A stretch of 39,246 nt of DNA from an uncultured Ignavibacteria bacterium (GTDB taxonomy: Bacteria > Bacteroidota > Ignavibacteria > Tepidaquicellales > OLB5), in NCBI GenBank assembly GCA_937873695.1, contig CALMYL010000015.1, positions 1 through 39,246 of the forward strand, written 5' to 3'. The notes under the pieces are model-generated. The model did no database searches, had not been told where the DNA came from, and saw only the letters and a list, made by a program, of their open reading frames with translations. Positions 1 through 39,246 of this stretch are shown here, in pieces. The position numbers and the translations under genes are program-made. How positions within the stretch are numbered: position 1 is the first letter of the stretch; every line of letters starts with the position of its first letter.

Positions 1-437
1 ACCTGGGCACCACATGGACACTTTCACATACACACACAGGCGCACAGAATGATATTTCTTTGGCTACTGATGGTGTTGGATGTTTGACAGGATGGTCAGC
101 AGGCGCAACAGGTACAATCGCTAAAATGACAGGCGTTCCGGTTGGAATAAATGATCCAACAAGTGAAATACCTTCATCATACAGCCTGATGCAGAACTAT
201 CCTAACCCGTTCAACCCGGTAACAAACATTACGTTTGCAATGCCGGTTGCAGGTAATGTTGAACTTAAGATATATGATATTCTTGGAAAAGAAGTTGCAT
301 CACTGGTGAGCGGAAATCTGACTGCAGGAACACATGTTGTTCCTTTTGACGCATCAGCGCTTGCAAGCGGTGTTTATATCTACAAGCTCACTTCAGGTTC
401 ATTTATTGACAGCAAAAAAATGGTTTTGATAAAATAA
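1..437 (+). CDS. C-terminal part of a T9SS-sorted secreted protein (5' end outside window)
   Basis: The reading frame is open to the left edge (reading ...TWTLSHTHTGAQ...), so the TTG at 60 is not a real start and the gene is cut by the window. Only the last ~145 residues are present. From the NYPNPFNPVTNITFAMP motif to the terminal KKMVLIK this is a T9SS type A sorting domain, which directs a protein carrying a Sec signal across the outer membrane and is normally cleaved or used for surface attachment. The preceding part has no domain I can name. A strong intrinsic terminator follows at 505-530, ending the unit. The sorting domain is nearly the same at DNA level as that of the next gene. Confidence 0.85.
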   Translation, partial: LGTTWTLSHTHTGAQNDISLATDGVGCLTGWSAGATGTIAKMTGVPVGINDPTSEIPSSYSLMQNYPNPFNPVTNITFAMPVAGNVELKIYDILGKEVASLVSGNLTAGTHVVPFDASALASGVYIYKLTSGSFIDSKKMVLIK

Positions 438-504
438 TGTGATTATTTTTAAACCCGCCTTTGGAGGGATGATCAAATAAGAGCATTTAGTATTATTTAT
501 TAAT

Positions 505-530
505 AACCCCGCTTATAGCGGGGTTTTTTT
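505..530 (+). terminator. Rho-independent terminator
   Basis: The hairpin AACCCCGCT-TAT-AGCGGGGTT is followed by a run of T residues. It sits 70 bases after the stop of the left-edge gene and just before the SGNH hydrolase gene. Confidence 0.9.
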
Positions 531-556
531 TAATATATTATATACAATAATTTAGT

Positions 557-564
557 TAGATTTG
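557..564 (+). promoter_or_regulatory. Possible Bacteroidetes-type -7 box (TAGATTTG)
   Basis: This matches TAnnTTTG exactly, but it lies only 4 bases before the ATG at 569. Use of it would give an almost leaderless transcript. No -33 TTTG box can be placed, because the upstream sequence is the terminator. Weak call. Confidence 0.25.
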
Positions 565-568
565 TATT

Positions 569-1603
569 ATGAGAACCAGATTCCTGTTTACAGTATTTAG
601 TTTAGCTTTCTTACTGAATACAGCATTCAGTGATACTACCCATATATTGTTTATTGGGAACAGTTATACGCATGTAAATGATCTGCCGTTGTTATTCAAA
701 AATCTCTCAGTTTCAGGCGGCAGAACTGTAAATACCGGAATGAGCGCTCCGGGCGGCTACACCCTTGAAGGACATACCCAGCTTCAGGAGACACTTGATA
801 AAATTGCCTTACGGCAGTGGCAATACGTAGTATTGCAGGAACAGAGTCAGTACCCCACAATTGCGTACTACCGTTACGGAAGTATGTATCCCGCGGCTTT
901 TAAACTGGATAGTATCATAAGGTCATACAATTCACACACAATGTTCTATATGACATGGGGCAGGAAGTATGGCGGGCAGCAGTGTATAAGCGGTAATTGC
1001 AGCCCGGTTTTCAGGGATTACTTCCATATGCAGGATTCGCTCGCATCAGCTTATACAGAGATCTCATCACAGCTTGGGGCAGCACTGGCACCTGTAGGAT
1101 CAGCATGGCGAAGAGCAAGGCAGCTGGATAGCACAATTGCACTTTGGGATACAGATCTATCACACCCGACCCTGAAAGGCAGTTACCTTGCGGCTTGCGT
1201 TTTTTATGCTAAGATATTTCAGAGCTCACCTGTTGGATTAAGCTATACAGCAGGATTGCCGGTAAATGAAGCTTTATGGTTGCAGCAGGTTGCGGCTGAT
1301 GCTGCACTTGGATTGATCTCAGTAAACCAGGAAATTCCGCGGGAGTTTAACTTGTATCAAAACTATCCTAACCCGTTCAACCCGGTAACAAATATAATGT
1401 TTGCAATGCCGTTTGCGGGTAATGCTGAACTTAAAATTTATGATATCACAGGTAAAGAAATTGCAGCGCCGGTTAACGCTCACCTTTCGGCGGGAACTTA
1501 TTCATTATCATTTGACGCATCCGCTTTATCAAGCGGTATTTACATCTATAAATTAACTTCAGGCTCATTTGCTGAGAGTAAAAAAATGGTGCTTATCAAA
1601 TGA
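569..1603 (+). CDS. Secreted SGNH-hydrolase-like protein with T9SS sorting domain
   Basis: A 344-residue protein with a Sec signal peptide (about residues 1-21, ending TAFS). An SGNH/GDSL-like esterase fold is suggested by HILFIGNSYT (block I, nucleophile Ser32), WQYVVLQEQSQ near residue 90, and DLSHPTLKGSYLAA, where Asp196 and His199 would complete the catalytic triad. This resembles DUF4886-type proteins, whose substrates are mostly unknown; ester or acetyl removal from a polysaccharide is a guess. The last ~85 residues are a T9SS type A sorting domain (NYPNPFNPVTNIMF ... KKMVLIK), so it should be secreted to the cell surface or medium. It lies alone between a terminator and a convergent kinase gene. 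Confidence 0.8.
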   Translation: MRTRFLFTVFSLAFLLNTAFSDTTHILFIGNSYTHVNDLPLLFKNLSVSGGRTVNTGMSAPGGYTLEGHTQLQETLDKIALRQWQYVVLQEQSQYPTIAYYRYGSMYPAAFKLDSIIRSYNSHTMFYMTWGRKYGGQQCISGNCSPVFRDYFHMQDSLASAYTEISSQLGAALAPVGSAWRRARQLDSTIALWDTDLSHPTLKGSYLAACVFYAKIFQSSPVGLSYTAGLPVNEALWLQQVAADAALGLISVNQEIPREFNLYQNYPNPFNPVTNIMFAMPFAGNAELKIYDITGKEIAAPVNAHLSAGTYSLSFDASALSSGIYIYKLTSGSFAESKKMVLIK

Positions 1604-1654
1604 CACCCTAAGCAAGTTCAACTGACTTCCAATATGAATAAAAGCTATACTAAC

Positions 1655-4600
1655 TTAGATCTTAAATTTTATACTTACACAAGTCCCCTCATGTGGATCG
1701 ATCTTCAGTGTACCTTCCAGCTGTTCACTCAGCATTTTTACAAGTTTTAATCCAAGGCTTTTGACTGAATTCATATCAAAGCCATCGGGCATACCTTTGC
1801 CATAATCTTTAACATACAAAGCTGCAACTCCATTTTCAATGCTTATGCCGGAGTGGATTGCACCTTCTCCTCCGGCAGGGTAAGCATATTTCATAGAATT
1901 AGTAATTAACTCATTGAAAATGAGCCCAATTAAAACCGCCCTTTTCAGGTCAATAAAAGTACCTTCCTTCACACTCGTTATCAAAAGAATTTTATCATTG
2001 ATCTTATAAGTTCTTTCAAGTGATTCTATAAGATTTGAAAGATAAATATTTAAGTCTATCCTGGTAATATCATCGGTACTGTACAATTGTTCATAAATAG
2101 ATGAAAGAGAATTTATCCGGGTGATTGAATTTTGAAAAATATTTATAGAATTTTTATCATCCAGATTTCCCATTTCAAGATTAAGAAGACTCGAGATCAC
2201 GGTAAGATTGTTCTTTACCCTATGCTGTAATTCCTTAAGCAGTATATTCTTTTCATCTAATGACTTCAAAAGTTCTGCCTGGGAATTTTTCTTATCTGTT
2301 ACGTCAATTGCAGTTCCAAGTATGTTCATCTCACCGTTTATCTCTATCAGTTCCATTGAAATGATCACGTTGGCAAAGGTACCATCTCTCCTTAAATAGG
2401 TTATCTCTTCATTGCTTACTTTGCCATGCTTTTTCAGTTTATTCATATATACTTTGCGTGTCTTTTCGTCGTACACATTAAGCTCAATTGTCGTACGGCC
2501 TATAACTTCTGCCCTGGTAAACCCACCAATCTTCAGTAAGGCTTCATTCACATCAATGTACATACCGTCTGAGATCCTGTTAATACTTATACCAACCGGG
2601 CTGTTATGAAAGATCTTTGAAAACTTCTCTTCACTTTCTTTTATGATCTTCTGTATGGCTTTTCTTTTTGTAATATCCCTGCAAACACAAAATATTTGTT
2701 TTCTTCCATTAACTATTGCTGCATTGCTGCTAACTTCAACATCATAAACTGAACCATCTTTTCGTTTATGAACAGTCTCAAAGAAGTCGCCCTTTTCATC
2801 TACAGATTCGATCATCTTTTCAAGGTCGCTCCTGTTGAATTTATCATCCCACTGGCACACATGCATATTCTTCAATTCAGCATGTGTGTAACCCAGCATT
2901 TCACAGAATTTCCTGTTCACTTCTATGGCTTTTCCCGAATCATCAACAACAACAATTCCATCGCTTGACCCTTCTATCAGAATTCTCCTGCTGATCGCTT
3001 CTTCTTCAAGTGCAAGTCGTGTTTTCAAAACTTCTGTGATATCCCTGGTCACAATTATAAGACCTCTTGGATTTCCATCACCATCATCAAATCTGCTTGC
3101 GGTTATCTCGGCGTAAAATTCAGAACCATCTTTTCTATTTAAAATGAAAGAAGCAGATTCGGTTTTTCCTGTCTTAATGATCTCACTGAATTTGGTGTAT
3201 GCTAATTCCTGAAATTGAGGTGATACCCAGCTAAAAACGCTTAAACCATCTGTATTTTCATCAGGTTCATATCCAAACAGTTCCATGGCATGTTTTGAAG
3301 AGAATATAAGATTACCATTGAGATCTGTTACAGAAACGGAATCAGGAGATGAGTTAACAAGAGTAAAATAAAGTTGTTTGTTATCAGCAAGTTCCCTTTC
3401 CATTTTATCTTTTTGCAGCGCGCCGCCAATAATATAGGCTGCGGTTTTCAGCACCTGTATCTCGAAATCTTCCCATTTTCTTAAACGTTTGCACTCATCA
3501 AACCCGATCATACCCCAGAAAGTATTCTTGATATAAATGGAAATGAACAAATAGGATTTAAGGTTCTGAACCTCCATCAGGTATTTTTCATATTCATTAT
3601 CCATTTCATTCATATTTCCAGGCAGGAATCCCTCTTTGATTAATGAACTTACTTTTATCATATATGGAGAGCTCTTATCAACAACAAAATTTTCCACATC
3701 AAGCACTTCAGACGAACTTATTACCCCTTCATCGCACCATTCATTTATCTGCCTGAATGATATCATCTCATCTGTTTCGAAAATTTTTCTGAATATATAA
3801 GCCCTGCTTACACTAAAAGCCTTGCCAAGCTCTGCAAGAAAATGATTGATGCTTTCATCATTAACACCTGAATTGAAAATCAATCCCGCGAAATCGGTTA
3901 TCTTTGCAAGAACATTTTCCCTGACAAGAAGGGCTTCTTCCTTTTTCTTTTCATCAGTAATATCCCTTATTATAGTTAAAACTTCGTTATCAGAAATGGG
4001 TGCTATTCGATCTTCGAAATACTTTACATCACCGTTCATATTAAGTGAATACTCAAGCTTCTCAATGACCCGGTTCTCAATGGCAGATTCAATTTTTCGT
4101 ATCGCTTCATCTGCCAGCTCTTTATCAAAGATATCATATAAATGCTTTCCCATAAACCTGTTTACAGGAACGTAAAGGTGCTCATCCGAACGGCTGAAAT
4201 AATCAATGAATACGCCCTTATTATCGAGAACAAACAAAAGGTCAGGTACCGAGTTTATTATTGCTTTCGTTCTTTCTTCGCTTCGTTTTAGAGCCTTTTC
4301 AAAATTATTTTTTTCAGTTACATCCCTGAAGTTCCAAACCCTTCCGGCAATCTCGTCATCTATTATTTGCGGAATTGAATATCTTTCAAAAAGTCTCCCG
4401 TCTTTAAAACGGATAGTATCGAAACTTTCTTCGGCAGGATGATGATAGAGCCATTCAACCCGCTCTATGAACTCATCAGCAGCTTCCAGCTGACCAAGCA
4501 CAAATCTTATGACTGTGTTATCATTGCCGGTAAACATTAGCTCTTCGTTAATGCCCCACATTTCGGTAAATCTCTTATTGTAACTTGATATTTTTCGCTT

Positions 4601-5851
4601 CAAATCAACTACAAGTATACCATCAGCTGTCGATTCAAGTGTTGCTTTCAGAAGTGAAATGTGTTTCAGATTCTCTTCCTCAACAGCCTTGCTGCCGGTA
4701 ATATCAATAGTTACCCCAAATGCCTTTACGGGTTTCTCAGAGCTATCAAGTTCAATATCGGCCTGAACAAGGAACCACCTTGTCATTTCATCCAGTATGA
4801 CCCTTACTTTGAACAAAACAGGTTTGCCATCCAGAAGTTTCTGGATTTCCTTCCTGTGAAACTCTAAATCCTCCGGATGCGTTTTTTGGATAAAAAAATC
4901 AAACCCTGATATTTGTTTTTCTTCAAAACCGCTGAGGTTTCCTCTGTTTCCAAGATGAAGTTGTTTTGTATTATAGTCATATATCCAGCTTTCAAGCATA
5001 GCTGTTCTATGGGTTGAGTTAAGAATCTTCCTGCTTTCAGCCAGTGCTTCTAAGTTCAGCTTCTGATCTGTAACATCATTTACAATAGTAAGCACGCAGT
5101 TTCTGCCATTGAGGCTAATGAACTCGCAGGATATCACTACATTGCGGTTACCTGTTATTTTGCTGGTGTATAATATCTCACGGTTAAAAAGTTTCCCTGA
5201 GCTTTGCAGCTCAGCTGAGATCTCCTCAGCATATTCATAAGACCAAAGACCCAAGCCTAATGGATCTTTACCAAGCAGTTCCAGACGATTCAATCCCGTT
5301 ATTCTTTCAAATGCCTTATTTACATCAATGAATCTTCCGTCCTCAGCATCGTTGATGCAAATTCCAGCTGGACTTGCATGAAATACTGTAGAAAATTTAA
5401 CCTCACTGGATTTAAGTTCGGCTTCTGCCTGTTCGCGCTTCTTAATATCATTTAGTAAATTTCTGTTTGCATCAAACAGCTCTAATGCCATGTTTATTGA
5501 TTCAAGCAGAACAAACTCACCGGAGTTCTTTATTACATAACCGTACCTTGTTATAGATTTAATTCTATCAACAACTGCCTGCTCTGAGTGAGATGTCAAA
5601 AAAACTACAGGTAAAGCCCTGATCCTGAGTATCTGTTCAGCCGCTTCTGCGCCATCCATCCCTTTTCCGAGATTAATATCCATCAATACAATATCAATCG
5701 TAGTAAAATCTCTAACAGCATCAACGGCCTTTTCGCCCTTATGAACCGTAATAACATTGAATCCGTTCTTTTGAAGTATTTTAGAAGTGGAAAGGGAAAT
5801 AATCGCTTCATCTTCGACCAATAAAATGGTCTTCATATCGTTTTTCTGCAT
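1655..5851 (-). CDS. Receiver / multi-PAS / GAF / HisKA_2 hybrid sensor kinase
   Basis: A 1398-residue signalling protein with no membrane segment, so probably cytoplasmic. Order: CheY-like receiver (about 6-125; acidic residues in VEDE, phospho-acceptor Asp58 in LMDINLG), then PAS1 (~150), PAS2 (~280), PAS3 (~400), PAS4 (~530), a GAF domain (~645-805), PAS5 (~830), PAS6 (~955) and PAS7 (~1080). A HisKA_2 dimerisation domain (ELQHRVKNN, His1210) and a HATPase_c domain (NELITNSMKYAYP, DYGKGMP, SLGLKLV) follow. The N-terminal receiver makes it a response-regulator-kinase that could be driven by another kinase. No output partner is next to it; HisKA_2 kinases commonly signal to stand-alone regulators. 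An AGG eight bases before the ATG supports this start; Met6 is the alternative. It is convergent with the T9SS genes. Confidence 0.9.
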   Translation of the reverse strand: MQKNDMKTILLVEDEAIISLSTSKILQKNGFNVITVHKGEKAVDAVRDFTTIDIVLMDINLGKGMDGAEAAEQILRIRALPVVFLTSHSEQAVVDRIKSITRYGYVIKNSGEFVLLESINMALELFDANRNLLNDIKKREQAEAELKSSEVKFSTVFHASPAGICINDAEDGRFIDVNKAFERITGLNRLELLGKDPLGLGLWSYEYAEEISAELQSSGKLFNREILYTSKITGNRNVVISCEFISLNGRNCVLTIVNDVTDQKLNLEALAESRKILNSTHRTAMLESWIYDYNTKQLHLGNRGNLSGFEEKQISGFDFFIQKTHPEDLEFHRKEIQKLLDGKPVLFKVRVILDEMTRWFLVQADIELDSSEKPVKAFGVTIDITGSKAVEEENLKHISLLKATLESTADGILVVDLKRKISSYNKRFTEMWGINEELMFTGNDNTVIRFVLGQLEAADEFIERVEWLYHHPAEESFDTIRFKDGRLFERYSIPQIIDDEIAGRVWNFRDVTEKNNFEKALKRSEERTKAIINSVPDLLFVLDNKGVFIDYFSRSDEHLYVPVNRFMGKHLYDIFDKELADEAIRKIESAIENRVIEKLEYSLNMNGDVKYFEDRIAPISDNEVLTIIRDITDEKKKEEALLVRENVLAKITDFAGLIFNSGVNDESINHFLAELGKAFSVSRAYIFRKIFETDEMISFRQINEWCDEGVISSSEVLDVENFVVDKSSPYMIKVSSLIKEGFLPGNMNEMDNEYEKYLMEVQNLKSYLFISIYIKNTFWGMIGFDECKRLRKWEDFEIQVLKTAAYIIGGALQKDKMERELADNKQLYFTLVNSSPDSVSVTDLNGNLIFSSKHAMELFGYEPDENTDGLSVFSWVSPQFQELAYTKFSEIIKTGKTESASFILNRKDGSEFYAEITASRFDDGDGNPRGLIIVTRDITEVLKTRLALEEEAISRRILIEGSSDGIVVVDDSGKAIEVNRKFCEMLGYTHAELKNMHVCQWDDKFNRSDLEKMIESVDEKGDFFETVHKRKDGSVYDVEVSSNAAIVNGRKQIFCVCRDITKRKAIQKIIKESEEKFSKIFHNSPVGISINRISDGMYIDVNEALLKIGGFTRAEVIGRTTIELNVYDEKTRKVYMNKLKKHGKVSNEEITYLRRDGTFANVIISMELIEINGEMNILGTAIDVTDKKNSQAELLKSLDEKNILLKELQHRVKNNLTVISSLLNLEMGNLDDKNSINIFQNSITRINSLSSIYEQLYSTDDITRIDLNIYLSNLIESLERTYKINDKILLITSVKEGTFIDLKRAVLIGLIFNELITNSMKYAYPAGGEGAIHSGISIENGVAALYVKDYGKGMPDGFDMNSVKSLGLKLVKMLSEQLEGTLKIDPHEGTCVSIKFKI

Positions 5852-6103
5852 ATATCTACCTGTTATTCGTTTATAGAATAAAGTATATGCTCCGCCGGAT
5901 GGATGATTTATGTAATGTTAAGATCAAGGGAATACAATTTTAAACAATTGTTTCACAGCAATATACAAGATATTTTTCTGTCAAACAATTCTAAAACTAA
6001 ACAGAACTAAATAAGAGATTTTTTGTTACATTCTTCATAGCTCTTTCCCGGTAATTGGGATTATCAGATTAGAAATATTGTCATTGTTAAAATTGTCGAT
6101 TTT

Positions 6104-6117
6104 ATGATTTATATCAT
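6104..6117. promoter_or_regulatory. CRP/FNR-like dyad ATGAT-N4-ATCAT
   Basis: A perfect dyad ATGAT TTAT ATCAT. It resembles the FNR consensus TTGAT-N4-ATCAA. Its centre (6110.5) is 36.5 bases from the last base of the TATGTTTG box at 6140-6147, which puts it about -42.5 from the inferred transcription start, the class II activator position. Related dyads occur upstream of the NtrC-type gene and the soluble kinase gene. Confidence 0.5.
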
Positions 6118-6147
6118 TTGACTTAAAATCACTATATGTTATGTTTG
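6117..6147 (+). promoter_or_regulatory. Bacteroidetes-type promoter of the ccm unit
   Basis: TTTG (6117-6120), 19 bases, then TATGTTTG (6140-6147). This is the -33 TTTG / -7 TAnnTTTG arrangement described for Bacteroidetes primary sigma factors. The predicted start near 6153 leaves a leader of about 117 bases before the lipoprotein ATG. The -33 box abuts the dyad at 6104-6117. Confidence 0.55.
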
Positions 6148-6269
6148 TATATGATTTATATCCACAAAAATAGCAAGAAACTATGTTTTTCGCTCAAAAT
6201 TAAGCATTTTTAAAAGATTTTAAATATACTATATTAAAGAAAATCAAAACTAATTATAACTAAAGCATA

Positions 6270-6761
6270 ATGTACAGATCAATTTTAAACATTATTTCTA
6301 TTGCCTTAATTGCTGTTTTTTTTACAGCATGCACTAAAGAAGTGCCCAAAGAACTTCTGAACAATCAGAAACCGCAGCAGAACCAGCAGCAGCAGGTTGA
6401 TAAAAACCAGATGCCGGATGATTCTATCCACAGAAATTTGAGTAAAAATAATACTGATAGCCAGAATGATACACAGGGTGATACAAAAGCTCAGGACATG
6501 ATGAAAGCCGCTGATGACGCAGAAGCAAAGTATATGAAATCAAAATCAGACGCGGACAAAAAGGAATACATAACCAAACAAATGGGAGCAGCTAATTACC
6601 TGATGTTCGAAGCTAACCTTTCACCCAAAAAGAAATACAAACCTGCTTTGCAGAGATATAATAAGGTGCTTGAAATTGACCCTAAGAACGCTGAGGCAAT
6701 GGAAAACAAGAAGCAAATAGAAGATATTTACCAGTCAATGGGGATGCCGATTCCGAACTAA
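6270..6761 (+). CDS. TPR-containing lipoprotein upstream of ccmF
   Basis: A 163-residue protein. Residues 1-20 form a signal peptide ending in the lipobox FTAC, with Cys21 as the lipidated residue. A Gln/Asn-rich linker follows (about 31-75). The C-terminal part reads like one tetratricopeptide repeat (YNKVLEIDPKNAEAMENKKQIEDIY). It is the first gene of a unit with the CcmD-like protein 12 bases on and CcmF after that. TPR proteins such as CcmH/CcmI hold apocytochrome during haem ligation in other bacteria, so a chaperone role for this lipoprotein is possible, but only position and the single TPR support it. No CcmH-type CXXC is present. Confidence 0.7.
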   Translation: MYRSILNIISIALIAVFFTACTKEVPKELLNNQKPQQNQQQQVDKNQMPDDSIHRNLSKNNTDSQNDTQGDTKAQDMMKAADDAEAKYMKSKSDADKKEYITKQMGAANYLMFEANLSPKKKYKPALQRYNKVLEIDPKNAEAMENKKQIEDIYQSMGMPIPN

Positions 6762-6773
6762 ACAATTATCATA

Positions 6774-6911
6774 ATGGACGGTTTATATAATTTTTTAAAT
6801 ACTCATCAGTTTTACGGGTTACTTGCTATCATACTGATAATTTGGGCGGGTATATTTCTGTACCTTAAAAATATCAGCGGCAAGATAACAAAACTTCAAA
6901 AGGATAATTAA
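6774..6911 (+). CDS. ccmD: CcmD-like small membrane protein
   Basis: A 45-residue ORF starting MDGLYNFLNTHQFYG, with one hydrophobic helix (about residues 14-31, rich in I/L, with the pattern IWAGIFLYL) and a short basic tail (SGKITKLQKDN). Size, single N-out helix, the Trp-Ala-Gly-Ile-Phe-Leu-Tyr-Leu stretch and position directly before ccmF fit the CcmD family, which in System I cytochrome c maturation helps release holo-CcmE from the CcmABC complex. It starts 12 bases after the lipoprotein stop and is surely co-transcribed. CcmA, CcmB, CcmC and CcmE are not in the window. The gene is short enough to be missed by automatic calling. Confidence 0.7.
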   Translation: MDGLYNFLNTHQFYGLLAIILIIWAGIFLYLKNISGKITKLQKDN

Positions 6912-6959
6912 TAATTATCATAAATTTTTATATAATGATTCAAATAAAATCATAGCTCA

Positions 6960-9353
6960 ATGGGACCATATTTAATTTACGGTGCATTTGCAGGCGCCAT
7001 TTTATCTTCTATACTTTATTTCCTTTCATCAGGCGGCACTGCTAAATACGTTAAACAGGCAAGAATGCTTTTTCATGTTTCTGCCATATTGACAATTTCT
7101 TCAACCGCGTTCCTGCTGTATCTTATTATGACGCACCAGTTCCAGTACACATATGTGTGGAACTATTCATCCCGCGACCTTCCGTGGAATCTGCTGCTGG
7201 CTACATTCTACGCAGGACAGGAAGGCAGTTTCCATTTATGGGCATTCCTGATGGCATTACTTGGAGTATTCTTACTCCCCTATCTTGCCAACAGAGATTC
7301 AGAAAAACTGCCCGGCAACGTACCAAATGATACTTACGAACCGCTTGTGATGGGAACATTTACTCTCCTTTCGGCTTTTTTACTTTTTATCATGATAATT
7401 AAATCACCGTACATGTTTGTATGGCAGTCTTTCCCGGCAGATGTTCAGGTAGGATTTATACCGGAAGACGGCCGCGGACTTAATCCACTGCTGCAAAATT
7501 TCTGGATGACTATTCACCCGCCAATATTATTCACGGGTTTTACATCTCTTTCTATACCATTCAGTTTTGCTATTGCCGCACTCATAAAGAACAGGTATGA
7601 TAAATGGATGAAACTGGCACTCCCCTGGACACTCTTTGGAGGAATGATATTAGGACTCGGCATCATGCTTGGCGGTTATTGGGCTTACGGCGTTCTTGGC
7701 TGGGGCGGTTACTGGGCATGGGATCCGGTTGAAAATTCATCATTTGTACCCTGGCTTCTTATCATTGGAGCAATTCATACAATGGTTGCCGAAGAAAAAG
7801 TAGGTAAATATAAAAGAACAAGTTTGATACTGTGCATACTTGCCTATGCTATGGTGCTGTATTCCACATTCTTGACTCGAAGCGGCGTTTTGGGTGATGC
7901 TTCAGTACATTCGTTTGTAGATCCCGGGCAGGAAGTATATCTGTTCCTTGTGGTTTTCCTCAGTCTATTTGCAGGCGGCGGACTTGCTCTCATTGGTTTC
8001 AGATACAAAAGTTTGAGAACAGAAAAGTCTGAAGGTCAGGTAAACCTTCTTTCAAGAGAGTCAGCATTATTTGTAGGAGCTATTACTATCTGCGCAACCG
8101 CGCTTGTGATTGCTGTTGGCACAAGCTGGCCAATTATCAGCAAAGGGACCGTTGAACCTGATTTTTATAACAGGATGAACCTGCCTCTGGCAATTCTTAT
8201 TGCCGCTATAAACGGCATCAGCATTCTGCTGAGATGGAAGCATTCTGATGAGAAGTCTTTTTTCAAGAGTCTGTATATCCCGCTTGGTTTTACCGGTGCA
8301 ATTACAATAGTGCTGGTAATAATGGGAGTAAGGGACTTTTTGATGGCTCTTCTTGCAGCAGCATCTTTCTTCGCGGTATTTATAAATGGCGAAATAGCTT
8401 ATACGATTTTCAGGAAAAATAAATCAAAGGCAGGCGCGTACATTGCTCACATGGGCGTGATGCTGCTTTTCCTTGGTGTAATTGGTTCAGCAAGATATTC
8501 CGAAGAGGAAAATGTCTCGTTGCCTCTGGGGGAGACCAAAGAAGTACTGGGAGGATATATGCTTACCTATAAAGGAGCCACAGAGATCCCAGGCGATCAT
8601 GAAAAATATCACTTTAATGTTATCGTACAGAAAGATGACAGGGCATTTTTGCTCCAACCGGTAATGTATTACAGTGAATATTCAGAAGGCATTATGAAGA
8701 ATCCGGATATCGCGAACCTGGTAACTAAGGACCTGTATCTCTCGCCAATGGCGCTGGAAGAGCCGGGACAATTCACACCGAACGATATCCACACATTTCA
8801 GAAGGGTGAAGAAAAAGAAATAAACGGTATGAAGATCAAGTTCATAGATTTTGACCGTTCGAAATTCAACCGTGATGATATGGAAGCCGGCACAATGAAT
8901 ATTATGGGTGCCGAGCTTGAAGTTACTATAGACGGGAAAACCGAAAAAGTAATAGCCGAACAGGAAATGTCACAAAACGGTTCTAATCCCATACCTGTAA
9001 AACCACTGGGAAATGATAGCTATACGTTCTACCTGACAAAATTAAGCGTAGCCGGTGAATCAACCGTTGATATTGCCGTAATTGATGATAACAAAATGCA
9101 GCAGGAGCAGGGCGCTCCGGAAACACTTGTGCTTACGGCAAGTGTGAAGCCTTTCATTAACCTGGTTTGGGGCGGCACAATAGTAATGGTTCTTGGATTT
9201 TACTTCTCGCTGATCGCCCGTCACCGCAGGATTAAATCAGAGACCCGTAAATCAGAGCATTTGAGCTCAAACGGCAATGGTCACTCCAACGGCAATGGTA
9301 ACAATAAATCTCACCACAACAAGAAACACAAACACGCCGAAGAAGAAATATAA
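6960..9353 (+). CDS. ccmF: Cytochrome c haem lyase subunit CcmF
   Basis: A 797-residue polytopic inner-membrane protein of the CcmF/CcsA haem-handling superfamily. The haem-binding WWD signature is clear at about residues 237-265 (GYWAYGVLGWGGYWAWDPVENSSFVPW), and the upstream IHPPILFTGF segment carries a conserved His. A large periplasmic domain follows (about 515-720, including DIANLVTKDLYLSP, typical of CcmF), then a last membrane helix (VWGGTIVMVLGFYFSLIA). CcmF, with CcmH in other bacteria, ligates haem to CXXCH motifs, which fits a locus with over 70 such motifs. It is longer than the usual ~650 residues. The last ~35 residues are a low-complexity Asn/Gly/His/Lys tail that may bind metal or be disordered. 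A terminator follows. Confidence 0.92.
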   Translation: MGPYLIYGAFAGAILSSILYFLSSGGTAKYVKQARMLFHVSAILTISSTAFLLYLIMTHQFQYTYVWNYSSRDLPWNLLLATFYAGQEGSFHLWAFLMALLGVFLLPYLANRDSEKLPGNVPNDTYEPLVMGTFTLLSAFLLFIMIIKSPYMFVWQSFPADVQVGFIPEDGRGLNPLLQNFWMTIHPPILFTGFTSLSIPFSFAIAALIKNRYDKWMKLALPWTLFGGMILGLGIMLGGYWAYGVLGWGGYWAWDPVENSSFVPWLLIIGAIHTMVAEEKVGKYKRTSLILCILAYAMVLYSTFLTRSGVLGDASVHSFVDPGQEVYLFLVVFLSLFAGGGLALIGFRYKSLRTEKSEGQVNLLSRESALFVGAITICATALVIAVGTSWPIISKGTVEPDFYNRMNLPLAILIAAINGISILLRWKHSDEKSFFKSLYIPLGFTGAITIVLVIMGVRDFLMALLAAASFFAVFINGEIAYTIFRKNKSKAGAYIAHMGVMLLFLGVIGSARYSEEENVSLPLGETKEVLGGYMLTYKGATEIPGDHEKYHFNVIVQKDDRAFLLQPVMYYSEYSEGIMKNPDIANLVTKDLYLSPMALEEPGQFTPNDIHTFQKGEEKEINGMKIKFIDFDRSKFNRDDMEAGTMNIMGAELEVTIDGKTEKVIAEQEMSQNGSNPIPVKPLGNDSYTFYLTKLSVAGESTVDIAVIDDNKMQQEQGAPETLVLTASVKPFINLVWGGTIVMVLGFYFSLIARHRRIKSETRKSEHLSSNGNGHSNGNGNNKSHHNKKHKHAEEEI

Positions 9354-9378
9354 CAGTTTTCTATTTTTGGGATTCACA

Positions 9379-9407
9379 AAAGACGGCTATTTAGCCGTCT
9401 TTTTTTT
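9379..9407 (+). terminator. Rho-independent terminator after ccmF
   Basis: Stem AGACGGCT / AGCCGTCT with a four-base loop, followed by eight T. It lies about 25 bases after the ccmF stop. Confidence 0.9.
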
Positions 9408-9475
9408 GTAATGCCTTCAACAAAGAGTTTACATTTATTTACATCTTTCTTGGGATAATTTCACGATCGATGTAT

Positions 9476-9483
9476 TATTTTTG
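9476..9483 (+). promoter_or_regulatory. Possible -7 box TATTTTTG
   Basis: This matches TAnnTTTG, 43 bases before the preferred start at 9527. An upstream TTG at 9450-9452 is 23 bases away, slightly more than the usual 19-21, so the -33 assignment is weak. Confidence 0.35.
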
Positions 9484-9526
9484 TAATATAGTTCTTTTAG
9501 GAATTACAACATCAAACGACAAAGTC

Positions 9527-10309
9527 ATGAAAAATAAGATAATTATGATCATGGCTCTTGCTATCATCTCATCCATATCCGCTGCACTAAGTTTTATATC
9601 CGCTGAACCGAGCACAATAAACAAAATATTGCCTGTAAACCTTGACTTGTCATCGCTGACAGATGATGAACGTGAAAGTGTGATTTATATGCGCGAAGAA
9701 GAGAAACTTGCACGTGACGTGTATAAAATGATGTACGCAAAGTACGATCTGCGCCCGTTCAGGAACATTAAACAGGCTGAGCAAACACATATGGACCTTA
9801 TGAAAGACCTGCTGACAAAATACGGCATTGATGACCCTGTAAGCTCTGATGAAACAGGCAGCTTCACAAATGCGGAATTGAAAGAGCTTTATACAAAACT
9901 GATAGAACAAGGTAACTTATCACTGGTTGACGCATTAAAAGCCGGCGCACTTATCGAAGAAACAGATATAGCTGATCTTGATAAACAGCTTAAAGTCACT
10001 CAAAACAAAGATATTAAAGATACATATGACTACCTCAGGTACGGCTCTGAAAATCATTTGCGCGCATTTGTAAGGAACTTAAGATCCAACGGAGTAGAAT
10101 ATACACCGGTCGTGCTTTCTAAAGAAGACTTTGATAAAATTATCAGCGCAGAAAATTCAGGTAATAATAATAACCGCGGATATTTTAACTGCCGAAACAG
10201 ATGTGACGGCACAGGAAAAGGCAGAGGCAATGGAAGAGGTCTTGGTGATGGTTTCGGAAACGGCAGGTACTATAGAGATTGCCCGAATAGTAACTGCATA
10301 TACAGATAA
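9527..10309 (+). CDS. DUF2202 ferritin-like secreted protein
   Basis: The frame is open from 9470, but the ATG at 9527 is preferred because a signal peptide begins there (MKNKIIMIMALAIISSISAALSFISA). The mature protein is a four-helix DUF2202 domain: REEEKLARDVYKMMY, EQTHMDLM and ENHLRAFVRNL supply the repeated Glu and ExxH-type residues expected for a ferritin-like di-metal site. The last ~45 residues are a Gly/Asn/Arg-rich tail with several cysteines (CRNRCDGTGKGRGNGRG), unlike the helical core. The biochemical role of DUF2202 proteins is not settled; metal storage or oxidation is an inference. It is a single gene with its own terminator. Confidence 0.82.
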   Translation: MKNKIIMIMALAIISSISAALSFISAEPSTINKILPVNLDLSSLTDDERESVIYMREEEKLARDVYKMMYAKYDLRPFRNIKQAEQTHMDLMKDLLTKYGIDDPVSSDETGSFTNAELKELYTKLIEQGNLSLVDALKAGALIEETDIADLDKQLKVTQNKDIKDTYDYLRYGSENHLRAFVRNLRSNGVEYTPVVLSKEDFDKIISAENSGNNNNRGYFNCRNRCDGTGKGRGNGRGLGDGFGNGRYYRDCPNSNCIYR

Positions 10310-10339
10310 CTTCCGCCTTTCAGCTGAAAATGATACTTG

Positions 10340-10369
10340 AAGACGACTTAAACAGGTCGTCTTTTTTTT
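10340..10369 (+). terminator. Rho-independent terminator after DUF2202 gene
   Basis: Stem AAGACGAC / GTCGTCTT with an eight-base loop and a run of T. Confidence 0.85.
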
Positions 10370-10734
10370 GCCCCTTAGCTATTATTTGTTAAAAAGCAGC
10401 AAGGATGGAAAGATTCTATATTCAGATAACATTCAGATTCAACAAACAGGGTGACCCCTCTTGAAGGATCACCCCGTTATTTATGTAGTATATAGCAAGT
10501 TATGCATTCAACTGGTGCAGCCTGTATTTTGCACCTGTGATGAATACAAGATCAGATTTTAGACTCCCTCCCCCCTTCGGGGTACTCCCCACGTGCAGGG
10601 GCAGTCCTACGGCTTTCAAAGGGGGAGACGTGAGTTCTAATAAGTCAAGACTTCGCTACCACTTCGTGATATCAAACTAAGCGCTCACATCCTCTCACTT
10701 CGTGAGAATAAGTCCGGCGCTCAGGATTTACAAA
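10370..10734. other. Convergent intergenic region with hairpins and a GC-rich repeat-like block
   Basis: There is no gene here. The stretch contains an imperfect hairpin (10449-10474, GGGTGA...TCACCC), a GC-rich palindromic block (10561-10632) and a small perfect hairpin TCTCAC-TTC-GTGAGA (10693-10707). It lies between the ends of the DUF2202 gene and the minus-strand cytochrome operon. One of these hairpins probably terminates the operon, but none has a classic U-tract in the minus orientation. Confidence 0.5.
10561..10632. repeat. GC-rich palindromic intergenic element
   Basis: The block begins with CTCCCTCCCCCCTT and ends with AAAGGGGGAG, so its ends are inverted repeats. An inner hairpin CCCC-ACGTGCA-GGGG lies at 10587-10601. 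Base composition is strikingly richer in G+C than the surrounding spacer. This looks like a REP- or MITE-like interspersed element, but only one copy is in the window, so the dispersed nature is inferred. Confidence 0.45.
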
Positions 10735-11583
10735 TCAATAATTCACCTGGCCGTTTATGTGCAATTCCTTATCAATTATCTGTCCCTGTCCGTTCATTAC
10801 AGAACTGTGGCAAACATAGCATGTAGTGCTTGTCATGAACGAAAAATGCGGTTCAGTAAATACACCGTTCACCCGCGGAGTTGGATTCCCTGTATTCGGG
10901 TCACCATGGCAAGTGCCGCAAACAACACTTCCCGGGTTTGTCCACACTCCAATAGCATCAGCATTTCCTTCCTTAAATGTACCATGACAATAAACGCTTG
11001 AGCAGGTTGCCGTATTTCTATCCCATGTGGGATTTGGTCTTATTGGTCCGCCAAGAGTATCATGAGCTCGGGTGCCGAACACTATTTCAGCAATACCGTC
11101 AGGATCGGGTCCGATATGGTTCGGGTCATCAAATCCGTTTATATCCCTGTGACAATCTTCGCAGCTAAGCGCGGCACCGTAAATTGAATAGCGATGACTC
11201 ATGTGAACGCCTACGCCCAATGAAGATACAGAAGTATCGCCATTAAGCGCGCTTGGCGGATTAGCATGATCTGAGTTGCCGTGGCATGTTCTGCAGTTCT
11301 CAGGTCCGTTGCTGTTTGAGTGGCAGCCTAAACAGCTTGAGCCTGAAGTACCGCCTGAGTAATCGCCCCCGTGGCAGGTTTTGCATGCACCAAGGTTCCA
11401 TTTGTTTGCAGCAATATAGAGTCCATGGAAATTACTGCTTGAAGGATTGCTCCAACCGGCTGCATGCGATCTTATTTCCGGTGCCAGTGTTACGCTATTA
11501 TCCAGTTCACTGCATCCCTGTGAGATCAGAAGCGAGACAATGAAAGCAATGAATAATCCGTAAAACAATATTATCTTTTTCAT
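10735..11583 (-). CDS. Seven-haem outer-membrane lipoprotein cytochrome c
   Basis: A 282-residue protein with a lipoprotein signal (LLISQGC, Cys24). Seven haem motifs in order: CKTCH, CLGCH, CRTCH, CEDCH, CSSVYCH (CX4CH), CGTCH, CYVCH. Mixed CXXCH and CX4CH spacing is typical of the Geobacter-type CxxxxCH/CxxCH outer-membrane cytochromes (OmcB-like), which face outward in porin-cytochrome complexes. It is the last gene of the operon, 20 bases after the 14-haem cytochrome and near the beta-barrel gene. This supports a porin, periplasmic cytochrome and outer-membrane cytochrome trio. It is smaller than the 12-haem OmcB. Surface exposure is inferred from family and context, not visible in sequence. 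Confidence 0.82.
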   Translation of the reverse strand: MKKIILFYGLFIAFIVSLLISQGCSELDNSVTLAPEIRSHAAGWSNPSSSNFHGLYIAANKWNLGACKTCHGGDYSGGTSGSSCLGCHSNSNGPENCRTCHGNSDHANPPSALNGDTSVSSLGVGVHMSHRYSIYGAALSCEDCHRDINGFDDPNHIGPDPDGIAEIVFGTRAHDTLGGPIRPNPTWDRNTATCSSVYCHGTFKEGNADAIGVWTNPGSVVCGTCHGDPNTGNPTPRVNGVFTEPHFSFMTSTTCYVCHSSVMNGQGQIIDKELHINGQVNY

Positions 11584-11603
11584 TACATGTAGAATTAATT
11601 TTT

Positions 11604-12893
11604 TTATTTCCTGAATTTATCGTTATCATTACTGTGGCAATAACCGCAGAATCCCCTGCCTGCAACGCCTGTTGGTTTTGCATTTGCATCTGTATGACAG
11701 CTGTAGCAGTTTGCGCCTTCGGTATCGTGCCATATTCCCTTTTCATCTCTCATAAAACCTGTTTCATGCGTTTTGGGGTTAGTTCCTTTAACGCCATCAT
11801 TATCAAAGTGGCATTTAACACATGCCGGGTCTCTGCCTTCAACATCGTGGCATGAAGCACATGATTCAATATCTTTCTTCGCAAGATCCGAATGCAGCCC
11901 GCCGCCTGTATTTACACCAAATGTAGTAAACCCTGCTACCTGGTGAGAGGTTGGCGTAATTCCTGTCACTAACTCGCCTCCGTTCTGGTGGCACTCAGCA
12001 CAGAATGTGCTTTGTTCATGGCAGGTTTTGCACTCAAAACTCTTTTGGTTTGCATCAAGTCCGTGGGTAAATTTGTAATTTAAACTATGCGCAGTAGTTA
12101 GTTTCTGCAGCGCAGTTCTGTCTGTTCTTACCCCGGTTTCTTTTGTATAATAGGGCGCATAGAATCCCTGTTTGGTATTGTTGCCGTTAAACCCAACCGG
12201 TGTGTGGCATGCCTGGCATAAATTATTGCTGTGGCACATCATACAGTTATTTTTACCGCTGGTCATATCAGAAACCTTATGCTCATTTAAGAAGTTGGGG
12301 CTTCTGTGATTTGAAGGCGTTAAATTGGTCAGGTTACTGTGGCAGCTTTCGCAGTTACCAGAGGCTTTTTGAGTATTGTGGCAGCTGTAGCAGCTTTCCA
12401 TGTTGGGAATTCCTGAAAAGACAACTTCTTTTGAATATTTTACGTTATCCATTCCGGCATGGCAATCAACACATTGTTTCTTTTCGGAATCGATGTGCTG
12501 CTTGTGCGAGAAAATGAGTTCGGTCTTATTGGTTTTAAGTTTTTTGTACACACCATCATAGTGGCACAGGTTACATGTTTTCTGGTCGTTTACATCATGG
12601 CAGCCGGTACAGTTAGCTTTCTTCGGGTTCAGGTTATCTTTTGATGAAACACTGGTCAGTGCGCCGGTATGGCAATCTTCACATTTAACTCCTGCATCTT
12701 TTACATGCAGCTTATGATCGAACTTAATGATCTTGCTGTTATCATATCTGACAGCTTCATTTTTTACATCAGAAAAAACTTTAGTAACTGAATTCTTATT
12801 GAGGCTTTTGGAATCTTTAACCAGGTAAGCTGTTGAGCTCAGGAAGATTATCAGGCCGGCAATAAGAAATATATATAGTTTAGTTATTTTCAT
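11604..12893 (-). CDS. Fourteen-haem cytochrome c
   Basis: A 429-residue protein with an N-terminal hydrophobic segment (about residues 5-24) that is either a signal peptide or a membrane anchor. Fourteen CXXCH motifs run the length of the protein, from CEDCH near residue 72 to CGYCH near the C-terminus. Numerous extra His residues (for example FDHKLH, FSHKQH) are suitable as distal haem ligands, as in cytochrome c7/c3-like repeats. It starts 14 bases after the beta-barrel gene, so the two are likely translated as a pair. By analogy with OmaB or MtrA it would sit in the periplasm or be plugged into the barrel to carry electrons through the outer membrane. The specific partner assignment is inference. 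Confidence 0.85.
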   Translation of the reverse strand: MKITKLYIFLIAGLIIFLSSTAYLVKDSKSLNKNSVTKVFSDVKNEAVRYDNSKIIKFDHKLHVKDAGVKCEDCHTGALTSVSSKDNLNPKKANCTGCHDVNDQKTCNLCHYDGVYKKLKTNKTELIFSHKQHIDSEKKQCVDCHAGMDNVKYSKEVVFSGIPNMESCYSCHNTQKASGNCESCHSNLTNLTPSNHRSPNFLNEHKVSDMTSGKNNCMMCHSNNLCQACHTPVGFNGNNTKQGFYAPYYTKETGVRTDRTALQKLTTAHSLNYKFTHGLDANQKSFECKTCHEQSTFCAECHQNGGELVTGITPTSHQVAGFTTFGVNTGGGLHSDLAKKDIESCASCHDVEGRDPACVKCHFDNDGVKGTNPKTHETGFMRDEKGIWHDTEGANCYSCHTDANAKPTGVAGRGFCGYCHSNDNDKFRK

Positions 12894-12907
12894 CTCACTA
12901 TTTCCTT

Positions 12908-14239
12908 TTATAATTTCTTAAACAGCCAGTAACTGAATCCCGCAAGGATCCTGGCATCTGATTTATAGATCCTGTTAATTAAAAATTGTCCCTGTATATC
13001 AACGCTGAACTGCGGAATTGGCCGGTATGTAATACCAAGCTGTCCGCTGAAAGCATTGACTTTATCTACTTCGTAATCACCCAGTTTGTAATTGGAATAA
13101 TTAACCGAAGCTGAACCGGAGATCATATTCTTGTAAATATCTTTCTGAATATAAGCTGATACACCATCAGACTCTCCAGAGTATCCCATATAACGGGTCA
13201 GATTAATTCCGTAATTTGGATGAGAGAATCCGGCCTGTATCTTTATGGAATTTGACTTCCCTGAAGAAGGACTTGTGACAAGTACATCGTTCTTTTCATA
13301 GAAAACAAAACCCGCTTTTCCGTAAATATTGATCCCGTTTTTCAGCGTGTAATCAAGACCTCCTGATACTTCCTGGTTTTTACTGTAATTGAATACCCAG
13401 AAAATACTGTTGTAATTGTAATGCGGTTCCCTGTAAATGTACTCGGCAAACCCGCGAAGCTCAGGATTGATCTGAACTCTTACATTCGCTTCAGCGCGGT
13501 ACAGCTTTTTCTGGGTTATATCAAAATATGCTTTGGCATAAAAATTATGCTTCATCATATATGTATAATTCAGGTCAAGCCCAACAAGCTGCTCGGCCGG
13601 ACCGTCAAAAGTAATTGTTCTTTCAACCAGGTTGTAAACGCTGTCTGCGCGGAAAGTGGTATAAGATTCAGGTGTTCTTCTTTTGTTTGAGTAACTTAAA
13701 GAAGCCATCAGGTCCTTTACGCCATAGAAGCTGAACATTCCCCCGAAATGATAATTCTTACTTACATCGGGGTACTTTTTGAATTCATATGTATACGGAG
13801 CGAGGGCGCCTCCGTATACACTGAACTGGTACTCTTTATTTTTTCCGGTTTTCACTTTCAGGAATAACCCGTCAAGTGTTCCCTTTCCTGTTCCGGCAAA
13901 AATATTCTGCCTTCCAAGTTTTACGTCAAGCAAACCGAACAGGTTAGACCCTTTTACATACGCATTATAAAACCGGTATGCAAAACCCCTGCCGGATTTA
14001 CCTACAAGATCCTCTTCGGTCTGTGCCAGTGTATTAAAGCTCCACTGCGCGCCTTTAACTTCCAGAAGGTAATTCTGGTAGCCCCTAAGGTGCATTGTCT
14101 TGGCGCTGGATTCGTTGGAAAGGCTGTCTATTCTTTGCCAGCCGTAAAAATAATTATTAAACCTGAAGTTTACTGATTGCGCAAAAATGCCTCCTGTGAA
14201 CATTAAAGCGCCAATCAGCAGCAATAGTTTAGGTTTCAT
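12908..14239 (-). CDS. Outer-membrane beta-barrel (candidate porin of a porin-cytochrome conduit)
   Basis: A 443-residue protein with a signal peptide (ends GGIFAQ), then a series of alternating amphipathic strands with aromatic girdles (for example NYLLEVKGAQWSFNTLAQ, LDVKLGRQNIFAG) and a terminal strand ending GFSYWLFKKL. No haem motif is present. Length and strand density suit a barrel of roughly 16-20 strands. It sits between the tetrahaem protein and the 14-haem/7-haem pair, where a porin is found in Geobacter-type porin-cytochrome (omb-oma-omc) and MtrCAB loci. I do not recognise a close named family from sequence alone. The conduit role rests on context. Confidence 0.78.
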   Translation of the reverse strand: MKPKLLLLIGALMFTGGIFAQSVNFRFNNYFYGWQRIDSLSNESSAKTMHLRGYQNYLLEVKGAQWSFNTLAQTEEDLVGKSGRGFAYRFYNAYVKGSNLFGLLDVKLGRQNIFAGTGKGTLDGLFLKVKTGKNKEYQFSVYGGALAPYTYEFKKYPDVSKNYHFGGMFSFYGVKDLMASLSYSNKRRTPESYTTFRADSVYNLVERTITFDGPAEQLVGLDLNYTYMMKHNFYAKAYFDITQKKLYRAEANVRVQINPELRGFAEYIYREPHYNYNSIFWVFNYSKNQEVSGGLDYTLKNGINIYGKAGFVFYEKNDVLVTSPSSGKSNSIKIQAGFSHPNYGINLTRYMGYSGESDGVSAYIQKDIYKNMISGSASVNYSNYKLGDYEVDKVNAFSGQLGITYRPIPQFSVDIQGQFLINRIYKSDARILAGFSYWLFKKL

Positions 14240-14303
14240 CTTAATTAAATTTTAGTGAATCGTTATACAGCTGATACTTAATGTATCTTTTTAGTGCCTC
14301 ATT

Positions 14304-14864
14304 TTACTGCGGTTTGTTATGCTGGATCTTCGGCCACATTTCATCATAATTGAAGCTCTTGAAAGTCGGGCTTTCTGAGTTATGACATCCTGTGCAGAAT
14401 GCGGCTTTATCATCATGAATGATAAGACCGTTCTCTTTGGCTTTTTCTTTATCCTTCATTATAGAAAGTTTTTTATATTCAGAACCCGCACCGTGGCAAG
14501 TTTCACACTGAACGCCGTCTTCTTTGCTGAATGTTGATTCAAATTCAGCGGGATCCATATCTTTACCCAGTACATGGCATTTTAAACATGCAGGTGTTTC
14601 AGCTGCAGGTGTAGTAAAGCCTTTATCTTTTGCTATCTTGTCAGCTTCAGGTGTCTGCAGCACTTTAAACGCATTAGAATGTTTGCTGTTCTGCCAGATA
14701 TCGAGCTGTTTGCCCTGGGCATCTGTTTTATGGCATGCGCCAACGCAGGTCTGAACCCCAACATATTTTCCTGTTGCGGCTTTGTGGGCATATTCAGCAA
14801 ATGTAAAACTGTATGCTGCAAGCGCAGCAACAAGCAGTACCGCCAATGTTATTTTCATTTTCAT
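14304..14864 (-). CDS. Tetrahaem cytochrome c554-like periplasmic protein
   Basis: A 186-residue protein with a signal peptide (residues ~1-23, ...SFTFA). Four haem motifs: CVGACH (CX3CH), CLKCH, CETCH, CTGCH. The first, with the following IWQNSKHSNAFKVL, matches the CxxCH...W..S.HA.A pattern of cytochrome c554/c-prime-type multihaem proteins. It is probably a soluble periplasmic electron shuttle between inner-membrane oxidoreductases and the outer-membrane conduit. Unlike nitrifier c554 there is no hydroxylamine oxidoreductase nearby. A GAGG Shine-Dalgarno lies before the ATG. The 111-base gap to the upstream 18-haem gene is the largest in the operon. Confidence 0.85.
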   Translation of the reverse strand: MKMKITLAVLLVAALAAYSFTFAEYAHKAATGKYVGVQTCVGACHKTDAQGKQLDIWQNSKHSNAFKVLQTPEADKIAKDKGFTTPAAETPACLKCHVLGKDMDPAEFESTFSKEDGVQCETCHGAGSEYKKLSIMKDKEKAKENGLIIHDDKAAFCTGCHNSESPTFKSFNYDEMWPKIQHNKPQ

Positions 14865-14975
14865 TTTTTTTACCTCTTCATTAATAGTTTTAATAATGAA
14901 TTTATTAATTTATAAATTTAAAAAAATTTCTGCTTTAAAAACAGCACTTTATAAAATACCGGTTAATTAAAGCGG

Positions 14976-17012
14976 TTATTTCACAAAATTCTTAAGTTTC
15001 TTCTTTTTCTCGTTCAAAACTGTCGTAATCAGGTCATAATTATGTACATAAATACTCTGATGAGAAGTTATCTGATTAAGTATTTTCTTCGCGTCTTCAA
15101 CTTCAGCTTTTTCTTCGTTGCTGAGTTCCATTCCTTTGGCTTTCTGTATCAATTCGCCCAGCTCACCCGAAATCTTTTTGACATCGGCTTTCCATTCGCC
15201 CATCTGGTCATCATAACCGGCTTCATGGCATTTCAGGCAGATCATTTTATCCGGCTTAACTACCTTATCAGCGCTTAGGTGACAATCACCGCAGCCGGCT
15301 CCGGCTGTTTTCATGAAATCAGGCTGGTTTTTACCGAAAACATTGCCATTGTAAACCTGCTCCTGGAACTTATGACACTTTGCGCAGCTTTCATTGGTTT
15401 TGCTGCTTGAGTGATGGCAATTATTACAGCTTTGTTTGGTGATAAAAGTAGTACCGTGCTTCTGCTCGTTTGAATGGCACTTATTGCACGAGATCTTGTT
15501 ATCCACAATATGTTTGTTATGCGAAAAATCCATATCAAACTTCTTCACATTTATTTCCTGTATACCCGAGTGGCAGCTGTAACATTCATTAGGTATGAAT
15601 TCAGACGCTGAAGTGAATTCCGGCAGCGAATTGGCAGCTCCGATTGTTGACAGCGCGTTTTTCATTAAACCGTATGCGCCTATGAGAAGCTTATCTGCAA
15701 ACTGAATATTATGTACACTCTTGCCAATTTCCACTATCTTTATATTGTGCTCAGCCTGTTTCAGCAGTTCTTCTGCCTGTGATTTCTTATCACTTGAAGA
15801 TCTTGAAATTACCGGTGCGACTGTTCTGTAAATTGAATTAATTGTAGCAACTCTCTTTGTCGTTCCGGCTTTCCATTGTTCAACCAGTTTATCATAGCCT
15901 GTGCCATGGCATTTTTCGCAAGCCTTACCGCCTGATTTGGATGTCTTGATATCCATCTTATCCATTTCGTGGAAAACGTGGCAGCCCCTGCAATTTATTC
16001 CGTTAAGGAACATTGCACTGGGAGATTTTTCCACATTAAACCCGTTCTGACCTGTGTACAAACTAACCATCTGCGTATGCGCATTGGTGTGGCAAGATTG
16101 GCAATCCGGCGGAGCTGAAGGATCCATCTGCTGTACCTTATGCTCTATCTGGCTGTGACATGTGAAACACTTCATGCTGTGTTTTTTTATATGGGTTTCG
16201 TGCATCAGTTTTGTATCAGTAAACTTTTCCAGTCTTTCGGTTTCAAAATGACACTGGAAACATCTTTCCTTGCCCACAGTTCCGCTGCCTGTTACAGTAT
16301 TTGAGTGGCAGTCCAGGCATGCCATTTTATTTTCAACTACACCGGTATGGTCATATCTGAAGCTTGCCATTTGCTCTTTGGTTTTATTTTCCCAGCTATG
16401 GCAGGTTTTGCAATCAGCCATTTTATCGTATTTATGTTCAGGGTCATCTGATTTTTTAAAATGGCATGTAAAACAAGTTGCTTCGGTCACTTCAATATGC
16501 GAACCCTGCACTACTTGTGAGTGACAGCTTGTACATTTAAGCGTTTTGCCCCTTCGCTGTTCCTGAAGGTGATTTTTGTGCGAGAATTGCACTCCTTTAA
16601 AATTGTAAGTAGAATCCTTAATGCTCTGCATCACATGACAGCCTGAGCGGTCACATGTGTTATCCGGAATTTCAGCCCAGGGTTTGCGCTTTTTATATGA
16701 CTGAGAAACATAGCTTACTATCTGTACCAAACCGTTCAGCTTACCGCGAACAGTACCGGAAATTCCCGGTTCAAAATGACATTCAACGCAATCAACTTTA
16801 TTATGAGCCGAAGTCCTCCAGCTTTGATAGAATGTTTCCATGTAATGGCAAGTAGGACAGAATGCAGGCCTTGAAGTATATTCTGCTGAGCCTGCCAGAA
16901 GTATAAAAAATAACCCCAGATAAATACCGGTAAACAAAAGGAATCTTCTATAGCCTCGTACCTTTTTGAAAAATCTGACCGGTTTTACATCCTTTGTTTT
17001 TTCTTCGCTCAT
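14976..17012 (-). CDS. Eighteen-haem NapC/NirT-like membrane-anchored cytochrome
   Basis: A 678-residue protein with one N-terminal membrane helix (about 24-44) followed by SRPAFCPTCHYMETFYQSW and NKVDCVECHFEPG, the hallmark of NapC/NirT/NrfH quinol-oxidising cytochromes. Haem motifs: 17 CXXCH plus one CX4CH (CDRSGCH), 18 in all. Two haem-rich blocks are separated by a long haem-free, helical linker (about 385-470), and a lysine-rich helical tail follows the last motif. NapC proteins have 4-5 haems, so this is a large extension of the theme: quinol oxidation joined to a periplasmic haem wire. It lies 58 bases downstream of the b-type cytochrome. A role as a second quinol exit in the same conduit is inferred. 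Confidence 0.85.
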   Translation of the reverse strand: MSEEKTKDVKPVRFFKKVRGYRRFLLFTGIYLGLFFILLAGSAEYTSRPAFCPTCHYMETFYQSWRTSAHNKVDCVECHFEPGISGTVRGKLNGLVQIVSYVSQSYKKRKPWAEIPDNTCDRSGCHVMQSIKDSTYNFKGVQFSHKNHLQEQRRGKTLKCTSCHSQVVQGSHIEVTEATCFTCHFKKSDDPEHKYDKMADCKTCHSWENKTKEQMASFRYDHTGVVENKMACLDCHSNTVTGSGTVGKERCFQCHFETERLEKFTDTKLMHETHIKKHSMKCFTCHSQIEHKVQQMDPSAPPDCQSCHTNAHTQMVSLYTGQNGFNVEKSPSAMFLNGINCRGCHVFHEMDKMDIKTSKSGGKACEKCHGTGYDKLVEQWKAGTTKRVATINSIYRTVAPVISRSSSDKKSQAEELLKQAEHNIKIVEIGKSVHNIQFADKLLIGAYGLMKNALSTIGAANSLPEFTSASEFIPNECYSCHSGIQEINVKKFDMDFSHNKHIVDNKISCNKCHSNEQKHGTTFITKQSCNNCHHSSSKTNESCAKCHKFQEQVYNGNVFGKNQPDFMKTAGAGCGDCHLSADKVVKPDKMICLKCHEAGYDDQMGEWKADVKKISGELGELIQKAKGMELSNEEKAEVEDAKKILNQITSHQSIYVHNYDLITTVLNEKKKKLKNFVK

Positions 17013-17070
17013 TTTAATTTTTTGATTTCAATAGTTCAATAACTCCACACATGCAGTGTGTCTTTATTAC

Positions 17071-17898
17071 TCACTTGGTTTCGTTTCCGCTGTTTAATTC
17101 TTTTTCATTTTCCCCGGAAGCCTTTTCTATGAGAGCTTTTTTTTCTTCTTCAAACTTTTTCATAGCTTCTGCTTCTTTTTCGGCTTCTGCTTTTTCTTCC
17201 TGCATTTTTTTATCCAGCTCTTCAAGCTCCAGGGGGTGTTCATGCTCCATCTGCTCCCGGGTCAGGTAACCCTTAGACCACGCTTTATTCATTGGCGCAA
17301 CATCGGGATTAATGAAAATGAAATAAAAATGCCAGACAAGTATCGCCAGTGAAGCGAGTATCGCTTCGTAATAATGGATAGCGGTTGATATATCCATACC
17401 CGTTGTACCTACTATCTTCAGGAAAGTATTTTCAAACCATAATATAAAGCCTGTAGCTCCCATAATGACCGTACCCCATACAACTGCCCAGTACTCCATT
17501 TTTTCAATATAACTGAACCTGCCAAGTTTAGGCTTTACTTCAGTTCTGCCTATAAGATAGAGCATTGAATCCTTAAAATCGAAAAGGTCCTGTTTGCGGG
17601 GCAGAAAATCCCTTACAAGCTGTTTTCCCCTGGGTGTAAATAATATATAATACAGATGATACAATGAAGCTCCTATCATTACTATAGAGGCAACCCTGTG
17701 AACAATACCGCGGGCTTCGAAAGCATTTTCACCTATAATATAAACTATCCATTTCACCCAGAACGCTTCCGGAAATTTGAGCCCGAAACCTGTAAGTATA
17801 AGCGTAATGAAACTTGTGAACAAAAGGAAGTGCTGAACCCTTTCATTCGCGCTCATTCTTAAGTACTTTATATCTTCAAATTTGTCCTTGCCGCTCAT
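17071..17898 (-). CDS. Membrane b-type cytochrome (FdhI / Ni-Fe-hydrogenase b-subunit-like)
   Basis: A 275-residue integral membrane protein with about four helices (roughly 24-42, 65-87, 136-156, 174-198). Helix-associated histidines 23, 67, 81, 175 and 190 are candidate axial ligands for two b haems. The FSYIEKMEYWAVVWGTVIMGATGF segment is typical of the formate dehydrogenase gamma / cytochrome b561-like superfamily that exchanges electrons with quinones. The C-terminal ~65 residues are a Lys/Glu-rich coiled coil. Its ATG overlaps the stop of the 19-haem gene by four bases (ATGA), indicating translational coupling, so the two likely form one complex, much like the Geobacter Cbc inner-membrane b/c pairs. 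That analogy is mine. Confidence 0.85.
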   Translation of the reverse strand: MSGKDKFEDIKYLRMSANERVQHFLLFTSFITLILTGFGLKFPEAFWVKWIVYIIGENAFEARGIVHRVASIVMIGASLYHLYYILFTPRGKQLVRDFLPRKQDLFDFKDSMLYLIGRTEVKPKLGRFSYIEKMEYWAVVWGTVIMGATGFILWFENTFLKIVGTTGMDISTAIHYYEAILASLAILVWHFYFIFINPDVAPMNKAWSKGYLTREQMEHEHPLELEELDKKMQEEKAEAEKEAEAMKKFEEEKKALIEKASGENEKELNSGNETK

Positions 17899-19823
17899 TT
17901 CTTCTTTTTGCCGTTCTTAGCGCCGTTTAACTTTTTCTTATGCTGACGTTTCCTGTAGAAATCCAGTACGTTATGGAAAACCATAAATCCAATTAACCCG
18001 AAGATCATAAACATGTAGAACCTTGTTACCCAGAAAACCATTGGCGAATCTTCTTCGGGGTTTGTTAAGTGGATTTTTTTAGTGAACAATACTTCAGTCG
18101 CGCCCGGATGACACTTTCCGCATGTCTGCGGAAGGTTCTTTTTATTTATCGTCGAAAGTGTATCCGTAGATGGTCTTACATTGTGATTACCATGGCAGCT
18201 TTCGCAGTTAGCGGCTTCTTTTCCGCCGCCCCTGATAGCCAGCCCATGGAAACTTTCGCTGAAAGTTTCCGATACCTGCGTGGGCAGATCATTTCTTTCA
18301 ACAAGCTCAACAGAGCTGTGGCAGTTTGAGCACAATGTCACTATCTCACGTGACTTTTCAAGTTTATTATCAACATTCTTGGTTACAATTCCATGATTGC
18401 CGTGGCAGTTGTTGCAGGTAGGCGCGTCTTTGTTATCTTTACTTACGCCAACCTGGTGAATGCTCCCAACGTAATCCTTCAGCTGGTTTACGTGGCAGCC
18501 TGACTGACCGCACGTATTAGCTATATTCTTCTTGCTTATTTTACTGTCGGGATTATCGGTGCTTTCCATTTCGTGGGCGCCGTGGCACTGGTAACAGGTA
18601 GGCGCATCATAATTTCCGTCCTTCAAAGCCTGATAATGTACGCTGTTCTGGTAACCGGTTATCAGCTCTTCTTCGCCTTTGTAATTCTTATGAGGAATCT
18701 TGCCATCTTTATGACAGCTTAAACATTTATCAGTCAGATTCAGCTTTGAGAAATCGTTTGAAAGCAATGTTGACTGAATATCATGCTCACCGTGGCAATC
18801 TGTACAAGTCGGGGCTTTATCATTACCCTTTGCAAGCTCCTGCCCGTGCTTGGACTTTTTGAAATTCTCTACAGTTTCTTTGTGGCACTTGCCGCATGTT
18901 TCCAGCAGCCTGGCGCGATTGGTGGAAGCCTTTGGATTATTAGGCTCCTGTATCATATGATTGCCGTGGCAATCAACACATCCTGCAGCTTCGAGCAGTC
19001 CGTCCTTTTCTACCGAAGCGTGAATACTTGTTTTGTAATGCTGAACGAATTTAGCCGAGCCTTTTTCTTCACCCGGGAATTTCTTCTCGTCAAGATGGCA
19101 CTCAAGGCATGCCTGTGATTCAACAGAAATTTTTCCGCGGATTATTTTATGCGAGCCATGGCAATCTGTGCAGGTGGGTGCGTTCTGGTTACCCTTGTTC
19201 ATAACCTGCATGTGAATGCTGTTATTAAAATTCTTCTGATGCTCTCCATGACATTTGCCGCAGGTTGCCGCAACTTCATTTTTCGCTATCTTTTTTACTA
19301 CATGTCCCCCGCCATGGCAGCTTTCGCATGTAACATTATTCTTCGCGTGCACGCTTTCAGAGTAATGCTGGATGTTCTGTTTTTTGTGGCAGCTTAAGCA
19401 GCTTTTCGTCTGCTCTTTGGCAAATTCTTTAGCCGGTTTTATGTCATGCTTTGTATGGCAGTCGTAACATTTTACTTTTGCGTGAACATTTGTCTCAATA
19501 TTTTTTGCTTCTTTGTGGCATGTAATACAGTTTACGGGCTGCGGCGATTTTGAATGCGGCAGCTCATCGGGATTGTAATTTTCATGACAATCTTCGCACT
19601 CTGCCATGTTATGTACAGATTTTTTATATCCATCGGGATTCACAAACAGCGAAACTTTCTTGCCGCCCTTATCCATAGTTAAATCTTTATCCTCATGGCA
19701 GCTAAGGCAAACATCAGTACTTGCTGTTTTTATGCGTGAATAGCTATCTGCAAATATCAGAAGTCCGCTTACCAGCAGAACCGGCAACAGGACAAACAAA
19801 ATATTTTTATAATAGCTTTTCAT
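17895..19823 (-). CDS. Nineteen-haem cytochrome c anchored in the inner membrane
   Basis: A 642-residue protein with an N-terminal signal/anchor (about 7-25) and a C-terminal membrane helix (about 597-619) followed by a very basic cytoplasmic tail (RKRQHKKKLNGAKNGKKKK). Between them are 18 CXXCH motifs and one CX4CH (CGQSGCH). Many occur as repeated CxxCHGxH units (TDCHGSH, TDCHGEH, YQCHGAH, NNCHGNH), where the second His can ligate a neighbouring haem. Repeat spacing suggests expansion by internal duplication. It is translationally coupled to the b-type cytochrome, so quinol-derived electrons would pass from haem b to this periplasmic haem array. I know of no fixed gene name for this architecture. 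Confidence 0.87.
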   Translation of the reverse strand: MKSYYKNILFVLLPVLLVSGLLIFADSYSRIKTASTDVCLSCHEDKDLTMDKGGKKVSLFVNPDGYKKSVHNMAECEDCHENYNPDELPHSKSPQPVNCITCHKEAKNIETNVHAKVKCYDCHTKHDIKPAKEFAKEQTKSCLSCHKKQNIQHYSESVHAKNNVTCESCHGGGHVVKKIAKNEVAATCGKCHGEHQKNFNNSIHMQVMNKGNQNAPTCTDCHGSHKIIRGKISVESQACLECHLDEKKFPGEEKGSAKFVQHYKTSIHASVEKDGLLEAAGCVDCHGNHMIQEPNNPKASTNRARLLETCGKCHKETVENFKKSKHGQELAKGNDKAPTCTDCHGEHDIQSTLLSNDFSKLNLTDKCLSCHKDGKIPHKNYKGEEELITGYQNSVHYQALKDGNYDAPTCYQCHGAHEMESTDNPDSKISKKNIANTCGQSGCHVNQLKDYVGSIHQVGVSKDNKDAPTCNNCHGNHGIVTKNVDNKLEKSREIVTLCSNCHSSVELVERNDLPTQVSETFSESFHGLAIRGGGKEAANCESCHGNHNVRPSTDTLSTINKKNLPQTCGKCHPGATEVLFTKKIHLTNPEEDSPMVFWVTRFYMFMIFGLIGFMVFHNVLDFYRKRQHKKKLNGAKNGKKKK

Positions 19824-19870
19824 ATTAAAATCTGATCAGTAAAAATGCACATGTTTTGCTTTTCAATTAT

Positions 19871-20233
19871 TCAGTTTTCAGACTTCCCGGTCTTCCCGTA
19901 GATCTCTTCTACTGCTTTCTTAAGTTCGCTCAGTTTAAAAGGTTCTGACATATATTTAACGCCATTTGTTTCGGTATACTCTGTGCCAAGTGAGGGCAGG
20001 CAAATTATTGAAATTGAACTGAATTTCTGCTTTATCTTACTCTTCAGCTCTGAATCAATATCCTTATCAATAATAAGGCAATTTACATCATTATTAAATG
20101 ACTTAATGAATTCCTCATTGATGCTTTCGCCGCTTGTGCAGCTGATGTTATACTGCCCCGGATCAAGTGTTTTCCTGATCAGCTGGCAGATCTCCGGTTT
20201 TATGCTTAGTATATGTACTTTAAAATTACTCAT
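19871..20233 (-). CDS. Degenerate CheY-like receiver protein heading the cytochrome operon
   Basis: A 120-residue protein with the alpha/beta outline of a receiver domain: HILSIKPEICQLIRKTL, CLIIDKDID (Asp at the phosphorylation position), SIICLPSLG and a final KYMSEPFKLSELKKAVEEIYG. The N-terminal acidic pair is missing (SIKPE in place of DDE), and the conserved Lys of the KPF motif is Glu (SEPF). Phosphorylation is therefore doubtful and it may act as a pseudo-receiver. There is no output domain. It is the first gene after the sigma-54-like promoter, 47 bases before the 19-haem cytochrome. A regulatory or adaptor role is a guess. Confidence 0.7.
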   Translation of the reverse strand: MSNFKVHILSIKPEICQLIRKTLDPGQYNISCTSGESINEEFIKSFNNDVNCLIIDKDIDSELKSKIKQKFSSISIICLPSLGTEYTETNGVKYMSEPFKLSELKKAVEEIYGKTGKSEN

Positions 20234-20260
20234 ATCAATATAACTGTACTATAATTACAT

Positions 20261-20276
20261 ACAAATTACGTGCCAC
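20261..20276 (-). promoter_or_regulatory. Sigma-54-like promoter of the cytochrome operon
   Basis: Read on the minus strand: TGTGGCACGTAATTTGTA. It has the -24 TGGCACG and a -12 TTG with the GG-N10-G spacing of RpoN promoters (GG at 20274-20273, -12 G at 20262). The C of the canonical -12 GC is T. The predicted start near 20250 is 17 bases before the first gene's ATG. The same layout precedes the T9SS cytochrome gene. Confidence 0.6.
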
Positions 20277-20429
20277 AAATTGGGGGAAAAACGGCAAAAT
20301 TTTAAACAATTCTGCCCTTTATGTGGAAAATATCTACAAAATTGAGGATTTTTGAGGGGAATGGATGGGGATTATTTTTTGCACATTTCCTGAATCATAT
20401 AGTAACTTTCTCTCTTGACAATCAGTACT

Positions 20430-20443
20430 TTGATGAGTATCTT
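20430..20443. promoter_or_regulatory. Weak CRP/FNR-like dyad TTGAT-N4-ATCTT
   Basis: TTGAT GAGT ATCTT, one base off TTGAT-N4-ATCAT. It lies in the shared spacer, about 185 bases upstream of the inferred sigma-54 start and 34 bases before the ArsR-fusion ATG. It touches the operator palindrome. Confidence 0.25.
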
Positions 20444-20471
20444 TATATGTGACTAAATAGTCACATATAAA
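20442..20471. promoter_or_regulatory. Operator: 14-base perfect inverted repeat before the ArsR-type gene
   Basis: The arms contain TATATGTGACTA and its complement TAGTCACATATA, extend to 14 bases each, and have a two-base centre (AA). The palindrome ends five bases before the ATG at 20477, so a bound dimer would block the gene. This is typical of self-repressing ArsR regulators. Confidence 0.75.
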
Positions 20472-20476
20472 AATGT

Positions 20477-21211
20477 ATGGAACTTGTATGGAAAGCTTTA
20501 TCGGATAAGACGCGCAGAAAGATACTTGACTTGCTGCGCGAAAAAGAAAGAACCACCGGTGAGCTATGCAAACACTTCAGAAAGCTTACAAGGTATGGAG
20601 TTATGAAACACCTGAACATTCTGCATAACGCTAACCTTATAATCATTAAGCGTGAAGGCAAAAACAGGTGGAATTACATAAACCCGCTCCCTATCCAGGA
20701 AATTTATGAAAGATGGGTAAAAAAATATGAAGCGGGATGGAGCAGCTATTTAATAAATTTCAAAAACAATATGGAGAAAAACGAAATGGAAAAAATTAAA
20801 TTTCAGGTAGCAGTAAGGATCGATAAACCTATTGCGGAAGTATTCAGGGCGTTTACCGATAAAGAAACGATCAGCAAATATTTTGTAAGCGCTGCAAGCG
20901 CGCCAATAAAGGCTGTTGGCGATAAGATCACCTGGTCATGGGGTGAACATAAAGCTGAAATTGTTATTACTGAATTCGAAGAGAACAAACGCATAGCATT
21001 CACCTGGCCGGGTTACAAGGTCAACTATGACGTGCACGCATTATTTATCTTTGAAGAAGTTGACGGCAAAACAAGGGTTTCTGTGACAGAAGAAGGCTGG
21101 AAAGATGACGAAGCGGGTATCAACAGCTCACTTATGAACAATGCCGGCTGGAAAGAAATGCTCCTTGGAATGAAGGCGTGGGTAATGTATGGTGTAGATC
21201 TGAGGAAGTAA
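20477..21211 (+). CDS. ArsR-type HTH fused to an AHSA1/SRPBCC domain
   Basis: A 244-residue fusion. Residues ~1-95 form an ArsR-family winged helix (LVWKALSDKTRRKILDLLREKERTTGELCKHF...RYGVMKHLNILHNANLI, then a wing with KREGKNRWNYI). Residues ~105-244 form an AHSA1-like START/SRPBCC domain (VAVRIDKPIAEVFRAFTDKETISKYF ... ITWSWG ... VSVTEEGW). The two modules are usually encoded by adjacent genes, so here the ligand-binding fold is joined to the DNA-binding part. There are no metal-binding Cys in the HTH, so a small hydrophobic or stress ligand is more likely than a metal. The linker KNNMEKNEMEK contains internal Met codons that look like the relic start of a separate AHSA1 gene. A strong operator lies directly upstream. 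Confidence 0.85.
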   Translation: MELVWKALSDKTRRKILDLLREKERTTGELCKHFRKLTRYGVMKHLNILHNANLIIIKREGKNRWNYINPLPIQEIYERWVKKYEAGWSSYLINFKNNMEKNEMEKIKFQVAVRIDKPIAEVFRAFTDKETISKYFVSAASAPIKAVGDKITWSWGEHKAEIVITEFEENKRIAFTWPGYKVNYDVHALFIFEEVDGKTRVSVTEEGWKDDEAGINSSLMNNAGWKEMLLGMKAWVMYGVDLRK

Positions 21212-21218
21212 ATTAAAA

Positions 21219-21246
21219 CCCCGGCAGGAATTAATTCCTGCCGGGA
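21219..21246. terminator. Bidirectional terminator between convergent genes
   Basis: A perfect 26-base palindrome at 21220-21245 with arms CCCGGCAGGAATT. It lies between the ends of the ArsR-AHSA1 gene (+) and the T9SS propeller gene (-). On the minus strand it is followed by GGTTTTAATTT. Confidence 0.75.
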
Positions 21247-21259
21247 AAATTTACCATTT

Positions 21260-22681
21260 TTACTTTAACAAAACCATCTTCTTAGTATCAGTAAATCCAT
21301 CGGATTCTAACTTATAAAAATACATTCCCGAAGCAAAGTTAGAACCATCAAACTGCACCTCATAACTGCCGGCAAGTTTGTATTCGTTTATACAGAATAC
21401 TTCCCGCCCGAGAATATCATATATCTTTATTGAAACATTTACATCCTTCGGTATTTCATATTTAATGTTAGTTACAGGATTAAACGGATTCGGGTAATTC
21501 TGATATAATCTAAAATTTTCAGGAATTTCAGTTGAAATTTTTTTAATCCCAATTGGAGACTCACCGTTTTTATCAGTCTTTAAAATGAAAGCATTCTCAT
21601 TACTGAAATCTGTTCTACCTACCACAATATATCCGCTATCAAAAGTCTGTTTTATACCCCAAGGTGTATGGTTATGATTTGCAAAACCAACATTTTTACT
21701 AATAATCTCTATTCCGTTAGTATCTATTTTTCTGATTTTTACAGATGTAAAATTGCCGGAATCATGAAATGCTGTATATACAATTTTTCCGTCATTAGTA
21801 TTTGCCATAGCTTCTATACCGGTTTGAAAAGCCGTATCGTAATTTATTCTCCACTGAAAAATGCCATCACTGTTAAATTTTAGAATAGAAGAATAGAAGC
21901 ATGAAATGAAATAAGAATTCGTAACACTCTTAATTATTGAGTTAGGAGTTAAATATGTATAAGTAAATAATGTTTTATTCCATACTTGATTACCATTCAA
22001 ATCTATTTTTTTAACAAAAAGGTAAGAGGGCTGTCCATTTTGTAAATAATGAAAACCAGTAATTATTAAACAATTATCATTAGAAATAACAAAGTCGGAA
22101 AATTGTCCTCCGGTAATACCGTTTTTATAAACACTATCCCACAGAGGCACACCGGAATTATTATATTTTAATAAATAAGGATAAAAAAAACCTGAAGTGA
22201 AAATATACCCGCACATAAAATAATTGTTGTCATTGCTTTGTACAACTTTTAAAATTCTAGATTCTTCATCTATAAAAGTTCCTAAATTTAGAATATTCCC
22301 ATTTACATCAATTTTTACAAAACTTCCTAATCTTCCGCAAACTACATAATTATTATCGTTAGTTTTTATTATGCAAGTAGCATCTTCTTTGTCTATTTCT
22401 TTTGTCCATAAAGTATCGCCGAATTTATTAAATCGTGCTATGTACATATAATTTTCAATATATTGATGCCTTCCAACTGCAATATATCCATCATCAGGTG
22501 TTTGAACTACAGAAGTGAAATAAGAAATACCTGGAATAATTAAAACTTTCTGCCATGTGATACTCTGAGAAAAACTATTAATTGCTAACAATACAAACAT
22601 AGCAAAAGTTAAACTGGTATTTTTCAGTATTTTCTTAAAAGATTTCAATTGATATTCAGATTTTTTGTTCATAAAGCTCAT
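21260..22681 (-). CDS. Secreted beta-propeller-like protein with T9SS sorting domain
   Basis: A 473-residue protein with an unusually long basic N-terminus before its signal helix (about 27-40, ending NSFSQ); Met4 is an alternative start. The body has repeated blade-like units with the pattern D-x-x-Y-x-V-x-G-R (DDGYIAVGRHQ, DNNYVVCGRLG, DNNYFMCGYIF, DSGYIVVGRTD), which suggests a propeller. The last ~85 residues are a T9SS type A sorting domain (NYPNPFNPVTNIKYEIP ... KKMVLLK). Enzymatic function is not apparent; such proteins are often surface adhesins or carriers. The gene is visibly more AT-rich than its neighbours, a possible sign of foreign origin or relaxed selection. It is convergent with the ArsR fusion. 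Confidence 0.8.
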   Translation of the reverse strand: MSFMNKKSEYQLKSFKKILKNTSLTFAMFVLLAINSFSQSITWQKVLIIPGISYFTSVVQTPDDGYIAVGRHQYIENYMYIARFNKFGDTLWTKEIDKEDATCIIKTNDNNYVVCGRLGSFVKIDVNGNILNLGTFIDEESRILKVVQSNDNNYFMCGYIFTSGFFYPYLLKYNNSGVPLWDSVYKNGITGGQFSDFVISNDNCLIITGFHYLQNGQPSYLFVKKIDLNGNQVWNKTLFTYTYLTPNSIIKSVTNSYFISCFYSSILKFNSDGIFQWRINYDTAFQTGIEAMANTNDGKIVYTAFHDSGNFTSVKIRKIDTNGIEIISKNVGFANHNHTPWGIKQTFDSGYIVVGRTDFSNENAFILKTDKNGESPIGIKKISTEIPENFRLYQNYPNPFNPVTNIKYEIPKDVNVSIKIYDILGREVFCINEYKLAGSYEVQFDGSNFASGMYFYKLESDGFTDTKKMVLLK

Positions 22682-23100
22682 TTTTAATTAAATTCTTTCG
22701 CAGGACTAAAACTTTCAAAAAATGAAAGTTTAGAGAGTAAGTTTAATTAAAATAACACACTTTTTGGCTTTTTGCAATATTAAAGCAAAATGTTAATATT
22801 ATACAAAATTTATTAAAATGAGTTTATTTGCGGAAAATCAGCATCAAGGCTCGGGTATCTATATTTTACTATGGGTATTTATAGGCTCAATACAAATATA
22901 ATACATCATTTGCCACAGAACAATGATTTAAGACATAAATATACCTGTCGGGTATTTGATGGCATCCCTTAGAAGCGTAAGAAAAGATGAAAACAACATC
23001 AGTACGGCAAAACAGGAAACGAAGACTAATTAAAAAGAACAAGGGGCTACAGCCCTTTGTTCCTGCTCATCGGATGACTATAAGTCATCCGATGAATGTT
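22682..23100. other. Intergenic region with two hairpins
   Basis: No gene is supported. The stretch upstream of the propeller gene is AT-rich. Near the right end lie GGGGCTACAGCCC (23043-23055) and a perfect 12-base stem CATCGGATGACT-ATA-AGTCATCCGATG (23068-23094) placed just beyond the stop of the minus-strand NtrC-type gene, probably its terminator. Confidence 0.55.
23068..23094 (-). terminator. Hairpin downstream of the NtrC-type gene
   Basis: A perfect 12-base stem with a three-base loop, starting seven bases after the stop codon. The T-tract is poor, so it may be a processing or decay barrier and not a classic terminator. Confidence 0.55.
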
Positions 23101-24441
23101 TTATTCCAGCCCATATTCCTTGATCTTCTTGTAAAGGGTTTTGCGGTCGATGCCAAGTATCTTTGCTGCCTGCAGCTTGTTCCAGCCGTTCTCTTCAAGC
23201 ACTTTGCGGATGTGCACTTTTTCAAGGTCCTTTAGTTCCATATTGCCGCCCATTGAGATATTTTCTTCATCATTCCCGTTCGATACCAGGAACCTGAAAT
23301 TATGCCTGCCAAGCATATCAGTATCAGATGAGATAAGGGCACGCTCGATAACATTTTCAAGCTCTCTCACGTTCCCCTGCCAGTGGTGGTCAGTTAATGT
23401 TTCAATGGCATCACCTTTTAAGGCAAACTGCCTGTTCATTTTAGCAGAGATCTTCTTCACAAAATGATCTGCTAACAAAGGAATATCATCTTTTCTTTCA
23501 TCAAGCGGCGGCAGTGATATAGATACTGTTGCGATACGGTAGAATAAGTCTTCGCGGAATTTCTTTTCATCTATCATTTCCTTTATGTTTCTGTTTGTCG
23601 CGCTCAACAGCCTTACATCAACTTTCTTTACTTTATCGCTGCCAAGCGGTTTAATTTCCCAGGTTTCAATTACGCGCAGCAACTTTGACTGCAGGTTAAA
23701 AGGCATTTCGGCAATTTCATCAAGCAGCAGAGTGCCGCCATGCGCAAGCTCAAACACTCCTTTTTGCGCGTCAATAGCCCCGGTGTAAGCGCCCTTTGTG
23801 TGACCGAAGAGTTCACTCTCAAGCAGGTTATCGGGTATGGCACTGCAGTTAATGGCAATAAACGGACCCTCGCCGCGCGGTGAGTTATGGTGGATAGCCT
23901 TTGCTACAAGCTCTTTTCCTGTGCCGCTTTGACCTTCGATAAGAACATTCGCGTCGGTCCGGGCGACATTCCTTATCATATCATACACCCGGAGCATCTT
24001 CCTGCTCCTGCCGATTATGCTGCTGAACGAAGCGGAGTTATCCACTTGCGACCGCAGATTAGCCACTTTTTTATTGAGCTCAATATTTTCTACCGCCTTA
24101 TCAAATTTAAGGGTGAACTCTTCAAGGTTAAACGGTTTTCCTATGTAATCAAAAGCTCCCAGCTTCATGGCTTCTACTGCGGAATCAATTGAACCGAAGC
24201 CTGTTATCATGATAAATAATGTGTCTTCCCTCTTAGCCTTCAGCAGATCAAGACCTGAAACATCGGGCATCTGTAAGTCTGAGATCACGATATCAAACTC
24301 ATCGTTTTCAATCTTAGCTAATGCGGCCTTTGAATCGTTTTCAGTTAGCGGGTAATATCCCTTCTTTTCAAGTACTTTCTTAAGCAGGATCGTGGAATTA
24401 ACTTCATCATCAACGATCAGTATTTTAATATCCTGTGTTAT
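23101..24441 (-). CDS. NtrC-type sigma-54-dependent response regulator (apparent ATA start)
   Basis: The reading frame is intact back to 24441, giving 446 residues, the usual size of this family. Receiver 1-~118 (VDDE, phospho-acceptor Asp55, Thr80, Lys102); AAA+ domain with Walker A GQSGTGKE (~170-177), sigma-54 contact loop GAYTGA (217-222, a variant of GAFTGA) and Walker B LLLDE (Asp241-Glu242); Fis-type HTH at the C-terminus (KLQAAKILGIDRKTLYKKI). There is no ATG, GTG or TTG before the receiver. The best start is ATA at 24441, preceded by AGGGAG and giving MTQDIKILIVDDE; the GTG at 24288 would delete half of the receiver. It lies beside a sigma-54-like promoter, so it probably activates the nearby cytochrome genes. 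The soluble PAS kinase at 28197-29414 is a candidate partner. Confidence 0.88.
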   Translation of the reverse strand: MTQDIKILIVDDEVNSTILLKKVLEKKGYYPLTENDSKAALAKIENDEFDIVISDLQMPDVSGLDLLKAKREDTLFIMITGFGSIDSAVEAMKLGAFDYIGKPFNLEEFTLKFDKAVENIELNKKVANLRSQVDNSASFSSIIGRSRKMLRVYDMIRNVARTDANVLIEGQSGTGKELVAKAIHHNSPRGEGPFIAINCSAIPDNLLESELFGHTKGAYTGAIDAQKGVFELAHGGTLLLDEIAEMPFNLQSKLLRVIETWEIKPLGSDKVKKVDVRLLSATNRNIKEMIDEKKFREDLFYRIATVSISLPPLDERKDDIPLLADHFVKKISAKMNRQFALKGDAIETLTDHHWQGNVRELENVIERALISSDTDMLGRHNFRFLVSNGNDEENISMGGNMELKDLEKVHIRKVLEENGWNKLQAAKILGIDRKTLYKKIKEYGLE

Positions 24442-24492
24442 GTCAGCAGTCTCCCTATTAGAAGATTGAGTTGAATAAAAAATTCTACATTA

Positions 24493-24500
24493 CAAATATA
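24493..24500 (-). promoter_or_regulatory. -7 box TATATTTG of the NtrC-type gene
   Basis: On the minus strand this matches TAnnTTTG exactly. The predicted start near 24487 is about 46 bases before the ATA start. The nearest TTTG upstream is only 16 bases away, so no well-spaced -33 box exists, as expected for an activator-dependent promoter. Confidence 0.45.
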
Positions 24501-24522
24501 AATATGTTTATCATATCAAATT

Positions 24523-24536
24523 ATGACAAAAATCAT
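24523..24536. promoter_or_regulatory. CRP/FNR-like dyad ATGAC-N4-ATCAT
   Basis: ATGAC AAAA ATCAT, centre 24529.5. That is 36.5 bases from the last G of the TATATTTG box, exactly the distance seen upstream of the ccm unit, or about -42.5 from the inferred start. Confidence 0.45.
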
Positions 24537-24544
24537 ATAATTCC

Positions 24545-24558
24545 TTGATGAACATCAT
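24545..24558. promoter_or_regulatory. CRP/FNR-like dyad TTGAT-N4-ATCAT
   Basis: TTGAT GAAC ATCAT, nine of ten positions of the FNR consensus. Its centre is 22 bases (two helical turns) from the neighbouring dyad, on the same face, about -64.5 from the inferred start of the NtrC-type gene and about -132 from the sigma-54 start of the T9SS cytochrome gene. Confidence 0.5.
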
Positions 24559-24657
24559 AAATAACCTCAATTTCAGCAAAATTTTAATATATGGTGTGTA
24601 ATTTAGCCACACGTCAATAAAAACCATTAAAAAATATGGTATTTATCCCCACTTTTT

Positions 24658-24674
24658 TTGGCACGCTATTTGAG
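24658..24674 (+). promoter_or_regulatory. Sigma-54-like promoter of the T9SS cytochrome gene
   Basis: TTGGCACGCTATTTGAG: -24 TGGCACG and -12 TTG with GG-N10-G spacing (GG 24660-24661, -12 G 24672). The last base of the -12 element is A and not C. The predicted start near 24684 leaves a leader of about 69 bases with a strong ribosome site. Confidence 0.6.
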
Positions 24675-24752
24675 TATATAATAGATAGAAAAAAGGAAAA
24701 CTAAATGTCAAAAAATTACAAATATTACACCAATAATTTAGGAGGAAACATA

Positions 24753-26849
24753 ATGAAACGGACAGGGACTTTCTTACTTTTTATGGTTCTATGCGCCGGA
24801 TTGGTAATTGGAGCACCGAGGGTTAAAATAGTTACAGAATACGTAACTCCTCAAATGCTTGCTACGAATTCTGCATTCACACAAGATTCAACTGTTGCCA
24901 GCGGACTCAGATCTGTTGCCAAAGGAACATATGTATATTTCAGAGCATGGAATTTTGGCGATACCGCTGCAATACAAACAGCCAACTGGACAATGCTTGT
25001 AAAACCGGCAGGTTCAACAGCTACACTGCAGGGTCTTACAGGTTTACCGACATGGCAGAAATTTAAAGCTGACTTAACCGGAACATACCAGGTACAGGTA
25101 TCGGTAACTACATCTACAGGCTCAAAAGATACAACAGTTACTGTATACGCTTCTAATTTTGTGGGTGTTGGCGGATTTGATAACATCCCCGCTGCATTCC
25201 CCAACTGTATGAGCTGCCATGGTACAACACCGCAGTTCCAGGATATATTTAACCGCTGGAAAGTTACCGGGCATGCTACTTCATTTAAAACAGGAATATC
25301 TACATTAAATTCAGGCTTTGGAACTTCATGTTTCAAGTGCCATACAATGGGTTATGATCATAATATAGTTGCAAGCAATAATGGTTTTGATGATAAAGCA
25401 AGAGACTTAGGATGGAACTGGAGCTCATACTCACCGCCTAAACCGGGTAACTGGGATACGATTAAGAACAGGTTCCCCGAATTAACAAAATTCGCAGGTG
25501 TAGGATGCGAAAGCTGCCACGGACCCGGAAGCGAACATGCCTTCGGCGGCGGCGATACAACAAAGATGATGAAATCAGTTACTGCAGGTGTTTGCGGCCA
25601 GTGTCATGATTCACCCCCCAATGCACCTATTTTCACACAGTGGAAAAACGCAAAACACTCAAATGTTGTGTGGAGTTCATCATTTGCACAAAACAATAAC
25701 GGAACTAATGATCTTGGTAACTGCATAAGATGCCATGACGGTCAGGGTTACGTAAACTTCACAAAAGGCATCGGAACAAACACAAACGGTAAAACTGTTG
25801 CAAGCCATGAAATGGTATCATGCGCAACCTGCCATGACCCGCACGGCAACAGCAACAATGCATACCTGCGCAACAGACCTGCAGGCAGTGATACACTTGC
25901 CAATGGTTATCATTATACCGGCGTAGGTAACGGCGCAACATGTATGGATTGCCATAAATCAAGAAGAAATACTGCAACATACGTAAATACAAGAGTGACC
26001 AGCTCAACCTGGGGACCGCATCACAATTCACAGGCTGATATATATTTAGGACAGAACCTCGCAACATTCGGCGGTGCGCCATATAGATCAACACAGCACT
26101 TCGCATTTTTGCAGAATGCCTGCGTAACTTGCCATATGGCACCAACAGATACAGCGGCTGCAAACAGAGATAAAGTGGGCGGACACGCATTATTCCTGCA
26201 CAATGAAGCAACAAATTACGACCACATGAAAGCCTGCCAGAGCTGTCACTTTGGAAAAACCAAATTTGATGACTTTATCGCAGATGCAGATTACGATGCA
26301 GACGGAACAATTGAACCATGGAGAGGCGAAGTTGCAGGATGTTTGACAAAACTCGCAATGCAGTTACCGCCCGTTGGCGTTGATTCAGTTGCATGGCAGT
26401 TAATTGCAGCAGATTCAAATAATGTAACTTTGAGGAAAGCATACATTAACTACCTTTCAATAAGAGACGGTTCTGAATTTGGTATGCATAATGCAAAATA
26501 CGTAATTGACGCTTTGGTTGCTTCAAGAAATGCACTAATTGGTATAACTACAATTTCATATGAAGTGCCTGAGAGATTTGAATTAACACAGAACTATCCG
26601 AACCCGTTCAACCCTGTAACGAGATTTAAATTCTCACTGCCAAAGGAAAGCGACGTACAGATAGTAGTATTTGATATCATGGGACGGGTTGTAAGTGTTC
26701 TTGCAAACGGAAAATACAATGCAGGCAAATATGAAGTTGACTGGAACGGAACGAATTCTATGAATAACCAGGTAGCAAGCGGCGTGTACTTCTATAAGAT
26801 AGTTGCCGGCAGCTACACTGATGTTAAGAAAATGATAATGCTTAAATAA
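24753..26849 (+). CDS. Nonahaem cytochrome c with T9SS sorting domain
   Basis: The ATG at 24753 is chosen over the in-frame ATG at 24705 because it follows AGGAGG by seven bases and begins a normal signal peptide (MKRTGTFLLFMVLCAGLVIGA). The mature 698-residue precursor has an Ig/PKD-like N-terminal domain (about 25-135), nine CXXCH motifs (CMSCH, CFKCH, CESCH, CGQCH, CIRCH, CATCH, CMDCH, CVTCH, CQSCH; about 150-515), a haem-free helical part, and a T9SS type A sorting domain (NYPNPFNPVTRFKFSLP ... KKMIMLK). The combination predicts a cytochrome that receives haem in the periplasm and is then carried through the outer membrane to the surface. The gene stands alone between the sigma-54-like promoter and a terminator. 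A terminal reductase or surface wire role is inferred. Confidence 0.9.
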   Translation: MKRTGTFLLFMVLCAGLVIGAPRVKIVTEYVTPQMLATNSAFTQDSTVASGLRSVAKGTYVYFRAWNFGDTAAIQTANWTMLVKPAGSTATLQGLTGLPTWQKFKADLTGTYQVQVSVTTSTGSKDTTVTVYASNFVGVGGFDNIPAAFPNCMSCHGTTPQFQDIFNRWKVTGHATSFKTGISTLNSGFGTSCFKCHTMGYDHNIVASNNGFDDKARDLGWNWSSYSPPKPGNWDTIKNRFPELTKFAGVGCESCHGPGSEHAFGGGDTTKMMKSVTAGVCGQCHDSPPNAPIFTQWKNAKHSNVVWSSSFAQNNNGTNDLGNCIRCHDGQGYVNFTKGIGTNTNGKTVASHEMVSCATCHDPHGNSNNAYLRNRPAGSDTLANGYHYTGVGNGATCMDCHKSRRNTATYVNTRVTSSTWGPHHNSQADIYLGQNLATFGGAPYRSTQHFAFLQNACVTCHMAPTDTAAANRDKVGGHALFLHNEATNYDHMKACQSCHFGKTKFDDFIADADYDADGTIEPWRGEVAGCLTKLAMQLPPVGVDSVAWQLIAADSNNVTLRKAYINYLSIRDGSEFGMHNAKYVIDALVASRNALIGITTISYEVPERFELTQNYPNPFNPVTRFKFSLPKESDVQIVVFDIMGRVVSVLANGKYNAGKYEVDWNGTNSMNNQVASGVYFYKIVAGSYTDVKKMIMLK

Positions 26850-26952
26850 TCCTTTCAAATACAGAAGCGAACAGCTTACTTTAGAGCTCTTATGATTTGC
26901 ATCTGGTTTGTTGATAAATAGTTAATTGAGATAAAATCCCAGATGACTGAAG

Positions 26953-26987
26953 AACCCCCGCTGAAAAGGCGGGGGTTTTTTTATTTT
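26953..26987 (+). terminator. Rho-independent terminator
   Basis: Stem AACCCCCGC / GCGGGGGTT with a seven-base loop and a run of T, about 100 bases after the T9SS cytochrome stop. Confidence 0.9.
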
Positions 26988-27211
26988 AGTATATTCAATC
27001 GGCTTTTAAAAATACCGCAAAGAAGTTAGAAGCAGCATAAGTTTTTATATTGTTGCTAATGACAATTAGAAAACGATTAAAATCATATTTTTACCGCTAT
27101 TTACCTAAGTCAAATCATAGGAAATACTGTACTCAACTATTAGTTTTGTAGCGGATATTAGAGGTATAATTAACAAACATATCTCTAAATTTATTTGAAA
27201 GGTTTAACATT
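26988..27211 (+). promoter_or_regulatory. Leader region of the choice-of-anchor V-like gene
   Basis: The region contains a near-dyad ACGAT-TAAA-ATCAT (27073-27086) and a TAnnTTTG match TAGTTTTG (27141-27148). The dyad centre is 68.5 bases from the box, 32 bases (about three turns) further than the ccm arrangement. No gene is seen. The promoter call is tentative. Confidence 0.35.
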
Positions 27212-28027
27212 ATGAAATCAATATTTCTAAGCAAAAAATTCTTCGCAGCAGTAATTCTCATTTTTTTTGCATCATCAATATTGCTGTATGGTGATATTGA
27301 CGGAAGAACCGGCAGGACATTAAAAACCAGTACATCCGGCTGTTCATGTCATGGTTCAATTAACACCGGTGTTACAGTTACCATCACAGGACCTGATACA
27401 GTGAATACAGGTCAGACACAGCAATATACTTTAACTGTCACAAACACCGGTAAACTTGGTATGGGTCTGGATATAGCAACCAGACTGGGTACCCTGGGAG
27501 TAGTATCAAATACAACACATCTTTCCGGCGGCGAGCTTACCCACAATGCAAATATCCCGATGACAAACGGAACTGCATCAATAAATTTTAATTACACAGC
27601 ACCGGGAACCGGCGGCACAGATACATTATGGGCAGCAGGTATTGGTACCAATAACCAGAGCAACACAGGCGGTGATGCATGGAATCATGCTGCAAGCAAA
27701 AGAATTATTGTACGCAGTACGGTTGGAATTGAACCCAACATCTCACCTGCTCAATACAGGATCAGTGAAAATTATCCAAACCCTTTCAATCCTTCGACAA
27801 GTATTGATATCAGCCTGGCAAAACAAACAGATGTGAACATAACAATATATGATATTTCCGGGGCTGAGATCTATTTGCTTGCAAACAGAACAATGAACGC
27901 CGGTGACCATACATTTACATGGAACGCCGTTACAAATTCCGGTTCAATTGCGAACAGCGGTATTTATTTTATGAAGATAAATATTGGCGGCAATACAACC
28001 ACAAAGAAAATGATGCTTGTAAAATAG
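27212..28027 (+). CDS. Secreted choice-of-anchor V-like protein with T9SS sorting domain
   Basis: A 271-residue protein with a signal peptide (about 1-27). It is followed by GRTGRTLKTSTSGCSCHG, the conserved opening of choice-of-anchor V-type proteins, which normally carry a single haem-like CxxCH. Here the motif is C44-S-C46-H47, only one residue between the cysteines, so haem c attachment is uncertain. A beta-sandwich (about 50-170) follows. The C-terminal ~85 residues are a T9SS type A sorting domain (NYPNPFNPSTSIDISL ... KKMMLVK). Its position directly after the T9SS cytochrome suggests a surface partner. The function of the family is unknown. Confidence 0.78.
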   Translation: MKSIFLSKKFFAAVILIFFASSILLYGDIDGRTGRTLKTSTSGCSCHGSINTGVTVTITGPDTVNTGQTQQYTLTVTNTGKLGMGLDIATRLGTLGVVSNTTHLSGGELTHNANIPMTNGTASINFNYTAPGTGGTDTLWAAGIGTNNQSNTGGDAWNHAASKRIIVRSTVGIEPNISPAQYRISENYPNPFNPSTSIDISLAKQTDVNITIYDISGAEIYLLANRTMNAGDHTFTWNAVTNSGSIANSGIYFMKINIGGNTTTKKMMLVK

Positions 28028-28067
28028 GAAGTTTAGCTTCACTTGTTTTCTTTTTTTAATTGAACCC

Positions 28068-28096
28068 AAAACCTGCAGTAATTCTGCAGGTTTTTT
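28068..28096 (+). terminator. Rho-independent terminator
   Basis: Stem AAAACCTGCAG / CTGCAGGTTTT with a five-base loop and six T, 40 bases after the choice-of-anchor V-like stop. Confidence 0.88.
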
Positions 28097-28121
28097 ATTT
28101 ACAATTGTTCCATAATTACAG

Positions 28122-28154
28122 AAAAACAAAAAGCCATCAATTAAAATTGATGGC
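28122..28154 (-). terminator. Rho-independent terminator of the soluble kinase gene
   Basis: Perfect stem GCCATCAATT-AA-AATTGATGGC (28133-28154), followed on the minus strand by TTTTTGTTTTT. It is 43 bases beyond the kinase stop. Confidence 0.85.
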
Positions 28155-28196
28155 CTTATTTATAATACAGGAGTTAAAAACTTTTGCAGCGGGTTC

Positions 28197-29414
28197 TTAT
28201 CTTACCGGCAGCGATATTGTAAAAGTAGTGCCTTTGCCAACCTGTGAGCGAACTGCAACTGTACCGCCGTGTTCATTAATAATGCGCTTGACTATTGAGA
28301 GACCAAGTCCTGTTCCTTTGCCATAACCTTTTGAAGAAAAGAAAGGTCTGAATATTTTTTCGAGGTTTTCCCTGGGGATACCCGGCCCGTTATCAGTTAC
28401 TTCAATATATACGGAATTAGAATTCGTTTTGGTTCTTAAAAGAATTTCGCCCGGCGCAGTAAAAGCCTGGATAGAATTTACAACAAGGTTGGTAATTACT
28501 TCATCTATCTGCGCTCTATCCGCTTTGATATGCGGAAGTTCTTTATCAAGAGACTTTTTTATTACAACAACTTTTTTGCCTATACTGTATTTTGATCTGG
28601 AGATTACTTCATCAACCAGCTTGTTAATATCAATTTTGGTTTTTTCAACAACAATAGGTCTTGAAAAATTCAAAAGTCCCCTAAGTGATTTGGTTATCCT
28701 GGTTGTCTCATCCACAATGGTCTTTAGCTCATCATACTCAGGCTGGCCGGCGTTCTTGTTCAAAAGCAAATAATCAGCGTTACCAGAGATTATGTTCAAC
28801 GGATTTGAAAGGCTGTGCGCAATGCTTGATACAACTTCCCCAATAAGGGCAAGATTCTCCTTTTCCCTTAATTCTTTCTGGAGCTGTTTTACGGTAGTAA
28901 TATCCCTGAGTATCCCCACTGAGCCAATTGTGCTTACATCTTTTTCATCATATATAGCGAACCTTGAGATACTTACATTAACGATATTACCTGATTTTGT
29001 TATTCTTTCTGATTCATAATTAGCCAAAAAGCCATTTCTGGATACTTCATCTATCAGAAATTTCTTCTCACCTTTTTTCAGCAGGTTTTCAGGGATCAGG
29101 AAATCAAATTCCCTGCCCATTACTTCATCTTTTCTGTACCCGAAGAGTTTTTCAGCTCCGTTATTCCATAAAAATACACGGTAGTTGATATCAAGTCCTA
29201 TAATGGCATCAATTGAATTCAGTATAATATCTGAAAAGAATTTTTCATGAGCGTTCTTACCGTCTTTCATCAGCTTCATTATTGAGCCGAGACAAATATC
29301 AACATCAGCAAGGATCTGCTCTATCTTCGTGTACTGCAGACCTGTATCTTTCCTGATCTTTTCGCGAAGCAGTTCTTTCTGCCTGCTAAGTTCAGATGTC
29401 ATCATTTGTTCCAA
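28197..29414 (-). CDS. Soluble PAS histidine kinase (NtrB-like)
   Basis: The TTG at 29414 (405 residues) is preferred: GGAGG lies nine bases before it. The upstream ATG at 29489 would add a 25-residue extension read through an A9 tract. Architecture: helical N-terminus with no membrane segment, one PAS domain (about 75-185; FFSDIILNSIDAIIGLDINYRVFLWNNGAEKLFGY), HisKA with the H-box SIAHSLSNPLNII (His200), and HATPase_c (NLVVNSIQAF, DNGPGIP, GKGTGLGLSIV). This NtrB-like form usually pairs with NtrC-type activators, and the only one here is 4 kb away, separated by the T9SS cytochrome and its neighbour. Cytosolic redox or oxygen sensing by PAS is plausible, but no cofactor-binding residues can be assigned. 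A CRP/FNR-like dyad lies upstream. Confidence 0.88.
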   Translation of the reverse strand: MEQMMTSELSRQKELLREKIRKDTGLQYTKIEQILADVDICLGSIMKLMKDGKNAHEKFFSDIILNSIDAIIGLDINYRVFLWNNGAEKLFGYRKDEVMGREFDFLIPENLLKKGEKKFLIDEVSRNGFLANYESERITKSGNIVNVSISRFAIYDEKDVSTIGSVGILRDITTVKQLQKELREKENLALIGEVVSSIAHSLSNPLNIISGNADYLLLNKNAGQPEYDELKTIVDETTRITKSLRGLLNFSRPIVVEKTKIDINKLVDEVISRSKYSIGKKVVVIKKSLDKELPHIKADRAQIDEVITNLVVNSIQAFTAPGEILLRTKTNSNSVYIEVTDNGPGIPRENLEKIFRPFFSSKGYGKGTGLGLSIVKRIINEHGGTVAVRSQVGKGTTFTISLPVR

Positions 29415-29452
29415 ATAACGGATCCTCCCCAAAAAAAAATTAATTCTAAGTG

Positions 29453-29518
29453 TAAATATAACTAATGCAGCTATTTCTGTGAATGACACTGCTCATAATA
29501 AATAATGATATAAATCAT
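29453..29518 (-). promoter_or_regulatory. Kinase promoter region: TATATTTA box and ATGAT-N4-ATCAT dyad
   Basis: A perfect dyad ATGAT ATAA ATCAT (29505-29518) and, on the minus strand, TATATTTA (29460-29453), one base off TAnnTTTG. Centre-to-box distance is 58.5 bases, the same as for the distal dyad of the NtrC-type gene. The dyad is the exact reverse complement of the one at 6104-6117. Confidence 0.45.
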
Positions 29519-29603
29519 AGGAATGAAAATGACAGTTCATTAATATAATTAAATTTTATAAAAATACTTATTAAAAAATTTGACAACTTTTTTAAACGGG
29601 AAT

Positions 29604-29762
29604 TTACCGATTAAATCAGATCGGTAAGAACGGCCAAAATATCGGCCACGAATTTCACGGTTTTGCACAAAATATTGGGATATTTTGCCATTTTCCCCAT
29701 ATATACCGGCCAAAATATCGGCCAAAATGCATGACTTTTTTCAAAAATTATTGTTATTTTTG
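29604..29762 (+). promoter_or_regulatory. Repeat-rich regulatory region upstream of fic
   Basis: It contains, in order: an inverted repeat TTACCGAT / ATCGGTAA (29604-29627); an 18-base unit CGGCCAAAATATCGGCCA (29631-29648); an inverted repeat CAAAATAT / ATATTTTG (29668-29687); a second exact copy of the 18-base unit (29707-29724); and a TAnnTTTG box TATTTTTG (29755-29762). The AAAATAT core recurs throughout, suggesting several sites for one DNA-binding protein. No gene is seen. Confidence 0.6.
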
Positions 29763-29780
29763 TAAAACATCAAAAATACA

Positions 29781-30956
29781 TTGAGGAAATTTGTAACTGA
29801 GATAGAACCGCTTTTGCCTGAATACGGAAAAGATAAATTAACGGAGAAGAGTATTTCTGTGTTAAGCAAAGCCGGTGGACTTGGGGTAAACCTGAGTAAT
29901 GATACTTTGAAAGAAATTTCAGGGCTTGTAGTAAATATGAACAGCTATTACTCTAACCTTATCGAAGGAAACAGAACAACTCCACTTGAAATTGAAAGAG
30001 CAATGGCTGAAAGATTTTCGAAGGATCCTGAGCAGAGAAACAAAGAGTACGAACACGTTGCCCATATAGAAGTTCAGAAGCTAATTGATAAATTATTATC
30101 TGAAAACAAGGATCTCGAAATATGCACAGTAGAATTTATTTGCCGTATACATAAAGAATTTTATGAGCGCATTCCCGGAGAATTCAGGAAAATCAAAGAT
30201 CCAAATGGTAAAGTATTCAGGATAGTACCAGGCAAACTAAGGGAGTTTGATGTAAAAGTCGGCAGTCACATTCCGCCATCATTTGGAGAAATAGAAGATT
30301 TGCTCAGCAAATTCTGCAAAGGATATGCCCCTGAAAAACTCGGAGGAACCGAGAGACTTATTGCTGCAGCAGCATCACATCACAGGCTTGAATGGATACA
30401 TCCATTCCCAGACGGTAACGGAAGAACAGCAAGGTTATTCACACACGCTTATCTTATTAAAGCCGGTGTGAACAGAAATGACCTCTGGTCAATTTCAAGA
30501 GGTTTTGCACGGAAAAGGGAAAAATACTATGCAATGCTCTCAAATGCCGATGAAAAAAGATTAAATGATTATGACGGCAGAGGTAATCTCTCTGATAGAA
30601 GACTTTCGGAATTTTGTGAATATTTCCTGGACCTCGCAATTGACCAGATAGAATTTATGTCAGAGTTATTTGATTTCAAGGATCTTTTTGAGAGGATAAA
30701 GAAATATACAGAAAATGAAACAGATCTGAAGCCGGCTTCATTTATTATTTTGAAAGAAGTATTTATTAACGGAAAAGTAAAAAGGGGTGATATCCCGAAA
30801 TTGATCTCTTTACCTGAAAGATCAGCTAGGCGGGAACTGAAGAAACTTCTGGATAAAGGGCTGCTGAAAAGTGACACTCCTAAATCTCCTGTTAAACCTG
30901 CTTTTCCTGTGAAGGTTCTTGAGTATTTTTTCCCTAAGTTATACCCGGTTAATTAG
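29781..30956 (+). CDS. Fic family protein (class II, self-inhibited)
   Basis: A 391-residue protein. The catalytic Fic motif HPFPDGNGRTAR starts at His207 and matches HxFx(D/E)GNGRxxR, the signature for AMP (or other nucleotide monophosphate) transfer to a target hydroxyl. The inhibitory helix SNLIEGN (Ser58, Glu62) lies N-terminal to the core, which makes it class II. A Fic_N domain precedes the core, and a C-terminal winged-helix-like part (about 315-391; LISLPERSARRELKKLLDKGLL) may bind DNA and could make it autoregulatory through the repeats upstream. Start is TTG at 29781; an in-frame stop 18 bases earlier leaves no better choice. No antitoxin gene is adjacent. Confidence 0.9.
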   Translation: MRKFVTEIEPLLPEYGKDKLTEKSISVLSKAGGLGVNLSNDTLKEISGLVVNMNSYYSNLIEGNRTTPLEIERAMAERFSKDPEQRNKEYEHVAHIEVQKLIDKLLSENKDLEICTVEFICRIHKEFYERIPGEFRKIKDPNGKVFRIVPGKLREFDVKVGSHIPPSFGEIEDLLSKFCKGYAPEKLGGTERLIAAAASHHRLEWIHPFPDGNGRTARLFTHAYLIKAGVNRNDLWSISRGFARKREKYYAMLSNADEKRLNDYDGRGNLSDRRLSEFCEYFLDLAIDQIEFMSELFDFKDLFERIKKYTENETDLKPASFIILKEVFINGKVKRGDIPKLISLPERSARRELKKLLDKGLLKSDTPKSPVKPAFPVKVLEYFFPKLYPVN

Positions 30957-30993
30957 GTGATTTATTAAATATTATGTAATTATTTTAGATTAA

Positions 30994-31764
30994 ATGACAC
31001 AACTAAAAAATAAAACGGTATTAGTTACCGGGGCATCAAGCGGTTTTGGAAAAGAAATTGCGGCAGCATTCGCAAAAAAAGGCTCTAGATTAATCATTGC
31101 AGCCCGAAGGGCGCAAAAGATAAAAGAGACAGCGGCCGAACTTAAGAAAAGATACGGCATTGAAGTTCTTGCAATGACACTTGATGTACGTAAAAAAAGT
31201 GATGTAGCAAAAGCAATTAAATCTCTGCCCGTAAAATGGCGTAACATAGATATCCTGGTAAATAATGCAGGCTTGAGCCGCGGTCTGGATAAACTGCAGG
31301 AAGGAAGCACTCAGGATTGGGATGAAATGATAGATACCAATGTAAAGGGATTGCTGTATGTGACTCGTGCAGTGCTTCCTCAAATGGTAAAACGCAATAC
31401 AGGCCATATCATCAATATCGGTTCAATTGCGGGGCATGAAGTTTATCCAAAAGGAAATGTTTACTGCGCCTCTAAACATGCCGTTGATGCAATTACAAAA
31501 GGGATCAGGCTTGATGTTGTAGATACGGATATCAGGGTCACAACAATTGATCCGGGACTTGCGGAAACTGAATTCAGTATAGTCAGGTTCAGGGGAAATG
31601 TTAATAAGGCTAAGGCGGTTTACACTGGTATAGAGGCTTTGAAGCCGGCTGATATTGCAGATGCGGTAATCTACGCGGCAAGCCGCCCGCTGAATATTGT
31701 TGTTGCCGAAATGATCATTCTTCCGAACAGGCAGGCATCGGGGCAGGTTGTACACAGAAAATAA
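30994..31764 (+). CDS. Short-chain dehydrogenase/reductase (YdfG-like)
   Basis: A 256-residue classical SDR: Rossmann motif TGASSGFG (12-19) with a following AARR that favours NADP(H), NNAG near residue 90, and catalytic Ser (~143), Tyr157 and Lys161 (YCASK). Overall it resembles the YdfG-type 3-hydroxy-acid/serine dehydrogenase group; the substrate cannot be read from the sequence. It starts 37 bases after fic and ends 14 bases before the copper ATPase, so all three may share transcripts, although a functional link is not obvious. Confidence 0.9.
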   Translation: MTQLKNKTVLVTGASSGFGKEIAAAFAKKGSRLIIAARRAQKIKETAAELKKRYGIEVLAMTLDVRKKSDVAKAIKSLPVKWRNIDILVNNAGLSRGLDKLQEGSTQDWDEMIDTNVKGLLYVTRAVLPQMVKRNTGHIINIGSIAGHEVYPKGNVYCASKHAVDAITKGIRLDVVDTDIRVTTIDPGLAETEFSIVRFRGNVNKAKAVYTGIEALKPADIADAVIYAASRPLNIVVAEMIILPNRQASGQVVHRK

Positions 31765-31778
31765 ACAGGAATAGATAA

Positions 31779-34022
31779 TTGAACGATAACGGCATTTTAA
31801 ACAAAGAACGCGCGGCAAATATTGATTATAATGTTATAGAGCTTGATATAGAAGGTATGGATTGCCCTTCCTGCGCTATGAAGATTGAACGCAGGCTGAA
31901 TAAACTGAATGGTATACAGAATGCCAAAGTTGACCTTGCCAATGAAACAGCCAGTTTTGTAATTGCCGGCAAAGAAGCAGATCTTGAGTTTGTAAAAAAT
32001 GAAATTGACAAGCTTGGCTATAAGGCAATTGAACAGCAAACCGATGAGAATGAGGAAATACAGGAGGCCGAAAAGCAAAAAGCCCGTTCACTGTTTAAGA
32101 AAAAAATAATTACATCAATTACTCTTTCGGTAATAATTGTCATACTCGGCATGATAGACCATATCAATGTACTCTCTTTTGTTTCAATGGATACCGCTAA
32201 CTGGATCTCGCTGCCGCTATCTACAATTGTGGTATTCTGGTGCGGTTCAAAGTTCATGAAAGGCTTTATTGCTGATATCCGCGCACGCTCAGCAGGCATG
32301 GATTCATTAATAGCTATCGGTACACTATCAGCATATTTTTACAGCATAATAATACTGCTTTTTCCTTCCATTTCAGGGGAGCATTTGCATACTGTATATT
32401 TTGAGTCAGCGGCAATGATAATAACTTTTATCCTGCTGGGCAATTACCTGGAATTCAACTTAAAGAACCGTACACATTACGCAATAAAAGCGCTTACAGA
32501 ACTTCAGGCTAAAAAAGCTGTGGTTTTAAGAAACGGAAATGAACTTGAAATTTCTGTTAAGAAGGTCAAAATTGGAGATATAGTGCTGGTTAAACCCGGC
32601 GAAAGGATACCGGTCGACGGTATTGTTGTTGAAGGTACTTCCAGTGTTGATGAAGCAATGATGACCGGTGAATCACTGCCGGTAGAAAGAACTGCCGGCG
32701 AAAACGTGCTTGGGGGTACACTTAATCAGAACAGCTACCTGAAGATCAGAACTCAGAAAGCCGTAAATGATTCGCTTCTTTCCCGGATCATACTTATGGT
32801 AAAAGATGCCCAGAAGTCGAAACCTAAGATACAACGCATAGCTGACAGGGTATCTGCTGTATTTGTACCGTTGGTTATTGTGATAGCGCTGGTAACATTC
32901 TTTGTATGGTTCAGTTATATTGGCCAAAGTTTAAGTTTTTCACTTCTAAAGGCCGTTGCGGTCTTAATAATAGCGTGTCCTTGCGCGCTTGGGCTTGCGA
33001 CTCCTATAGCAATTGTTCTTGGTGTCGGCAAAGCAGCTGAAAATAAAATATTATTTAACAATGCCGAAGCAATAGAAAATGTCAATAAAATTGATACGAT
33101 CCTGTTTGATAAGACAGGTACGCTTACTTACGGAAAGTTTGATGTAAAGAACATCATATCCCACAACGGCTCTGCCGCTTCTGAAATACTGAAACTTGCG
33201 GCTTCAATTGAAAACTATTCGGAACACCCGATAGCAAAAGCCATTACATCAGCTTATAAAACAAACGGAAACGGATTGTATGATGTCACCGGATTTGCAA
33301 TTACATCGGGGATTGGCGTAACAGGCAGCATCAACGGTAAACTCTACAAGATCGGCGGTGCAAACTTAACCCGCGCTGAAAAACTTTCAGTTTCACAAAG
33401 GTCAGCTTCGCAGAATATTTACCTGTATGAAAATGATAAACTTATAGGTGAAATAGAACTTAGCGATAAAGTTAAAGATAACGCAGCAGAAATACTCGGA
33501 AAGCTGAAGGCAGATAGTTACAAAATAGCGATGATCACTGGTGATAGTGATGTTACTGCCTCAGATATAGCCTCACAGCTGAAAATAGATGAATTCAGGG
33601 CCCAGGTAATGCCCGATAAAAAGCAGGAATATGTTAACGAGCTTCAGCAAAAAGGGTTCCGTGTTGCAATGGTTGGCGATGGAATTAACGATGCCCCTGC
33701 CCTTTCAAAAAGCGATCTTGGCATTGCTATAGGTACGGGGCAGGATATCGCTATACAGTCAGCTGATGTTATACTGGTAAAAGGTGACCTCGAAAACATT
33801 CTGGCTCTTTTCAAAATATCAAGAAAAACAATAACGATAATTAAGCAGAACATATTCTGGGCTTTCTTTTACAACGCAGCAGCCATCCCCGTAGCTGCCG
33901 GCGTGTTTGCCGGCATAGGGTTAACAGTAACCCCGGTTATGGCTTCAATGATAATGGCGCTTAGTGATGTGGTTACAGTTCTGCTTAATTCGATGAGACT
34001 TAAGTACTTGAAAATCAGGTAA
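31779..34022 (+). CDS. copA: Cu+-type P1B ATPase (CopA-like)
   Basis: A 747-residue heavy-metal-transporting P-type ATPase. One N-terminal HMA domain with GMDCPSC (Cys ~28 and ~31), then membrane helices, the actuator loop MTGESLPVE (~294), the intramembrane CPC motif ([10 protein letters not shown], ~399), the phosphorylation site DKTGTLT (Asp ~444), the SEHP nucleotide-binding motif (~482) and the hinge [10 protein letters not shown] (~633). The YNAAAIP of the seventh helix fits Cu+ pumps, but the eighth helix has MALSD where CopA usually has MALSS. It exports copper from the cytoplasm, for detoxification or for supply to cuproenzymes. Start is TTG at 31779 with AGGA nine bases upstream. 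A secreted HMA protein is encoded 1 kb downstream. Confidence 0.92.
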
Positions 34023-34255
34023 TTTAATGTTATATTTACAACAATATACAAATTTTAGGGAACAAACTTTCATAAAAGTTGTTTATATTTACGTTATTGA
34101 TTTCAGGTTTTAATTTTAAAAAGGAGACGAATTAAGGCAAAACTAAAGGCCTGCCTAGCCACCGGATTAAAAAAGAAAGATTTACCTGTAATCACTAATA
34201 AATACATAATTAAGAAAACGATTCAAATTAAAAATATTTAAAGGAGAATAATAAA

Positions 34256-35008
34256 TTGAAAAAATTAGTTGCGTTATTTATAATAGTTGCAGCTTTTTTA
34301 AGTTTAAACAATAATTCTACATTTTCACAGCCACAGGTAAAAGTGCATTTAACAGGCGGATATAATCTGCCATTACCTGATTTAAAGGGTGAGCAGACAT
34401 TTACAACAATTGAAAAAGATACATATGGTATGAAAAGCGGATTTAATGCAGGCGCTGATGTAAAATACTATCTTGGCAAAAAGAGAAATGTTGGTATTAC
34501 ATTAGGTTTGAATTACAATATGTTTTCAAATAATGTTGATTCATCAATTGGCGGAACAACATACAATCAGAAAAATAAAATAAATATTTTCCAGGCAGCT
34601 TTGGGCGTAGAATACAATTTCATGCCTAAAGGAAAAACTCAGCCATTCTTAGGACTTGCTTTTACTGGCAATTTCTTCAGCGGTTCATCAAAAACAGAGC
34701 CATTACCAACCGGCGGAGTTGATATTACACTTAAATCAGCTTCGAGATTCGGCGTAAAAGTTGGCGGCGGTTTGGATTTCAAACTGAGCAAATCAGTTGG
34801 TGCGGTTATTGGATTTGATTACAACTTGTCCAACCTGATCGGAAAAGACTATGATTCAACAGTAACAGCTGGTCAGACTGAATTTCCATTGAATGACAAA
34901 GAATTTACCGTTGGAACAACCACATTTAAAGCAAGAAACATATCATGGATTAATGTTTACGCAGGTGTTTCTTTCTTCTTCAATGAACCCAAAAAGATGA
35001 AAAAATAA
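34256..35008 (+). CDS. Outer-membrane beta-barrel protein, GGYxLPxxDLKG family, member 1
   Basis: A 250-residue protein with TTG start (34256) preceded by GGAG and a signal peptide (to about residue 24, ...STFSQ). The mature protein is a small barrel of roughly eight strands: an opening strand VKVHLTGGYNLPLPDLKG, an inner GLNYNMFSNNVD, GVEYNFMPKGKTQPFLGL, SRFGVKVGGGLDFKLSKSVGAVIGFDYNLSNLIGK, and the closing strand ISWINVYAGVSFFF. The same signature segments appear in the next barrel genes, so these are tandem paralogues. The function is unknown; general OmpA-fold-like surface or lipid-interacting roles are possible. A good terminator follows the gene. Confidence 0.82.
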   Translation: MKKLVALFIIVAAFLSLNNNSTFSQPQVKVHLTGGYNLPLPDLKGEQTFTTIEKDTYGMKSGFNAGADVKYYLGKKRNVGITLGLNYNMFSNNVDSSIGGTTYNQKNKINIFQAALGVEYNFMPKGKTQPFLGLAFTGNFFSGSSKTEPLPTGGVDITLKSASRFGVKVGGGLDFKLSKSVGAVIGFDYNLSNLIGKDYDSTVTAGQTEFPLNDKEFTVGTTTFKARNISWINVYAGVSFFFNEPKKMKK

Positions 35009-35030
35009 GTAATTAATATATTTATATTTT

Positions 35031-35060
35031 AAGGGAGTCTACTAAAGACTCCCTTTTTTA
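35031..35060 (+). terminator. Rho-independent terminator
   Basis: Stem AAGGGAGTCT / AGACTCCCTT with a five-base loop and a run of T. Confidence 0.9.
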
Positions 35061-35091
35061 TTTGCATTATTTTAAGGATTTTTGCACTACT

Positions 35092-35376
35092 ATGAAAACA
35101 ATAACTATAATATTAGCTCTTTTTGTAACCATTACATTATTTGCCGAAGGCGCCAATAACGGAAAGATTCGCACGAAAGTGATCCCAACATATGGTATGC
35201 ACTGTTCAGGCTGCGAAGAAACAGTAACAACGGAAATAATGAAACTCAATGGTGTGAAATCAGTTAAGGCTGACCACGTTAACAAAACCGTAACTGTAAA
35301 ATATGACGATAAAAAGGTCACATTAAAACAGGTAAAAGCTGCTATAGTAAGCGCCGGCTATAAGCTTGAAGAGTAG
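35092..35376 (+). CDS. Secreted heavy-metal-associated (HMA) domain protein
   Basis: The ATG at 35092 is used (94 residues) because it starts a signal peptide (MKTITIILALFVTITLFAEG); the in-frame ATG at 35062 adds ten non-signal residues and lies within reach of the terminator. The mature part is a single ferredoxin-like HMA domain with the metal-binding loop YGMHCSGCEETV (two Cys) and TVKYDDKKVTLKQVKAAIVSAGY. It resembles MerP-like periplasmic carriers. With the CopA-like pump upstream it may bind copper in the periplasm. The gene sits between two barrel genes. Confidence 0.85.
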   Translation: MKTITIILALFVTITLFAEGANNGKIRTKVIPTYGMHCSGCEETVTTEIMKLNGVKSVKADHVNKTVTVKYDDKKVTLKQVKAAIVSAGYKLEE

Positions 35377-35447
35377 AAGCCCTGGTACACTTCTCAAAAG
35401 TTTCACTGATTGTTAACTATAATATCCGAAAATTTAATCTATAATAA

Positions 35448-36194
35448 ATGAAAAAAGTACTTGCGTTAATAGTTGTCCTGATCCTTACTTCAATAGGCGG
35501 CTTATATTCACAGCCCAGATTTGTAATTGCCGTTACCGGCGGATACGACCTTCCCCTGCCGCAGCTGAAAGGTACAATAGACTCAGCGAACAGTACGCTG
35601 GGTGAATCATACTTCGTCAAGACAGGATTTAACCTGGGAATATCGGGTAAATATGCCATTGATAAAAAAAGGAGGATAAGGCTGACGTTTGGCGGCAGTT
35701 TCAATAAATTTTCAGGAGAAGAACAATATTCGCATACAAATAATATTGATTTCCACACAAGTATGAGCATTGTTTCTGCAAATATTGGCGCCGAGTATTC
35801 ATTCACACCCCGCGAAAAAACAGCTCCGTTCGTGGGATTGGATCTGACAGGAAACTTCTTTAGCGGAAAAACAGAGGAAACAGTAACAGCTGCGTCAACA
35901 ACAGACCACGATGATTTTGGAACAACTACATCAACACTCAAATCAGCTTCAAGATTCGGCCTTGCAATTGGCGGCGGGGTTGATGTTGCGTTCAATAAAA
36001 GTATTGGAGCGGTTTTCGGGGCAAAGTATCATTTTGCAAATCTTGTTGGCAAGGAGTATCTCACAAGCTCCGCAGCCGGTGAATATAACCTGAATGATAA
36101 GGAAAACGGGACCATAAGAGCAAAGAATATAATGTATTTCCAGATATATCTGGGGGTTACTTTTTACCTGGGTCAGCTGAAAAGATCTAAATGA
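35448..36194 (+). CDS. Outer-membrane beta-barrel protein, family member 2
   Basis: A 248-residue paralogue of the barrel at 34256. Signal peptide to about residue 22 (GGLYSQ), signature RFVIAVTGGYDLPLPQLKG, middle strands GAEYSFTPREKTAPFVGLDLTGNFFSG and SASRFGLAIGGGVDVAFNKSIGAVFGAKYHFANLVGKEY, and the last strand IMYFQIYLGVTFYLG. The FxGLxxTGNFFSG and SRFGxxxGGG segments are almost the same in members 1-3, which supports recent tandem duplication. It is followed by its own terminator. No function can be assigned. Confidence 0.82.
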   Translation: MKKVLALIVVLILTSIGGLYSQPRFVIAVTGGYDLPLPQLKGTIDSANSTLGESYFVKTGFNLGISGKYAIDKKRRIRLTFGGSFNKFSGEEQYSHTNNIDFHTSMSIVSANIGAEYSFTPREKTAPFVGLDLTGNFFSGKTEETVTAASTTDHDDFGTTTSTLKSASRFGLAIGGGVDVAFNKSIGAVFGAKYHFANLVGKEYLTSSAAGEYNLNDKENGTIRAKNIMYFQIYLGVTFYLGQLKRSK

Positions 36195-36210
36195 GACATT
36201 TACAGATTTT

Positions 36211-36238
36211 AAGCCCGTATTAAAACGGGCTTTTTCTT
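36211..36238 (+). terminator. Rho-independent terminator
   Basis: Stem AAGCCCGT / ACGGGCTT with a six-base loop and T-rich tail. Confidence 0.88.
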
Positions 36239-36353
36239 TGCCCTTTTCTGAATTCATTAAATTAATTAATTAATATTATACAATTGTAAAAAGTTTTTTT
36301 ATTTGCTAAATTAATTAAGGATAAAATATAAAAAGCTAAATATTCACAAGCAT

Positions 36354-37127
36354 ATGAAACAGTTTATTGTATTACTTTCAGCCCTGTTTTTTGCATTTGC
36401 TGCTCCCGGTTTTGCGCAAAGCAAAATGAACTTAACACTCTACGGAGGGTATTCTCTTCCCGTTGCAGACCTGAAGGGGAATTTCCCGGATACACTTGGT
36501 ACTTCATTTTTGGATTTCGAGAGGTCCGGCAGTTTATTAACATCAAGCGGATTTAACATTGGCGCTACCGGAAAATACTGCGTGGATACACTTGGCAAAG
36601 CCAGGCTGACTGCCGGGTTCAATTATAATTCATTCAGCGGCACAAAGGACTATCCGCGGAGCGGAGCGACGCTTACATATAAGAACAAAGTGAATATTTT
36701 TACTATATCGGTGGGTGCTGAATATGGTTTTTTGCCTAAGAAAAAGGTAAATCCCTTTGTTGGACTTGACCTGGCTGTTAATTTTTTCAGCGGTAAAATT
36801 GAAGGGTCAGGAGACTCAACATTCACCGTTCAGCGTAAAAGTGAATCACGCTTTGGCATAGTAGTAAATGGCGGCGCCGATATTAAGCTTAATAAAAGCA
36901 TTGGTGCAGTAGTTGGTGTAAAATACGGCTTAACAAATCTTATAGGCAAAAAAACGGAAATTACAACAACTTCTCCTCTTCAGACAGACGATGAAGAGAC
37001 CGGAAGTTCATCCTTCAGAGAGCTTGGCCTGAATGATGAAGAAAGCGCAAACAACAAGTCAAAGGCAATTTATTACATCCAGTTTTACGCAGGGCTTTCA
37101 TTTTACTTCGGCGAAATGCTTAAATAA
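36354..37127 (+). CDS. Outer-membrane beta-barrel protein, family member 3
   Basis: A 257-residue paralogue. Signal peptide to about residue 21 (APGFAQ), signature MNLTLYGGYSLPVADLKGNF, then GFNYNSFSG, GAEYGFLPKKKVNPFVGLDLAVNFFSG, SRFGIVVNGGADIKLNKSIGAVVGVKYGLTNLIGK and terminal YYIQFYAGLSFYFGEMLK. A longer loop (about 205-235, rich in T/S/E) before the last strand distinguishes it and could be surface-exposed. A long-loop hairpin after the stop probably terminates the transcript. Confidence 0.82.
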   Translation: MKQFIVLLSALFFAFAAPGFAQSKMNLTLYGGYSLPVADLKGNFPDTLGTSFLDFERSGSLLTSSGFNIGATGKYCVDTLGKARLTAGFNYNSFSGTKDYPRSGATLTYKNKVNIFTISVGAEYGFLPKKKVNPFVGLDLAVNFFSGKIEGSGDSTFTVQRKSESRFGIVVNGGADIKLNKSIGAVVGVKYGLTNLIGKKTEITTTSPLQTDDEETGSSSFRELGLNDEESANNKSKAIYYIQFYAGLSFYFGEMLK

Positions 37128-37155
37128 TATTTTACAATTTTTTTCAGCAGATTCG

Positions 37156-37195
37156 GGCTTATTTCTTTATATTGCAAAAAGGAAATAAGCCTTTT
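37156..37195 (+). terminator. Hairpin after barrel member 3
   Basis: Stem GGCTTATTTC / GAAATAAGCC with a 14-16-base loop, then CTTTTC. The loop is large, so this is a weaker terminator. Confidence 0.55.
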
Positions 37196-37241
37196 CTGCA
37201 ATGTTCCGGGTTTTTAGATATTTTTTTAATCTTTTTACAAG

Positions 37242-37249
37242 TAAATTTG
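37242..37249 (+). promoter_or_regulatory. Possible -7 box TAAATTTG
   Basis: This matches TAnnTTTG, 62 bases before the ATG of barrel member 4. No convincing -33 TTTG lies 19-21 bases upstream. Confidence 0.3.
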
Positions 37250-37311
37250 TAACTTATTGTAAATGCAGGAACATCATCAGCATTCTTAAGTTAACATAAC
37301 AAAGGAATTTA

Positions 37312-38052
37312 ATGAAATTATATCTCGTAATAGTATGTATAGGGCTTTTTTTGGTGATAAACTCAGCTAAAAGCCAGCCGACAGGTACAGTTCAGTTCTA
37401 CGGCGGATACTCCTTGCCAATGGGAGACCTGAAAGGTAATTTCGGTGATACTTTTGGAACATGGACAGGAAACGGCAATCCCGATACTAATACTTATTTC
37501 ATGAAAACCGGTATTAGTTACGGAATTTATGTTAAGTTCCCGGTGAAAAGGAAAAGTCCCGTACAGATAACCGGCGGCGTGGGTTTTAATGTATTTAGTA
37601 ATTCACAGGTATATAATGATCCTTCAGGGGCAGGAGATATTTCATTAACGCAGAGCCATTTGGCTGTTGTACTTGGGGCTGAATATAATTTTGCGAAGAA
37701 AAAATCAAAGCTTAACCCTTTTATTGGAGCTGAGGCAATGGTTAATGTAATTGGCGGCAAACTTACCATTATATACACAAACGAAACAAAGGATTTTACA
37801 ATGAATTCAACTATAAGGCTTGGGCTCCAGGTTGGGGGCGGTCTTGATATAGTTGTGCATAATAACATTGGATTTGTTCTTGGAGCAAAATACGCATTCG
37901 CCAATCTGATTGGTAAATCATACCAGGAAGATTTTGGAACAAAGTACAATTTAGGCGACGCGGCTCATGATCTCAATGGGGCTTCTTACCCTTCAAAGAG
38001 CATACAATACCTCCATTTATACGGAGGTTTATCTTTTTACTTCGGAAGGTGA
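37312..38052 (+). CDS. Outer-membrane beta-barrel protein, family member 4
   Basis: A 246-residue paralogue with a signal peptide (to about residue 22, AKSQ), signature TVQFYGGYSLPMGDLKGNFGDTFG, GAEYNFAKKKSKLNPFIGAEAMVNVIGG, IRLGLQVGGGLDIVVHNNIGFVLGAKYAFANLIGK and last strand IQYLHLYGGLSFYFGR. Closest in its opening motif to member 3. Member 5 starts only 28 bases after its stop, so these two are one transcript. Function unknown. Confidence 0.82.
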   Translation: MKLYLVIVCIGLFLVINSAKSQPTGTVQFYGGYSLPMGDLKGNFGDTFGTWTGNGNPDTNTYFMKTGISYGIYVKFPVKRKSPVQITGGVGFNVFSNSQVYNDPSGAGDISLTQSHLAVVLGAEYNFAKKKSKLNPFIGAEAMVNVIGGKLTIIYTNETKDFTMNSTIRLGLQVGGGLDIVVHNNIGFVLGAKYAFANLIGKSYQEDFGTKYNLGDAAHDLNGASYPSKSIQYLHLYGGLSFYFGR

Positions 38053-38080
38053 TAATAATTAATTAACAAACATAACTAAA

Positions 38081-38977
38081 ATGAAACTACTGAAATACTT
38101 GCTGCTTGTTTTATTGCTCTCCTCTGTATCATATTCACAGTTCGATAAGACCATTTTGCAGGTCGGTATAGGAATAATTGAACCGATGGGTTCGACAGCT
38201 AAAGGGACTTATTATTCAAACTATACACTTGGTTCTTACAGTGTACTTGGAATTGATTCAAATTTTATGCGGAACAACTACGGTTTGAAGACCGGTTTAA
38301 GCTTTTTCGGAAAAGCAAAGTTCAATTTCGATAAATATGCAATTTCAAGAGGCGTATTGTTCGCATCTTTTAATACCTTTAATACCTTCGAGCCTTCCAA
38401 GAGCGGTAATATTGGAGTCCAGGTAATCAACATAAATAATCAACTGGATACAGTCCTGACAAGCGTGAATTACTCTTATACATTCAACACTTTTTCATTT
38501 GGATTGGGATTTGAACTTGCTCCAACATCATTCACAAAGATGGTTAGTCCCTATTTTGGTGCAAACATAGCATTTAATCTTATGAATGGGAAACTCTCAA
38601 GAACAGAGAATCGCGTAGATAGCGTTACCACAAGTTTTTCGGATTTCAGAATAGGCGTAAATTTTGACGCTGGAATTGAATTCAAAGTGAATAAGCAGTT
38701 CGGACTGGCTCTGGGTGTAAAGTACGACCTCGGTAATCTGCTGCTTAAGAATACAAACAGCGGCATAGCCGATGTTATTGAATGGGGAAAATCAAACGGG
38801 TCTCTTAATGATGATGAAGGAACATTCTTTTCAACCATTTACGGACCGGTATTAAGTTCTATCCGCAGAGAAGTGAGAAGCCAGAAAAAAGATATCAACT
38901 GGGGCACTATTTATTTAGCTGCAAACATATATCTTGATAAGCCAAAAACAACAGGCAAAACAACAAAGAAAAAATAA
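38081..38977 (+). CDS. Outer-membrane beta-barrel protein, divergent family member 5
   Basis: A 298-residue protein with a signal peptide to about residue 20 (SVSYSQ). It keeps the general plan of the neighbouring barrels (GFELAPTSFTKMVSPYFGANIAFNLMNGK, RIGVNFDAGIEFKVNKQFGLALGVKYDLGNLLLK, final WGTIYLAANIYLD), but the GGYxLPxxDLKG opening is degenerate (VGIGIIEPMGSTAKGTY), and there is a Lys/Thr-rich C-terminal tail after the last strand. It is the most divergent member and the longest. Co-transcribed with member 4. Function unknown. Confidence 0.78.
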   Translation: MKLLKYLLLVLLLSSVSYSQFDKTILQVGIGIIEPMGSTAKGTYYSNYTLGSYSVLGIDSNFMRNNYGLKTGLSFFGKAKFNFDKYAISRGVLFASFNTFNTFEPSKSGNIGVQVININNQLDTVLTSVNYSYTFNTFSFGLGFELAPTSFTKMVSPYFGANIAFNLMNGKLSRTENRVDSVTTSFSDFRIGVNFDAGIEFKVNKQFGLALGVKYDLGNLLLKNTNSGIADVIEWGKSNGSLNDDEGTFFSTIYGPVLSSIRREVRSQKKDINWGTIYLAANIYLDKPKTTGKTTKKK

Positions 38978-39002
38978 TTTTTTCAATACACGCATTATAA
39001 CC

Positions 39003-39074
39003 GGGCAAACAGGTTGATAAAACAAATTGACAGATATATAATTATTCAGTTTGTAAAAAATTTCCTGTTTGCCC
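39003..39074. repeat. 11-base inverted repeat around the lptF/lptG start
   Basis: GGGCAAACAGG (39003-39013) and its exact complement CCTGTTTGCCC (39064-39074), with a 50-base loop that begins with the TTG start codon. It could fold over the ribosome site, or act as a poor terminator for the barrel genes (TTTT follows). Confidence 0.4.
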
Positions 39075-39246
39075 TTTTATGTTTTATTTTAATTTTCATA
39101 CTGGTAGACCTTTTCGAAAATCTTGATAAATTTATCGATAACAAACTGAATTTCGGGGGAATACTGAACTACTATCTTTATTTCATTCCGGAAATTATCA
39201 GGCTTATAACGCCAATTGCGGTATTGCTTGCTACGCTATTTACGGC
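39014..39246 (+). CDS. LptF/LptG family permease (YjgP/YjgQ), 3' end outside window
   Basis: The first ~77 residues are present: IKQIDRYIIIQFVKNFLFALL, a first membrane helix (CFILIFILVDLFENLDKF), a periplasmic/cytoplasmic loop and a second helix (IPEIIRLITPIAVLLATLF). This is the conserved N-terminus of the LptF/LptG pair, which with the LptB ATPase extracts lipopolysaccharide from the inner membrane. The two paralogues cannot be told apart from this fragment. Start is TTG at 39014, just after AGG; no ATG is in frame before the conserved region. It is cut by the right edge. Confidence 0.82.
   Translation, partial: MIKQIDRYIIIQFVKNFLFALLCFILIFILVDLFENLDKFIDNKLNFGGILNYYLYFIPEIIRLITPIAVLLATLFT

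What the first reader, a model, noticed from the sequence alone, without database searches (positions are those of the whole stretch)
10735..20233. 62-haem operon that looks like a complete quinol-to-outside electron conduit
Seen: eight consecutive minus-strand genes with short gaps or overlaps, carrying 19 + 18 + 4 + 14 + 7 haem motifs, a five-histidine membrane cytochrome b, a NapC/NirT-like N-terminus, a haem-free beta-barrel and a cytochrome lipoprotein. Known: porin-cytochrome conduits (Geobacter omb-oma-omc, Shewanella MtrCAB) need a barrel plus periplasmic and outer multihaem cytochromes, and b/c pairs such as Geobacter Cbc complexes oxidise quinol. Inference: this is a self-contained extracellular electron transfer route. 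The inner-membrane pieces are far larger than the classic 4-5-haem ones, and I do not know a described system with this gene order.
Basis: partly seen in the sequence, partly recalled or inferred. Interest (0 to 1): 0.92.

Follow-up and report, generated by a model that had tools for sequence, protein, structure and literature searches.

The report
Bacterial electron wire to the outside
A single operon in an uncultured Ignavibacteria bacterium encodes the parts needed to carry respiratory electrons from the inner membrane, through a pore in the outer membrane, to the cell surface; the outer part is a known kind of device, but it is widespread in this whole bacterial class and is paired in different species with different inner-membrane electron sources.

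Summary
Best reading: a porin-cytochrome (Pcc) conduit in one operon with a split 19-haem CbcL-like quinol oxidoreductase and an 18-haem NapC/NrfH-like cytochrome. The outer core (c554, barrel, 14-haem, outer cytochrome) is not new: Shi et al. 2014 describe the same set in Ignavibacterium album, and a 2021 bioanode paper shows a seven-gene cluster of matching make-up. Beyond that I found: the barrel occurs in 187 of 293 Ignavibacteria genomes and almost nowhere else in a phylum sample; barrel and 14-haem genes are neighbours in 44 of 44 loci; the inner-membrane partner is swapped (split or fused CbcL, ImcH, Rieske/cytochrome-b/11-haem, NrfCD), at least 21 changes of set on the conduit tree; the operon starts at a conserved sigma-54 promoter with a conserved NtrC-type activator upstream; the Fe(III)-reducing isolate Melioribacter roseus carries the conduit. 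Direction (outward) and physical fit of cytochrome and barrel are inferred, not shown.

The parts
10735..11583 (-). 7-haem outer c-type cytochrome with lipoprotein signal (SQGC|SELD) and a CxxxxCH haem site; proposed surface exit of the conduit
   Evidence: TIGR01904/PF09698 GSu CxxxxCH family; haem sites 98-100% conserved in 46 sequences; lipobox in most homologues
11604..12893 (-). 14-haem periplasmic c-type cytochrome with signal peptide; proposed wire inserted in the barrel
   Evidence: adjacent to the barrel in 44 of 44 loci; like IALB_1838 (400 aa, 14 haem motifs, PMC4245776)
12908..14239 (-). haem-free outer-membrane beta-barrel (about 22 membrane strands), porin of the conduit
   Evidence: AlphaFold2 pLDDT 82.7, 24 strand elements of which two are a short hairpin; best structural alignments to plug-containing 22-strand TonB-receptor barrels, Z about 20, rmsd about 4 A; no significant Pfam, NCBIfam or PDB sequence match
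14304..14864 (-). tetrahaem c554-like periplasmic cytochrome, proposed electron carrier into the conduit
   Evidence: PF13435 3e-15; next to the conduit in 41 of 44 loci; like IALB_1840 (periplasmic c-Cyt, PMC4245776)
14976..17012 (-). 18-haem NapC/NrfH-like membrane-anchored cytochrome (one N-terminal helix, long periplasmic multihaem extension)
   Evidence: PF03264 3e-10, TIGR03153 1.2e-14; single helix 24-42; present in 20 of 44 loci
17071..17898 (-). cytochrome b561/FdnI-like membrane subunit, half of a split CbcL-like quinol oxidoreductase
   Evidence: PF01292 3.7e-14; TIGR01583 2.5e-16; 5 invariant His in 24 sequences; 56% identical to the C-terminal domain of a fused homologue
17895..19823 (-). 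19-haem cytochrome with N-terminal signal and C-terminal membrane helix, other half of the split CbcL-like enzyme; 4-base overlap with cytochrome b
   Evidence: 44% identical over 639 aa to the N-terminal part of the fused 869-aa, 19-haem homologue in L098
19871..20233 (-). short receiver-like protein, first gene of the operon; keeps a conserved Asp56 but lacks the usual acidic pair and Lys (probably degenerate)
   Evidence: precedes the 19-haem gene in most loci that carry the split module
20260..20275 (-). sigma-54 (-24/-12) promoter TGGCAC-N5-TTGTA, 26 bases before the first ATG
   Evidence: conserved 21-30 bases upstream of the same gene in 13 of 17 relatives' loci with usable upstream sequence; score 10 of 11, reached by 1 of 3600 shuffles
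23101..24489 (-). NtrC-type sigma-54 activator (receiver, AAA+, Fis HTH); start codon not resolved, range is stop to stop
   Evidence: PF00158 1e-69; orthologue upstream of the receiver gene in 12 loci, 55-91% identity
28197..29489 (-). PAS histidine kinase, likely partner of the NtrC-type activator
   Evidence: orthologue (57%) directly upstream of the activator and the operon in L102
24705..26849 (+). 9-haem cytochrome with a type IX secretion sorting tail, possible cell-surface partner
   Evidence: PF18962 and TIGR04183; homologues lie in 9 of 44 conduit loci, next to the barrel in L031 and L032
24659..24674 (+). sigma-54-like site TGGCAC-N5-TTGAG, 30 bases before the 9-haem gene
   Evidence: a similar site in one close relative (L044), weaker elsewhere: suggestive only
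6960..9353 (+). CcmF-type cytochrome c assembly protein, conserved neighbour (not in the operon)
   Evidence: PF01578, PF16327; CcmF within 21 of 44 loci

Best explanation
The operon builds an envelope-spanning electron route for anaerobic respiration with an extracellular acceptor. Quinol is oxidised in the inner membrane by a two-gene CbcL-like enzyme (cytochrome b at 17071-17898 plus the 19-haem cytochrome at 17895-19823) and probably also by, or with the help of, the NapC/NrfH-like 18-haem cytochrome. Electrons hop through these very long haem chains and the tetrahaem c554-like protein to the 14-haem cytochrome, which sits in the roughly 22-strand barrel and carries them through the outer membrane to the 7-haem surface lipoprotein, and perhaps on to a type-IX-secreted 9-haem cytochrome. 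Transcription starts at a sigma-54 promoter under an NtrC-type two-component system. Shown: gene content, conservation, homology of each part, barrel fold (predicted), promoter conservation. Inferred: quinol site, order of electron transfer, insertion of the 14-haem protein in the barrel, outward direction, acceptor (Fe(III) or another extracellular acceptor).
For: Haem motifs and gene order confirmed. Barrel + 14-haem adjacent in 44/44 loci, outer cytochrome 43/44, c554 41/44. Cytochrome b plus 19-haem genes are fused as one 869-aa CbcL-like protein in L098. Next to the same conduit other species carry ImcH-like, Rieske/cytochrome b/11-haem and NrfC/NrfD modules, all quinol-reactive families; CbcL and ImcH are the Geobacter quinol oxidases for extracellular acceptors (PMC6295460, PMC9129911). 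The Fe(III)-reducing isolate Melioribacter roseus carries the conduit: contig length 3,300,414 equals the published chromosome, cluster in L080, Fe(III) as acceptor stated in PMC3534657. Sigma-54 promoter and activator conserved. Ignavibacteria and Bacteroidetes with porin-cytochrome clusters are found enriched on anodes (PMC7399161, PMC8258643).
Against: I. album, which has the outer core, was reported unable to use Fe(III) or Mn(IV) oxides as terminal acceptor (PMC4245776). No usable structure of the 14-haem protein was obtained (pLDDT 37), so fit in the barrel is untested. Nothing in the sequence fixes the direction. The genome also encodes ACIII and a haem-copper oxidase (L113), so this is not its only respiration. 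In the M. roseus record the CbcL gene is broken into two frames.
Confidence: 0.72

Rival explanations
1. The same conduit runs inward: the surface cytochromes take electrons from Fe(II) or another extracellular donor and the CbcL-like enzyme reduces quinone, as proposed for MtoAB/MtoC.
For: CbcL/MtrH/MtoC homologues occur in Fe(II) oxidisers as well as Fe(III) reducers with no distinguishing feature (PMC6295460). The genome has an oxidase to dispose of the electrons (L113). One survey lists Ignavibacteriales with both oxidation and reduction genes (PMC8478452).
Against: ImcH-like genes lie next to the conduit in 8 of 44 loci, and ImcH is so far linked only to quinol oxidation (PMC6295460). Cultured M. 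roseus is an organotroph that reduces Fe(III). CO2 fixation was not looked for here.
Confidence: 0.12
2. It is an extracellular or outer-membrane electron route for a soluble acceptor (for example selenite, tellurite, another oxyanion or humics), not for minerals.
For: The Geobacter ext cluster joins a porin, multihaem cytochromes, Rieske and cytochrome b and affects selenite/tellurite, not Fe(III), reduction (PMC5877670). The bc-type cytochrome b of the relatives' module resembles NCBIfam ExtP. I. album does not use Fe(III) or Mn(IV) oxides.
Against: No molybdopterin or other catalytic reductase is encoded in the operon; no NCBIfam Ext model reaches its cut-off for the window proteins.
Confidence: 0.13
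3. The barrel is an ordinary porin or transporter that merely neighbours a periplasmic multihaem chain; there is no trans-outer-membrane electron transfer.
For: Its nearest solved folds are TonB-receptor and substrate-porin barrels; sequence libraries do not name it.
Against: It is next to the 14-haem gene in 44 of 44 loci across many families, is nearly class-wide, and has the same arrangement as the I. album Pcc cluster. Identity to any solved transporter is 6-12%.
Confidence: 0.03

Closest known systems
Porin-cytochrome (Pcc) cluster of Ignavibacterium album, IALB_1840-1839-1838-1837 (Shi et al. 2014, PMC4245776)
   Same: Same set and apparent order: periplasmic c-cytochrome, porin, 14-haem periplasmic cytochrome (400 aa), outer cytochrome with an atypical haem site. 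A genus met in the class search has a 400-aa, 14-haem protein in the same order (L101).
   Different: The I. album cluster as described has no inner-membrane module; the window joins a split 19-haem CbcL, an 18-haem NapC-type protein and a receiver-like gene in the same operon. I. album's own sequence was not compared here.
Geobacter Pcc conduits OmbB-OmaB-OmcB
   Same: Barrel plus periplasmic and outer multihaem cytochrome; atypical haem sites in outer cytochromes are also known there.
   Different: 14 rather than 8 haems in the periplasmic member, 7 rather than 12 in the outer one; in Geobacter the quinol oxidases are encoded elsewhere (own knowledge). Sequence relation of the barrels not tested.
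CbcL/MtrH/MtoC quinone oxidoreductases
   Same: Multihaem periplasmic part plus di-haem FdnI-like membrane part; fused homologues of the window pair exist in relatives. Clusters of mtrH/mtoC with mtrAB are known (PMC6295460).
   Different: Split into two genes; 19 instead of 9 haems (Geobacter); accompanied by an 18-haem NapC-type protein.
Seven-gene EET cluster of the Bacteroidetes_1 bioanode MAG (PMC8258643)
   Same: Six cytochromes, three with membrane helices, plus one beta-barrel; the figure legend has a b-type cytochrome; best matches in Bacteroidetes and Ignavibacteriae. Very probably the same operon type.
   Different: No sequence was available here to prove identity; its authors call it previously uncharacterised.
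Geobacter extHIJKLMNOPQS (selenite/tellurite) cluster (PMC5877670)
   Same: Porin, multihaem cytochromes and quinol-side subunits (Rieske, cytochrome b) in one cluster, like the relatives that carry the bc-type module.
   Different: Different porin, rhodanese and selenoprotein cytochrome; the window itself has no bc-type module.

Membership tests
Pcc (porin-cytochrome) conduit | porin-like outer-membrane protein gene always next to a periplasmic multihaem c-cytochrome gene | tested here: met
   44 of 44 loci; barrel fold predicted with pLDDT 82.7
Pcc (porin-cytochrome) conduit | outer-membrane multihaem cytochrome in the cluster (most cases) | tested here: met
   7-haem lipoprotein, 43 of 44 loci; surface exposure itself not tested
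Pcc (porin-cytochrome) conduit | about 18-22 membrane strands, smaller than MtrB | tested here: met
   24 strand elements, two of them a short hairpin, so about 22; aligns to 22-strand receptors
Pcc (porin-cytochrome) conduit | cytochrome inserted in the barrel, electrons cross the membrane | not testable with these tools
   no multimer prediction; 14-haem monomer model failed
MtrCAB/MtoAB/DmsEF conduit | periplasmic decahaem protein of the DmsE/MtrA family (TIGR03508) over cut-off | tested here: not met
   14-haem protein 15.7 bits against a cut-off of 192.2
MtrCAB/MtoAB/DmsEF conduit | MtrB/PioB-type barrel | tested here: inconclusive
   no Pfam or NCBIfam match; structural lists cannot exclude it
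CbcL/MtrH/MtoC | multihaem c domain joined to FdnI/b561-like di-haem membrane domain | tested here: met
   PF01292 and TIGR01583 hits, five invariant His; fused homologue in L098 aligns to both window genes; in the window the two are separate genes
CbcL/MtrH/MtoC | direct sequence match to a characterised member (Geobacter CbcL) | not tested
NapC/NirT/NrfH | N-terminal anchor plus haem domain over the Pfam cut-off | tested here: met
   PF03264 40.6 bits, cut-off 24.1
NapC/NirT/NrfH | NrfH equivalog cut-off | tested here: not met
   TIGR03153 54.5 bits against 134.2: a relative, not NrfH itself
sigma-54 controlled operon | -24/-12 element at a fixed distance from the first gene, with an activator nearby | tested here: met
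   no transcription start was measured

The most novel reading that the evidence does not exclude
In Ignavibacteria the outer-membrane conduit is a class-wide, vertically kept socket into which at least five kinds of quinol oxidase (split CbcL, fused CbcL, ImcH, Rieske/cytochrome b/11-haem, NrfCD with 13-15 haems) are plugged and unplugged, often several in one operon, so that one exit serves quinol oxidases suited to acceptors of different potential; in the window, the 19- and 18-haem chains may bridge much of the periplasm without a diffusible carrier, and the exit is prolonged by a type-IX-secreted cytochrome under the same sigma-54 control.
Probability: 0.35. Interest if true: 0.72.

Novelty: new variant of a known kind. 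Interest (0 to 1): 0.55.

Why it matters
If right, extracellular electron exchange is a normal trait of a large, mostly uncultured class that is common in anammox sludge, groundwater and sediments, and not a specialty of a few metal reducers. The swapping of inner-membrane modules next to one fixed conduit gives a natural experiment on which quinol oxidase suits which acceptor potential, a question that in Geobacter is studied with scattered genes (ImcH, CbcL). It also supplies a barrel family and a sigma-54 signature that annotation libraries do not name, and ties the system to a cultured Fe(III) reducer in which it can be tested.

Tried and rejected
AlphaFold2 of the 14-haem protein with 27 sequences failed (pLDDT 37); no fold search was run on it. 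MtrB does not appear among the listed structural matches of the barrel; this is not evidence of no relation. PDB sequence searches named only distant multihaem proteins. Sigma-70 promoter and terminator scans gave no more sites than shuffles and were not used. The idea that the genes beside the L114 CbcL were a bc complex was dropped: they are Sulf_transp proteins. The ArsR/AHSA1 gene at 20477-21211 was considered as a regulator and set aside because the NtrC-type activator, not it, is conserved upstream of the operon.
Full report
OBSERVATION. Counting CxxCH and the wider CxxxCH/CxxxxCH sites gives 19, 18, 4, 14 and 7, 62 in all. Shuffled versions of the same proteins give 0.04-0.44 on average and at most 4. 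The sites are conserved in relatives.

WHAT THE PARTS ARE. P0006 (275 aa) matches prokaryotic cytochrome b561 (PF01292) and the formate dehydrogenase gamma family (TIGR01583) with five invariant histidines. P0007 (642 aa, 19 haems) has a signal at its N-terminus and one membrane helix at its C-terminus. In L098 these two are one 869-aa protein: P0007 aligns at 44% over 639 aa to its front, P0006 at 56% over 220 aa to its back. So the window has a split member of the CbcL/MtrH/MtoC type; published members range over 3-23 haem motifs (PMC6295460). P0005 (678 aa, 18 haems) starts with a NapC/NrfH anchor and haem domain and goes on as a long multihaem chain. P0004 is a c554-like tetrahaem protein. 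P0002 is a 14-haem exported cytochrome of the c7/c3 kind; it is not in the DmsE/MtrA family by its cut-off. P0001 is a 7-haem lipoprotein of the GSu CxxxxCH family. P0003 has no database family but folds as a barrel of about 22 strands; its closest structural matches are TonB-receptor barrels, which hold a plug domain that P0003 lacks, so there is in principle room for a cytochrome (the room argument is inference). P0008 is a short receiver-like protein with one conserved Asp but not the rest of the usual phosphorylation site.

CONSERVATION. The barrel is found in 33 of 39 near relatives, in 187 of 293 genomes of the class and 102 of 154 genera, and in a 392-genome sample of the phylum only in this class apart from one borderline hit. 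Named records are all Ignavibacteria or Bacteroidetes MAGs. In 44 cluster contexts the 14-haem gene accompanies the barrel in all, the outer cytochrome in 43 and c554 in 41. Contigs end early in some, so counts of inner-membrane genes are lower bounds.

EXCHANGEABLE INNER-MEMBRANE MODULES. Next to this same core lie: split CbcL (24 loci), fused CbcL (8), multihaem NapC (20), Rieske + cytochrome b + 11-haem (12), ImcH-like 7-haem proteins with three helices (8), NrfC + NrfD with a 13-15-haem cytochrome (5), or nothing (9); 17 loci have two or more types (families checked). On a tree of the concatenated 14-haem and barrel proteins the set of modules changes at least 21 times, the bc-type module at least 8. 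Within the window's own genus, L022, L027, L028 and L029 differ in modules while their conduit proteins stay about 71-90% identical to the window's. A 2018 survey found no mtrAB/mtoAB next to imcH (PMC6295460); here a different porin stands next to ImcH-like genes. In the window's genome itself an FeS-NrfD-13-haem cluster lies 2.4 kb beyond the window end on the same contig (C15 41679-45007).

REGULATION. A sigma-54 element TGGCACGTAATTTGTA lies at 20260-20275 (minus), 26 bases before the first ATG. One such match in 39 kb is not significant by itself, but in relatives with usable upstream sequence a site scoring 8 or more of 11 lies 21-30 bases before the same gene in 13 of 17 loci (a few of these loci are near-duplicates), against about 6% of shuffles. 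An NtrC-type activator orthologous to window 23101-24489 stands upstream of the receiver gene in 12 loci, in all but L022 as the next gene, and a kinase orthologous to window 28197-29489 upstream of that in L102. The T9SS-tailed 9-haem cytochrome at 24705-26849 has a similar element 30 bases upstream, conserved only weakly.

FUNCTION. Quinol oxidation at the inner membrane, long-range transfer and exit through the barrel is the simplest account. Support from physiology: Melioribacter roseus, identified here by exact chromosome length (3,300,414 bp), uses Fe(III) (PMC3534657) and has c554-barrel-14-haem-9-haem with CbcL, 13-haem and NrfCD genes alongside. Ignavibacteria and a Bacteroidetes MAG with comparable clusters are enriched on anodes. 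Against Fe(III) as the only acceptor: I. album does not use Fe(III) or Mn(IV) oxides. Direction, acceptor and insertion of the cytochrome remain inferred.

NOVELTY. The outer core was described in 2014 and an operon of matching make-up in 2021, so this is not a categorically new system. The variant features are the single operon with split 19-haem CbcL and 18-haem NapC, the sigma-54 control, the class-wide distribution and the repeated exchange of quinol oxidases beside one conduit; I did not find these in the papers that could be searched, which are an open-access subset.

Noticed in passing
G000:C15:41679-45007 (L112:3680-7008), just beyond the window end: FeS protein, NrfD-like protein and a 13-haem cytochrome (41% identical to one beside the M. 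roseus conduit): a second quinol-reactive module about 21 kb from the operon.
   Followed up: partly
L114:5759-10917 (G000:C29): A fused 9-haem CbcL-like protein with two Sulf_transp (YeeE-like) genes and an 8-haem Cytochrome_cB protein, a possible sulfur or nitrogen compound reductase cluster.
   Followed up: partly
L113:2915-17001 (G000:C23): Alternative complex III and haem-copper oxidase genes: the organism has an aerobic chain too.
   Followed up: partly
window 34256-38977: Run of small outer-membrane barrel proteins, four with Pfam barrel hits and one (37312-38052) without any.
   Followed up: no
window 9470-10309: DUF2202 protein between the operon end and CcmF; a similar-sized gene holds this place in several relatives.
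   Followed up: no
window 1655-5851: 1398-aa receiver/multi-PAS/HisKA_2 sensor kinase.
   Followed up: no
L035 (G027:C6): Two tandem copies of the c554-barrel-14-haem-outer-cytochrome core, one directly behind a bc-type module.
   Followed up: partly
L080:9294-11695 (M. roseus): The CbcL-like gene reads in two frames (16 haems + part of the membrane domain, then the rest): a real frameshift or a sequencing error.
   Followed up: partly
   Followed up: no
window 29781-30956 and 31779-34022: A Fic-domain protein and a heavy-metal P-type ATPase.
   Followed up: no

Follow-up and report, generated by a model that had tools for sequence, protein, structure and literature searches.

The stretch of DNA analysed here, referred to below as the window, comprises 39,246 nucleotides of a contig from an uncultured Ignavibacteria bacterium. 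It holds a minus-strand set of conduit genes spanning 10.7-19.8 kb, an activator gene between two promoter elements and, on the plus strand, a gene for a multihaem c-type cytochrome (P0001) that ends in a C-terminal domain (CTD) of the type IX secretion system (T9SS). The features to which we refer are as follows.

6960-9353, plus: CcmF/NrfE-type haem lyase (cytochrome c maturation)
10735-11583, minus: conduit cytochrome of the GSu CxxxxCH type with 6 CXXCH, a probable lipoprotein (lipobox by eye)
11604-12893, minus: conduit cytochrome with 14 CXXCH, in an MtrA/ExtA-like position
12908-14239, minus: putative outer-membrane porin of the conduit, 443 aa, inferred from position, sequence and co-occurrence
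14304-14864, minus: conduit cytochrome c554-like protein with 3 CXXCH
14976-17012, minus: conduit cytochrome with 17 CXXCH and a NapC/NirT-type N-terminus
17071-17898, minus: conduit cytochrome b (Ni_hydr_CYTB / formate dehydrogenase gamma-like, from family profiles)
17895-19823, minus: conduit cytochrome with 18 CXXCH and a C-terminal membrane helix (by eye)
20261-20275, minus: sigma-54-type element TGGCACGTAATTTGT heading the conduit operon, kept in 6/6 aligned loci
23101-24288, minus: sigma-54-dependent activator (response regulator, AAA and Fis HTH; PF00158, PF02954, partial PF00072)
24659-24673, plus: sigma-54 (-24/-12)-type element TGGCACGCTATTTGA upstream of P0001, core invariant in 9/9 aligned upstream regions
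24753-26849, plus: P0001, c-type cytochrome of nine haems, comprising a signal peptide, an Ig/PKD-like domain, a haem core of the OcwA/NrfA type and a T9SS CTD of type A
25206-26540, plus: nine-haem core of P0001, residues 152-596, with the helix-bundle motif GMHNAKY at its end (profile search of solved structures)
26580-26846, plus: type A T9SS CTD of P0001 (NYPNPFNP ... KKMIMLK), over cut-off for PF18962 and TIGR04183
27212-28027, plus: choice-of-anchor V protein with a T9SS domain (NF041895, TIGR04183), a linked neighbour of P0001
34256-38977, plus: tandem row of five proteins that resemble outer-membrane beta-barrels (by eye; the first matches Pfam OMP_b-brl)

P0001 is encoded by one uninterrupted reading frame of 698 aa, preceded by a ribosome-binding motif (AGGAGG, 24740-24745); an in-frame upstream ATG at 24705 would provide an alternative start and a product of 714 aa. 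Its N-terminus, judged by eye, is a Sec signal peptide, and its nine CXXCH motifs lie at residues 152, 193, 252, 281, 324, 357, 397, 457 and 495 (span 152-499); 20,000 residue shuffles of the protein average 0.017 such motifs and never exceed 2. Residues ~54-134 form a confident beta-sandwich inside an otherwise poor full-length AF2 model, which was built with 8 close sequences and whose haem core (pLDDT <50) was left unused. Using VIA-align, which covers only the Ig/PKD and CTD parts of this model and has no haem protein among its rows, the sandwich matches PKD/Ig domains with a Z of about 9. At the other end of the protein, the last ~80 residues score 31.6 bits against PF18962 (cut-off 27) and the C-terminus scores 39.1 bits against TIGR04183 (cut-off 23). 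The architecture proposed in the earlier note, namely an intact reading frame with a signal peptide, nine CXXCH motifs, an Ig-like N-domain and a terminal NYPNPFNP...KKMIMLK domain, is confirmed.

The haem core has recognisable relatives among solved structures. The single P0001 sequence matches entries 6qvm and 6i5b, which we take to be OmhA from Carboxydothermus and OcwA from Thermincola, and a profile of 93 homologues matches the same two (6i5b, E 6e-37; 6qvm, E 2.5e-32). As AF2 gave no usable model for the haem core, this kinship rests on sequence profiles, by which the core is a member of the OcwA/OmhA/NrfA superfamily and not of the MtrC family. Full membership of the MtrC/OmcA family was considered and rejected (TIGR03507, 18 bits against a cut-off of 209), and the domain model PF22113 is over its cut-off in P0001. 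Like OcwA, P0001 combines a homologous core and nine CXXCH motifs with a C-terminal helix bundle, the bundle being read in P0001 from the profile alignment only, and eight histidines outside the motifs are kept in at least 81 of 86 rows, making them candidate distal ligands. OcwA is a characterised surface terminal reductase, in which a c554-like tetrahaem part is joined to a pentahaem part that resembles NrfA and includes a three-helix bundle at the C-terminus (PMC6703420, in part). OcwA and OmhA come from Gram-positive cell surfaces and their solved chains stop soon after the core without a T9SS domain, whereas P0001 carries in addition an Ig/PKD domain and a CTD suited to an outer membrane.

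We then considered how widely the pairing of this core with a sorting tag is found. Core-covering matches to P0001 occur in 38 of 59 relatives (E <=1e-80, partial genes at contig ends included), and the core alone matches in 42 of 296 genomes of a phylum sample at E <= 1e-6. The homologue set began as 95 different ORFs, each with three or more CXXCH, and came down to 93 when ORFs of 187 and 199 aa were dropped; a Cytophagaceae match (L075) was discarded as a 20-CXXCH protein of a different kind. TIGR04183 is found within the last 120 residues (E <= 0.01) in 84 of the 93, so that P0001 is no one-off; with the tag so widely kept and no internal stop, a chance or fusion artefact was rejected. The nine homologues without TIGR04183 are two cut by contig ends (L098, L107) and seven shorter forms (two in L122, one each in L123-L127) of 364-448 aa with 5-6 CXXCH and lipoprotein-type N-termini, the lipobox being flagged by a simple pattern in five and judged by eye in the remaining two. 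Five of the seven (both in L122, and those in L124, L125 and L126; four genomes) sit among multihaem genes, and two genomes (G107 and G300) each encode a CTD form as well as a lipoprotein-type form. One haem module thus pairs with either of two sorting tags. When the 93 rows are placed in a tree by their pentahaem part, the lipoprotein-type forms fall into two groups, with two changes of label of which at least one is forced; the tree has no outgroup and therefore gives no direction to the swap, and a long-branch caveat applies to L123. The part of the earlier note that set T9SS export beside lipoprotein anchoring as an alternative thus acquires a direct parallel in the CTD-less relatives.

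P0001 is also not the sole tagged cytochrome of its genome, an idea that we rejected when control regions (described below) revealed P0002 (L163:9902-11341, minus strand, contig C18). This protein combines 5 CXXCH and 2 CxxxxCH motifs with a PF18962 domain, and in its haem part it is unrelated to P0001. It has matches in 13 genomes, with the whole gene in 12, all of them (12/12) tagged at the end, and the 13th cut by a contig end. In a non-exhaustive survey of this genome, which covered 15 ORFs with at least 3 CXXCH, the tagged ones were P0001 and P0002. Elsewhere in the genome (L139:6756-13472, minus strand, contig C29) lies a cluster with an 8-CXXCH protein and a 9-CXXCH protein whose membrane part looks, by eye, like cytochrome b, together with a barrel that is weakly PorV-like, below cut-off.

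The minus-strand genes resemble the porin-cytochrome conduits of Geobacter (Ext/Omb) and Shewanella (Mtr) in that inner-membrane, periplasmic, porin and multihaem genes adjoin one another, but differ in that T9SS cargo, and not just a lipoprotein, is proposed as the surface component. The putative porin has no Pfam or NCBIfam match. In the clade of P0001 (16 loci), further multihaem genes lie nearby in 12, the window among them, and in the other four (L068, L072, L017, L018) the contig stops within 3.9 kb on that side, short of the 4.9 kb that separates P0001 from the conduit in the window. Gene orders are rearranged among linked loci (L078-L080 compared with the window). In the sister part of the order linkage is seen in only 1 of 10 loci (L084), and in a genome of another family (G050) a CTD cytochrome lies about 0.4 kb from a porin. 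Twenty 20-kb regions surrounding other CTD genes of the same genome, hand-picked and not random, served as a control and held 292 ORFs, 64 of them with a CTD motif; a single ORF of the 292 had at least 3 CXXCH, and this was itself a CTD cytochrome. Across 59 genomes, 37 have both a P0001-type core and the porin, 1 the core only, 8 the porin only and 13 neither (Fisher p 6e-7, uncorrected for kinship). An association with porin-cytochrome loci, which the earlier note had proposed as a check, is therefore found both as linkage within the clade and as co-occurrence between genomes. Porin-cytochrome complexes have been reported in Ignavibacteria (PMC7399161, in part), and a multihaem/porin cluster with Ignavibacterial matches has been termed uncharacterised (PMC8258643, in part).

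In many loci the choice-of-anchor V protein and P0001 are linked. The haem-like motif of the former reads CXCH (GCSCHG) in most of the organism's own genus, as if one residue had been lost, and CXXCH in L073, L078, L081 and L082.

The two promoter elements offer a further connection between P0001 and the conduit. We take TGGCAC-N5-TTG to be the core of a sigma-54 -24/-12-type element, from which consensus the elements deviate by one mismatch at -12. The core has two exact matches in the window, one lying 46 bp ahead of the upstream P0001 ATG and the other 42 bp ahead of a 120-aa gene that leads the conduit operon. Two such sites are not rare by number alone (0.43 expected; 7 of 100 shuffles reach two), but their cores are invariant in aligned upstream regions (9/9 for P0001, 6/6 for the conduit) whose mean column identity is 74-76%. 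Allowing one mismatch, the element at P0001 occurs in 11 of 11 loci of the closest group; it is absent in five loci of the same clade (L078-L082), and it lies within 250 bp upstream of 20 of the best 40 homologues tested. Between the two promoters sits the activator gene, whose product in the window has a receiver domain without its first ~45 positions; the product is 404 aa long in L068 and L069, compared with about 447 aa in several other congeneric loci. On this basis, sigma-54 and the neighbouring activator probably turn on the conduit and P0001 in concert.

Taken together, these observations lead us to propose, with a probability of roughly 0.6, that P0001 is a terminal cytochrome, similar to OcwA, in a chain for extracellular electron transfer, and that T9SS delivers it to the cell surface. 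In this scheme Sec would export the protein and its nine haems would be attached in the periplasm, after which the folded holo-protein would cross the outer membrane by T9SS by means of its CTD; PorU would cut this domain off as it anchors the protein. Electrons would pass from quinol to the cytochrome b and on to the 18- and 17-haem proteins, then cross the porin with the 14-haem protein to reach the small lipoprotein-type cytochrome and P0001, whose OcwA-like core would hand them to a mineral, an electrode or a shuttle. The flow through P0001 and the conduit is probably outward.

It may be that P0001 is exported by T9SS but serves as a surface enzyme of the NrfA or octahaem type, reducing or detoxifying nitrite, hydroxylamine or sulfur compounds, rather than as a mineral or electrode reductase. 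The next structure matches of the 93-homologue profile are indeed octahaem nitrite reductase, NrfA and MccA, and P0001 has in common with NrfA and the octahaem nitrite reductases a C-terminal pentahaem module and an HN..Y helix motif. NrfA-type cores can reduce nitrite or hydroxylamine, and OcwA itself reduces both, nitrite slowly (PMC6703420, in part). Against this, the CXXCK motif of the catalytic haem occurs in 0 of 95 homologue rows, and P0001 differs from these enzymes further in its nine haems and its CTD. The best structure matches are surface electron-transfer cytochromes, P0001 is linked to the conduit and has a promoter element in common with it, and a separate pair elsewhere in the genome reads by eye as NrfHA. 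We consider an enzymatic role of this kind unlikely, though worth keeping in mind.

A terminal cytochrome at the end of this conduit might also operate in the inward direction, with Fe(II), minerals, electrodes or partner cells as the source of electrons; the sequence fixes no direction, and porin-cytochrome conduits of this kind can run either way. OmhA is a reductase, however, and a quinol side of cytochrome b and NapC type is typical of outward chains, although still compatible with reverse flow. OcwA is likewise a reductase (PMC6703420, in part). Inward flow therefore strikes us as distinctly improbable.

Delivery by T9SS, as the preferred reading has it, depends on the nature of the CTD and on the machinery encoded in the genome. 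Modelled alone (12 sequences), the CTD reaches a pLDDT of 87 and its Foldseek matches include PorZ, PorU, RemZ, the RemA CTD and the mirolase CTD. FlgD and streptococcal Ig-like domains score like T9SS CTDs against this fold, and so the assignment rests on the profiles and not on the fold; the profiles (PF18962, TIGR04183) support a true type A cargo domain. As in other type A cargo, a signal peptide (by eye) and a terminal CTD over cut-off occur in P0001 alongside PorU, PorV and SprA in the genome, the difference being a payload that is a multihaem c-type cytochrome. Type A CTD matches in the genome number at least 150 (from scoring 150 of 330 candidates), and the genome also encodes SprA and has a PorU equivalog (922 bits, cut-off 420) adjoining a PorV equivalog (271 bits, cut-off 250). 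These two lie side by side with a T9SS-dependent M6-like inactivated metalloprotease (C30:37440-45950). GldM gave no match to TIGR03517 in this genome, where no control gave a signal, nor to PF12080 in 21 genomes, where the sole control match was E. coli, below cut-off. SprA is thus present without detected GldM in this genome and 20 relatives, and the motor may have diverged or been replaced. Of the export by T9SS that the earlier note envisaged, the cargo domain and the PorU/PorV/SprA side stand, while the GldM component was not detected by two models. That the CTD is merely an envelope or Ig-like domain and P0001 stays periplasmic would fit the Ig-like fold common to FlgD and streptococcal proteins and the two negative GldM searches, but seems very improbable given two profiles over cut-off, the NYPNPFNP and KKM..K motifs, the encoded PorU, PorV and SprA, and CTD-less forms that bear lipoprotein-type N-termini instead.

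We found no report of T9SS export of a multihaem cytochrome in the open-licence PMC literature, subscription papers and preprints lying outside this scope. No multihaem cytochrome appears as T9SS cargo in the portions covered of PMC5492636, PMC3534657, PMC5317091, PMC7399161, PMC8258643, PMC13374861, PMC11495043, PMC10202324 and PMC9251779. A word search of a T9SS effector review gives 0 occurrences of 'cytochrome' (PMC10202324), and a like search of a study predicting secreted multihaem proteins in sludge Bacteroidota gives neither T9SS nor type IX (PMC11495043). T9SS is described as transporting folded proteins (PMC9251779, in part). It may be, and we regard the odds as even, that T9SS serves generally, as a third option next to lipoprotein anchoring and type II secretion, to bring folded, haem-loaded terminal cytochromes to the surface in Ignavibacteria and related Bacteroidota, that an OcwA-type module uses a T9SS tag and a lipid anchor interchangeably, and that cytochromes of other kinds, such as P0002, have gained the tag as well.

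These findings bear on how Bacteroidota with a T9SS put cytochromes outside the cell, as they offer a defined cargo, conduit partner genes and a probable shared regulator. The occurrence of two sorting tags on one haem module would provide a natural comparison, and a CXXCH-rich protein with a TIGR04183 ending would represent a searchable marker of electron-exchanging Bacteroidota in aquifers, sludge and bioanodes. The data suggest that, in a chain that respires minerals or electrodes, T9SS can bring the final protein to the outside of the cell and, if this is true, then the cargo range of this system would extend to covalently haem-loaded electron carriers.
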